Position numbers and translations under genes: made by a program. DNA of 64,000 nt from Tetrahymena thermophila SB210 (lineage: Eukaryota > Ciliophora > Oligohymenophorea > Hymenostomatida > Tetrahymenidae): assembly GCF_000189635.1 (NCBI RefSeq), contig NW_002476439.1, positions 119,056 to 183,055 on the forward strand, written 5' to 3'. The notes beneath the pieces are model-generated. The model was not told the DNA's origin. It saw only the letters and a list, made by a program, of their open reading frames with translations, and made no database searches. This document shows positions 1-64,000 of the stretch, piece after piece; within the stretch, counting starts at the first letter, position 1; every line of letters starts with the position of its first letter.

Positions 1-1192
1 ATTTCTAACAAAAACAAATTATTGCAGTGAAGTGTTTTTGAATCAAATTAGACAATAAATGTAAAAACTAAGTCTCTTTTTTGAATAAATTTCATTTGAC
101 AAAATGAATTAAGAAGGTAAAAAATCTATCCGATTTTCAGAATTAAATGATGAAAAAATAAACAGTGTAAATGAATATGTTGAGCATTTGATCTAAATAT
201 AAGATGATCCTTAACACCTCTAATCAGTTAAGAATTCATTTTAAATATCAAATCTACTTAATGTTTTTGATAATAAATTCAATTTTATATCAAATAATTA
301 TCAAGATAACATGATGAGATACTTAATAGAAACATATCCATTTTCAAAAAATATAAACACAGACCAAATGTTCTCTGAATAATAAAGTTTTAATATTTTA
401 AGGAGTCTAGAAACAAATTATATAAAAGAGTTTGTTAAAATAGTAAAAAAGAAATAGAATCTAAATGAAAAACAATAAAACTTTGAAAATAGTTAAACAT
501 ACAGAGTTCAATAAAAAATACTAGAATCATTTATTTTTGAAAAACCAGAATTGGAAAATACCTTAAAACAATTTCCTATCTTTGATTTATTATTGTTAAA
601 AGGGAAGAATATCTTGAATGAATTATAATTTTAGAAAAGCAATATAAATGATGGAAACTAGCGAATAGAAATAGTTAAAAATATGAATAACTAATTTGAA
701 ATTTCTATAAATGAAACAAACTACTAAGGGAGTAAAAAAGATTGGCCTACTAATTGCATTTCTTAGATATTGGAAAGAGATAAAAAATACATATTTAGGA
801 TTTAATTTCAAAAGGGATTTAGTAGTATATTTGTGATAGGATTGATGAAAAATGATAATTTCAATAGCAATTAAGGATGTAATGATAAAATGAGCTACTA
901 TTTTAAATTAGAAAATAATAAGATGAAATACTATGGATAGTATGGAATTGATAAATTTGTAAAAGGAGATAAGACATAATTGCTAGATGAAAATAGTATT
1001 TTAGAGTTGAGAGTTTGGTTAGAAGGATAGTAAGTTGAGGTATTAAATTACCCAGATTATTCCTATTAAGTTGAAATCTAAGATGGATATAAATAAAATC
1101 TATCATAAAAAGATCTAAGTTTATATTTCTATTTAGGTGGGCACTAAGATAAATATATCTTAAAAGAAGCATTAATAGTTGAGTAATTTTGA
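1..1192 (+). CDS. TRIM-like tandem-family protein, copy 1 (3' part only)
   Basis: This is the C-terminal ~397 codons of the first copy of the tandem family; the 5' end lies outside the window. Codons start at position 2, the TGA is at 1190-1192, and TAA/TAG are read as Gln. The segment covers part of the helical middle and the whole C-terminal beta-rich domain, ending ...EALIVEQF. Around positions 10-18 this copy has one more base than copies 2-7 (AACAAAAACAAATT against AACAAAACCAATT). Unless it is compensated upstream, copy 1 is therefore frameshifted there and may be a pseudogene. Copy-specific residues lie at about 731-750 (KKDWP) and 811-836 (FSSIFV). The function is unknown; the family assignment rests only on alignment to the neighbouring copies. 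Confidence 0.75.
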
Positions 1193-1607
1193 AAATTAAA
1201 GTAAGGTTAAATTTAAAATCAAATAAATTAATGAATAAATGATTTAAAAATAATAGTTAAATTTGTTATTTTAAAATTTTACTTTTTATAAAATTTTAAT
1301 TATATTTTTTTAAAAAATTGAGTTTTAATAATAAATTAATATTTTCTTTTAAAATAATTAAGCATATTTGTAATATTATAAAATAAAAAATTAAAAATAT
1401 AATTAATTTCTTAATTTACATATTTATATTCAAATATTATAAAAAAAATTTCTTATAAAAAAAGTAGAATAAAATTATTTCATTAACTAATATACTTTAT
1501 TAATAACAAATCCAGGAATTAAATTCTTAATTTTTCACATCCATAAAAATTTAATTAATACCTGGAAGAGCTATTATATATCTAAGCATATTTAATCAAT
1601 CAAATAA
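1193..1607. other. spacer between copies 1 and 2
   Basis: This short AT-rich spacer has no coding frame. It lacks the 3'-flank block found after the other copies (ending near 'ttcagtaaaatgagtgtaaa'), so it has probably suffered a deletion or replacement. Most of it (about 1325-1575) is a hairpin-ended element that also occurs in reverse orientation at about 10015-10265. The last ~20 bases before the ATG (agcatatttaatcaatcaaa) are shared with the spacers upstream of copies 3, 4 and 5. Confidence 0.7.
1325..1575 (+). repeat. hairpin-ended dispersed element, copy A
   Basis: By eye, this ~250-base stretch aligns with the reverse complement of about 10015-10265. Shared blocks include 'aatattttcttttaaa.taa' near one end and 'aaaaatataattaatt' in the middle. 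At the other end is an imperfect hairpin at 1512-1565, with arms starting ccagg(a/t)att and ending cctgg. The two copies lie in different spacers and in opposite orientation. That points to a small mobile or rearranged element, but no target-site duplication was established. Confidence 0.5.
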
Positions 1608-3540
1608 ATGGATTAATTAGCTCCAAACAGCATTCCTATTCAATAAAATTGCATCTTTCATCCTCAAAATAAACTCGCTTTTATATAAGTTAAGGAAATT
1701 TCATCCCTTCCTAACTCTAACATATTCTAATGTGTTGATTGTTTTGAATAAGATTTACAATTTAGAGGTGCCAATTATATGCTCATCTAAAAAAATATTG
1801 AAAATTCAGAATCTGACTTTCATTATAAATGGCCGCCACTCAATGATTAGCAGATCATTCAGAATATTGATCTGAAAGCTAAGAATCTCAATTCAACATA
1901 AAGCGTCCTCAATTAAATCAATTCTTACTTCACTTAGCTAAAAGATGAAATCATAAAAAAAATCGATGCCTCTTAGAAAAAAGCAATCAATCAAGCTCTC
2001 CAAATGCCTTTTAGCAAAGACTAAATTTTGAAAAGGTATCAAGAAATATCTTAAATTCAAAATTTAAAATCACTACTCATGTAAGACTATAATAAGTCTT
2101 TTGAGCTCTAATAAAAATCATGTAAAGAATTCATTTAGTAAGTAGAATTAAATAAAGATAAAAATACACAACTGCTTTAAGAGTTGCTTAATTAATGCGA
2201 ATAAATTGAACTATTAATTGATTTTGATAGATTAAACAAAAGCAAAGTATTTTTATTAGATTTTTTAGATTAGCTTAACTTTTTTGAAGATTAAACATAA
2301 AGTCAAGTCAGCTCTGAAAATCACTTAAATAATATTATTTTACCATAATAAGATAATAGTAAAATAGATTAATTAATGAATTTAATTTCTAACAAAACCA
2401 ATTATTGCAGTGAAGTGTTTTTGAATCAAATTAGACAATAAATGTAAAAACTAAGTCTCTTTATTGAATAAATTTCATTTGATAAAATGAATTAAGAAGG
2501 TAAAAAAGCTATCCGATTTTCAGAATTAAATGATAAAAAAATAAACAGTATAAATGAATATGTTGAGCATTTAATCAAAATATAAGATGATCCTTAACAC
2601 CTCTAATCAGTTAAGAATTCAGTTTAAATATCAAATCTATTCTATGTACTTGATAACAATTTCAATTTTATCTCAAAAAATTATCCAGATAACTTGATGA
2701 GATACTTAATTGAAACATATCCATTTTCAAAAAATATAAACACAGACCAAATGTTCTCTGAAGAATAAAGCTTTAATATTTTAAGGTGTATAGATACAAA
2801 TTATATAAAAGAGTTTGTTAAAATAGTAAAAAATAAATACAATCTAAGTGAAAACCAATAAAACTTTATTCATATATAATCTGAATTGGAAAATACCTTA
2901 AAACAATTTCCTATCTTTGATTTATTATCATTGTTAAAAGAGAAGTATATTTTGAATGAACTATAATTTTAGAAAAGCAATTTTAATGAATGGAATTTAG
3001 CGAATAGAAATTATTAAAAATATGAATAACAAATTTGAAATTTCTATAAATGAAACTAACTACTAAGGGAGTTGTAAAAATTGTTCTACTTATTGCATTT
3101 CTTAGATATTAGAAAGAGATAAAAAATATATATTTAGGATTTAATTTCAAAAGGGAGCTTATGCTAATTATGGTAGTTCTATGATAGGAATTATGAAAAA
3201 TGAGAATTTCAATAGATAACAGGGAAATTAAGATAAAATGAGCTACCATTTTAGATTATAAAATAATAAGATGAAATACTATGGAGGTTTTGGAATTGAT
3301 AAGTTTGTAAAAGGAGATAAGACATAATTGCTAGATGAAAATTGTACTTTAGAGTTGAGAGTTTGGTTAGAAGGATAGTAAGTTGAGGTATTAAATTACC
3401 CAGATTATTCCTATAAAGTTGAAATCTAAGACGAATATAAATAAAATCTATCATAAAAAGATCTATGTTTATATTTCTATTTACAAGAGAACTAACATAA
3501 ATATATCTTAAAAGAAATATTAATAGTTGAGCAGTTTTGA
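1608..3540 (+). pseudogene. TRIM-like tandem-family copy 2, frameshifted
   Basis: The frame opens with MDQLAPNSIPIQQN like the other copies and keeps the C15-x2-H18...C42-x2-C45 motif and the helical middle. It is 1933 nt long against 1968 for intact copies, so the length is not a multiple of three. An extra base in 'gaatgg' at about 2988-2993 (other copies have 'gatgg') shifts the frame. Translation then ends at TGA 3036-3038 after 476 codons, just before the C-terminal beta-rich domain. The reading frame of that domain is otherwise preserved down to TGA 3538-3540. There is also a net in-frame loss of ~36 nt near 2870-2890. It is either a recent pseudogene or makes a truncated protein without the C-terminal domain; an assembly error is also possible. 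Confidence 0.75.
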
Positions 3541-4447
3541 AAATTAATGTAAGTAAGGATGAAATAAAAATCAAATAAATAAATGAATATAATAATTGTT
3601 AATTATAAATACGATGTAGTAAAAAAATAATAGGCATATTAATATTTTATATTTTAATGATTCAGTAAATTTAGTGAAAAGCAAACTAACTATTAGATAT
3701 GATATAATTTGTTTGTTCTAATTTTTCTCATTATTTTTTTTTTCAAATAAATATTCTAATAATTCATTTTTTTAATAAGCTAAAATATTTATATTAGAAA
3801 TAAAAATTCAATAATATAAATAGATAAGTAACTAAATAGACCATTTAGAATTAAAATAAAATATTTTAAAATTCTTAATATTAGTTTTTTAATTTATGAA
3901 ATATTAAAAATATCTAGAGTTAAATGCCTTTTTTATTTTGGATTGGCATTACTAATGAATATTTATTTAATTTAAAGAAAGTTAGACAAATTTTTAGCTT
4001 AAAAAAAAACTTAGATTAAATTTTCAAAATCTTTGTAAATTTTTTTATAAAAAATTGATGGAATCTTTGAAAATTTGTTTTAATTTGAAATCTGGAGATC
4101 AAGTTGTGAAAAAATAATAAAATTAAAATGTGATATTTGTAAGTATTGAATGTAAATATAGTTGATAGTTTTTAATGTTTTGTATTTAGTTTGATTAGAA
4201 TAAAATTCAATTTGTAAAATATCTTTCTGACTACTCTATTATTTCTTATTTTAAAATATACACTAAATAAATATTCTAATAGATCGATAGATAGATATAA
4301 CATATTTTTATTTTTTATTTGTTTATTTACTTATTTATTTTACTTTCTATTTTCTGATTTTTATTTAATAAATCAAAACAATCTCAAATATTTAAGATTT
4401 TAAGTTTTGTAGCAATAAATCTAAGCATATTTAATCAATCAAATAAA
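3541..4447. other. spacer between copies 2 and 3
   Basis: Noncoding and AT-rich. A block at about 3605-3705 (from 'acgatgtagtaaaaaaataa' to the 'ttcagtaaat...' motif) recurs after copies 3, 4, 5, 6 and 7 at the same distance from the stop codon, so it is probably the duplicated 3' flank or 3' UTR. Simple repeats (gatagata, tatttatttac) lie at about 4280-4340. The promoter-proximal 'aagcatatttaatcaatcaaat' ends at the next ATG. No other feature seen. Confidence 0.6.
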
Positions 4448-6415
4448 ATGGATTAATTAGCTCCAAACAGTATTCCTATTCAATAAAATTGTATTTTTCA
4501 TCCTCAAAATAAACTTGCTTTTATCTAAGTTAATGAAATTTCATCCGTTCCTAACTCTAACATATTCTAATGTGTTGATTGCTTTGAATAAGATTTACAA
4601 TTTAGAGGTGCCAATTACATGCTCATCTAAAAAATTATTGAAAATTCAGAATCAGATTTTCATTATAAATGGCCACCTCTCAATGATTAGCAGATCATTC
4701 AGAATATTCATTTGAAGGCTAAGAATCTCAATTCAACATAAAGCGTTATCAATTAAATCAATTCTTACTTCACTTAGCTAAAAGATGAAATCATTAAAAA
4801 AATAGATGTCTCTTAGAAAAAAGCAATCAATCAAGCTCTTGAAATGCCTTTTGGCAAAGAGTAAATTTTGAAAAGGTATCAAGAAATATCTTAAATTCAA
4901 AACTTAAAATCACTGCTCGTGTAAGACTCGAATAAGTCTTTTGCGCTCTACCAAAAATCATGTAAAGACTTCATTTAGTAAGTAGAGTTAAATAAAGGTA
5001 AAAATACACAGCTTCTTTAAGAGTTGTTAAATCAATGTGATTAAATTTAACAATTGATTGATTTTGACAGATTAAACAAAAGCAAAATATTTTTATTAGA
5101 TTTTTTAGATTAGCTTAACTTTTTTGAAGATTAAACATAAAGTCAAGTGAGATCTGATAATAACTTAAATAATAATATATTATCATAACAAGATAATAGT
5201 AAAATAGATTAATTAATGAAATTAATTTCTAACAAAACCAATTATTGCAGTGAAGAGTTTTTGAATGAAATTAGACAATAAATGTAAAAGCTAAGTCTCT
5301 TTATTGAATAAATTTCATTTGACAAAATGAATCAAGAAGGTAAAAAAGCTATCAGATTTTCAGAATTAAATGATGAAAAAATAAACAGTGTAAATGAATA
5401 TGTTGAGCATTTGATCAAAATATAAGATGATCCTTAGCATCTCTAATCAGTTAAGAATTCATTATAAATATCGAATCTCCTTAATATTCTTGATAACAAA
5501 TTCAATTTTATCACAAATAATTATCGAGATAACTTGATGAGATACTTAGTTGAAACATATCCATTTTCAAAAAATATAAACACAGATCAAATGTTCTCTG
5601 AAGAATAAAGCTTTAATATTTTGAGGAGTTTAGAAACAAATTATATAAAAGAGTTTGTTAAAATAGTAAAAAAGAAATAGAATCTAAATGAAAACCAATA
5701 AAACTTTGAAAATAGTTAAACATACAGCGTTCAATAAAAAATACTAGAATCATTTATTTTTGAAAAACTTGAATTGGAAAATACCTTAAAACAATTTCCT
5801 ATCTTTGATTTATTATTGTTAAAAGGGAAGAATATCTTGAATGAACTATAATTTTAGAAAAGCAATTTACATGATGGAAACTAGCGAATAGAAATAGTTA
5901 AAAATATCAATAACTAATTTGAAATTTCTATAAATGAAACTAACTACTAAGGGAGTAAAAAAAATTGGGTTACTAATTGCATTTCTTAGATATTGAAAAG
6001 AGATAAAAAATATATATTTAGGATTTAATTTCAAAAGGGAAAGGATTGTTATTCTCAAATAGGATTAATGAAAAATGATAATTTCAATAGCCAAGGTGGA
6101 TATGAAGATTAATTGAGCTGCAGTTTTAGATTAGAAAATAATAAGATGAAATACTATGGAGGTTATGGAATTGATAAATTAGTAAAAGGAGATAAGACAT
6201 AATTGCTAGATGAAAATAGTATTTTAGAGTTGAGAGTTTGGTTAGAAGGATAGTAACTTGAGGTATTAAATTACCCAGATTATTCCTATAAAGTTGAAAT
6301 CTAAGATGAATATAAATAAAATCTATCTTAAAAAGATCTATGTTTATATTTTCATTTATTTGTGCACTAACAAAAATATATCTTAAAAGAAGCATTAATA
6401 GTTGAGTAATTTTGA
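4448..6415 (+). CDS. TRIM-like tandem-family protein, copy 3
   Basis: An intact intron-less frame of 656 codons, checked codon by codon, using TAA/TAG for Gln and ending at TGA 6413-6415. The N-terminus has a zinc-ligand-like pattern, C15-x2-H18 and C42-x2-C45, which resembles a degenerate B-box. Residues ~90-300 are Gln/Lys/Leu-rich and probably helical or coiled-coil (LLDFLDQLNFFEDQTQ). Residues ~490-655 are beta-rich and include CISQILKRDKKYIFRIQFQK, IGLMKN and ILELRVWLEGQQ; this could be a SPRY-like sandwich, but that is only an impression. The order B-box, coiled coil, beta-sandwich is the TRIM order. There is no signal peptide or membrane segment, so the protein is probably cytosolic or nuclear. 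The function is unknown. Confidence 0.8.
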
Positions 6416-7154
6416 AAATTAAAGTAAGGATAAATTCAAAATCAAATAAACAAATTAATGAAGGAATTAAAAATAATAGTTGAATTTGTTTATATATTGA
6501 AATATAGAGATTGGAATAATGATTATTAATAATAAATACAATGTAGTGAAAAAATAATAGTCATAAATATATTTTATATTTTATTGATTCAGTAAAATTA
6601 GTGTAAAGTAAACTAACTATTAATTCTATTTTATTTTTTTGTTCTATTTTTTTCATGATTTATTTTTTCAAATAAATATTCTTATTCATTTTTTTAAAAA
6701 GTTAAAATATTTTTATTAGTGTAACTAAATAAATAAATAAATACCTTAATAGACCAGTAACAATTAACATAAAATTAAATAAAATTCTGAAAATGAGTTT
6801 TTTAAGCTTTATTCATTTTTGAATCTTTTTTCTCTTTTTACTTTCATATTTTAAAAATTCAATTATATAAAATATTTTCAAAAATACATTTTTTATATAT
6901 TCTCTATTTAAAATCCAATTTAAATTTCCAATTTCTTAATTAGAATATTAGTTCTTTATTTGAAGTTAACATTAAATATTCAAATCTTTATTTATTTTTA
7001 TTTGTTTATTTACTTATTTCTTTTTTGCTTTCTATGATAATATTTCAATCTTCTGATTTTTATTTAATAAATCAAAACAATTTCAAATATTTAAGATTTT
7101 ATATTTTGTAATAAATAATATATCTAACTAAGCATATTCAATCAATCAAATCAA
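6416..7154. other. spacer between copies 3 and 4
   Basis: An AT-rich spacer without a coding frame. The shared 3'-flank block is at about 6524-6640. The shared upstream block, with the 'tttgcttt...cttctgatttttatttaataaatcaaaacaat' type of sequence seen before copies 3-7, lies at about 7020-7090. Confidence 0.6.
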
Positions 7155-9131
7155 ATGGATTAATTAGCTCCAAATAGTATTCCTATTCAATAAAATTGTA
7201 TCTTTCATCCTTAAAATAAACTTGCCTTTATCTAAGTTAATGAAATTTCATCCCTTCCTAACTCTAACATATTCAAATGTGTTGATTGCTTCGAATAAGA
7301 TTTACAATTTAGAGATGTCAATTACATGCTCATCTAAAAAATTATTGAAAATTCAGAATCTGACTTTCATTATAAATGGCCACCTCTCAATGATTAGCAG
7401 ATTGTTCAAAATATTCATTTGAAGGCTAAGAATCTCAATTCAACATAAAGCGTTCTCAATTAAATAAATTCTTACTTCACTTAGCTAAAAGATGAAATCA
7501 TTAAAAAAATCGATATCGCTTAGAAAAAAGCAATCAATCAAGCTCTTGAAATGCCTTTTGGTAAAGAGTAAATTTTGAAAAGGTATCAAGAAATATCTTA
7601 AATACAAAATTTAAAATCACTGCTCATGTAAGACTAGAATAAATCTTTTGCGCTCTACCAAAAATCGTGTAAAGATTTCATTTAGTAAGTAGAGTTAAAT
7701 AAAGCTAAAAATACTCAGCTTCTTTAAGAGTTGCTCAATCAATGCGATTAAATTTAACAATTAATTGATTTAGACAAATTAAACAAAAGCAAAATATTTT
7801 TATTAGATTTTTTAGATTAGCTTAACTTTTTTGAAGATTAAACATAAAGTCAAGTGAGATCTGATAATCAATTAAATAATAATATGTTACCATAATAAAA
7901 TAATAGTAAAATAGATTAATTAATGAATTTAATTTCTAACAAAACCAATTATTGCAGTGAAGAGTTTTTGAATCAAATTAGACAATAAATGTAAAATCTA
8001 AGATTCTTTTTTGAATAAATTTCATTTGACAAAATGAATCAAGAAGGTAAAAAAGCTATCAGATTTTCAGAATTAAATGATGAAAAAATAAACAATGTAA
8101 ATGAATATATCGAGCATTTGATCAAAATATAAGATGATCCTTAACACCTCTAATCAGTTAAGAATTCAGTTTAAATCTCGAATCTACTCAATGTCTTTGA
8201 TAGCAAATTCAATTTTATCTCAAATAATTATCGAGATAACTTGATGAAATACTTAATTGAAACATATCCATTTTCAAAAAATATAAACACAGACCAAATG
8301 TTCTCTGAAGAATAAAGCTTTAATATTTTGAAGAGTCTAGAAACAAATTATATATAAGAGTTTGTTAGAATAGTAAAAAAGAAATAAAATCTAAATGAAA
8401 ACCAATAAAACTTTGAAAATAGTTAGACATACAGAGCTCAATAAAAAATACTAGAATCATTTAGATTTGAAAAACCAGAATTGGAAAATACCTTAAAACA
8501 ATTTCCCATCTTTGATTTATTATTGTTAAAAGAGAAGAGTATCTTAAATGAACTATAAATTTAGAAAAGCAATTTAGAAGATGGAAACTAGCGAATAGAA
8601 ATAGTTAAAAATATCAATAACTAATTTGAAATTTCTATAAATGAAACTAACTACTAAGAGAGTTGTAAAAATTGTACAACTAATTGCATTTCTTAGATAT
8701 TGGAAAGAGATAAAAAATACATATTTAGAATTTAATTTCTTAAGGAAAAGGGAGAGGATAATTGTGATTTTCTAATAGGATTAATGAAAAATGAGAATTT
8801 CAATAGAGATGTAGGATATAATGATAAAATGAGCTACTATTTTAAATTATAAAATAATAAGATGAAATACTTAGGAGGTTATGGAATTGATAAATTAGTA
8901 AAAGGAGATTTTACATAATTGCTAAATGAAAATAGAATTTTAGAGTTGAGAGTTTGGCTAGAAGGATAGTAACTTGAGGTATTAAATTACCCAGATTATT
9001 CCTAAAAAGTTGAAATCTAAGATTAATATAAATAAAATCTATCTTAAAAAGATCTATGTTTATATTTCTATTTAAGTGGGCACAAACAAAAATATATCTT
9101 AAAAGAAGCATTAATAGTTGATTAATTTTGA
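7155..9131 (+). CDS. TRIM-like tandem-family protein, copy 4
   Basis: An intron-less frame of 659 codons ending at TGA 9129-9131, three codons longer than copies 3, 5, 6 and 7. The extra codons lie in a variable loop of the C-terminal domain (8745-8775, reading FLKEKGEDNCDFLIG where copy 5 has FQKGQNCDFNIG). The C15-x2-H18...C42-x2-C45 motif, helical middle and C-terminal beta-rich domain are all present. This copy ends VDQF rather than VEQF. The length is a multiple of three, and no premature TGA was seen at the positions where copies differ. Confidence 0.78.
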
Positions 9132-9699
9132 AAATTAAAGTGGGGATAAATTAAAAATCAAATAAGCAAATTAATGAATGATTTAAAAATAATATTTGAA
9201 TTTGTATAATTTAATTATAGAGGTTCGAATAATAGTTATTAATAATAAATAGAATGAAGTAAAAAATAATAGGCATAATATGTATTTTATATTTTATTGG
9301 TTCAGTAAAATGAGTGTAAAATTAACTAGCTATTAGGTTTGTTTTAATTATTTTTTTTTCTTAAATTAAAATAAATATTTTAATAAATAAATTTTTTTTA
9401 ATAAGTTAAAATATTTTTAAAATAGATGATAATTCAATAATATAAGAAAAAGTCGATAAGTAAATAAATAACTAAATACCTTAATAGACCACTTTCAATT
9501 AATATAAAATTAGATAAAAATTCTTTATAGTAGTTATTTAATTTATAAATGATTAAAAATATCTAATTTGCAATTTTCAAACCTAATGAATATTTTTCTT
9601 TTAAGAATTTATTTATTTACCTTAATTCTATTTACTTAAAAATCATTAAAATATTTATAAAGATCTTATCTTAAAAATTACTTATCTCAAATGAAATAA

Positions 9700-10030
9700 T
9701 TCTATTGTAAAGGTTTAAACTCTTAATTGTTGATATTAAATTTTATCTAACCTTTTTCTTATTTTTTAAGATTTTAAAGTATTTACTCTGATGAAAATCG
9801 GAAGATTAGCAATTCTTTCATTGATATTCAATTCTGAAATCACAAGATACTTTATTTACATCATCTCATAAATATTAACTTTAAGTTGCCAATTTATGGA
9901 TATTTGTTAACTGTATCCTATATTGCTAGATATTTTTTCCACTAACATGCTCAGCAGCCTAATTATTTATAGTATAAATTAATTTTCTTTTGTGTTATTT
10001 TATTTATAACTAATATTGTAATTAAAATAT
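9700..10030. repeat. spacer repeat, copy in the 4/5 spacer
   Basis: It is alignable with 15680-15960 in the spacer between copies 6 and 7. Shared runs include 'actcttaattgttgatatta' at the start, 'aatttatggat' in the middle, and 'atgctcagca' followed by 'tgtaattaaaatat' at the end. The terminal 'tgtaattaaaatat' motif occurs a third time at about 16411, next to another hairpin. This looks like duplicated noncoding DNA carried with the array. Confidence 0.55.
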
Positions 10031-10265
10031 AGCAATTCCAGGTATTAAATTCTTATGGAAGTGGAGAATTAAGAATTTAATTCCTGGGTTTGCTTTAAAA
10101 TAGATTAATTAATTTAATAATTTTATTTTGTTTTTTAATTTTTTAATTTATTATGTAATTTAAAAAATTAATTATATTTTTAATTTATAATAAATTTATA
10201 TTTAAAATATTATAAACATGCTTAATTACTTTAAAAGAAAATATTATTCGTTTTTGGATTTTTTT
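10015..10265 (-). repeat. hairpin-ended dispersed element, copy B
   Basis: This is the reverse-complement partner of 1325-1575. Its outer end is a strong stem-loop at 10038-10087: 18-base arms ccaggtattaaattctta and taagaatttaattcctgg around a 14-base loop, with one mismatch. No coding capacity is visible. It could be a MITE-like element or a structured noncoding sequence. Confidence 0.55.
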
Positions 10266-10569
10266 TAATCTAATTTTTTTTACCTTCATATTTAAAAAAA
10301 TATCAATTTCAAAAAATAAAATTTTATATTTTCTTTATTCGAAATCTAATTTATATTTCAAATATTATTAGAATATTATTTCTTACTTCAAAATATCCAA
10401 TAAATATTCTTATAGATATAATCTTTATTTATTTACTTTTTTCATTTATACTTTCTATGATAAAATTTCAATTTTTTGATTTTTATTTAATAAATAAAAA
10501 TAATCTCAAAAATTTAAGATTTTAAGTTTTGTAGTAATAAATCTAAGCATATTCAACCAATCAAATCAA

Positions 10570-12537
10570 ATGGATTAATTAGCTCCAAACAGTATTCCTA
10601 TTCAATAAAATTGTATCTTTCATCCTCAAAATAAACTTGCTTTTATCTAAGTTAATGAAATTTCATCCCTACCTAACTCTAACATATTCTAATGTGTTGA
10701 TTGCTTTGAATAAGATTTACAATTTAGAGGTGCCAATTACATGCTCATCTAAAAAATTATTGAAAATTCAGAATCTGATTTTCATTATAAATGGCCACCT
10801 CTCAATGATTAGCAGATCATTCAAAATATTCATCTGAAGGCTAAGAATCTCAATTCAACATAAAGCGTTCTCAATTAAATCAATTCTTACTTCACTTAGC
10901 TAAAAGATGAAATCATTAAAAAGATCGATATCGCTTAGAAAAAAGCAATCAATCAAGCTCTTGAAATGCCTTTTGGTAAAGAGTAAATTTTGAAAAGGTA
11001 TTAAGAAATATCTTAAATTCAAAATTTAAAATCACTGCTCATGTAAGACTAGAATAAATCTTTTGCGCTCTACCAAAAATCGTGTAAAGATTTCATTTAG
11101 TAAGTAGAGTTAAATAAAGCTAAAAATACTCAGCTTCTTTAAGAGTTGCTCAATCAATGCGACTAAATTTAACAATTAATTGATTTTGATAGATTAAACA
11201 AAAGCAAAATATTTTTATTAGATTTTTTAGATTAGCTTAACTTTTTTGAAGATTAAACATAAAATCAAGTGAGTTCTGATAATCACTTAAATAATAATAG
11301 ATTACCATAACAAGATAATAGTAAAATAGATTAATTAATGAAATTAATTTCTAACAAAACTAATTATTGTAGTCAATAGTTTTTGAATGAAATTAGACAA
11401 TAAATGTAAAAGCTAAGTCTCTTTATTGAATAAATTTCATTTGACAAAATGAATGAAGAAGGTAAAAAAGCTATCAGATTTTCAGAATTAAATGATGAAA
11501 AAATAAACAGTGTAAATGAATATGTTGAGCATTTGATCAAAATATAAGATGATCCTTAACACCTCTAATCAGTTAAGAATTCAATTTAAATATCGAATCT
11601 ACTCAATTTCCTTGATAACAAATTCAATTTTATCTCAAATAATTATCGAGATAACTTGATGAGATACTTAATTGAAACATATCCATTTTCAAAAAATATA
11701 AACACAGACCAAATGTTCTCTGAAGAATAAAGCTTTAATATTTTGAGGAGTTTAGAAACAGATTATATAAAAGAGTTTGTTAAAATAGTAAAAAAGAAAT
11801 AGAATCTAAATGAAAACCAATAAAACTTTGAAAATAGTTAAACATACAGAGTGCAAGAAAAAATACTAAAATCATTTAGATTTGAAAAACGTGAATTGGA
11901 AAATACCTTAAAAAAATTTCCTATCTTTGATTTATTATTGTTAAAAGAGAAGAATATTTAGAATGAATTATAATTTTAGAAAAGCAATTTATATGATGGA
12001 AACTAGCGAATAGAAATAGTTAAAAATATGAATAACTAATTTGAAATTTCTATAAATGAAACTAACTACTAAGGGAGTCATAAAAATTATTAAACTAATT
12101 GCATTTCTTAGATATTGAAAAGAGATAAAAAATACATATTTAGGATTTAATTTCAAAAGGGATAGAATTGTGATTTTAATATAGGAATTATGAAAAATGA
12201 GAATTTCAACAGCAAATATGGATTTACAGATAAAATGACCTACTATTTTAAATTAGAAAATAATAAGATGAAATACTAAGGAGATTATGGAATTGATAAA
12301 TGTGTAAAAGGAGATAAGACATAATTGCTAGATGAAAATAGTATTTTAGAGTTGAGAGTTTGGTTAGAAGGATAGTAACTTGAGGTATTAAATTACCCAG
12401 ATTATTCCTATTAAGTTGAAATCTAAGATTATTTGAAATAAAATCTATCTTAAAAAGATCTATGTTTATATTTCGGTTTACTTTAGCACTAACTAAAATA
12501 TATCTTAAAAGAAGCATTAATAGTTGAGTAATTTTGA
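10570..12537 (+). CDS. TRIM-like tandem-family protein, copy 5
   Basis: An intron-less frame of 656 codons ending at TGA 12535-12537. It has the same domain order as copy 3. Copy-specific residues include the C-terminal patches SHKNYQT and GQNCDFN, KYGFTDKM in place of QGGYEDQL, and Cys in GIDKCVKGDK where the other copies have Phe or Leu. Near the start and end the DNA is almost identical to its neighbours, which suggests recent duplication or gene conversion. The function is unknown. Confidence 0.8.
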
Positions 12538-13167
12538 AAATTGGAGGAAGAATAAAATCAAAATCAAAAATATAAATGAATGATTTAAAAATAATAGTTG
12601 AATGAATTTGTTTATAAATTAAATAAAGAGGATCTAATAATAATTATTAATAATAAATACAATAAAGTAAAATAATAATAGGTATAATATGTAATTTATA
12701 TTTTATAGATTGAGTAAAATGAGTGTAAAACTAATCAGCTAGCAATTTCATTTTGTTTTTATTTTTTGATCTACTTTTCTTTTTATATTTTTTTTTTCAA
12801 ATATATTTTTTAATAAATTTATTTTTTTTTTTATTTTTAAATTTTTTTCTTTTTTTACTTTCATATTTAAATAAAAATATTAATTACATAAAATGTTTTC
12901 AAAAAATAAATTTTCTAATTAAAATCTAATTTTAAAATTCATATATCTTTTTATTAAAATATTAGTTCTTATTTTGAAATTAACATTAAATATTCTATTA
13001 CCTTTATTTATTTTTACTTGTTTTTATAATTATTTCTTTTTTGCTTTTATGATAAAATTTCAATCTTCTGATTTTTATTAATAAGTCTAAACAATCTCAA
13101 AAATTTAAGATATTAAGTTTTATAATAAATAATATATCTAAACATACATTTTCAAAAATAAAATAAA
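12538..13167. other. spacer between copies 5 and 6
   Basis: The shortest complete spacer with the shared 3'-flank block (about 12650-12760). The rest is AT-rich with T-runs. The upstream block before copy 6 is nearly identical to the one before copy 7 (taataaataatatatctaaa), which suggests that copies 6 and 7 are each other's closest relatives. Confidence 0.6.
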
Positions 13168-15135
13168 ATGGATTAATTAGCTCTAAATAGTATTCCTATT
13201 CAATAAAATTGTATCTTTCATCCTCAAAATAAACTTGCCTTTATCTAAGTTAATGAAATTTCATCCCTTCCTAACTCTAACATATTCTAATGTGTTGATT
13301 GCTTTGAATAAGATTTACAATTTAGAGGTGCCAATTACATGCTCATCTAAAAAATTATTGAAAATTCAGATTCTGATTTTCATTATAAATGGCCACCTCT
13401 CAATGATTAGCAGATCATTCAGAATATTCATTTGAAGGCTAAGAATCTCAATTCAACATAAAGCGTTCTCAATTAAATCAATTCTTACTTCATTTAGCTA
13501 AAAGATGAAATCATTAAAAAAATAGATATCTCTTAGAAAAAAGCAATCAATCAAGCTCTAGAAATGCCATTTGGTAAAGAGTAAATTTTGAAAAGGTATC
13601 AAGAAATATCTTAAATTCAAAACTTAAAATCACTGCTCATGTAAGACTAGAATAAATCTTTTGCGCTCTACCAAAAATCGTGTAAAGAATTCATTTAGCA
13701 AGTAGAGTTAAATAAAGGCAAAAATACACAGCTGCTTTAAGAGTTACTCAATCAATGCGACTAAATTTAGCAATTGATTGATTTTGACAGATTAAACAAA
13801 AGCAAAATATTTTTATTAGATTTTTTAGATTAGCTTAACTTTTTTGAAGATTAAACATAAAGTCAAGTTATATCTGATAATAACTTAAATAATAATAGAT
13901 TACCATAACAAGATAATAGTAAAATAGATTAATTAATGAAATTAATTTCTAACAAAACCAATTATTGCAGTGAAGAGTTTTTGAATTAAATTAGATAATA
14001 AATGTAAAAACTAAGTCTCTTTTTTGAATAAATTTCATTTGATAAAATGAATCAAGAAGGTAAAAAAGCTATCAGATTTTCAGAATTAAATGATGAAAAA
14101 ATAAACAGTGTAAATGAATATGTTGAGCATTTGATCAAAATATAAGATGATCCTTAACACCTCTAATCAGTTAAAAATTCATTTTAAATATCGAATCTAC
14201 TAAATGTTCTTGATAATAAATTCAATTTTGTATCAAATAACTATAGAGATAACTTGATGAGATATTTAGTTGAAACATATCCATTTTCAAAAAATATAAA
14301 CACAGACGAAATGTTCTCTGAAGAATAAAGCTTTAATATTTTGAGAAGTTTAGAAACAAATTATATAAATAAATTTGTTAAAATAGTAAAAAAGAAATAA
14401 AATCTAAATGAAAACGAATAAAACTTTGAAAATAGTTAAACGTACAGAGTTCAATAAAAAATACTAGAATCATTTATTTTTGAAAAACGAGAATTGGAAA
14501 ATACCTTAAAACAATTTCCTATCTTTGATTTATTATAGTTAAAAGGGAAGAATATCTTGAATTAACTATAATTTTAGAAAAGCAATTTTAGAGATGGAAA
14601 CTAGCGAATAGAAATAGTTAAAAATATCAATAACTAATTCGAAATTTCTATAAATGAAACTAACTACTAAGGGAGGAATGGAAATTGTTCTACTAATTGC
14701 ATTTCTTAGATATTGGAAAGAGATAAAAAATACATATTTAGGATTTAATTTCAAAAGGGAGAGAATTGTGATTTTAATATAGGAATTATGAAAAATGTTA
14801 ATTTCAACAGCAAATATGGATTTCAAGATAAAATGAGCTACTATTTTAGATTAGTAAATAATAAGATGAAATACTTAGGAGGTTATGGAATAGATAAATT
14901 TGTAAAAGGAGATAAGACATAATTGCTAGATGAAAATAGTATTTTAGAGTTGAGAGTTTGGCTAGAAGGATAGTAAGTTGAGGTATTAAATTACCCAGAT
15001 TATTCCTATAAAGTTGAAATCTAAGATGAATATAAATAAAATCTATCTTAAAAAGATCTATGTTTATATTTCAGTTTAAATAGTCACTAACATAAATGTA
15101 TCTTAAAAGAAGCATTAATAGTTGAGTAATTTTGA
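13168..15135 (+). CDS. TRIM-like tandem-family protein, copy 6
   Basis: An intron-less frame of 656 codons ending at TGA 15133-15135. It has the B-box-like motif, helical middle and C-terminal beta-rich domain. The variable patches read GRNGNCST and GENCDFN; the second is close to copy 5 (GQNCDFN) while the first is not. This mosaic pattern is what short gene-conversion tracts would leave. The function is unknown. Confidence 0.8.
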
Positions 15136-15679
15136 AAATTAAAGTAAGGATGAAATACAAAATCAAATAAATAAATGAATGAATGATTTAAAAATAAAAT
15201 GAATTTATTAATAAATTTAAATATAGATGATCAAATAATCATTATTAATAATAAATACAATGAAGTAAAAATAAAATAATAGTCATAGCATGTATTTTAT
15301 ATTTTATTGGTTCAGTAAAATGAGTTAAAAAGAAATTAGCTATTAGGTTTGTTTTAATTTTTTGATCTTATTATTCTCCATAAATTTTTTTAAATATGTT
15401 AAAGTATTTTTATAAAAATGATAATTAAATAATATTAGAAAAGATAGATAAGTAAGTAACTAAATACCTTAATAAACCACTTATAATTAATATAAATTAG
15501 ATAAAATTCTGAATATTAGTTATTTAATTTATGAATTATTAAAAAGATTAAGTTTGGAATTTTATTAGAATTAATTTATTGAATTTCTGTCAACTTAAAA
15601 ATGATTATAAAAATTTTTTAACCTCTTATTTCAAAAATTACTTATTTTAAAGAAATAATTGTATTGTAAATGCATGAAC

Positions 15680-15960
15680 TCTTAATTGTTGATATTAAAT
15701 TTCTCTTCTTAAATTCTAAAGTAATTACTATGATAAATTTGTAAGATGAGTAGTTTTTTCATTAATATTCAACTCTGAATTCATAAGATACTACTTTTAA
15801 TCAATCTCTTAAGTATGAACTTTAAGCTGATAATTTATGGATCTTTTTAGCTTGATATTTTTTCCTCTAATATGCTCAGCAACAAACCTATTACTTTAAA
15901 GGATAAATTTTTTTTTTTTTTCTTATTAAAAGCTAATCCTGTAATTAAAATATCTCCAAT
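15680..15960. repeat. spacer repeat, copy in the 6/7 spacer
   Basis: The diverged partner of 9700-10030, starting 'actcttaattgttgatatta' and ending 'tgtaattaaaatat'. The hairpin-ended element that follows the first copy is absent here, so that element was either inserted there or lost here. Confidence 0.55.
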
Positions 15961-16420
15961 ATTATTTTTCAATCTGAAATATTAAATTTAAATTTTATGC
16001 TTTTAAATTGGTTTTGCTAATTCCATATTTTAATTCTATTTATCATACTATTTTATTGAATTTTAACAAACTTTTGATAAAATATAAGGCTTTTTCTCAA
16101 GTTTTGGGATATTTTTTAAATCATTCTAGTTAAAATAAAATTTACTAAGTTTAATTATTATTGAATGAAAAAAACTTGAATTTCTTTCTTTTTTCCCTTA
16201 ATTCGAGCATATTAATTAAAATCTATGAATTCAAAGTAAATAAATAAGTTTTGAATCAAAAATTAAATTGCACTTATCTACTTTAAATATCATTACATGT
16301 ATATCTTATAAATTTGATAAATAAAAAACTAAAAAAGCATGAAGACTGAATGAATACCTAACATTAAATTTTATTGAATTTCTGCAGGCATACTATTATG
16401 GATTGCTAACTCTGTAATTA

Positions 16421-16462
16421 AAATATCACCAACTGTGTTTTCAGGTACAGAAGGTGATATTT
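16421..16462. other. hairpin next to the spacer repeat motif
   Basis: A perfect 10-base inverted repeat, aaatatcacc ... ggtgatattt. It is followed inward by a 2-by-2 mismatch and a further 4-base pair (ctgt/acag), leaving a 10-base loop. It sits directly after 'tgtaattaa', as the hairpin at 10038-10087 nearly does. Its role is unknown. Confidence 0.45.
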
Positions 16463-16909
16463 CATTTAATTTTTCTGATTTTAAGCTCATTTTACACTTT
16501 CTGTTTTTTAATTTTTTTATGTACCTGTTTTTATTAAATTTTGAAAAAATTTTTTTAGCAATTAATTGATTGATGCCTTTTTTCTATTCATTTTTGAATT
16601 TTTTTCTTTTTTTACTTACATATTTAAATAAAAATATTAATTACATAAAATATTTTCTAATTAAAATCTAATTTAAATTTCAAATATTTTTTATTAAAAT
16701 ATTAGTTCTTATTTAGAAATTAACATTAAATATTCTATTACCTTTATTTATTTTTACTTGTTTATATAATTATTTCTTTTTTGCTTTCTAAGATAAAATT
16801 TCAACCTTCTTATTTTAATTTAATAAGTCTAAAATATCTCAAAAATTTAAGATTTTAAGTTTTATAATAAATAATATATCTAAACATACATTTTCAACAA
16901 TCAAATAAA

Positions 16910-18877
16910 ATGGATTAATTAGCTCAAAATAGTATTCCTATTCAATAAAATTGTATCTTTCATCCTCAAAATAAATTTGCCTTTATCTAAGTTAATGAAA
17001 TTTCATCCCTTCCTAACTCTAACATATTCTAATGTATTGATTGCTTCGAATAAGATTTACAATTTAGAGGTGCCAATTACATGCTCATCTAAAAAATTAT
17101 TGAAAATTCAGAATCTGACTTTCATTATAAGTGGCCACCTCTCAATGATTAGTAGATCATTCAGAATATTGATCTGAAGACTAAGAATCTCAATTCAACA
17201 TAAAGCGTAATCAATTAAATCAATTCTTATTTCACTTAACTAAAAGATGAAATCATTAAAAAAATTGATGTCTCTTAGAAAAGAGCAATCAATCAAGCTC
17301 TTGAAATGCCTTTTAGCAAAGACTAAATTTTGAAAAGGTATCAAGAAATATCTTAAATTCAAAACTTAAAATCACTGCTCATGTAAGACTAGAATAAGTC
17401 TTTTGCGCTCTACCAAAAATCGTGTAAAGAATTCATTCAGCAAGTAGAGTTAAATAAAGGCAAAAATACACAGCTGCTTTAAGAGTTACTCAATCAATGC
17501 GACAAAATTCAACAGCTAATCGATTTTGACAGATTAAACAAAAGTAAAATATTTTTATTAGATTTTTTAGATTAGCTTAACTTTTTTGAAGATTAAACAT
17601 AAAGTCAAGTTATATCTGATAATCACTTAAATAAAAATAGATTACCATAACAAGATAATAGTAAAATAGATTAATTAATGAAATTAATTTCTAACAAAAC
17701 CAATTATTGCAGTGAAGAGTTTTTGTATTAAATTAGACAATAAATGTAAAATCTAAAATTCTTTTTTGAATAAATTTCATTTGACAAAATGTATCAAGAA
17801 GGTAAAAAAGCAATCCGATTTTCAGAATTAAATGATGAAAAAATAAACAGTGTAAATGAATATGTTGAGCATTTGATCAAAATATAAGATGATTCTTAAC
17901 ACCTCTAATCAGTTAAGAATTCATTTTAAATATCGAATCTACTTAATGTTCTTGATAACAAATTCAATTTTATCTCAAATGATTATCGAGATAACTTTAT
18001 AAAATACTTAATTGAAACATATCCTTTTTCAAAAAATATAAACACAGATCAAATGTTCTCTGAAGAATAAAGCTTTAACATTTTGAGGAGTCTAGAAACA
18101 AATGATATAAAAGAGTTTGTTAAAATAGTAAAAAAGAAATAAAATCTAAATGAAAACCAATAAAACTTTGATAATAGTTAAACATACAGAGTTCAATAAA
18201 AAATAATAGATTAATTTATTTTTGAAAAACCTGAATTGGAAAATACCTTAAAATAATTTCCTATCTTTGATTTATTATAGTTAAAAGGGAAGAATATCTT
18301 GAATGAACTATAATTTTAGAAAAGCAATTTTAGAGATGGAAACTAGCGAGTAGAAATAGTTAAAAATATGAATAACTAATTTGAAATAACTATAAATGAA
18401 AATTACTACGAAGGTAGTTATAAAAATTATTCTACTAATTGCATTTCTTAGATATTGGAAAGAGATAAAAAATACATATTTAGGATTTAATTTCAAAAGG
18501 AACTTGATAGTAATTTTATGATAGGAATTATGAAAAATGAAAATTTCAATAACTATTATGGATTTAATGATAAAATGAGCTACTATTTTAGATTAGAAAA
18601 TAATATGATGAAATACTTAGGAGGCTATGGAATTGATAAATTTGTAAAAGGAGATAAGACATAATTGCTAGATGAAAATAGTATTTTAGAGTTGAGAGTT
18701 TGGCTAGAAGGATAGTAACTAGAGGTATTAAGTTACCCAGATTATTCCTATATAGTTGAAATTTCAGATTTTTTTAAATAAAATCTATCTTAAAAAGATC
18801 TATGTTTATATTTTAATTTATTAAGTCACTAAAGTAAATGCATCTTAAAGGAAGCATTAATAGTTGAGTAATTTTGA
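16910..18877 (+). CDS. TRIM-like tandem-family protein, copy 7 (last)
   Basis: An intron-less frame of 656 codons ending at TGA 18875-18877; this is the downstream end of the array. It is the most divergent copy in the C-terminal domain: ENYYEGSYKNYST, FQKELDSNFMIG, NNYYGFNDKM and ISDFFKQNL in places where the others agree. The C15-x2-H18...C42-x2-C45 motif and helical middle are kept. The function is unknown. Confidence 0.8.
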
Positions 18878-19471
18878 AAATTAAAGTAAGGATGAAATTC
18901 AAAATCAAATGAAACTAATAAATGATTTAAAAATAATAGATAAATTTGTCTATAAATTTAAATATAGATAATCAAATAATAATTATGAACAATAAATGCA
19001 ATGAATTAATAAAATAATATCAAGAGTATGTATTTTATATTTTATTTGTTTAGTAAAATGAGTGTAAAATAAACTAGCTATTAGGTTTATTTTAATTTTT
19101 TTGATCTAATTTGTCTTCATAAATTTTTTTTAATAAGTTAAAGTATTTTTATAAATTTTTGGAAATTCAATAATATAAGAAAAGATAGATAATGTAAATT
19201 ACTAAATATCTTAATATACCACCTATAATTAACATAAAATTAAATAAAATTTTTATTAGCTAAGAATAAACAACTAATACCAATAGTATTACTATTAAAT
19301 AGTAGGACTTATAATATATTGAGTATGATCAATCTACATGTATATAATTTGCTTAAAATAGTGTCAAGCATTATTATGAAATTTATTGATTTAAAATATT
19401 ACTTTTTTTTATATCATTTCATATAAATTTTATTAAAAAAGTAGAAATAACTCAAAAAAAATGAAAATGCA
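18878..19471. other. spacer after the tandem array
   Basis: The shared 3'-flank block of the array is at about 18985-19100. After about 19260 the sequence no longer resembles the other spacers, so the duplicated segment ends there. No copy 8 is present. Confidence 0.6.
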
Positions 19472-19735
19472 ATGGAAGCAGAAGAAGAAAGAGAGGATTT
19501 CGAAGAAGGAGAATAATAAAATTTAAGTTTAGGCCTAAATAAGTAAAAAAAAAAAAAGACAGTCATAGAAATAAGAGTTAAGAATAGTCTAAGAGTTTAG
19601 AAAAGGATATCTAAAAATACTTTTAATAAAAAGCTTAATAGTGGTTATGTTTTTAACTCTTTTGCATACTCTAAAGAAGATTTTCAGAATCTGAAGAAAT
19701 AGAAATTTCTATTACTAACTCTAGAAGAAAATTGA
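19472..19735 (+). CDS. small hypothetical protein, 87 aa
   Basis: ATG at 19472, TGA at 19733-19735. The product starts MEAEEEREDFEEGEQQ, followed by a Lys-rich stretch and a mixed segment (SGYVFNSFAYSKEDF). The acidic start, basic middle and codon use look more like coding than the neighbouring spacer, but there is no recognisable domain and AT-rich ciliate DNA gives chance frames of this size. It could also be an exon of a larger gene whose other parts were not found. Confidence 0.3.
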
Positions 19736-20866
19736 AATCATGATAAACAAAGCTTTTATAGAGAGATTGACAGTCAGTCAAGAAGCAAAAAGAAGATTTT
19801 TAAAAATTTAAAAAGAAAAAGTAAAAATTTAACTAATTCTAATAAAAAGCGTTTTTTATTTATTTTAAAGTCACATTATTCGAAATTAGTTTATTTAATT
19901 AAAAAAAAATTGGGTAAATGAAAATGGATTCGTATAATTTTTGTTATTTTAATGAGATCAAATGATAATTAAATCTAAATATTTTCTTATGATAAATTTA
20001 CAATACTTTATGATAAATTAAAATTTATATTTAATATTGATCCAATTAATTATGAAAACCATCAAGAGGAAAAAAATTTTTATGAAAATGATCTTAAAAC
20101 TTGGTAATTTGTTTCTCAGAAATAAGTTCGATTTAGCTTATGAATTCTTAATTAACTTTTAAATTCAGATGGATATTAATCTGTAAATTAAATTTTTAGA
20201 TGTGAAAAAGCAATAATTTTCTTTTATCCTTTTCATTGACATTTCGTTTATTTAATAGATACAAACTAAATAATAAAATAATCACATCTAAAATAAAATT
20301 CCAAAAATAAATAAAGCAAATAAATTTAAAATACCATCAATATTAAATAGTATATTTATTTATGAAAACAGATTTAGTCGATTAGCTTAACAGAATAAAG
20401 GAAATATTTATTATTAATCAAAGGTTAACTAATAATTTTCTTGAGCCTATAAAAATTTCCAAAAAATTAATTAGTTGGATTATTTTCGATTTGTATGTGT
20501 TATTATTATTTTTTTTTTGCCTTTTAAGGTGAATCTATCTTCTGCCTTTACTAAAAGTGAAATTTTCTATGTAAACGTTATTTTAAGGCATAATCAGAGC
20601 AATTAAATTTACAGTAAAATGGATGGTAAAATTTACTTGAAGAGGAAAATTATTTATTTATTTTATTTACATGAGAGAGTTTTTTCAAACAATTTTATGA
20701 AACTAAAATAGAAACCAACCACTTGGTATCTTGCTCTTAATTAAAAAGTAACAAATAGTTTGTAATTAAAAGTCATAAAATATCCATAAGTTTTTGAATT
20801 AGTTTGATTAAATTTACAAAAAAAATAAATTGGAATAGAAAATTTGCTTAATATGTTAATCAAAAC
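19736..20866. other. noncoding AT-rich stretch
   Basis: No frame with coding-like composition was found on either strand. It contains poly-A and poly-T runs and a short divergent echo of the repeat that follows (about 20440). Nothing else was recognised. Confidence 0.5.
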
Positions 20867-21420
20867 AAGATTTTTATTAATTTTCGTTTTTAACTTTATC
20901 TAATTTCGCTTTTTTATAAATAGGTTACAACAATTAATGTAATATCAAAAAATATGAAAACTAAAATTAATTTAGGAAATTAGATAATTTACTTCTTTAT
21001 TAAATAAAAGATACTTTTTTACTTTAAGAAAAAAAATATTGTTATAATGCATATAATAATAGAGAGTAAATAACTATTCATAATTTATTTGGACAGGAAT
21101 GAAAAAAACAAAATAATGAGCTATTTAAAAAGAAATTTATTTTGAATTCTGTAAATTATTATCAAAAAAAAATCAAACTCTTTTTACAAATTTATTCTAA
21201 TTAATCAAAACACTCTTAAAATATACCTAAACGAAAATGAAATTACAATTTAATTATATATATATTATTAAAGCTATTATTGGCTAAAACTAAAATAGAT
21301 TCGTTAATAATTCAATCCCTAATAAATTTATCAATCTTGTACTGCTTAATTGTATCAATTTAATTTTATAACAAAATTTATAATTCAAATCTGAATAGAA
21401 TAAATGAAAGAAAGAAGTAG
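20867..21420 (+). repeat. upstream copy of a 5'-flank/5'-gene duplication
   Basis: This stretch aligns with 21583-22080, the promoter region and first codons of the next gene. Shared landmarks in order are 'ttatctaatttcgc', 'aaattaattt.gg', 'gagagtaa', 'aatgag.tac/tat', 'caaa.tctttttacaaa', the start ATG, and 'aataattcaatccc'. A third partial copy of the 'ttatctgatttcgccttttt' block lies at about 21465. The copies have diverged considerably, so the duplication is old. Confidence 0.6.
21237..21407 (+). pseudogene. decayed duplicate of the 5' end of the propeller gene
   Basis: A 56-codon frame beginning MKLQFNYIYIIKAIIGQ corresponds to the start of the gene at 21963 (MKVNLHIYLFF...EAVFAQ), and NRFVNNSIPNKF matches IGFVYNSIPSYSF. 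After that the similarity ends and TGA follows at 21405-21407. The hydrophobic core of the signal peptide is shortened. It is most likely a non-functional 5' fragment left by a tandem duplication, though it could still act as an upstream start. Confidence 0.5.
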
Positions 21421-21962
21421 AATTTTTTTGTATCTCTAAAGGAATTTAATTAGTTTGCTTTATTGATTTATCTGATTTCGCCTTTTTGTCAAATTACACA
21501 TTTGAAATTATTTAATAAGTACCCCAAATTAATAAATGAGTGAGTTAATGAAATAGTATCTATTTTAGATCAATCTGTTTATAAAGGAACTTAATTAGTT
21601 TTTCTTAATAACATTATCTAATTTCACCTTTTTATAAAATGGTCATAATAATTTTTGCAATAATAAAAAATTGAAATTAATTTTGGAAAATTAAGGCAAA
21701 TATTTTAGTTTAAAAGATAAAAAATGACGTTTTTTATTAGGAGAAAAATATTGATGGCTTTTTTTAAGTAATAAATACAAAAATTGAGAGTAATCCCTAA
21801 TTATTTAGATATGTATGTATGAACAAAAGTAATGAGTTACTTATGAAGCAGTTTCTTCTGAATTATATAATTTGGTATCAAATAAATATCAAATTCTTTT
21901 TACAAAAGCTATTTATTTTTATCAAAAAATTATTAATTAAAAAGCACTTAATATACAATTAA

Positions 21963-24900
21963 ATGAAAGTTAATTTACACATTTATCTTTTTTTTTTAGT
22001 TTATATTATTGAAGCTGTTTTTGCCTAAAGCTCTATTGGATTTGTATATAATTCAATCCCAAGTTATTCTTTTGATGTTTAAGCTATCAATGGAACTTCT
22101 AATAGAATTAAAATAGCATAATAGTCTGGAACAGCCATAGCTGCTTTAGGTAATGCTGGAATAATGATCATTGATAATAAATTTAATAAATATATACACT
22201 AATCGCCTGATAATAGCTACATTTAGACTGTTTAAATTACAAAAGATGGATCGTATGTCATTCTAGGAATGATCAACTAGGTCGGCATCTTTTAATTAAG
22301 CTAAAGCGATTTCAGCATGAAGATGATTAGCTCCATTAACACTTAAGGTTAAACTATTGTAGACATTTAATTTAATCTAGAAGAAGATATTATGTTTGTT
22401 CTAGGATATTTAGGAGTTCTTCAATGGTTTGATGTCAGAAACCTAAAAAACATAGTCAATTTAGGTTAAATTGACTACTCTGCTAACCAAATTCTCTTCG
22501 TAAGAGGTGTCATTTCACCCGATGACAGAATTTTTTACATAAATGCTGATTTTGAAGGGTTACTTGCTTTTAGGATAGACAGATAAACGTAAAACAATCA
22601 ACTTTAAGTAAATCTGGTTAAGATTTTAACAAAGTTAGCAGTCACAAGCTTTACAGAGCTAGTCGTTACTAGTAAAAATAACTATGTATTCGTTATTGAC
22701 AGATGGAATGGCATATATATCCTTTATGATTTGAGTTAGTTGTAACTTATTGGAGACGATGCAGAATAAAATAACAATTGTAAATTTATTTTATATAAAA
22801 AAACATCAACATTTATTTTCTTTCAAAATATCTAATTTGGAAACTAAAAATTCATTTTGTTTTATTTTTTTACTTACAAAATTTACAGTTTAAAGTTTAC
22901 TTATTAAAAAGTGAGTGAATAATTTTAAGCAAATGAACTGCTGTTTGTTCTTTGATTTATTCTTACTTATTACTCTTAATATATATTAAATGAGTGGATT
23001 TAATTTCAAAAATACAATCAAAGTAATTTTAATAAATGAAATAGCTACTTTAGTTTTTTTTACAATGCTAAGAAATACCCTTTTTTTGTATGCTCAGAAA
23101 TACACTTTTTTTGTATGCTCAAAAATACCTTTTTTTCTTACTGCTCAATTTTATATTAAATTAAAATTTCCTTTTTGATTTGTTTCAAGTAAGTAAATGC
23201 AAAAATAATCTGGTTAGATAGAAAAACTTAAATTTTAAGATATTTGATATTAATTAGTGGTGAAAATTGAATAATTTACATTTACTTGTTTTTTTATAAA
23301 ATTAGAAAAAATTCAATTGGTACAGTTTAATTTAGGAAGTAAGATTGGGTACACTTCATCTTTAGCTAAGAGTCTTGATGATTAATTTTTATATGTTGGT
23401 GTCAGATCTTTAGGAATTCTAATTTATAATATTAATGATCCTTTGAATCCTTAGTTTTTTTAGCAACTTTAATTATCTGGGTAGTCTTTTTCTTTGGCGT
23501 TGTCTCCGAAATAGAATGTAATTCCAAACGCAACTTTTGATAATTAATATATTTATTATTTGAATTCTCTATCAGTTGCTGTGTTCTAGAAATAAAAGCC
23601 TTCTCTTTATAATAATATACCAAATTTGTTTAATTTATAGTAATCTTAGCTATTTTAGGAAGGCAAGGCAATTTCTAAATGGAGATGCACTATCTCTTAA
23701 AATAGTTAATACTTACTTGGAGCTTTTGACGCTGATGGTTTGTGCATTTTTAAAATTGAAGTTAATTCCTACACATAAACTATCCCTTCTAAAATGTAGC
23801 TTGTATATTAATTCAATGAATAATAGGAATAAATTATCAGTACAAACACATTTAGATAATTTGGACCTGATGAACCGATCCCATTAGGATTTTAAATTGA
23901 AAATATTTAATTTACTAAAGGTGAAAAACACATTTATTTTACTTCCCAACAGAGCGATAAAAATGTTGTAGCGTATAAATTTTAGGTCAATATTTCTCCT
24001 GATGGATAGTATTCTTTCCAATATGTTAAAGGATTGAAGTATGATTAAGTTTATTATAGTGAATAATTTAATATAAGTGAAGATGAATAGCATGCAGTGA
24101 TGTCATTTGATGTAGGAATAGCTTTAGTTGATATGGTCAATTTTGAGGTTATTTCCATGTACACAAATTAGGGAGTAATTGGAACATGTTGTGGTGCCGT
24201 TTTATCACATGATAAAAAACATGCTTTAGCAGTTGTTAGAAATGTTGGCTTATTTATATATGATACTTCAGATATGAAAAATCCAAATATGGTTAATTAG
24301 TGGAGGACAAATGGCGGAGAAACTTTAATACGTTCTAAAACTGATAAAATTATATATTTGATAGACGGTTTTAATGGTTTAGTCTTGTTGGACTCTACTA
24401 AATTACCAGATATAGTTGTCTTAGGAAAATTTGTTTCTTCCGGCTGGACAAATTTTATTTCATTCACTGTTGATGAAAAATATGGAATTATTTCTACTAT
24501 GGACACAGGTACTTTGACACTTATAGACTTAAACAACAAATCTGATTTAAAAATTATAATGAAATCTACAATACAATAATAAGACTCTTTAACTACTTGT
24601 ATAGGTAAAAGAAATTAATTTATTAATTTTCTTATTAATATTATTTTAATTAATGCGAGGTTATTTTTTATTTCTCTTAAACAAAAATTATTTTTTCAGG
24701 CAAATTTCCTATTAAAAATGAAATATTTTTACAAATTTCGGCATTTTGCTAGTCCCTGTTTAATAGTTTTTTCTTAAATTTTTGATTAGATCTTTAAAGA
24801 TTTATAAATTTTGTATATTTTTAATAGTAATTTTTAATTTTATAATAAGATAAATCTGGACTTTAATTTTTGTACTCAACAAATGAAAAAGGATTGCGTC

Positions 24901-27900
24901 TTTTCAATCTTTAAAGCTAGGTTTTAATCCATGTTGAGAGATAAGTTTAATCTATTGATACATAATTGTATAGTTTGATTTCTGATAGTGATCCATTTTA
25001 GGTTGGACTTTAATATCTTGTTAAATTTGTTTTGCTTTACAGAAAACCTAATTAGATAATTAGCTAAATTTACTATTATCAAGATCTAGTTTTGCAAGAT
25101 TTACCTTCTTGGATAGTTGTTAATAGATCAAATCAAAGCAATACTAATTTGCAAGCTTAAATTCAATTGAATATTCCAAAAGAGTGCTTAGACTCATAAA
25201 ATGGTACCAAAAGTTTCTTGATAATTGTGATTGAAACATGCTTTTAGTTAAGCAGCACCTCTTTCATCTACCAAAATTCAGACTTAATTACAACTCCAGA
25301 TGAAAGCTAGATTATATTTAAAAATTTAAAGTAAAGTGGCTATATTGATGGCACGAATTGTGCAACTAATTTTTTTGACTCAACAAGTTAGCAATATTTA
25401 GATCTGTCTCAAGCATTTTCAGGAACTAATATCGATCCAATAAGACTTGCAACTATTTAATTATATGTTACTGAAACATTTAAAAGGACTAAAGTATATA
25501 ATTAATTTGTATTCGATGTTGTTAGTTCTCTGCAATTTAATCAAAGTTAAACTTAATCAATGATATAAGCAGTTCAAAATCAACTATCAGTCAGCTTTAT
25601 ATTTCAAGATAACTCAGCATACAAATTTATCTAAAAATCATATCCTAACTTAGTTATGTATTTTAATGATCAATTAACTGTTTTGAAGCTTGAAGGTGAA
25701 TTGAAGTATGTGAATCAAGCATTAAGCAACGGAATTCTTTACTATGATTAAAGTAAAAGCAAAAATATAACTTAGAATGGATCTAAAACAATGCAGCTTT
25801 AAATTGTAGATAACTTTAACTATAACTTAAATTTAGATTTTGATGTTCAAAGTCAAGTGAAGTTTTTAAAGATAAAATAAGATATTATTCATCAAAAGAA
25901 CATCTAAGATCAAGTTGATAGATAAGGTGCTGATTTGACGATTTAATAATCATTCTTAATTTAATTTGAATTAGATTCTTTTGTAGATCCTGATTCAATT
26001 CCTTTAACCTATTCATTTTAACAGAAAATCAGTGGATAATACTTACCTATTTCGTCTGACTCTTTTATAAAATATGATAATGTTAATCTTCGTCTTGTTG
26101 GCAGTCCTCCATCTAGTTATTTGTTTTAAAAGGTTTATTTGAGATTGGAAGTTTCGAATGGCTACACATCTACTTATGAAGATTTTTGCTTAAATATAAA
26201 TAATATGCCATTCACATATGTATTTAGTATATTAATTTAAATTCTTGGTCCAATTGCTTTCGCATTGGGTTTGTATAGAAAAAGATCTACCTTTATGAAT
26301 CTTTATTTTAAAAGCGATACTATGTACTCCACAGAAGTTGTTTATGTAGGCTAAGTCTATAGAAAAAAAATATCTATTTTAGATTAAGACTATGAAATAG
26401 CAAATTTATTTTTTGAAAAATTTATCAAGCAAGCAAATAAAAGCTTAAATTCTATGAATAAATTGCAATAAGGCTTTAATAAATCTACAAAATCTATAAT
26501 AAGCTAACAAAACATTAAAAATGAGAAATAATTTCCTGATTCATAAAAAAATATTGAAATAAACAAAAATGCAGAAATAGCAGAATTAGACTAACTAAAA
26601 ACTCCAAAATCTAACTAATTTATTGAAGAACAATCAATTTAAGATAATAAAAACACTGAAAAATATATCGAAAATTAAGCAGGTTAAAATTTAGCAAGTT
26701 AAATCGAAGGTGATAATTAAAATACTTTGAAAAATCAAAATAGTAATGCAAACTAAAACTCAAATAAAAATGAGACTTAAGAATAATAAAATGAGTTTAA
26801 GAATAGAAATTCAAAGCAGTAATCTATTTTTAAAAAGGCGTTTACTCAAAGAAGCTCATTTTATTTACAATAAAAACAGAGAGAAAAAAATTATTCAATC
26901 AACAGCTAAGGAATTTAAAGTGGAATTTTTAAGAATTACGAAAGCAAAGCAAGTTTAACTACATATTTTTAGATATAAGCAGAAGATGGAACATTTTAAA
27001 TGGGATAATTATTTAATTAAATGATAGAAAATAAATTAACTGTTCAATACGACCTATTAGAGTATAAAATAGTAGATTACGTAGTAGATTTGTAAGATGA
27101 AAAATCAAGATTTTATCGTTGCCTAAAAGCTAGTGTGCTAAGATATTTACTATAAAACGAAAAGAAAACGTTTAATTTTTATTAATAACTAAAAGATTAC
27201 TCAATAAAAAAAGGAAATTATGCTAATATAGATTGGTATAGATAATATGTTTCAATAATTGCTACAAACCAAACAGATAAATACGGTATTCCCACTCCCT
27301 TTTCCAAAACAAATCTCAAAATCGATGAAATATTTAAAGTACTCAAAGATTTAGAATTAATCCCTTAAATAGACCCAAACAACTAAAAACTCAATTATCT
27401 ATAGTAAATCGGTATCAACTCCAATCTGCTTATGGAAGGTAATTAATAAATTCATCATAATTTTCTTTGAATATTTTTTTGACAAATTAATTAAAATCAA
27501 CATTTTTACATTTTTAAAAATAAAATAAATAAATCAAATTAGCAAATCATGAAATTTAGTTTAAAATTAATAAAATAATTTTAACAAGAAAAGAATTTTT
27601 TGTTTTAGAAAGATTTTTTGAAAATTTAATGTTTTTTTGTGGATTTTTGGAATGTCAAAAGCTAATTTGGGTTTATTTTTTAAAAGGAAAGAATAAAATT
27701 CTTTATATTAGTTTGAATCATATTTATTTTTTTAATTATAGTTTTGTTTGCTGATGCGCTTGGATTAGATTTTGTTAGTGCAAAAAATATAGTGAAATGC
27801 TGTGGAGAATCTATTCATTTGGAAAAAAGCAAAATTATTTCAGTTGAAGCTTTTGAAAAAGTTTAAGAAGGAGTTTGCTTAAGCTTGAGGAGATTATTTA

Positions 27901-28568
27901 ATTTGCAATATAAAAGTATGCCGATTTCTAAATATATTTCTCTACCTAGTTGGATGAGTTATGAATTTAAAAATGGTGTAATAATTCTCGAAGGTACTCC
28001 ATAAAAATCTGATATAAATGACATATTAGTGAGGATTTATGATTATACACGTTTTGTGTGTTATTAATTTCATTTAAAAGTAGAGGCTGACCCTAATATG
28101 AAAAGTAAAGAAAGTTTTCCAGGATCAGATGATAAAGAAAAGTAAAAAAATAAAGACACAGATTTTATGCAAACATATTAATCTCCACAATAAAATCCTG
28201 AACAAATACAATTCAATTCTAGTAATCAAGGATATCTAAACAAGTAGAAACACATACTTGAAATTTCAATTCAAAATTCTTAAATCTAAAGCTACAATCA
28301 AATTAAAAGCGAGAGCAACGATAATCAAGATTAAATCGAAGAAAATAATTACTAAGGAATTAAATCAATGTCAGAATATGATTTGAATTTGAATTAACCA
28401 CCAATCTTTCCACATACTCCAAGCTATTCAAGAAACAAATCTCCTTCAATTTTAAATGCCAACCCTAATTATTAATTAAACTTTCCATCAATATTGTTGA
28501 CTAATTAAAAAAATTATTTATTTGAAAGAGACGAAATAAAATATGCAAAGTCTGTTTTAGATTAATGA
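21963..28568 (+). CDS. LVIVP-repeat / cadherin-like membrane protein, 1843 aa
   Basis: Four exons: 21963-22779, 23306-24604, 24850-27438 and 27742-28568. They sum to 5532 nt, exactly 1844 codons, ending at TGA 28566-28568. The N-terminus is a clear signal peptide cut after ...EAVFA. Residues ~20-700 contain repeated segments of the LVIVP type (GILIYNINDPLNPQ, VGLFIYDTSDMKNPN, NGLVLLDSTKLPD), expected to form a beta-propeller outside the cell or in a secretory compartment. A dystroglycan-type cadherin-like stretch (LTYSFQQ...LRLVGSPP) precedes a membrane segment at ~1160-1182 (FSILIQILGPIAFALGLY). The remaining ~660 residues are Gln/Asn-rich, with another cadherin-like motif near the end (NGVIILEGTPQKSDIND). 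Adhesion or surface recognition is a plausible role. Confidence 0.8.
23066..23140 (+). repeat. three 25-base tandem repeats in intron 1
   Basis: The unit tgctaagaaataccctttttttgta is present three times with a few substitutions, at 23066-23090, 23091-23115 and 23116-23140. It lies inside the 526-base first intron of the propeller gene. In one frame the array is open, so a small cassette exon cannot be excluded, but the flanking exons already join in frame without it. Confidence 0.7.
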
Positions 28569-29545
28569 GTTAGTTAGTTAGTAATTCCTTCCTTCCACAT
28601 TTATTAATTATTCTAGTAAAAATAAGTTTAATTTATTTTATTTATAATAAAAACAAACTAAAATAATAATTAATTTTTAAATATTTTGTAAATTTTATAC
28701 AATTAATCTTACTTAAATTATTTTCAATTAATGTTTTATATTAAAATATTAAATACTAATTTCAATATTTTTAGTAATTAATTGCAACAAAAAAATAAAA
28801 TTACAATTTATTTATTTATGGAAGAATATGCAATTTTATTTTCATTAAATATAATGTAAGCATTCTTATTTAATCATACCAAAAATTATATTATCAATAA
28901 ATTTAGTCAGCTTAAAGAATAATTGATTTTAAAAAATAAGTTTAATTTTTACTTTTGCTTTATATTTAGGATTCACAGTATAAACTTTATGATTATATTT
29001 AAAATATGAATTATTTAAACTAATATTTACCTACTTTCTGACACTCATGATTAATTTACTAATAAAAATTCAATATATTTTTTTAAGATTAAATCACAAA
29101 TAAATTTTCAGACCTAGATTTATTGATTTCAATTAAATATAAATTTGAAAAAATTATCTATTATTATTTTTTTATTAAATAATGTAAATTTGTAATGTAA
29201 AAAATATTGAGGTTAGTCTGTTGATTAAGTGAGTTTGACATTTAATTAAGGAAAATCAATAGATGGTAAAAATTTAGGTTTTATTTTATGTAAATTATTT
29301 TTGTAAATGTAAACCAAATAAATAATTAAATGAATTAGATTACAATTCACTTAATTAATCTCGATTTTATTGAGTACTAAGAACTTGATAATCTCTTAAA
29401 AGTGTAAAATAGATAAATAAAATCTATCAGATTTTAATGTTTTGTTTTACATAAATCAATTTTGTTAATATTCTTTTATATAATAAATTAAAATCACATA
29501 ATAATTAGTTAATCATAAAGAATTTAATTTAAAATAGAATATAAA
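28569..29545. other. intergenic spacer
   Basis: AT-rich sequence between two genes on the same strand. It must hold the 3' end of the upstream transcript and the promoter of the downstream gene. No specific signal was recognised. Confidence 0.5.
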
Positions 29546-32500
29546 ATGAGAATTTAATCATAAAGTTCTTTAGCTTTTATAATATAAATTGTATTAAACC
29601 TTAAATTATTATCTCTGAGTCTTGCATAGAAATACACTAGCATATGGAATAATAATGTAACAATTCAAGACTCTTGCATAGGTTCTAATACAAGCACTGT
29701 TCTCAACCAGAAAATAATTGACTGTCCATATTAAAAAAGTTATCTACTTAGCAGCTACTAGTCTTACTATTATCAGCCTTTTTTCAATATTACAATCCAA
29801 GAAACAAACGACTAAAAAATAATATTAAATAACAAAGGCTTGGGTAGTGTTTGTGTTAAATTTGCTGAAATATGCTTGGAAAATGTTAAATAAAGGTAAA
29901 TTTAAATACAAAAAAATTAATTTAAACTAAGCTAAAATGGTTATTTAGATTAACTTTCTAATTCTACTGAAGGTATGATTGCGCATTCATACATAACAGG
30001 AATATCTTAAAATAACAGTTTAAAATTTTACATAAACACATTGGCTGCATAAAATTAAAGTAATTCATTTCTCTTTACATTTCTTGCTGATAGATTACCT
30101 CTATAACTTGACTTAAATTATATTTATTATCCTAGTCAATAATATCAACCTAAATCAGATCAGTATTATAGAATATTTTCTTAACTTAATACTTATTATG
30201 TATCAATTCAGATAATTCCTGCTAATACTTTCAGCTTGACTATAAATGGCACTTAATACATTTGTTGGAATTACTAAAATATTACACTTGATGTTGATCT
30301 CGATAATGCCTTCTATGGAATATCGGGAATTTAAACTGATAATGGTACTTTAAATTATGTTATATCTTTTAATTAAACTGTAAGATAATTTCAAAACTGT
30401 TAACAGCTTAATTAAAAACTCAAAATCCAGACTTTGTAATTTGAGATGATTAATTGCTAGTTAAGTTATACTGACAGACAAATTAATTTTTAAGATGCAT
30501 GCATTTCTTAATGTCCTGATGGTTATTATCAAACTTTAGATTAAATCAAAAATATATTTATTTGCTCTCCTTGTGATAATTCTTGCAATATCTGTACTGG
30601 TCCATTATTAACATAATGCTGTACTTCCACTCAACCCTTTCTTTATAATAATAAATGTTTGTCTTAACAACCTGAATAAACAAATTGTAAACAAGTAAAT
30701 GGAAATCTCTACAATTGTTAAACATGTTAATCTTCCTGCAAAAACTATTGTGATATAAATGGAAAATGTCTTGATTCTTGTTTATTAACTAATTCTTAAC
30801 TAGTATGCACATGCGAAAATATTCTTTATTATTACAATATTCTTCTATAATAATGCATTTTACGTCCTTAATTAAAAAATTGCTTAGCTGTAAGTTAAAA
30901 TAGTCCTTAATGCATAACTTGCAGCGAAGGTTATTTATTACAGCAAGGAGTTTGTACTTTTTGTGAAAAGTAATTTTTTATTTATTAAAATATTTTTTTA
31001 TTTAAATTTTATTAAAATTAAATTTTGGAAAAAATATATTAAATTTAATATTAAAAGTGGAAAATATGCTCTATCTGATAACTAATGCATTGGAGAATGT
31101 CCTTAATATTGTTAGCACTGTTTGAATAGTACAACTTGTCTGAAATATGATGAAATGCTCCCATGTCATTAGAGTTGCTCTACTTGTAAAAGACCTATTT
31201 TCTCTGATTCATGCACTTCTTGCATATCTTCAACTCGATAACTCAACATATAAACAAACTCATGTGATTGCATTGAGGGTTATTAAGAAACAGGCAAAAA
31301 ATATTGTGAAATGATTCCAAGTCCTGTAAGTGAGACTCTAGCTGATTTTTTAAAAAAGTATTTCCAAGTATCGTATTACATGTAATTGCCTTTAGTTTTT
31401 TTACCTGTTTAATCATTCTTGAGTTATTCCATTTTGTTACAATAACAAATAGGAATTTTAAGTTTGATGCAAAGCGCAAAAGGTAAAAATTTAAAACAAG
31501 AAATAATGCAAAGCTACAGTATGTATAATTTTTATATTATTGATTAAGTTGATTCTGAAAGAGAATATGATTAATTGAATTTGAATATTATTGTAGTCTC
31601 TATAATATTAGGATCTCTAATAGTCTTGACTTTTTTATAAGAAATAATTACTAGAATTTTTAAATTTAGAATTTTAGAAGTATTAATGAGCAATATCTTA
31701 GTGTTAGCTGGTAGATTCTTTACAACATTTGGAATGTTTTCAGTAGTAATTTACTTATTTTCTCATAATAATAATGAGGATTCAAGCTCTCATTAATAAG
31801 TTTACATCTATCTTATGTCATCTGCTATCGCACTCCATCTTATTTATTTGCTAATTTTAACGTATCAAATTAAAGTTTATTAAAATCCATATTAAGACTA
31901 AAATAAGTTTTCTAATAAACATCTATCAATTATATAAGATATTAATTAAAAGGCAAAGATAAATTACTATATTTGGTTTTTACTTGAAATTAGAAAAATT
32001 GGAGCTGTAATTCTACTTTATAAATTTTATAATAACTATTACGGATTGATAAGCCTAATTCTTTTAGGTTTATTCTTTACAATTTTATTGATTTATTTAA
32101 AAATATTTGTCTAATTAATTTAGAGACTTCACGCAATAGCATCAGAAATACTTTTCTTATTAATACTAACTATTACCACTATATTCTTGAATCAATAATA
32201 GTAATAATAAAATACTACTAATTTAGTTTATGGTGAGGTTACTTTGCAAGACATATTAATATTGATATAGCTATTTATATGGCAAACTCTGAATATAATT
32301 GCATCGATAATGACATACTTCAAGATTTCCAAATAAATTTATAAGCATAATTTTCCAAAATAATAAGATATTTCATGCACCTAAATCACTAACTTAAATA
32401 TGGATTTTCCTAGGGAATTAGAATTGAGTAGAATTTATTATTTATTTAATTAATAATTATTTTTTTACATTTTACTTTTTATTAATTAGCTGACATTGAA

Positions 32501-32551
32501 TAAATTTTAAAGACAAACAAAAGATTCCCTAATTTACGAAAGAAAAAATGA
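29546..32551 (+). CDS. Cys-rich multi-pass membrane protein, 939 aa
   Basis: Four exons: 29546-29895, 29932-30969, 31058-32427 and 32490-32551. They sum to 2820 nt, 940 codons, ending at TGA 32549-32551. The introns are 36, 88 and 62 bases. The start has a signal-peptide-like hydrophobic run ending LLSLSLAQ. Residues ~30-270 are Ser/Thr/Asn-rich. Residues ~272-550 are packed with CxxC motifs (CSPCDNSCNICTG, CQTCQSSCKNYCD), as in furin-like or growth-factor-receptor Cys-rich repeats. Residues ~630-890 hold about seven hydrophobic segments, starting NIIVVSIILGSLIVLTFL, and a short basic tail ends FPNLRKKK. The layout suggests a surface receptor or sensor; large families of this type are known in Tetrahymena. 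The ligand is unknown. Confidence 0.8.
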
Positions 32552-33066
32552 ACACTTAAAAGCTAATTAAACTTTTACATACAAAAATTAATATTATTCA
32601 TTGATTTTATAAAAATTTATATTGTAAATATTCTTATTTTTTAAATTTCGCAACTCTAATAAGGTATATATTATTTCAAATTTTATTTTTAAGAAATTCT
32701 GACTTACCTTCGATTATTGGTATGACCAAAATAAAAAGGAAATACTGTATCTATTTCAATAACACCTAAATTTTTCTTATCAATTTCATTTAATTAGGGA
32801 GATAAAATTGTTTTATTTCTTAAATTAATTATTTTTATGATAAAAATTTTTCTGATAAAAAAAAAATTTTTTGTATTTTAATTACTTTGGAGAATAGTAA
32901 AACTTTCTTATCTATTTCATTCAATATTTTTCTTATGAAAAATATTTGAGGATTTGATTAATTTATTTATTTACAATTTATCTAATGAAAAAATAAAATA
33001 CTAAATTGAAATTTTATAATTAATTCAATTTCATAAAACTCGTTATTAAGTAAGTGAATAAAAAAA
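32552..33066. other. intergenic spacer
   Basis: AT-rich with no clear coding frame. An additional upstream exon of the leucine-rich-repeat gene could lie here, because that gene starts very close to its first intron, but none was identified. Confidence 0.4.
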
Positions 33067-35417
33067 ATGTTGAAAAAACTAAATTTTATTCATCTAAAAT
33101 AGGTATTTTACTTTAATTTATTAAAATATAATTGTTATATTTTAATTTTTTTTAAAAAAAAGTTTGTAGTATCATCTCTATCTTCTCTTACTGATGTTGA
33201 GATAGACTTAACGTAATTTTTATCAAATACAATATTTAATGCTTAATCTTTTTTCTTGTTATGAAATAAGAAAAATTTTAACTTGTTTATTAAATTAATG
33301 AAAATATTAAATTTTTTTTAATAAAATACAATTACAAAACATTACAAGTTACTCAAATTTAAATGAAGAGTCTTCATAAATATTAGGCAAAGCGTTAGAA
33401 AGTTGTTAAAAGCTCTAAAATTTAGCTCTTTACCTTTCGTAAATAATTTTTTTATTATTAAATTATTTATTTTTTAAAATTAATTTATCCTATTCCAATT
33501 TAAATTTTAATCTAATTTTTATAATTATTTTAATTAATAATGTTAAAAAATATTCTAAAAGAGGAAATGAAATTAATGCAATGGGTGCATCATATTTAGG
33601 CTTAGGCTTATAGAACTGCCCAAATCTTTCAGTCTTAATACTATTCCTTAGGTAAATAATATTTTTTAATTGTTTATTTTATTCTCAAAACTAACAAACC
33701 AACATATCATTTGATTTTATTATTTTTTATTATCTATTAAAATTAGAATTATTTTTATATCGATCTATACATATTTTTAAAAATAAAATATGAGGTTTCG
33801 ACCATCTCAAAAATTTCTATATTACTTACCCAAATTAAATCAATGTATGAGAAAAAATAAAATAAATATCGCTATTTTAAAAATTTTTTCATAAAATTTG
33901 TTCGATAATTGCAAAATTTGATGCATCAGCCAGCATTATTATAATTTACATAATTAACAGCTTTTAATTTTATTCTCACTTTATAAAGAATTTAAAAAAT
34001 ATTTTATTTTATTCCAAAAGCTAAAATAAATTATGTGATATAGGAGTATACAATATAGGTAATTCTTTGTCTAGGTGTCCTAATCTCTAAAATCTGACAT
34101 TATAGCTCTAGTAAATTATTAATTTTTTTCCATTGTTTTGAAAACTGATTAAAGAAATTTAATAATTTGTTAAATTTTTAGTTTTTTTTATTTAAATAAA
34201 TTGAAGAAAAAAAAATACTTTTATTAATTTTTTTTCTATTTGTTGATTTACATCTTATAATTAATTTTTGAAAAGATCTAATAATTTTGGAGCTAATGGT
34301 ATAGAAAATTTAGCTTTTGCTTTATCAAAATGTGCTCGTTTATCAATTTTGACACTTTATCTATAGTAAGATTTTTTAAAAGAAAATCTCTCTTATTGAT
34401 TTATTAAAAAAAAAAACAAATAATTGAATGAATTAATGCTATTATTTTTTAATTTAAAAATAATTAAATATAATTTATTTAGATTTATACTCACTTTAAT
34501 GAGATTTAGATTTTTATTTATTTTTTTGTTTAAATAAAATATTCATATTTTAAAAGAAATAATTTCCTTTAGGATAAAGGAGCTTAAATTCTTGGGTCTG
34601 CTCTATAAAACATGTAGAACCTCTAAAATTTGAAACTTGACCTTGGGTAAAATAATTAACTGACCTATTTATGTTTTTTAATTTTTATTTCTTGCTTATC
34701 TTTTATGTTTTAAAATTTGTTAATTTAATTTAAAAATCAATAAAATATTTCTTTCATTTATATTTTAATTTATTTAACTTATTTAATTAAAAAAATAAAC
34801 TTTACCTAATTTAAGGTGTTGCAAAATTGGTAACTAAGGAGCTATAGATTTAGTTTAGAGCTTTGTAAAATGCAGTAAATTAAAATAATTGATGCTTTAT
34901 CTCTAGTAAATTATTTATTTTTTTTAAATTAATCATTTTATCATATAGCTATTGATTATTAAGAAACATCAACCAAATATTATTTTAGTTAATTTATATT
35001 TTTTATATTATTTTTATATTGTTCTTGATTGCTGGGTTGTTTAATTTATTTAAAGTTAATTTTTATGAAAAATAATTTGTTATTACTTTATTTTAATCTT
35101 ATAAAATTACATTTTTTTAAATTTAAAAAGTACAAACTCAATTGATGATCTTGGTTTACGAAATCTATGCATTGCTTTAAAAAAATGCAATAGAATATAA
35201 AATTTTGTACTCTGTCTTATGTAAAAATATATTAATATTTTTAATTTATTTATTTCTTATACTTTTATGAAAAAATATTGAATTATAATTTTATATCTTT
35301 TCTTTTTAACATTTTAATAGTGAGAATAAACTTATGAACGTAAAGGGATTATAGTTACACAAAAAAATAACTAAGATGAAGAGATTAGTTAGTTACTAAA
35401 TTTAGATTGTTGCTTGA
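33067..35417 (+). CDS. leucine-rich-repeat protein with one repeat per exon, 240 aa
   Basis: Nine exons: 33067-33102, 33163-33212, 33349-33438, 33562-33651, 34276-34365, 34557-34646, 34816-34905, 35131-35220 and 35321-35417. They sum to 723 nt, 241 codons, ending at TGA 35415-35417. Exons 3-8 are each exactly 90 nt with the same phase, and each encodes one 30-residue repeat of the type NEINAMGASYLGLGLQNCPN followed by LxxLxLxL. This is the ribonuclease-inhibitor style of leucine-rich repeat, expected to form a curved solenoid for protein binding. A short basic end (KKITKMKRLVSYQ) follows the last repeat. Introns range from 60 to 624 bases. The first exon is short, so the start is the least certain part. 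Confidence 0.75.
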
Positions 35418-37332
35418 TGAATGAATGAATGAATTAATTAATTCCAAAAATAAGTTTAAAAATATTAATATTATTTTTTATTTTGCTTGAATGCTTATTA
35501 ATTAAAAGAAGCTTTCATGTATGATAAAAAGTGAAAGTCATTCTTGTTACATATAAATCGAATATGATAATTAAAATATTAAGATAAATTATTTATTTAA
35601 AATATTTATTTAAAATATATTTTAGATAAATTATAAATGATAAGAATTATTTATTTATTTAATAATTACTTCAATCAAGAATAAATAAATATAAATCAAT
35701 CAACAACAAATAAATTATCATTCAATTTCAATCTGTTAAAACTTTAATTTAAAATACTAGTAAATACTAAATGTATTTTTAGCAGTTTAATGATTATAAT
35801 CTGTATTGGAATGAGGGTTGGGAATTTTTTGAAAAATTCCTTATAATTTTTAAAAAACCTTCAGGAATTTACAAATGATAGATAAAATAAATAAATATAC
35901 TGAATTTCCTCATTAATTAAGGGCCTAATATATTAAGCTTCAAAATTTTGAAAAATAGATCAAAAATAAATATACCTCTGTACAAAATGCTGTATTGGCA
36001 GGGTAAGTAAGAGGTTTAGAGGTTATATAGTATTTTTTTTTTTAAATTATTAATATTTTCTATTTTCAGATATTTAGAAATTGTTGATGAAGTAATTAAT
36101 GCAATTTCATACTAATTAATTATGAAGATGCTGCTCAAAAATACTTCAAATTTTTAATAAAGAGAGTCGTTCTTTTAACACATTTAAAATAGTTATTTTT
36201 ATCAAAAAAATTATTTTTTTCTTTTTTCAGATAGTTATTAATTTAATTACATTAAGTCGAATTTATCAGTATAATGTAAAATTATACAAAAATAATGATA
36301 AATTAATTTTTTTATTTGCTTTAATATGATTTTTAAAATATGTAACAGTTATGTTTTATTTTTGATAAACATTTTTGGAATAAATAATTGTGTAAAAGAA
36401 TATTAAAATAATTATTATGAAACTTAATCTAAGTATTTTTTACATGAATTTTAAATTAATTAGAAAGTTACACTTTTATTATTATAAATCTTACTATATG
36501 GAGAACAACAAAAGACTTCGGAAAATTCAGAAAACAAAAAAAGCATAAATTTGTAAATAAATCAATAAATATTAAATCATGTATATGTGTATATATTTCT
36601 TCTATTTTAAATAAGATAATTTTAAATTTAGGTGCGTTTGAATAATAATATATCCCTATTTATATACCTACATACCAAGAGGAATTTATTGTAAAGTTGA
36701 ATTTCTTTTATTTGATTATATATTTATTAAATTTTGTGCAATAAAGAAGTTTTGATCAATTGAGCCTGAAATATACTTTTGAAAGTTAATAGGGAAGCAA
36801 GAAAGCAATCAAAAAAAAAAAATAATAAATAAATAAAATTACTACCAAATAGAATAATCAAAAGCCAGCAAATAAGCATATAAAATAGATACATTTAAAT
36901 AGTTGATAATTAATCAAGTAACCAAAAGAAAGAAAAGCCAATTCAGACTTTACTTCTTCTTAAAATAATAAAGTTTCTTTAGATAATAAAAAAAATATTT
37001 TTAGGGTAGCATTTTAAGTTAACAGAAGAATTACTTATAACGTATTTAGCCATTTTATGAGTCTTAATTCATAAAAAAATTCATTGTCTTAAACCCCGAA
37101 AGGGACAACTATTTAATAGCGATAAATATTTAATTCATCAAAAATAGAAAAAAAATAAAGCTTTGGGACTTTGGTCAACGAGAGAAAAGGTTTTTCGAAT
37201 GAGAAAGCCTAGACACCTCTTTGGTAGTCTCAATAAAAATATAATTTCGCTTCTAAAGAGGGTTTTTTATCTGAATTTTATCAAACCCATTCTGAATTAA
37301 AATAAGGTAGAGTTTAGGCTCTGCTTTAAAAA
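35418..37332. other. long intergenic region
   Basis: Mostly AT-rich without a convincing frame. At about 36001 there is a strong donor-like 'gggtaagtaag' with no matching exon assignable. The stretch 37080-37330, just before the next gene, is clearly richer in G and C ('ccccgaaagggacaac', 'ggtcaacgagagaaaagg') and may be its 5' UTR or promoter. Confidence 0.4.
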
Positions 37333-40300
37333 ATGGCTACTCCTAGGGTTTCTTATCAGACTTACAAAGTATAATTAGAAAAAGCAAACACACTTGGGCA
37401 TTTACAAAATTCATTAGATGAATTCTAAATAATTAATAGTTAGACTTCATATGAAAAGTATGTTTAAAAAAAATTATAATCCAAATAGGGAAAGCAAGAA
37501 TATTTTAACATCTTCGGCAGCTAAAATCCAGCTGCAAAGCATAAGCAATCATTGCCACTTTAAAAAAATAAAAAAACCCATGCCCTATCTTTGTCCATGA
37601 GATGTTCAACAAGCTTTTCTCCTAATAAAATATATCTTTAGTAATTGTAGTAAAGGAGTATTATGGCATAAATGGGTTATAACGATTTTAATTAAATTGA
37701 ATAAGTTGAATAGCAGTTAAGAGTTTCCTCTTTTGGAAATAATAATAATAATAACAATAACACACCAAAAGGAATGAGTCTTGCTCAATCTACAGAATAA
37801 TAAGCATAAAATAAAAATAAATTTATCAATATAGGCTCTTTATAAAACAGCTCTAAGTTTTCAAAGGGAAGTAGTTAAATGTCTAATTTCAACGGCTACA
37901 AAAGCACATCACCTCATTTAATAGGCTTGAGTGGATAATTTAATTAAGCAGGTCAGAATCCAGATTTGTAAAATAAAACTACATATAATTCGCTCTATTA
38001 ATCTAGATAAAGCTTGCAAGTTAAAAGGTCTCCAAGAAAAAAAATATCCTTAATTGAGCTAGCATAAAATTAATCCAGCTTTGAAGATTTCAACAAACTA
38101 GCTTATGATGATTAGAATGAAATTAAATTAAACGACTTTTAAGAAGGTGATATAACCTCCAAATAATAACAAGATAATTTTAAAAGAACAACAGCAAGGC
38201 ACTCTACTTTAAATTATATCTCAAACGAAATTGACCAAGGTAATTTACTATAAAAAATTTTAAAATAAAGAGAGAAATTAATTTATTTTCTGTTTATGGA
38301 AATACTTTTAAATTAAAAAATGTTTATTTTTACCCTATTTAATATTTAAGATTTAAATTTGGAGAATAATGTTTTTAAATTTAGCAAGTTTTAAACGATT
38401 ATCTAAAATTAAATAATATATTTATCTTATTTGAAGTAAATTAAATAAAAATTAATATAAAAATTTAGAAGCTTCGCCTCGTTTGGTTAACCATGGACAG
38501 ATATACTAAGAAAGAGATATATATTAAATTCCTCATAGATTATCAAGAACATTGCAAAATATTCCTTATCCTTAGATTAAGATCAACACAGAAGAAAACA
38601 TTAACAACACTTCCAGGAAAGATTAATCTAGCTTTTAGTAGAACGGAGAAGAATTAAGAATTAGCCAGGTAGTTTATGTTGATAAAAATAGAAATAGTCC
38701 ATCAAATTCAGATATGTTTGATATCTAGACTTTAAGGCAATCTAATTCAACTCAATCAAATAATAATAATATCACTAATAAAATGTAACTTTATAGAAAT
38801 GATAGCAATAAGTACGTGCTTTAAAGCGACTCACTTAATCCTGATGATGTAAAGAGACCAAAAACTTCTCAAGAAAATCAAGAATTTGTGAATCCATAAA
38901 TTGCTAGTATATAAAATTAATTTTAATAATTACAAAATTCAGGTAGTAGTGATAGATGGAAGCTAAATAATTTCATAACAAAAAATTAACTAAAAGTTTA
39001 GAAATCTAATTACTTAGAAAAGCTATCTATGCCTAAGCTAACATTAAACTCTTCTAAGAATATTAAGACTCCTTAACATTCGTAGCAGCTTTTAAGTTCT
39101 CCAAGAAAAGTGTTAGGAAGTACTGCTTGCAATGCTGAAGAATTGCAATAAAGTGGAAATTTATAAATTAGCTAGTTCAATGCATCAAATGGATTTTAGT
39201 CAAGCAGTTCTCACCATAGCTAATAGAAATATATTTTAAACACTCCTAATTCTTTAGAGAAGTAATCATCGCAGATGTCTAATTCATAATTAGCTCAAGG
39301 TGGTTTAGAGAAATAACATTCTAATAGGAAGTTGGCTAATTTTAGCTTGAAACTGGGAGAACATCTCATAAATTCTTAGTTGAGTGCTAGCAACAATAGT
39401 TAGATTTCTCCTAAAAAATCAATCATAAAGACAGTTTCTACTAATAAAATAGGAGGTCTTTCAATTTCTAATCTTCCTATGGGTAGAGGTTCAATAAGCT
39501 AACAGTAATTAACTGTACCAGATAAAAAAAAGTATATTCAAAACAGCAATAGGGAAGAAGGAAACTCTAACATTATCGATGAGAGAAGAGGGTCTAAGAG
39601 ATTATCTGAGATATTTAAAGTAACTCCTAAGAACAATAATAGCATGACATCGATTTTCTCAGCTTCTAGAACGAGCTTTAACAAATTACCTGATGAAGAG
39701 AATAAAGATGATTAAAATATTAAAAGCTTTTAAGATTAGGATTAAGCTGAATAAAATAAAAAGACACTTCATTCTATGCTGGAAGGTGATGACACAAAGC
39801 CAGGAGTCTTGGTTGAATTCATGAGAAATCACTTAAGAGATATGCTTAAGTTAGACATGGAATTGAGAATACTTGTTAGTCTCACCTGAAAGAATGACAA
39901 ATCCCATTTTATCTATTACATAATCAAATTCTTTAGCCTTTGTGTTGGCAACATCGATTACGAATTCGTAAAAGACGAGCTTAGCACAATTGCAATTAAC
40001 TACACCATTTTAGAGAAAGTCCTCTCTATTTTTATGGACAAACTTAAAGAAATTAAAATGTCTGAGTCATACATAGAACGATTCCATCAAGCGTTTTAGG
40101 AAAATATGCTTAAAGTAATTCCTAAAACAGTTATTGAAAAAGTTGGAAATATTTCCAATTTGAGAAACATTGTCATGAAATGTTTTGAAATTCTTTACCT
40201 CGAATACAGCTTAATAGGGCAGTTTACTGCTGCTCAAGTGGAGTACGTATTGAATGGAGTTATTAATTTTATTCATGATAAAGAAGATTAAATCAAGCTG

Positions 40301-41140
40301 TATTCACATGAAATCAGATATAAATACTAAATAGATCCAGCAAAATACTTTTTCTTAAAAAAAATTGGACTCTAAGCAATGACAGAAAACAAAGTTGAAA
40401 TCCAAGTCGCCTTGAGAATAATTGAGCAATTTGTTAATTATCGCTGTTATTTATTTGATTCATATTTAGATCATGAAAATGCCTTCTTAATTGATAATTT
40501 AGTCCAAAAATTCCACGAAAATAGCGAAATCAGTGGTTTCTTCTTAGATCCCTCTGAAGAAAACTCAATTGATTTCATCAAAAAAACATTACAAACTCTG
40601 TATTCATCTACTTATTTGACAGAGTATTCTCGTTACATTAAAAAGTAACTCAAAGTTGCTCCTAATCGCCGCTTCTTTGATAACTTGAAGGAATTCTTGA
40701 AAAAGAACATTCCTTTAACTGAATATTTACCAGTTGCAGAATTTGATTACAAATTCTTTATAATTTAATGCAAGCTTGAAATACATAACCAAGCTGCTTT
40801 CTAAAGTATTTTGAAGAATTTAGATAATGAGCTGTAGCAAATCAAACAAGAAATGATTAATCAATTAAAAACAGCTCACTTACCTAGAGGAATAACAGAC
40901 CAACAAATAATAAGTTGTATTCCCTTCCTTCACGATCTTTTCTCCTTCTGCTTTAATACAAACTACGAAATTTATAATGTGTAAGATATACAATCAGCAG
41001 GTGTATACTACCATTTAAACCCACAAGCCCTCCCAATAGTAGGTTACATCCTAAAAACTTTCTACGAAAAGAAGAACATCCCTCAAAACTAAAAAGACCC
41101 ACTACTCGAATGCATATCAATAATATTTTCATCAGTTTGA
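37333..41140 (+). CDS. large protein with an in-frame TGA at codon 776
   Basis: Two exons, 37333-38239 and 38469-41140, total 3579 nt, 1193 codons, with the final TGA at 41138-41140. The first ~740 residues are Gln/Asn/Ser-rich, with an Asn run encoded at 37738-37762. The last ~430 residues form a globular, helix-rich domain (VEFMRNHLRDMLKLDMEL, NLRNIVMKCFEILYLEYSL, YLTEYSRYIKKQLKVAPN) that was not recognised. A TGA at 39887-39889 interrupts the frame within that domain (ILVSLT-stop-KNDKSHF), yet the same frame continues coding-like on both sides with no length shift. It may be a sequence error or allele (TGG to TGA), a selenocysteine or readthrough codon, or a true nonsense mutation. No intron removes it cleanly. 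Confidence 0.7.
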
Positions 41141-42054
41141 ACAAAATTGGTTGCTTTTTTAAAGACGTCTTATTTAACTTATGATTGAATTGTTTTCATA
41201 ATTTCTTATCAGAAAAATCTCCTTTGATTAAGAAAATTTATTAATAATATTTTTTAGAATAAAAATACCTTGAAAATGCTATGAAATTAATAAGAAGATA
41301 TTAATTTTCCATTGAAAATTGAATATTTTTGGTTTAATAAAAATGCAAGAAATTTTTTGATAAATTTCTCTACAAAAAAAAGAAAAAAGTTGCTAAAAAA
41401 ATTTTAACAACTTTGCTCTAAAAGCTTAACCACTAAGCAAATAAAAAAGAAATAACCAAATTAAAAGTTTTTAATTTAACTTAAAGTGCTAAAATATATA
41501 AATTGTTTTTTGCTTTCTTTATGTGTTGGGTTATAGCATTTTTAGATAAATTAATTAATTCTTATTTAAATTAAACAAATTTATTACTTCAAAAGATTAT
41601 TTTTTTATATTTATTAAAATATTTTAACTGAGATATTTTATTTTTAAAAATGTATTTATTCCAATAAGTAAATGAGTTTTTAAATTTATAAAAATCAAAC
41701 CCGTTTATATTAAAAACTAAGCATCTAAAATAAGCAAATTTATTTCTTAAGTTTATTTTATTATTATTATTATTAAATTATTATTATGATTTAAACAAAA
41801 TATTTTTTTTTATTATATTTTTAATTTTTATATTGAAATAGAATTAAATTATTTTTTTAGTTGTAAAGTAGATTTATGATACATGTTAAATGATCTAAAT
41901 GAAAATTATATTTTAGTTAATTAATTCTAATCAAAAATTTCTTTTAATTTTAAAGCTATTTTATGGTTTTGATAATTAAATATAGTATTTTGCATCAAAA
42001 ATTAGTATTAAGATACTCTATTAATTAAGAATTAGAGGATAATAATAATAAATT
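41141..42054. other. intergenic spacer
   Basis: AT-rich with no coding frame recognised. If the upstream TGA is recoded as selenocysteine, a SECIS stem-loop should lie in the first few hundred bases here. An 'atga' occurs at 41181, but no convincing stem with the required core was seen by eye. Confidence 0.5.
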
Positions 42055-43208
42055 ATGGCAACTAGCTTGAGCGATATTAATAATAAAAATCTATAATCAT
42101 TTAGTAGCTTTTAGGAAAACAAGTCATCTTAAGAGTTAATTAAGCAGTCATTCACTTTAGGAGTGTTTGGATTCGAATAAAGTGGAAAGTCTACTCTCAT
42201 TAATAGATTTAAGGGCTATAAATTATTGATAGAAGAAGGTATTATTATTTATTTTTTTATGGTTTGATTTAACTTAAAATTTAGATTGAAAAACTAATTT
42301 AAAATAGAAATCATTTTAATCACTTTATTTCTTTATTTTTTTAGATTCTGGAGTTTTAACTTTTAAAAGATTTTAGATTCAAACGAACTATGGAAATTTT
42401 GATATTAAAAGCATTGAATTTCCAGATAAATAATATGTCTTCGACGAAAAAAACTTAAATACTTATAAATAGCAAATGTAAAATAATAATAAAATTTCTA
42501 TTATTTTTAAAACTTTTAAATAAATCAATAATTAAATTTTATGGTTTTTATGAACTAATTTCTATTATAAAACTATAAATTTATGAGCTTTTATTGATTA
42601 AATTATTTAGTAGAAATAAATAAAACAAACTATTATGAGAAATTAATGTCTTTTTTTGAGTATTTATGAATTTATATAATTTTTAGGATGAATATTTAAA
42701 TTGCTATCATTTTATTTGATCATACTTCAATAAAGTCTTTGCATGAGAGTATGAAAATATTGGATGAAATAAAGTAGTAAAGAGAGGAATTACCAATAAT
42801 AGTGGCTGGAAATAAAATAGACTCATTTTAGAGAACAATTTCTAAGTAGCATTTGAAAGAATAAAAAATAGATGAACTAAAAAATTATTTTGATATTTCT
42901 GCCATTTCTAATTACAACTTAGAAAAAATGTTTACCAAATTGTTAAGGATTTTAACTCAGTAAATGATAAATTATTTTAGATAATTGATGAAATTAATTT
43001 TTAATTTAAATAATTAGGAATGAAGAGATTGTCCTTGTTAGTGGAGCTAATTTTAAGTAACACGAATTGAATGTTGATCCTAAAATATATCAATAAATGG
43101 TAAAAATATAAACTTACACAAAAAATTTTTAATAAATTTTAAATAAATTAGGAGCTTGAAGAAAAATTTAAAAAATAACTTCTGGAGGCAGGTGGTGGAG
43201 TGATATGA
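42055..43208 (+). CDS. divergent Ras-like small GTPase, 242 aa
   Basis: Five exons: 42055-42238, 42345-42477, 42687-42959, 43018-43099 and 43152-43208. They sum to 729 nt, 243 codons, ending at TGA 43206-43208. After a ~33-residue Ser/Gln-rich extension comes a P-loop, G39-F-E-Q-S-G44-K45-S46-T47. The G4 motif is N148-K149-I-D151 and the G5-like motif is ISAIS at 176-180, so guanine-nucleotide binding is likely. The usual G3 DxxGQ is absent; its place between two strands reads EFPDKQYVFDE. There is no C-terminal prenylation cysteine, and the tail ends LLEAGGGVI. It is probably a Ras-superfamily relative with altered hydrolysis that does not attach to membrane by a lipid. No specific family was recognised. 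Confidence 0.8.
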
Positions 43209-45377
43209 AACTAGCATTTTTGAATTTATAAGTTAACTATAAAACAATTAATAATAAATGTTTTTCTTAATTCAATTAAATATTTAGCAAGATAAGAATA
43301 GTATATTTATATAACCAAACATTAATTCCTTTTTGAGTGAGCTGAATACTTTTTGTATAAATTTGCGCATAAAACCAATATTTTTATTGAAAAATTAAAT
43401 CATATTTTTTTAAAATTCACCAAATCAAATTACATTTACACAAGATACAAAAAAAAAAAATAATAAAAAAGCTATTTAAATTTTACTCCTCACTCCTTGT
43501 CACTTGTCTTTTTTCCAGGTTTAAGAGTTGCAAAAAATGGAGAAATTTCCAAATAATCTATCCAATAAGGTAATCATATTATATCACTTCAAAATCACCA
43601 ATATACTAAAAAATATATATTTTAGTATTTGAGATAGTTTACAGTTTCATTTTTTTTCCATTTATTTTTATTGAGAATTTATAATTTAAAATTTGTAAAA
43701 TTAATAAATTAAATTTGAAGCAAACTCTTTAAATTAAATAAAATTACTAATAAAAAGATGAATATATATGATATATCATTCATATATCCATCTTAAAAAA
43801 TATAAATTTAAAAATGTAGATGGATATTTTGCAATTTGGTTTATATAAGATTATCTTTATTCTTAGATACGCTACCACCAAATTTATCTTATTATTTAAG
43901 ATTAATAAGCTTTATTGATTAAATTGATAGAAATTAACATGATCTGAATTTTAATGAATATATTTTTATATATACACAAATGCTTTCAAAATATTGTAAT
44001 GCAAAATGTATATATTTAATGTATTAATCATTTTATAGGAGCTACATATTTCTTAAATAAAATAAGAAATAAGAGGAATTAATTGAGTCAGTCAATAATT
44101 GCCAATTTAATCTGTTCATTTATTTCAAAAATTTTATTATTCCTATTATTATATCAATGTTTATCTCATTTAAATATTTGTATTAAAGCAAGGTTTTTAA
44201 TTTAAATATCCAAATTTAATTTAAGAATTAATATTTAACTTATGTCACTTATAATTTTAAAAATAAGTTAAAAAATCATTAAAAATTTTTTATGCTTTTT
44301 TTTGAATAGGATTTAATTGATGTTTAAAATAAGCCAACTTTACTTTTAATTTATCTTTTTTTATAAAATTATTTGTATCAAATTTCCATTAACATATTTA
44401 CTATTTTTAATATATTATCTATGATTAAATATATTAAGCAGTACTATTTTTTTACAAAAATTATTTATTCTTTATTTAGTTTGATTTTCTAAAGCACAAA
44501 GTCAAAGCACTATATACTATTCTTAAAATAAAATAATCATTCATACAAGATAAATTATGTTTTGTTAATTATTATATTATTTTCAAATATTTTAATTTAT
44601 TATTACTCTAACACATATAAAATTTTAAATAATAAATATAGATGAGTATATCTAAATTAATTTTTATTATTTCTAGATAAAATTAATTAATTTATTAACT
44701 ATTTTCAGTTTTAAAAACTTTATATTAGATTGACTGAATTAAAGAAAAATAATTAGTATCAATTTATCCTAAAGTAATTGATAATATAAAAATTATAAGA
44801 TAAAAAATAAAATATAGAAATCTTAAGGCAATAAATATTTTTATAATAAAACAGCATCATAAATACTAAATAAATTCATTTAAAAATCTAAATCATTTTT
44901 AATTATTTCAAATATGATTTTTTTTATTAATTTATATTTCTGATAGGTTTATTTAAGCGTTTTCTAAAAGAAGATATTTGGTATCTAAAATAATTGATAA
45001 AAATATTTGCTTTATAAGATGAAATATTTGTAATTTTTTAATTAATAAATATTTAATTTATATGAATTGATAAATATAATAAATGAGATAAAATGAATAA
45101 CAAATTAAAGCCTAAAAATTTGCTCAATATTGGATAACATAAAGGATATTTATTCAATAAAAGAAGTTCTTAATAGAAAAAAGATAAATAAAAATGTAAG
45201 AAGTGAATTTTTTTTTTCAATTTACATTGAAAAATAGTGTTAATTAAAAAACATAAGAAAATCGCTCTTAAATAGATAAATAGATAGATATACTTACAGA
45301 TGGTTAAATATTTGTTTATCTAAAAATTATTTTGCATAAGAAAATTAAATTTTGTTAAAAAATATGTTTTATATTAT
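43209..45377. other. convergent intergenic region
   Basis: A 2.2-kb, very AT-rich region between the 3' ends of two converging genes. No frame with coding-like composition was seen. It contains a palindrome at 43756-43793. Confidence 0.5.
43756..43793. other. 38-base near-palindrome
   Basis: The sequence runs agatgaatatat ... tcatatatccatct around the perfect 12-base palindrome atgatatatcat. Such a structure could form a cruciform or hairpin. In AT-rich DNA it may be fortuitous. Confidence 0.4.
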
Positions 45378-48300
45378 TCAAGAGTTAATTATTTGGATTT
45401 GGATGCTGGCTTCTAGTTGGGATTCTGGTGATTTTGGTTATTCTGAGAAATATTTTGAAATTTAAGTAATATTGATTTGAAGTTGCAAGAATAGCTTAGA
45501 AGCTCTAAAATTTTCAACTGCAAAGGTAAAGAAAAGTTCATTATTAAGTTCATAATAGAATTCATTTAAACAGTTGTTTCTATTGGCGACATTGAGAATG
45601 TTTTAAAATGGTTAATCAAAGAATTGAAATAAATTAAAAATATTTTAAGACCTGTTATTATCATTTTAATTTATGGTAAAGACATTATATAAGGAAACTT
45701 TTTTTTCCATTAAAACTTGCTTTTGGATTGGATTAAAAACCTGTATTTTAATGAATTGCTTTTTAAGATCGCAAGAACAGTCGTAGGACTCAAATGAAAA
45801 AACTAATAAATTCTTTACTTTTTTAGAAAGTTCAGCAATTTAATTTTAACTAATAAGCTTCTTATTTGGTTATTAAATTTAAATAGCTTCATCTTTCATG
45901 GCTAATCCTGGCGTGTCTGATTTTTGATGATTCTATTTTTATAATAATGATTCGCTTCTCAATAAAGGCAACATAAATGTTCCATATCCACCTTTAATTG
46001 AAGCTTTTCCTATGGAAACCTTCATAACAAAATAGAAAAGCATAGTTGTTTGTTCTTGATGTAATTAATGTTATGAAAACTGTTCTTTATCATCGCTTGT
46101 TTCCTTTAAGATAGAAGTATTTTGATCTAAGATATAGTCGTTATTATTTGGTTTCTATGGTATAAAAACAAACATACTTGTTTCCTCCATAAATTGCTAG
46201 CTGTAGCCATTAAAAATATAGATTTTGTTATTAAAATAAAAAGCTGATGCACCGAATCTACCTCTAAAAAACTTTTTTTAAAAGCTTTCTTGGTAAATTT
46301 TCATCTAGGATTCATCCTAAATTTTCTAACTATTGTAATTTATTTTGCTACTCAACATGCTTTCATGAGTTTGTTAATTGAGTGAGGACTTGCTTAAGTT
46401 ATTAGCCTCATTTTATTCATTTTTTAAAATAGATTGTTATTGCTGATTCTTTTGTTCCTATTATAATTGTTTTTATTTTTAACTTTGTAATGCTTAACTT
46501 GATTTATCTAAGTTTGCTTCCTATTTATTCTGAAGTCTAATCAATGGCTTCTATTCTGCGTTCTAAGAGGGTTTTGAATTTATTTGCTATTTCAAAATTG
46601 CATTTTGTTATTATTATTATTATTGATTTGAATCAGTTAGCGAGTTGGTCTTTTGTTCTTAACTTTAATTTAAATTATTTTTGATTACTGTTGTCGATTA
46701 GGAAGATTAAATTATTTTCTGATTAGCTACTGAATTTAATTAAGATATTTTGTCTTTAGAAAGATCTTCTTACCCTTATTTATCAATGCTTTATTTCAAA
46801 TTAACCAAAAGAGATTGAGATGATTAATTTTCTTTAATTTATGGTTTTTATTAGCTTTGTTACAACTTTAATTAAGAATCTGCAGAATTTTATAAACTCT
46901 AATCTGGTCTACTCATTCTTTATGATTACTGTAAAACACTTTATGGATTTTAAATATAATTTGATTATTACTAATTTGATTGTTGTTGTTATTATTATTG
47001 CTACTTTATTTCATTCATAACTTATTTGTATTATTCAAAATTGAATTGAGGATCTACAATTTCTATTGTTTGGTTGATGTTTTATTAAGAATGAAATTTA
47101 TTTATCTTCATAATTAGCTTTATTTCCTACTTTAAAACTAAAGGCTCCAGTAGACGAATGTTTAATGCTCTACCAAAAAATTTAAATATAAATTCTTCTG
47201 TTTCAACAAGAGCAGATTCTATGATGCAGAGCGCTGACAAATCAATTTTTTTCTCTTCTAATCCTTCAATTTTTAAAATATTGCTTGGGTTGTTTTCGTC
47301 TTTTTTAGTTGTTCCCCTCACTTCTATTTAAATTTCTTCTATCTTTTTTTCTAGTTCACTCACTTTTTTTACCATTTCTGTTATTATTTTTTTGTAATTA
47401 TTGATAGCTACCTATAATTTTTTCTCCTCAACTTTCGTAGAACCTGTTTTTGTAGAATTGTTTTGACTATCAGTATTTTCGTGATTTCCTTGCTAATCAC
47501 TAAGAGCGCTATTATTCAAATCGCTAGGACTAAAATAAACAAAAAAAAAATTATGAAACAAACAAAAAAAGAAAAAATAAAATTAATTCAAACTTAGCAA
47601 TTAATTAGGAATATTTAATTGATTAATTGGCAAAAATTAATAAATTGAAGTTTTTCATTTATCTGTAAAAATAAATTAATTATCTTATTATGATGATCAA
47701 ACAAATTTTAGAACTAATCAAATAATATTTACGTTAACTTTACTGTCTATGAGGCAGTCAAACCATTTTTTTAAAGATCATCAATTTTAGCCTAACTGAC
47801 ATTAATTGTGTGTTTGGCATTGTGCAACTGCTCTTTAAGGTAATTTTGTTCATTTATTTTGGTGTCAAGATCAGATATTTTTTTAAACTAAATTGTTTGT
47901 ACTTTATATTTCAATTTGAAAACGTTGAATTTTTATTGGGTATCATTGAAATTAGTTATTTGTTGCAGAACGTAATTGTTATAACAATCCCTGCTTCTTA
48001 CATTAAAAAAATAAACAATCATTTTAGTTTCTTAAATCTTATCAGTTTGTTGAGGATTTTGTTGATAATTTACCAAATATTGTGAATGTTCGTCATAGTA
48101 AAATATTTTCAAATTAAAATCTTTAGAAGGGTTTGCTACTTCCAGTCTGCAGGATTTCTCCCACAAAATATGATAAATAGAATCTTTTAACTTGTAATCA
48201 GCTTATTTTTATTTTATTTGATTGATAATTTTGAGCTTTTTTTGATCATCATTGAGCTGAAGAAAGTTGGTATACCCAATGTTACACTTTTCAGCAAGCT

Positions 48301-51219
48301 ACTAAATTGGTATCTTCCTCATTAACCTTTAGTATGTACTCATACTTTAATTTTCATTTAAACTTGGAATCTCTATCTACATTGTCTAATAAGCGGGAGA
48401 TTTCTGGTTAAATGAAGAACTAGTCTCCATACAGCCATCATCATTTAATTAATTTTATGTAGGAAAAATTGTTTCTTTTGAATTAACATTTTATTAATTG
48501 CATTGTACTTCTTAATGTCCATTATTCTTTAAGGATACAGTATCTTAATTATAAAATATCTAATTAAAATTGCCATTAAAAACCTGTGTGGTTTAGCTTT
48601 AATTAAATTCGTCACTATTTGGGAGATAAATATTTAATGAATGGATTTGATTTATTTGCTGATTCATGTAATTTTAATATATTTACGTATCCATAAAATT
48701 TTAATTTAATTAGTAATTCATGATATTTTAATTTATTCGCTGACCTATGTAGTTTTAATTTATTGGCTGATCTAAATTTTAATTTATTTACATAAAATTT
48801 TAATTTACTTACAACTATTTGCAAATGTCTTATTAATTTTATTAGTATGATAAGGAGTTTTTATTTATGAGTTAATCAGTATTTTATTATATTGTGTGAT
48901 TATTATTAAACTAAAAATTAAATTAACCATTCTAAGATTGCATTTATTAATTCTCTATGGGTATAAAAATCCCTTTTTATTGCATCGAATAGTCATTCTG
49001 ATTAAATTTCCCAAAAGTAGCAAATTGTGGAAAATCAAATTTTTTATCTGAAAAATTTTCATATTCTTCTTCATTAGGATCAATTTTTTAATTACATATT
49101 TCAAATTAATTTATTTATATTTAATTTAGATTTTCGAATATATTGGAATCTTTTTTTTAATGTTTTTCCATTCTGCTTAATTTTTTTTTATGTTATTTCA
49201 TTTAATTTGGCTATTCTTAATTGTTTGTATTTGCCTCTAATTATCGCTCAGTAAATTTTTGCCTATATATCGCTATCTTAATATAATCCTTTATTAAAGA
49301 AAGAGGACTTGATAAAAATTAATTTGATTATTCCTTTATGTGCTTGACGTATAAAAAACAAGGGTGAAAATTAAAATCTGTTTATTTGTATGAAATATAT
49401 TTGGAATAATTTATTAATTATCCTAGAGCTATCAATGTTTTTCGAATAGAATCTTAAATTTAAAGACTGTATTCAAAATAAATTTTCATAGTTTACAGAG
49501 CATTTTGATTTTTTTATGTTTTTGTTAGCACCTTCTATTTTATGTTATTTTTTAGATCTAGTAAATGGCTTAACTAACTAATTTTTTAATTGTAACAATC
49601 ATAGCTTGTCTTTAATTATCTAATAATATAGCTAATAAGCAACTTATCCCTTGATATTTCCTTTAACTTTTGTACTATATAAGCTAAAACATATGTCTTG
49701 AGTACCACTTTTTAATTGACATCTTCACTAAATGAAAAATCATACTCAAATACCATAATATCTATTTTAATACTTTTCAAAAAAGGAAAGATACATCTCT
49801 CCATCAAATGAATAAATTCAGCTGAAGAAACTTTGACATTCTCAAAGTCTTTGTTCTTCCTTAAATACACATTATACACTTTAAAATTTTGTATATTTTT
49901 CTCATTTTAATTCTTTAGAGTATTACTAAAAATTGGCTAACTCTTAAATGAGAGGTTACTTGCATACTAATTTTACTATTTAGCTTGGCTCAATTTCATA
50001 CTTTATGATTTGCTAAATAAATTACTATTTTCAATATTTAAAAAATCATTTTCACTCACACTACTGCAGCTCCCGAAAGCATTCTACTCATTTTGTTTTT
50101 GTTGAATGTTCTTTTGTATTATCGAAGAGTTTTAAAACTGCTTTTCTTCTATATCTAAAATATGAATAATAGTTATCTTAAAATTGTACCTAAAAAACAA
50201 TCTTTTGTAATATTTTTCAAAGCTCTTAGGCAGTGTTTAGCCGATAGTGATAAGTACGAAGTTAAGTTACACTTATTGTGTGTCTAACGCCTATTTGCAA
50301 TTTAAGTAAATTGCTAATTAAGAAAGAGTAGGATAATCCATTTTTTTCTACTCATTTTACAATTCTTCTACAAAAAATATGGAGTTGTCATTGTCAAGAT
50401 TTTACATCTTATCAAAGCAATTTGAAATATTCTTTATTTAGCTCTTCAGCGCTACTTTCTTCTAATAAAAGTATTTATCTCCATAAACCTCTCTCGCCCA
50501 TTCTGCTTGAGGTTCAATAAATTCTCTCACATCATCTAAAATCTTCTCCTCTGCTTCAGAAATAGGGATATTGTGCTCTTTTAGACTCAAGTTAATTTGT
50601 CTATTTTAAAATAAAAGATAAATATTTTAGTCACCTTCACAATTAAATGTTTTTTAATATATTTAGATTCTAATTCTCCCTCCGTTCATCATTTTTTTGC
50701 TTATATTAATTCATTTTCCTTTCTCATAAAAAAAAACACTCACCAAAGCATAATATCTAAAATTTACTTTGCGTATTTATTTTGCCTCATAAAGACATCT
50801 TAGAATTTCAAAACAGTTCTCTACAAAAAGCGATAGCTCCTGCTGAGTTCGTCTAATGAAATATTTATTTAAGGTCTTTGCTTAAAAACCTATTAATCAC
50901 GACTCTCTTTCTGATTCTTAGTAGGATTTGGTATTTCTTTAAGCCACTTATCATAAGGGCAATCATTAATCTCATTCTAATGCAATCTTTACAATGTATT
51001 TAATCTATTATCAATATGTTAAATGGCACAGCTTTAAGCTGGATTTAAAAGCTCTTTAGACGCTTATTCTACATGGAAGCTTATTTCTTTTGTGTTTTTA
51101 TTTTATGCGCTCCTTTATTACAAATTTAAGAAGCTGTTTCTCATAGAATTTTGCAAATCTAAGTCTTAACATTCCTTATTATCTTGTTAAATGCTGATCT
51201 ATTTTGATACTTTAGACAT
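45378..51219 (-). CDS. very large Gln/Asn-rich protein, 1823 aa
   Basis: Three exons on the minus strand: 51219-50768, 50600-47733 and 47529-45378. They sum to 5472 nt, 1824 codons, ending with TGA at 45380-45378. The protein opens MSKVSKQISIQQDN. Residues ~150-330 look globular (EAEEKILDDVREFIEPQAEW, LPKSFEKYYKRLFFRYNF). Near residue 540 is GQLINYSKYISYKQTDFNF, which faintly recalls the region after the histidine box of sensor kinases, but no N or G boxes were seen. Residues ~740-800 hold degenerate INQN repeats, ~1140-1180 a coiled coil (VSELEKKIEEI), and ~1250-1500 long Gln runs using CAA, TAA and TAG. The C-terminal ~300 residues are again globular (FRGRFGASAFYFNNKIYIF). The function is unknown. 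Confidence 0.75.
48650..48830 (-). repeat. in-frame degenerate ~10-12-residue repeats (INQN type)
   Basis: On the minus strand successive segments read QVNQNFM, QINQNLD, PINQNYI, RINQNIM, QLNQNFM, QIYQNYM and QINQ. At the DNA level the word 'ttttaattta' recurs at roughly 30-36-base spacing. It is a coding minisatellite inside the large Gln/Asn-rich gene and would be prone to length change between strains. Confidence 0.65.
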
Positions 51220-52639
51220 CTAATTAATTTCAAATTAAAAATATTTTATTATACTATACAAATTATAATGAAATCCTTTGAAATTTTTAACAAAAACTGT
51301 TTAAAAACTTCAACCTTAATTAAATTCCTAAGAATTAAAGCTATTTAATTTACTCTCAATCACTCTACTTTTGTTTTTTCTTTTATCTAATTAATAGACG
51401 TCAAATTTAAATATTTTTATTCTTGAGTATTTTTATTTATCCCAAATAAAATATTATTTTCGTTTTTATTCCCTCATTTTTTTTTTAAGTCCAATTTGTA
51501 ATCTTTTTGTTTTCATTCTTTTCAATTTGAGTTTTTTTAATTAGCTTAATATTTTTTAAAAATAAAAAAGATATATTTAATTTGTTAGCTTTTATTTTGA
51601 AATCTAAGTATAATTAAAAATATTTTATTTTTTAATCAAAAATTGCAATTTTTAAAACTTGGTAAAATGATGAAATTATTTTAGAATTAAGCTTATTTTT
51701 TTGTTAGTTATCACTGGAACATTTTAGTTGATTTAGCTTATTTATTTCTGATTTCATAATTTTTGAAAATGCTACTTCCAATATCAAGCAATTTTATTTT
51801 TTTAAAATAAATCAGACATTTTAAAATTTTTTCTTAAAATTAAATAATTACCAATTCAAATTTTTATTTTAAATTTAAAAGTAAATTAATTTCAGAGTAT
51901 TAATTCTAATACTCATCATAATATTAATCTATAATCAACACTAATTACATAAATAACAAATAAAAATAACTAATAAAGCCTTTTGAACTAAAACTTAGAT
52001 AAAATTAAACAAAAAAATAATTCATAGAAAAATACAAACAGGAGCTTAAATTGTGACAAAGTAGGGGGGAAAATTCCTTTTGCCTCCATAACTTATGTAT
52101 TTATGCCCCTACTAACTCTTTTCATTAGGATATTTATTTAGATACTCCCTGCTCCTTACATGACAGTGGTATATTAATTAATAAGATAAATTTAGAAGAA
52201 GAAAAAATTACTTGATAATTAATTATAAAATAGTTAATTATGTTGCAAAATAAATAAATAGGGGTTAGCATTTATTAAATAAGAAATAATATTAACTAAA
52301 TTCATAAAAATATATTAATGATTATGCTTGTTAGTCCTAAAGAAAGCAGCTAATTTATGCTATGTTTTTATCAATTCAATATTAAAAGTAAAATGGCATC
52401 AAGATTTATAGTGATATAATGGTTCATTCATGTTCATGCTCATCAAATAAATCAAGCATAAGATGAATTCCCATACACCATAAGCCAATTTTATTTATTT
52501 ATGCATTCATTCAATTAAGAATTAACTCTATAGGTTTATGTGGAAAATTTATAGTATTAAATTTTCTCTTTAAAATGAATGAAATCTTTAAAAATTAAAG
52601 AATGTGAATTTGATTTTAAAATGAATGAGATTTCTTTAA
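51220..52639. other. intergenic region upstream of the large minus-strand gene
   Basis: AT-rich with no clear frame; it presumably contains the promoter of the minus-strand gene starting at 51219. It holds a G-rich island with an inverted repeat at 52060-52113. Confidence 0.45.
52060..52113. other. G-tract island with 8-base inverted repeat
   Basis: Arms agtagggg (52060-52067) and cccctact (52106-52113) enclose a ~38-base loop that contains 'ttttgcctcc'. G and C runs are rare in this window. Another G/C-rich island lies at about 53540-53700. The role is unknown. Confidence 0.4.
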
Positions 52640-52985
52640 TTATAATGATTTTTAGAAAAATTATATCACTCATTTATTATTTTAGACAAATAATATATGC
52701 AATAAATATTTTAAAATTAAAATTTAGAGGGATTTAAGTCAAAAAAATAAATTGAGTTCATAAAAGTATGTTAGACATACACATTTGTAGATATTTAAAT
52801 AAAAATAATTCAAATAATAATGTAAATCAACATCAAACAGCAACTAAAAATATAATACATGAGTTTTTTCTTTTTTTTAAATTAGAGATAATAGAACTCG
52901 TTTCGTGCCTACTTGATTATGAGAATTCAAATATAGCCTTCAAGTAATAAAAATTTACTTCTTACTTTCTATTTGTAAGGACTAG
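52640..52985 (-). repeat. duplicated 3' flank of the GTPase gene
   Basis: It aligns with about 54320-54610, just past the stop of the intact GTPase gene. Shared runs include 'catttattattttagacaaa', 'ttgagttcat.aaagtatg', 'aataataatgtaaatcaaca' and 'caatagaactc.tttcgtg'. This shows that the pseudogene next to it arose by duplication of a segment that included 3' flanking DNA. Confidence 0.7.
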
Positions 52986-53490
52986 CCAAATACCAACCGC
53001 TATTGTCAAAACTCCCGAAACAACTATGGCTACATCAAGTAAAACCTCACTATCAAATGCACACATATTTAAATCGATATTTATATCTATATTTTATTAT
53101 AAGTAGCCTGGTAGTTAAGTTCATAGCGTTTCATCTTATGGCGCACTTTAAAATCTTTCATAGTCAAATAAAACTAAGTCTGTATTTTCATCAAGACTTT
53201 AAATAAAATATTAAATTCCAATAGTATGTTTGATCCAGAGTAAGAATGGAAAATGCAATAAGATTTTTTCAGGAATTAGATGCTATAAGTTTAATCATAG
53301 CTAACTTCCCATGCCTAATCTCTCTGATATCTGTCTTTATTTTGATTTTTCTGAGTAGCATTTACTAATAAAAGTGAAAGAAGATGTCTATCTTAAAACT
53401 AAGATCCTTCCCTTGATTTTCTATAGAGCATCTTAAATTAATATCATACTATTAGTAGAATCTAGTAACCCAGTTATTAGAATAATATAT
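52985..53490 (-). pseudogene. degraded, internally deleted copy of the P-loop GTPase gene
   Basis: On the minus strand, 53490-53130 aligns with the first ~120 codons of the intact gene at 54623-56848, and 53100-52985 aligns with its membrane segments. About 300 codons between them are missing. The P-loop region (about 53303-53335) has lost the GxxxxGKS pattern, the G3 region reads DYERF in place of DCEGF, and the start codon region is altered. It cannot make a working GTPase. The block 'gtcaaataaaa' to 'tcatcaagactt' is still nearly identical to the parent, so the decay is partial. Confidence 0.75.
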
Positions 53491-54319
53491 GATTTTTATA
53501 TTCTAATTCGTAAAGAAAAGAAAAATACATATTTAACCCTTTGAGCAGGGGGTATTTATGCAAAAAAAAACCATGAAGGTGAACGAGTAAAGACATTTTT
53601 ATAAACACTGTCTGAAAAACTTTTTTACGTTAAGATAGGGGCTACCCTCTTTCACCTCCTATATCCTCACGGTCATAACCCTCAATGCTTGGAGGAAGCT
53701 TTACTGATACAGATTTTTGTTTTTTAAACTTTATATAGAGTCAAAAATTGTAAAATGATTTTCTAAAAAATTCGGGATTAGCTAAAATGAGAAAATAAGA
53801 TGAAATTGCTTAATTTAAAAATGGTTTATGTAATTTATTTTAAAATTATTTTGGAGAGAAAAAATTAGCAAGAATGATTAACTTGACTTTTTTAAAAAAA
53901 TTAAGTCTTAAAAAATTATTGCTAGAGGACATTTTTCCTATTATATAATGGGTTAACAAAAATTATTGCAACTTATAATAAGGCGCAAATCACTTTAAAA
54001 ACCTCTCCCAAAGAAAAAAATAGAAGGGAATTCCATTTTAAGTCACCCGTTAGAACTAGTTTTTAAGATATCAAGTCTGTTGATTAGAAATTCTACTTAG
54101 GAAATGAGTAAGTGGCTTGTATAATTAATTAATTGCTTAAAAAGAAAAGAAAAAATAAATCAATTATCTCTAATAGATAATATGAACATATAAAAGTTGA
54201 AAACATCAATAAAATGACTGAGTTTTATAAAATAAATATTGATTGATTAAAGATAATAAATATTGATAATGAAAAAAGCTAAAAAACAAAAAGTTTTAAC
54301 TTATTTTATATTATATAAT
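53491..54319. other. spacer between GTPase pseudogene and intact gene
   Basis: A mixture of AT-rich DNA and an unusually G/C-rich stretch at about 53540-53700 ('ttgagcagggggtatttatg', 'acctcctatatcctcacggt'). No coding frame was recognised. Confidence 0.45.
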
Positions 54320-54610
54320 GTATTTTTAGACAAATGATATCATTCATTTATTATTTTAGACAAATAATATGCTATGAGTATTTTAAAATTAAATTTAGAG
54401 AGGTATTTTAGGGTCTAAAAATGGATTGAGTTCATGAAAGTATGCTAGATATAAACATAGATATTAAATAAAACAAATTTAAATAATAATGTAAATCAAC
54501 ATCAAATAACAATAAAAAAATAATCCAAAAGTTTTGAAAAAAGTATAGACAATAGAACTCTTTTCGTGGTTTACTTTGTTAGGAGGCCTTAATGAGGTTG
54601 TTGCTAGCAT
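54320..54610 (-). repeat. 3' flank of the GTPase gene, parent copy
   Basis: The counterpart of 52640-52985. It contains two direct 'catttattattttagacaaa'-like words in a row at its start, so it also has a small internal duplication. Confidence 0.65.
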
Positions 54611-54622
54611 CCTAGGCAATAA

Positions 54623-56848
54623 TCAACTCCTAATTTCGGTATTTAATAACTGATCCTAGAATTCAAAATAGTTTTTAATACCTTCTGGGGTAATCAAATT
54701 ATCTGTTTAAAGAAGCTCAATTGGGAAAAAGAAAGAAAATATTATGCTATAGAAGATATCAGAGACAGAGAGCTTAAGTAGAAGTAAAGAGGAGACGATA
54801 TTGATGAGATTTTGATCATTTACTCTTGAATTTGCACATTTCTCTATAATTCTCTGTGATTTACTAGTGATTTAAGTATTTGTAACCTTGTGACTCTACA
54901 AATTAAACTATCCAGCTATATTTTTGCCTTTAGTGGCATTCTTTTCTTCATTTGTAAAGCGAATGTTGAGCACATCAATAATTATTTGCTTGATTTCCTA
55001 TTAGTTATTGATTTCTGGTAGTCTGCTGGCAATTTATGCAATTTCATCAAGAGCTAATTTTGCAAGTTTTGCTTGTTAGTTTTGTTTCGTTTTATCATCT
55101 TCTTAAATCCATTTAATATTTTTTTCCTTAAGGGATTTACTGATTAAATTGAAATAGAATAAAGGAATCATCAAATCAGTTTATCTGCGAGTATATCTGC
55201 CAAAAATAGTACTTGATTGATCACTGTCTACCATTGAAGCTGTAATTATATGTTAAAGAATAAGCGAGTTATCACTAAGTTCACAACTTTATTAGCAACC
55301 CAAATGAAGCTAATTTAAGCTAGAGATTAATCCACTTCTAAGTACTTTCTTCCAGCAACTAATTTTTTTTTCGTTGTCTATGTGTTTCCTGAATAGCCAA
55401 ATTCCAGCCAACATTGACAAAATACCAGAAACAACGAATCCAGCAATTCCAAATAGCGCTACTCCTCTCGTTCCTACTACAAATGTCGAATTCTCAGCGA
55501 TTAAGGCGCCAAACATTCCACTCACCACTGCCGAACCACCAATTGCATACATACCTAAACCTATATATTTGCCTGAAATTTTATCAGATCTATCCTGAAA
55601 GTTAAATTCAATAGGCTTCATACCTTCTAACTCAGTGTATTACTTTACCAATTCATCAGAGACACTATCATTTTATTCATTTTTATTTATTTTTAAGATT
55701 TCAGTAAGTCCTTAAGCAAATTATTTCCTCCATTATTTTTCTAACTCTTTTATTTTGCTTGCAAACTTGCTCTTTGTATTAAATTGTTTTGCTTAGGAAA
55801 TAATCTAGAAGATAGAAATGGAGGAGTATTTACCTTTTGGAATACAATTTAACAATTCCTTTATTTCTTATTCTAAAATTGGTTGTTGTTCTTTATTCAT
55901 TTTATTGACTTATTCAATTACATAGTTCTTTTAATGTAACTGAAGATTGATGATCTCTGCAAAATGCTTTTTTTCACTGAGCCCTCTACTTTTGAGGATC
56001 TACACACTGCCAATTAATACTTCATAAAGGCTTCTACAACTTTAATCCCTGTTAAAGCTTTCTGTATTTTAGTGGATTGAAGAAAATTTCATTTATTTGA
56101 TATCTTCACATATTCCACGAAGCTAAGCTAGTGACTCTTAATCAATTTCTATGAGATATTTTCTGTTTTTATAATCGTTTTCATAATCAATCTTTTTAAA
56201 TTTAGAAATAAAATAAGATTTTTAGAAAATTGGATAATGCTTGCTTTTTGTTGCATTTAGGTTTCCTTGCTTGTTTAATAGTTCAATGAAGTTAGATAGG
56301 ATTCCCTTTTTTTTCAAGTAATTACGATCTTATTTATGACGATCTTCAATATCAACAGCCTCTAGAAATTTAATAAAAGGCTTCTTCACTCTTTCGTCAG
56401 TTGAAATATATATAGTGATAGTTGACAAACGAGCGATTTATGCTATCAGGAGATAAAGCTTATCAATATAGTTTTCAGATAAATCTTATTAGGCATTCTC
56501 AAATCCTTCACAGTCAAATAAAATTAAATCTGTATTTTCATCAAGACTTGTAATAAAATATTAAATTCCAATTGTTCCATTGCTTGATCCAGCGTAAGAA
56601 TGGAAAATATTATAAGGCTTTTTCGTGAATTATGATGTGATAAGTTCAATAATTGATGACTTCCCATTACCAGTTTCTCCGACAACTGTCACTATTTTGA
56701 TTTTCTTAGTAGCATTTACTAATAAATGTGAAATAAGGTATCCATCTTTAAAACTAATATCTTTCCCATCATTTACTAGAGAGCATAACTCCCTTACATG
56801 AATATCATCCTCTTAGTAGAATGTGATGGAATGATTAGAATTTCCCAT
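54623..56848 (-). CDS. membrane-anchored P-loop GTPase, 741 aa
   Basis: A single intron-less frame of 742 codons, with ATG at 56848-56846 and TGA at 54625-54623. It begins MGNSNHS, a possible N-myristoylation signal. The GTPase domain shows G1 G57-E-T-G-N-G62-K63-S64-S65, a candidate G2 Thr92 (GTIGI) and G3 D112-C-E-G115-F. G4 is not obvious. A helical region follows (~230-410), then a hairpin of two hydrophobic segments at ~425-445 and ~455-480 (GGSAVVSGMFGALIA; GFVVSGILSMLAGIWLF), then another helical region. A G domain plus membrane hairpin recalls atlastin/GBP- or AIG1-like GTPases that act on membranes; which of these is not clear. A decayed duplicate lies 1.1 kb away. Confidence 0.8.
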
Positions 56849-58165
56849 TTAAGCTCTTTTTTTTTTTTGGAGGGAATTTACTTTTTTATTTAGGTTTTTT
56901 ATTATTTAGATTATAATGATTAATAAATCAATTTGGTTTTAAATGACTAAATTTGATAGTCTCAGAATAAGATAAATCACTTGGGTATGCTGAAAAAAAT
57001 TTTTTAGGTAGGTTTATTAGAATATTTAGTAAAAATCTTTATTCTAACAACTTTTAAATTATTGATGAAAGCAAGCAAATTATTAAGTTTATGAATATTA
57101 GATGTTAGAATATGACATGATTTTTCTATTTCAATTCACAAGGAAAAAAAAAAAAATATTTACAGAAAACACTTTTATTCAAAAATCTTTTAACATTTTT
57201 GAGCACTAATATTACATACCAAAAGAATTTTTATCTAAAAAGAATGATTAACAAGTATGAATGAAAGTAATAAAGTTTTAGAAGTAATACTAGGTTTGAG
57301 TTTGGATGTATTGATATCGCAATTGAAAATATAGTCCTCTTTCTCTATCTTGTTGCCCAATTTAAACAGGGCCTGAAATTTTACACAGATGAATTGTATC
57401 TTGCTCTTTACTCTGGTGTAATATTATGTCTGGATTTGTATTGTAGATGGCCTTTGTCTGTAAAATTTATGTGGATTGTGAGGAGAAACATGAAAAACTT
57501 CTCATTTTGAGGGTTATCCTTATAATTTTTCTCCAGACGGAATTATTCTTGGTTGATATAAGGAGTTATTTTGGCAGAACAGTAGTAGGAGTGTCATTTA
57601 TTCAATAATTGCCTTATTTTTAGGTATACTTTGTTAATGAATGAGACCTTATGGTATTTAGAAAAGTTTATTATTGAGTGATCTAAGTTGAATAATAAAT
57701 AAACGAAGTAATTAACACATTAAATTTAATAATAATATTTAATAATCTTGAACTTAATATTTTAAAAATGTTTAAAGATTCTAAAACCTTTTATAAAAAA
57801 GGGGTTATTTTTAAAAGTTTATTAATATTGATTGATCTAAATATAAAATAGTTAATAAATAAATAAATCAATCAATCTATTTAATTACAATAGACACCAA
57901 AAAATAATTAATGATATAGAGAAGATTTATAAATAATTTACATTTTTATTAAGGTTTTAATTGAAATGAATAATTTAGATTTTATCAGAAATAAATTTAT
58001 AAATAAATATAAACAAATATTGATAGTGACGCTAATATAAAATAATAAAGAGTGTCTCCATCAGTCAATTGCTTTAAATGGCTCTTTCTGTTTTATAAAA
58101 ATTATAATCAAATATTAAAAAATAGCTTTTATAGAACTGAATAATTAACTATAGAATTACTTGAA
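56849..58165. other. divergent intergenic region
   Basis: It lies between the start of the minus-strand GTPase and the start of the plus-strand vWA gene, so it holds both promoters. Most is AT-rich, with a poly-T/poly-A run near 56865. The piece 57260-57600 looks coding-like (see separate entry). Confidence 0.5.
57260..57600. other. coding-like fragment, possible gene remnant
   Basis: It is richer in G and C than its surroundings and open on both strands with ciliate codons. Minus-strand reading gives segments such as GPVQIGQQDRERGLYFQ and NTNPDIILHQSKEQD; plus-strand reading gives KQGLKFYTDELYLALYSG. No start, splice sites or known domain could be settled. It could be a relic exon or a small unannotated gene. 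Confidence 0.25.
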
Positions 58166-60306
58166 ATGAACTCAGCTAACGCATTCTGTTATGTGCCTAA
58201 GAACTCAGAAGACAAAAAGATTTATAAAAATTAGGTCAATCAGAAGATTACATCTAATATCATTGAGATTAACTTCTCAAATCTGAAGAAACTTTAAAAA
58301 AACTATGTTTAATAGACTCCAAATTTTTGCATCAGTTGCCAGGCATCTCTAAATCACTTGTCTATAGTCAAATAAAGAGATGGATAAACAGTTTGGTAGT
58401 GCGAATTTTGCGACTATGTAAATCCTCTCAATGTTCCATATAACAATAATTTGATTCCAAAAGAGAAAGATGTCTTCTTCATGCTTGAAAAAAGCAATCA
58501 AGTAAAAATTATCATTTTTATTTTATAAACTAAAATTCATTTTTACCAAAAAAAACTTTTAATTAATTAAAATAATTTTTAATATAAAAACAAAAGAAAA
58601 ACAAAGTTTAATAATAAGAAGAAGAATAAAAATAATCAAAGTAATAAGAATACTCTATGAACATAGAAAACGATCAAGATGCAGATTTAAATGACCAAAG
58701 AACAATTATTTTTTGCTTAGATAATTCAGGATCAATGAGTAGTGGCACTGTCTTCAAAGATTAAGATGGTGAAAGTAGATACATGTCTCGTAAAGCATGC
58801 GTTGAAAAAGCTATCCATTCTTAAATTCTTGAAATGTAGAAAAAATATCCTAACAGAAAAGTAGGAATAGTTCTGTTTTCTAAAGATGTCACTATTTTAG
58901 GTAAATTAATTAATTAAATCAATAAATTTATTTGACATTTCCAATTATAAATTTCTAAAACCGCAAAACCTAATTAAAAAATAGACTTTAAATGAGTTAA
59001 AAATATTTCAATAAAAATAATTTTAAAAATAAATATTTCAAAAATTAAAAAAAAAGAGTTTTTAGATAATTTAAAATATTTTTTGATTTAAATTTATTAA
59101 AAACAAAAAAAATTAAATTGATTTTTTAGAAAAAAGAAAATTAATTTTATTTCATAGAAAAAATAAAAATGTAAATAAAATTTTAATGATATTTTAATGC
59201 ATTAAATTATTTTAGGTGATTGTCAATCAGCTCCTGTTTCTATTTCTAAAGAAGGATAATTTGACAAGTTATTTGAATTAGGCTAGAATCACTATGAAAA
59301 TTTATTTAAAAACAATGTTAGTTAGGTTAATAACATGCCTCAGAAATACAAGGAAATTAGGACTAATGGCTCAACTGCTCTAGGACCTGGTTTAGCTGTT
59401 AGTTTAGGATTGGCCTCTTAGAGTCCTTAAAGTGGATCAAGCATTATTTTATGCACTGATGGACTTGCTAATGAAGGAATTGGCTAATTAGAAGATAAAA
59501 AAGATTATGAAACTTATGAAAAAATGGGTTAATTGGCTAAATCATTAGGAATTTTAATTCATACAATTACTATGAGAGGTAATGAAAGTGATGTTAGAGT
59601 ACTTGGTAAGCTATCTGATACTACTGGAGGTAGAACTTCTAGAGTAGGACCTGCTGATTTTAATTCTAATTTTGTTGAATTGGTTTCAAGCGATCTTGTT
59701 GCTACTAAAGTAGAAATTGTTGTACAACTTCATGAAGGATTAGTCATGATAGAAGGAAGTCCACATACTGATTTAGGAAATGCTACAGAGAACTCAAGCA
59801 TTACTTATTAATATGCTGTAAAAGATAATTATGATTTCAAAGGTAGAAATTCTATTCCTATTCAAAGCAAAATCTTCTTCTCAACCTTGCAAGGTGATAA
59901 AATGGTCAGAATTATCACTCAAGAGCAGAAAATAACATATGAATATTAGCAAGCAGTCTAAGAAGTTTAAGTAAATTTATTCTATTTTTATGATTTAAAA
60001 TAATTAATTTTCAATAAAAATTAATAGATAAATATTTTATCTAAACACGCTAATAAAGTAAATGCCTAGCAAGCTTTGTTTGGTTCTGCTCCATAAGCTC
60101 AATAATAATAAGCTCTTTGGGGTAACTTTATAAAAAATCAAGTTTAACCAGATAACTTCTCATAATAAGCTCAGTATAATGTTCACTGCTAATAACAATA
60201 AAAGCTAGATAAAGCCATTAACAAAAAAATAGCTCATATTGAAAAAAATGATGATAACAAATAAGAGCTTGATGATGTTGACTAAGAATGCTTTGACATG
60301 TTCTGA
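58166..60306 (+). CDS. zinc-finger plus von Willebrand A-domain protein, 557 aa
   Basis: Four exons: 58166-58501, 58597-58900, 59216-59970 and 60028-60306. They sum to 1674 nt, 558 codons, ending at TGA 60304-60306. A Sec23/Sec24-like zinc finger comes first: C55-x2-C58-x20-C79-x2-C82 with WQCEFC. A Gln/Glu linker follows, then a vWA domain with the metal-binding MIDAS motif D154-N-S156-G-S158 and the later T (NGSTALGPGL) and D (CTDGLAN) elements. The domain continues to ~residue 330, after which a beta-rich region and a Gln/Asn-rich tail (QKQLDKAINKK...LDDVDQE) follow. It has no signal peptide, so it is intracellular. A role in metal-dependent protein binding, possibly in vesicle coats, is an inference from the finger. 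Confidence 0.85.
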
Positions 60307-60871
60307 ACAAAGACAAATTAGATTTTAATTAACATATTAATTTACTAATTTTCATCAATAATTAATTTATTTTTAAATACTTTTTAATGTAATTTTAAAT
60401 CTATATTTACTATTTTCAACTTAATAATTGTATTTTATAAAAATATTAAATGTAAAATTATACCTACCATATTTCTTTTTAATTTCTCTAAATAATATTT
60501 TAATTTTTACTTAGATAATTTTTATTTTAAAAAAGGCTAATATTAAAAATTTAATAGAAAAATCATACAAATTGATATAAATTAAAATAATAAATATTAT
60601 TATAAGTAATATTCAAATATATCAGCCATTCAAAAAAATAGTGATCTCAATTCACTAAATTTTAGAATGGCATTTAGCTATATTTAGGAGATTAAAAAAT
60701 AAAGTTTAGTTTGTTAAAATTGGTAGATTGCTACTGTTATTACAATATTAATTAATATATTTATACTTACTATAAATTTCTTATCAATTCATTTATAGCT
60801 AATACTTATTAACAATTCTTATTAAATATTTATTAAAATTTATTGGTTATTTATTTAATTATTTTTTTTTC
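60307..60871. other. convergent intergenic region
   Basis: The short AT-rich space between the 3' ends of the vWA gene and the first sirtuin gene. The part from about 60660 to 60860 is duplicated beyond the second sirtuin gene at about 62985-63186. Confidence 0.6.
60660..60860 (-). repeat. 3' flank of sirtuin gene 1, duplicated with the gene
   Basis: It is nearly identical to 62985-63186: 'aaataaagtttagtttgtta', 'attaattaatatatttata' and 'aatttcttatcaattcattt' occur in both in the same order. The duplication unit of the sirtuin pair therefore includes at least 200 bases of 3' flank, giving a period of about 2.3 kb. Confidence 0.7.
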
Positions 60872-62420
60872 TCACTTTTTTACCTTTGTGTTTAGACCAA
60901 CTTTAATATTTGGCTTTCTAAAACTGACTTATTTTACTTATGGTTTTTAATTAGTTTAGGTATTATCTTGGTTTTAATTAAGAGTTTTTACTGCAGATTA
61001 AGCAGAATTAGTTGATACTTTATTAGAAATGGAAGATTTACTGGTATTTGTAGATTATAAACAGCTATTGCTTTTATTATTTTAATCTTTTAGTAGATTT
61101 TAACTTTTCTAAGCAATTGATTTATTTGCTACTTTTTGTTGTGTGGGTAATAATTATTTATTTAATTCCATAACTAAATCACATAATTGAGGTACAACTT
61201 CTTCTGCTTTTCCTTTCAGAGTTAGACCTCCTTTTTATATGACAGGTGTTAAAGATATTTCTATGACTGGAATCTTTTATTGAACTGCATTACTGACAGT
61301 TTAAGCAGCATATCCTGTGTCTAATTATGTTCCTATAGATATCAATAGATCCATGTCAGAAGTTAATTCATTCAAAGTGTTTATCCTATAATTTTTTTCA
61401 TCATAAGATTCATCAAAGTACAATACATTTGGTCTAGCTTAGGTTTTACAAGTTTCGCAAATGAAGTCTTTGTAAGAATCATATTTTTGTGGGTACAAAA
61501 ACTTTTTGTCATAATCTTTGCATTCTTAATTATCACATCTAAGGAAAGTTTTACTGCCATGAACTTCAAAGACATCAGGGCAAAATCCATATTGAGGATC
61601 ATCTTTGTTCATGTAATTTGTTTCTCTGGGATTTAACTCATTAAAAGCTTAGCAATGAAGACCATCTGTATTTTATGTCACAATTACTGCTTAGGGTTGA
61701 TAAGCATTTTGCTTCCCAAGTTAAGATGTCTTGATTTATTTATACTAATTGACTAATTATTGAATCTTTAAGTGAGATACATTGTATTTCTTTCCCAATT
61801 AACCTCCTAAGAATATCAAATTTCTTTCCCAAAAAATATCTGGTTTGTTTTTCATAAAATTATAAGTAGAAATTTGTTCATTTTGATAAGTAACTCCGTC
61901 CTTTTCAAAAAGAGGTGCAGCACCAACTCCTTTGAATGTTGGAATTCCACTTGCTACTGAAATACCAGCTCCTGTCAAAAAAACAACTTTTTTCTTGTCT
62001 TTGAAAAATTATGCACCTTCTTTAACTGTTATTTATCTTGAATCTTCAAATTACTTATCAGTGTTCTCATTTTTTCTTTTTGGTTAAAAAAAAAAATTTA
62101 GTTGTTTAAATAAGCGAATGATTTACTTACAAAAAACAACGACTCATTCCTGAGAACGATCCAGAAATTTTCTCGCTCAAGCTGTTCATAGCTTAATTGT
62201 ACTAATCGAAAAAGCCATCGATATTTTATTTTGCTTCATTGGCTGTTTTGATAGATTCTCCAATAGTTTATATTGATTAGTTGCAAATTTGCATTGTCCT
62301 TTAACAATTTAGTCTTGTCTCTTCAATCGTTTTCATGGTTTCTTCATAAGAGCAGTTTCTACAATCTTTCGTTTCTTCTTATTGCTAAGTTTGTTTGCTG
62401 CTATTATCAGTTTATTCCAT
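60872..62420 (-). CDS. sirtuin (NAD-dependent protein deacylase), 497 aa
   Basis: Two exons on the minus strand, 62420-62131 and 62075-60872, total 1494 nt, 498 codons, ending with TGA at 60874-60872. The Sir2 core shows GAG134-I-S-V-A-S-G-I-P-T-F-K for NAD binding, TQNTDGLH, the catalytic His in EVHGSKTF, and later LLISIGTQLDTGYAAQ, which matches the usual GTSL region. The zinc ligands are spaced C-x4-C and C-x2-C (RCDNQECK...ICETCK), so the first pair is wider than the usual C-x2-C. The P-x-F motif ends in Lys instead of the common Arg. A ~96-residue Cys-containing helical N-terminal extension and a Ser/Asn/Lys-rich C-terminal tail flank the core. It removes acyl groups from lysine using NAD; histone targets are likely but not shown. 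Confidence 0.9.
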
Positions 62421-63186
62421 TTATATTAGTAAATAAAAATATTTATTTAGTTGTATTGATTTTAATTAACTTATTTTACTAATTAAACTTTATATTGAAG
62501 CTATGATTGATTAATATCTATTTTTAAATAATCAATTTTAATATCTCTTAAATTTTTACTGGTAACTTCAGATTTGGTTAGACATTTTCTTTTCTATCAA
62601 GCTGTTCTACCTTTAATTCTATGAATAAGCATATTTAATTACTGCATTATTTTATAACAAAATAGACAATCTCGTTATCCAATAACTCCTCACCTAATTA
62701 CATTAAAACTAAATGATTATAAAAATAGCTATAATATTAAATTTAGTTGATACATGTAGTTTGAAGATATTTTTACAAAATAAAATTATGAATTTCTAGA
62801 TAAAATTAGAAAAATCTATTATTTATTGAATTAAATTAAGTTATTTTTAAACAGCATATTTCTTATTTATTAAAATCTTTTTTTTTTAAATTAAAATTTT
62901 ATAATTTTTAAGCCAAAAAATCCTCCAATTTAAAAAAAATTATTTTTCAATTATTAATCTAAGAAAAACTACTGTATTTTTTGAAACTCATTTATTTAGA
63001 AGATTTCAAAATAAAGTTTAGTTTGTTAAAAATGGATAGATTATTACTATTATTAAAATATTAATTAATATATTTATATTTACAATAAATTTCTTATCAA
63101 TTCATTTATAGCTAATACTTATTTACATTTCTTATTAAATAATTATTAAAATTTGTAGATAATTTATTTAGTTTTATTATTTTATT
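62421..63186. other. spacer between the two sirtuin genes
   Basis: It contains the promoter side of sirtuin gene 1 and, from about 62985, the duplicated 3' flank of sirtuin gene 2. Poly-T and poly-A runs occur at about 62880 and 62930. Nothing else was recognised. Confidence 0.6.
62985..63186 (-). repeat. 3' flank of sirtuin gene 2
   Basis: The partner of 60660-60860; see that entry for shared words. It confirms that the two sirtuin genes are a direct tandem duplication. Confidence 0.7.
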
Positions 63187-64000
63187 TCACTTTTTTTCCT
63201 TTGTGGTTAGACCAATTTTAACATTTGGCTTTGTAGAACTGACTTATTTTACTTATGGTTTTTAATTAGTTTTAGTATTCGCTTGGTTTTAATTAAGAGG
63301 TTTTACTGCAGGTTTAGCAGAATTAGTTGAGACTTTAGTAGAAATGGAAGAGTTGCTGGTATTCGTTGATTGTAAACTGCTATTACTTTTATAATTTTAA
63401 TCTTTTAGTGGGTTTTAACTTTTCTAAGCAATTGATTTAGTTGCTACTTTTTGTTGTGGTGTGGGTAATTATTTATTTTACAAATATTATTTATTTAACT
63501 CCATTACTAAATCACATAATTGAGGTACAACTTCTTCTGCTTTTCCTTTCAGAGTTAGACCTCCTTTTTATATGACTGGTGTTAAAGATATTTCTATGAC
63601 TGGAATCTTTTATTGAACTGCACTACTGACAGTTTAAGCAGCATATCCTGTGTCTAATTATGTTCCTATAGATATCAATAGATCCATATCAGAAGTTAAT
63701 TCTTTCAAAGTGTTTATCCTATAATTTTTTTCATTATATGATTCATCAAAGTACAACACATTTGGTCTAGCTTAAGTTTTACAAGTTTCGCATATGAAGT
63801 CTTTGTAAGAATTATATTTTTATGGGTACAAAAACTTTTTATCATAATCTTTGCATTCTTAATTATCACATCTAAGGAAAGTTTTACTACCATGAACTTC
63901 AAATACATCAGGGCAAAATCCATATTGAGGATCATCTTTGTTCATGTAATTTGTTTCTCTGGGATTTAACTCATTAAATGCCTAGCAATGAAGACCGTCT
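63187..64000 (-). CDS. second tandem sirtuin gene (3' part only)
   Basis: The C-terminal ~271 codons of a near-identical sirtuin; the 5' part lies beyond the right edge. TGA is at 63189-63187. The catalytic EVHG, the zinc cysteines and the ISIGTQLDTGYAAQ region are preserved. Compared with gene 1 it has a few conservative changes and a short in-frame insertion (VMELNKQYLQNKQLPTPQQK against VMELNKQLLPTQQK). The reading frame is open throughout, so it is probably functional. The high similarity indicates recent duplication or conversion. Confidence 0.85.

Follow-up and report, generated by a model that had tools for sequence, protein, structure and literature searches.

Seven head-to-tail gene copies in the ciliate Tetrahymena thermophila raise the question of whether this organism has built its own repertoire of recognition proteins, and whether these proteins belong with the TRIM family. 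An earlier note, made from the letters alone, had seen in the copies a B-box-like C-x2-H...C-x2-C site, a helical middle and a beta-rich C-terminal domain, the order that defines TRIM proteins in animals, and had suggested an independent recognition system. Our reading, to which we give a probability of about 0.58, is that these genes belong to a large ciliate family of single-exon genes in which a conserved platform carries a SPRY-like domain that diversifies, probably to recognise changing ligands.

A tandem array of single-exon genes

The window (the whole stretch of DNA analysed, 64,000 nucleotides, C111:119056-183055) comes from a genome of 101 Mb in 445 contigs. It uses the ciliate code, with TAA and TAG as Gln, and its GC content is ~18-28%. 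Runs of GGGGTT are abundant, an abundance effectively without a control because the control pattern was the same pattern backwards and gave identical counts; among the matches listed, long runs stand at the start of C4 and at 465.6-465.9 kb of that contig. Such repeats fit Tetrahymena-type telomeres and would suggest a macronuclear assembly. The telomere repeat was absent from eight of the nine contig ends examined, and the ninth reads N, so we make no case for the arrays being subtelomeric.

The seven copies are confirmed as lying head to tail on the + strand, with five intact (655-658 codons), one cut and one broken. Copy 1 (2-1192) is cut by the window start, leaving the C-terminal 396 codons, and the sequence directly upstream (C111:113852-119055) reads N. 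Copy 2 (1608-3540) carries a frame shift, has lost a short segment and is probably a pseudogene. Copy 3 (4448-6415, 655 aa) is intact and serves as the numbering reference, followed by the intact copies 4 (7155-9131, 658 aa), 5 (10570-12537, 655 aa), 6 (13168-15135, 655 aa) and 7 (16910-18877, 655 aa). Compared with copy 3, identity is 87-91% in copies 4 to 7 and in what can be read of copy 1, and 89% in the first part of copy 2. We also find the array genes to be without introns, since every intact copy is one uninterrupted frame in code 6. For the earlier note's statement that most neighbouring genes have introns, an indirect check was made on a single neighbour: the SIR2-like frame at 60875-61855 matches no more of its Pfam profile than positions 97-176 out of 180.

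A large family in the genome

The count of at least seven copies proved too low. The window's array, here array A, extends upstream on C111 from 70583 and holds 18 C-domain places, and further copies may lie in two stretches that read N. A second cluster on the same contig (B, 190-207 kb) has six more diverged copies, and other groups are found on C24 (18 places), C73 (5), C227 (4), C180 (6), C5, C41, C54 and C112. With the C24 C domain as the query, at least 91 places in the genome match, and with that of C233 at least 85. At ten more loci, mostly on larger contigs, inspection by eye gave 11 frames with C-x2-H...C-x2-C and the C domain, ten of which also have a W/F-P-P motif. A search of titles and the starts of abstracts in the open-access literature found no paper on the family, subscription papers being mostly outside that search.

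A SPRY-like fold for the C-terminal domain

In copy 3, the C-terminal domain comprises residues 471-655 (5858-6412, + strand), and its beta-rich nature, as first described, is seen in the structure model. On one of five models (the other four have pLDDT 45-60), we assign it a predicted SPRY beta-sandwich fold (PRY-SPRY/B30.2). The structural search did not return the SPRY-unrelated fold that would have told against the earlier reading: all 50 rows listed by VIA-align, which only re-ranks the Foldseek candidates, are SPRY/B30.2 domains. Foldseek order places a lectin first and ranks lectins of similar sandwich as high as SPRY, and 27 of its best 50 rows are non-SPRY (legume lectins, Emp46p, laminarinase and others), with E-values like those of SPRY.

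The Foldseek order bears on a different view of the sandwich, in which a lectin-like domain of the concanavalin-A type sorts prey or surface glycans and the variable blocks described below fit different sugars. The non-SPRY rows, including the first, speak for a lectin; the uniform VIA-align result and the apparently cytosolic nature of the family proteins speak against it, and we consider it quite unlikely.

There is no SPRY match by sequence in 22 family members (Pfam, E up to 1), and the six genomic places matched by PF00622 (SPRY) all lie outside the arrays. Alignment of the C domain to eight SPRY pieces with hhalign was not significant (P 0.2), and a sequence-profile search of 48 C domains against the PDB gave an unrelated best match (E 0.17). 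The local hhalign alignment to SPRY pairs the same strands as matching by eye. Sub-cut-off Pfam matches of the full proteins, such as Spore_III_AB and Peptidase_M6, were discarded as chance.

A conserved platform with a single zinc-type site

The N-terminal motif C15-x2-H18...C42-x2-C45 (4490-4582 in copy 3, + strand) is a putative single zinc site. The motif was correctly picked out by the earlier note, as every one of the 48 family genes aligned has all four residues, and across the same alignment none of the other Cys or His residues in positions 1-100 of copy 3 is conserved. In a set of 33 aligned genes, the invariant residues include C15, H18, C42, C45 and W75-P76-P77, as well as S261, N262, K263, N265 and C267. 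The WPP motif (75-77) lies in residues 61-235 (4628-5152, + strand), a region that is probably helical, the helices after the zinc-type site being seen solely in a model of pLDDT 38. A crude heptad count for a coiled coil over residues 80-235 does no better than chance, being reached by 281 of 300 shuffles. Residues 259-470 (5222-5857, + strand) form a conserved middle region with an SNKxN motif.

The order of zinc-type site, probable helices and SPRY-like domain would suit membership of the TRIM family proper, as a TRIM-type E3 ligase of ciliates whose B-box has degenerated, and by eye the family's C-x2-H and C-x2-C do resemble ligand pairs 1 and 3 of genomic B-boxes. Against this, Pfam finds no RING in six copies or in 22 family members, and the protein starts only 14 residues before its sole zinc-type site. 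PF00643 (B-box) has 26 places in the genome, and none is in the arrays. Twelve of these B-boxes were aligned, showing seven invariant ligand positions and an eighth that is C or D in 11 of the 12, whereas conservation in the family is limited to the pairs C-x2-H and C-x2-C, which in copy 3 are separated by 23 residues. The family thus has four conserved ligands rather than the eight of a two-zinc B-box, and the second four-ligand set is absent. The sole profile alignment of the family with B-boxes (hhalign) spans 8 columns at a probability of 3% and sets C42/C45 against ligand pair 2 instead of 3. With four conserved ligands and no usable B-box profile alignment, we therefore take the N-terminus, as judged from its sequence, to be a one-site zinc-type module. 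Its search against the PDB (32 N-terminal pieces, sequence profiles) reached only E 0.31, with an unrelated match. What stands of the TRIM comparison is the SPRY-like C-terminal domain of the model; the RING is absent, the ligands are four and not eight, and membership of TRIM proper is highly improbable.

Diversifying selection in the SPRY-like domain

We compared substitution rates among paralogues within each array. In array A (13 intact copies), dN/dS is 0.26 for residues 1-60, 0.15 for residues 61-235, 0.32 for residues 259-470 and 0.96 for residues 471-655; the linker between the second and third of these (236-258) is also loose, at 0.73. For the same four regions, the values are 0.12, 0.20, 0.30 and 0.95 in C24 (13 copies), 0.13, 0.32, 0.26 and 1.24 in C73 (five copies), and 0.20, 0.20, 0.39 and 0.63 in the B cluster (six copies). 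The selection set for array A is 13 of its 18 places, leaving out copies 1 and 2, one gap-adjacent copy, one broken copy and the two-piece copy at 73149. That for C24 is likewise 13 of 18, leaving out three unfetched places, one MDT-start copy and one MDR-start copy with a shorter frame.

Site models place the excess in the C domain. M2a is favoured over M1a for this domain in array A (2dL 138.5, p 8e-31), with 12% of sites at an omega of 6.4, and in C24 (2dL 96.0, p 1e-21), with 9% of sites at an omega of 6.2. Residues 1-258 show no gain from M2a over M1a (2dL 1.9 in A and 0.0 in C24), and residues 259-470 of array A give a 2dL of 22.2 and two selected sites. A FUBAR-like grid, run with kappa fixed, returned 20 sites at a posterior of at least 0.9, of which 15 are in the C domain (p 1.7e-5). 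The NG86, grid and M1a/M2a calculations are our own implementations, and recombination between copies was handled by a separate tree per region only. Diversifying selection is concentrated in the SPRY-like domain, and purifying selection acts on the platform.

Variable columns recur from array to array

The C-domain columns that vary in one array tend to vary in the others. Spearman correlations of column variability are 0.46 (A and C24), 0.42 (A and C73), 0.50 (C24 and C73), 0.42 (A and B), 0.31 (B and C24) and 0.22 (B and C73), with p < 0.003 for all six pairs. By defining columns in one array and measuring dN/dS in another, we obtained rates at sites not chosen by their own variability. Columns defined in C24 have a dN/dS of 2.22 in array A (CI 1.57-3.46), against 0.59 for the rest of the A domain, a point estimate of 1.93 in C73, and 1.49 in B (CI 1.04-2.51). 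Columns defined in A give 2.34 in C73 (CI 1.32-3.84), 1.39 in B (CI 0.97-1.99) and only 1.14 in C24 (CI 0.93-1.45). A tree-free comparison of the closest disjoint pairs at cross-defined columns gave a pN/pS of 2.28 in A (p 8e-4) and no significant excess in C24 (1.27, p 0.20), while residues 1-470 of such pairs are at 0.26 in A and 0.30 in C24.

Because the cross-defined and closest-pair results differ by array, we describe the signal as strong in A and weaker in C24, where it is carried by M2a and finds no support in the cross-defined tests; it is also present in C73. These results decide much of what can be said for relaxed constraint, under which redundancy lets the copies drift and change in the blocks is merely tolerated. 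Two of the 18 array A copies are visibly broken, as drift would have it, and in C24 the cross-defined columns show no significant excess over 1. The rate in A at the columns chosen from C24, set beside that of the rest of the domain, and the preference for M2a in both A and C24 argue the other way. For array A, relaxed constraint is largely refuted, and we hold it to be very unlikely as an explanation overall.

Hypervariable blocks give each copy its own residues

Taken together, dN/dS, column variability and M2a delimit six hypervariable blocks, given here by residue and by + strand position in copy 3: 503-508 (5954-5971), 531-537 (6038-6058), 548-553 (6089-6106), 570-573 (6155-6166), 619-622 (6302-6313) and 636-642 (6353-6373). 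Paralogues of array A differ at 79% of the most variable C-domain columns and at 12% elsewhere, a contrast that arises partly by construction because variability was itself the criterion for choosing these columns. The difference at these columns is uncorrelated with divergence over residues 1-470 (rho 0.11, p 0.35), and the A pair closest by synonymous distance is 87% different at them. Each of the 13 copies in A, and likewise each of the 13 in C24, has a unique set of variable residues. Diversifying change at about one tenth of the sandwich sites has thus given every analysed copy of A and C24 its own residue set.

Tyrosine makes up 16% of the variable residues in A and 7% of the remaining domain. 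The hypervariable sites fall mostly outside the strand cores of the model, a depletion that is not significant in any of four versions of the test (p 0.20-0.76).

A candidate cytosolic recognition repertoire

We propose that the family works as a set of receptors of common design. The platform, made up of a single C/H zinc-type site and a region that is probably helical, would be the constant half, conserved under purifying selection, and may recruit a shared response as proposed for the fish finTRIMs. The variable blocks of the sandwich would form a binding surface for ever-changing ligands, and tandem duplication would supply new receptors. The ligands would most likely be non-self proteins encountered within the cell, whether of viral origin, from bacteria that live in the cell or have been ingested, or from mobile elements.

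That no stretch resembles a membrane span suggests a cytosolic setting: in 19-residue windows across 48 genes, the hydrophobicity of a membrane span is never reached (maximum 1.39), and the proteins are probably cytosolic. In one of these genes, C41b, a hydrophobic stretch does lie close to the start.

A variable surface could instead be put to use within the species, for self/non-self discrimination in mating, allorecognition or compatibility, in place of pathogen recognition. Diversification of one domain and expansion of arrays suit any fast co-evolving recognition, and cytosolic allorecognition is known in other organisms; the hydrophobicity result runs contrary to a cell-surface receptor. 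We judge intraspecific recognition unlikely. Weighing these comparisons, pathogen recognition appears the likeliest use of the family, with self recognition and glycan binding as live rivals.

The suggestion of an independent recognition system in a ciliate thus gains from diversifying selection centred on a SPRY-like domain and loses its tie to TRIM proper. In its full form, that a ciliate independently evolved a germline-encoded cytosolic repertoire of dozens of tandem genes, each with its own binding surface, we hold it tentatively, at a little less than even odds. If true, the repertoire would be convergent with the finTRIMs and with variable immune receptors, a new N-terminal module would replace RING and B-box, and the SPRY scaffold would serve diversified recognition beyond animals. 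To our knowledge, the recognition of intracellular invaders by free-living protists is a largely open subject. Tetrahymena-type ciliates are amenable to culture and transformation. A constant platform and hypervariable blocks in several arrays make the question of protist recognition testable, as the sites are named and the platform is a built-in negative control.

Comparison with known systems

A crude hydrophobicity test of 48 genes showed no secretion signal in the ciliate proteins, unlike the SPRYSEC proteins of nematodes. SPRYSEC proteins are effectors secreted by a plant parasite. They are likewise SPRY proteins, in a paper that makes frequent mention of positive selection (PMC2727447).

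Within Tetrahymena itself, the LRR expansions resemble this family in being young, tandem and rapidly evolving, with recognition roles proposed, according to the main text of PMC6564038. The young LRR genes there consist of tandem arrays of 90-bp exons, whereas the present family is single-exon and carries a SPRY-like domain. A word search of that main text returned neither 'B-box' nor 'SPRY', and one 'zinc finger', that of a retrotransposon. Zebrafish NLR proteins with B30.2 also form a very large family, of nearly 400, and B30.2 is treated at length in PMC4852459; their platform is NACHT/LRR, in contrast to the putative zinc-helical module of the ciliate.

The closest likenesses come from B30.2 domains under selection in TRIM proteins, as described in PMC2657112. 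In TRIM5alpha, the B30.2 loops are a fast-evolving, virus-specific recognition surface to which the ciliate blocks may be likened, although the TRIM5alpha diversity is between primate species and the ciliate diversity is among paralogues of one genome. The finTRIMs are a duplicated fish family with positive selection in the B30.2 loops, congruent with that of TRIM5alpha and read as binding of diverse ligands (PMC2657112). Like them, the ciliate family is large and duplicated, with selected hypervariable positions concentrated in a C-terminal domain of B30.2 type, as modelled. The finTRIMs have a RING, B-boxes and a B30.2 domain that can be recognised from its sequence; in the ciliate family there is a single C/H site, the RING is missing and SPRY goes unmatched at the sequence level. 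The ciliate family is best read, by this analogy, as an independently expanded SPRY-type repertoire resembling the finTRIMs of fish.

Family members outside the window array

The family, defined by an N-terminal zinc-type motif (C-x2-H...C-x2-C), a conserved middle and a SPRY/B30.2-like C domain, extends beyond the window array. Six members form a second tandem cluster further along the window's own contig, downstream of the window (C111:190476-207312; L033-L036, L038 and L039), with ∼38-39% identity to the window array. Another, separate array occupies C24:114355-161366 (L041, L042 and L050-L062) and contains 18 C-domain places; in the 13 copies analysed, each copy has its own set of hypervariable C-domain residues, and the variable columns are largely the same. 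Diverged members, which are possibly older members of the family, were found on contigs C112, C145, C277, C214, C17, C39, C279, C114 and C123 (L067-L076), and retain the zinc-type motif as well as the C domain; some are much shorter, with those on C112 being ∼400 amino acids.

By eye, contigs C5 and C41 (L085 and L084) appear to have a sequence in common within their first 200 bases, in opposite orientation, which would fit contigs with arrays being broken at a shared repeat.

Other open frames in the window

On the minus strand, an 831-residue open frame (54626-57118) contains a GTP-binding-like stretch, matching Pfam MMR_HSR1 with an E-value of 0.009, too weak to reach the Pfam cut-off. Also on the minus strand is a SIR2-like gene (60875-61855), whose open frame matches the Pfam profile over its second half only; this suggests a further exon upstream, behind an intron.
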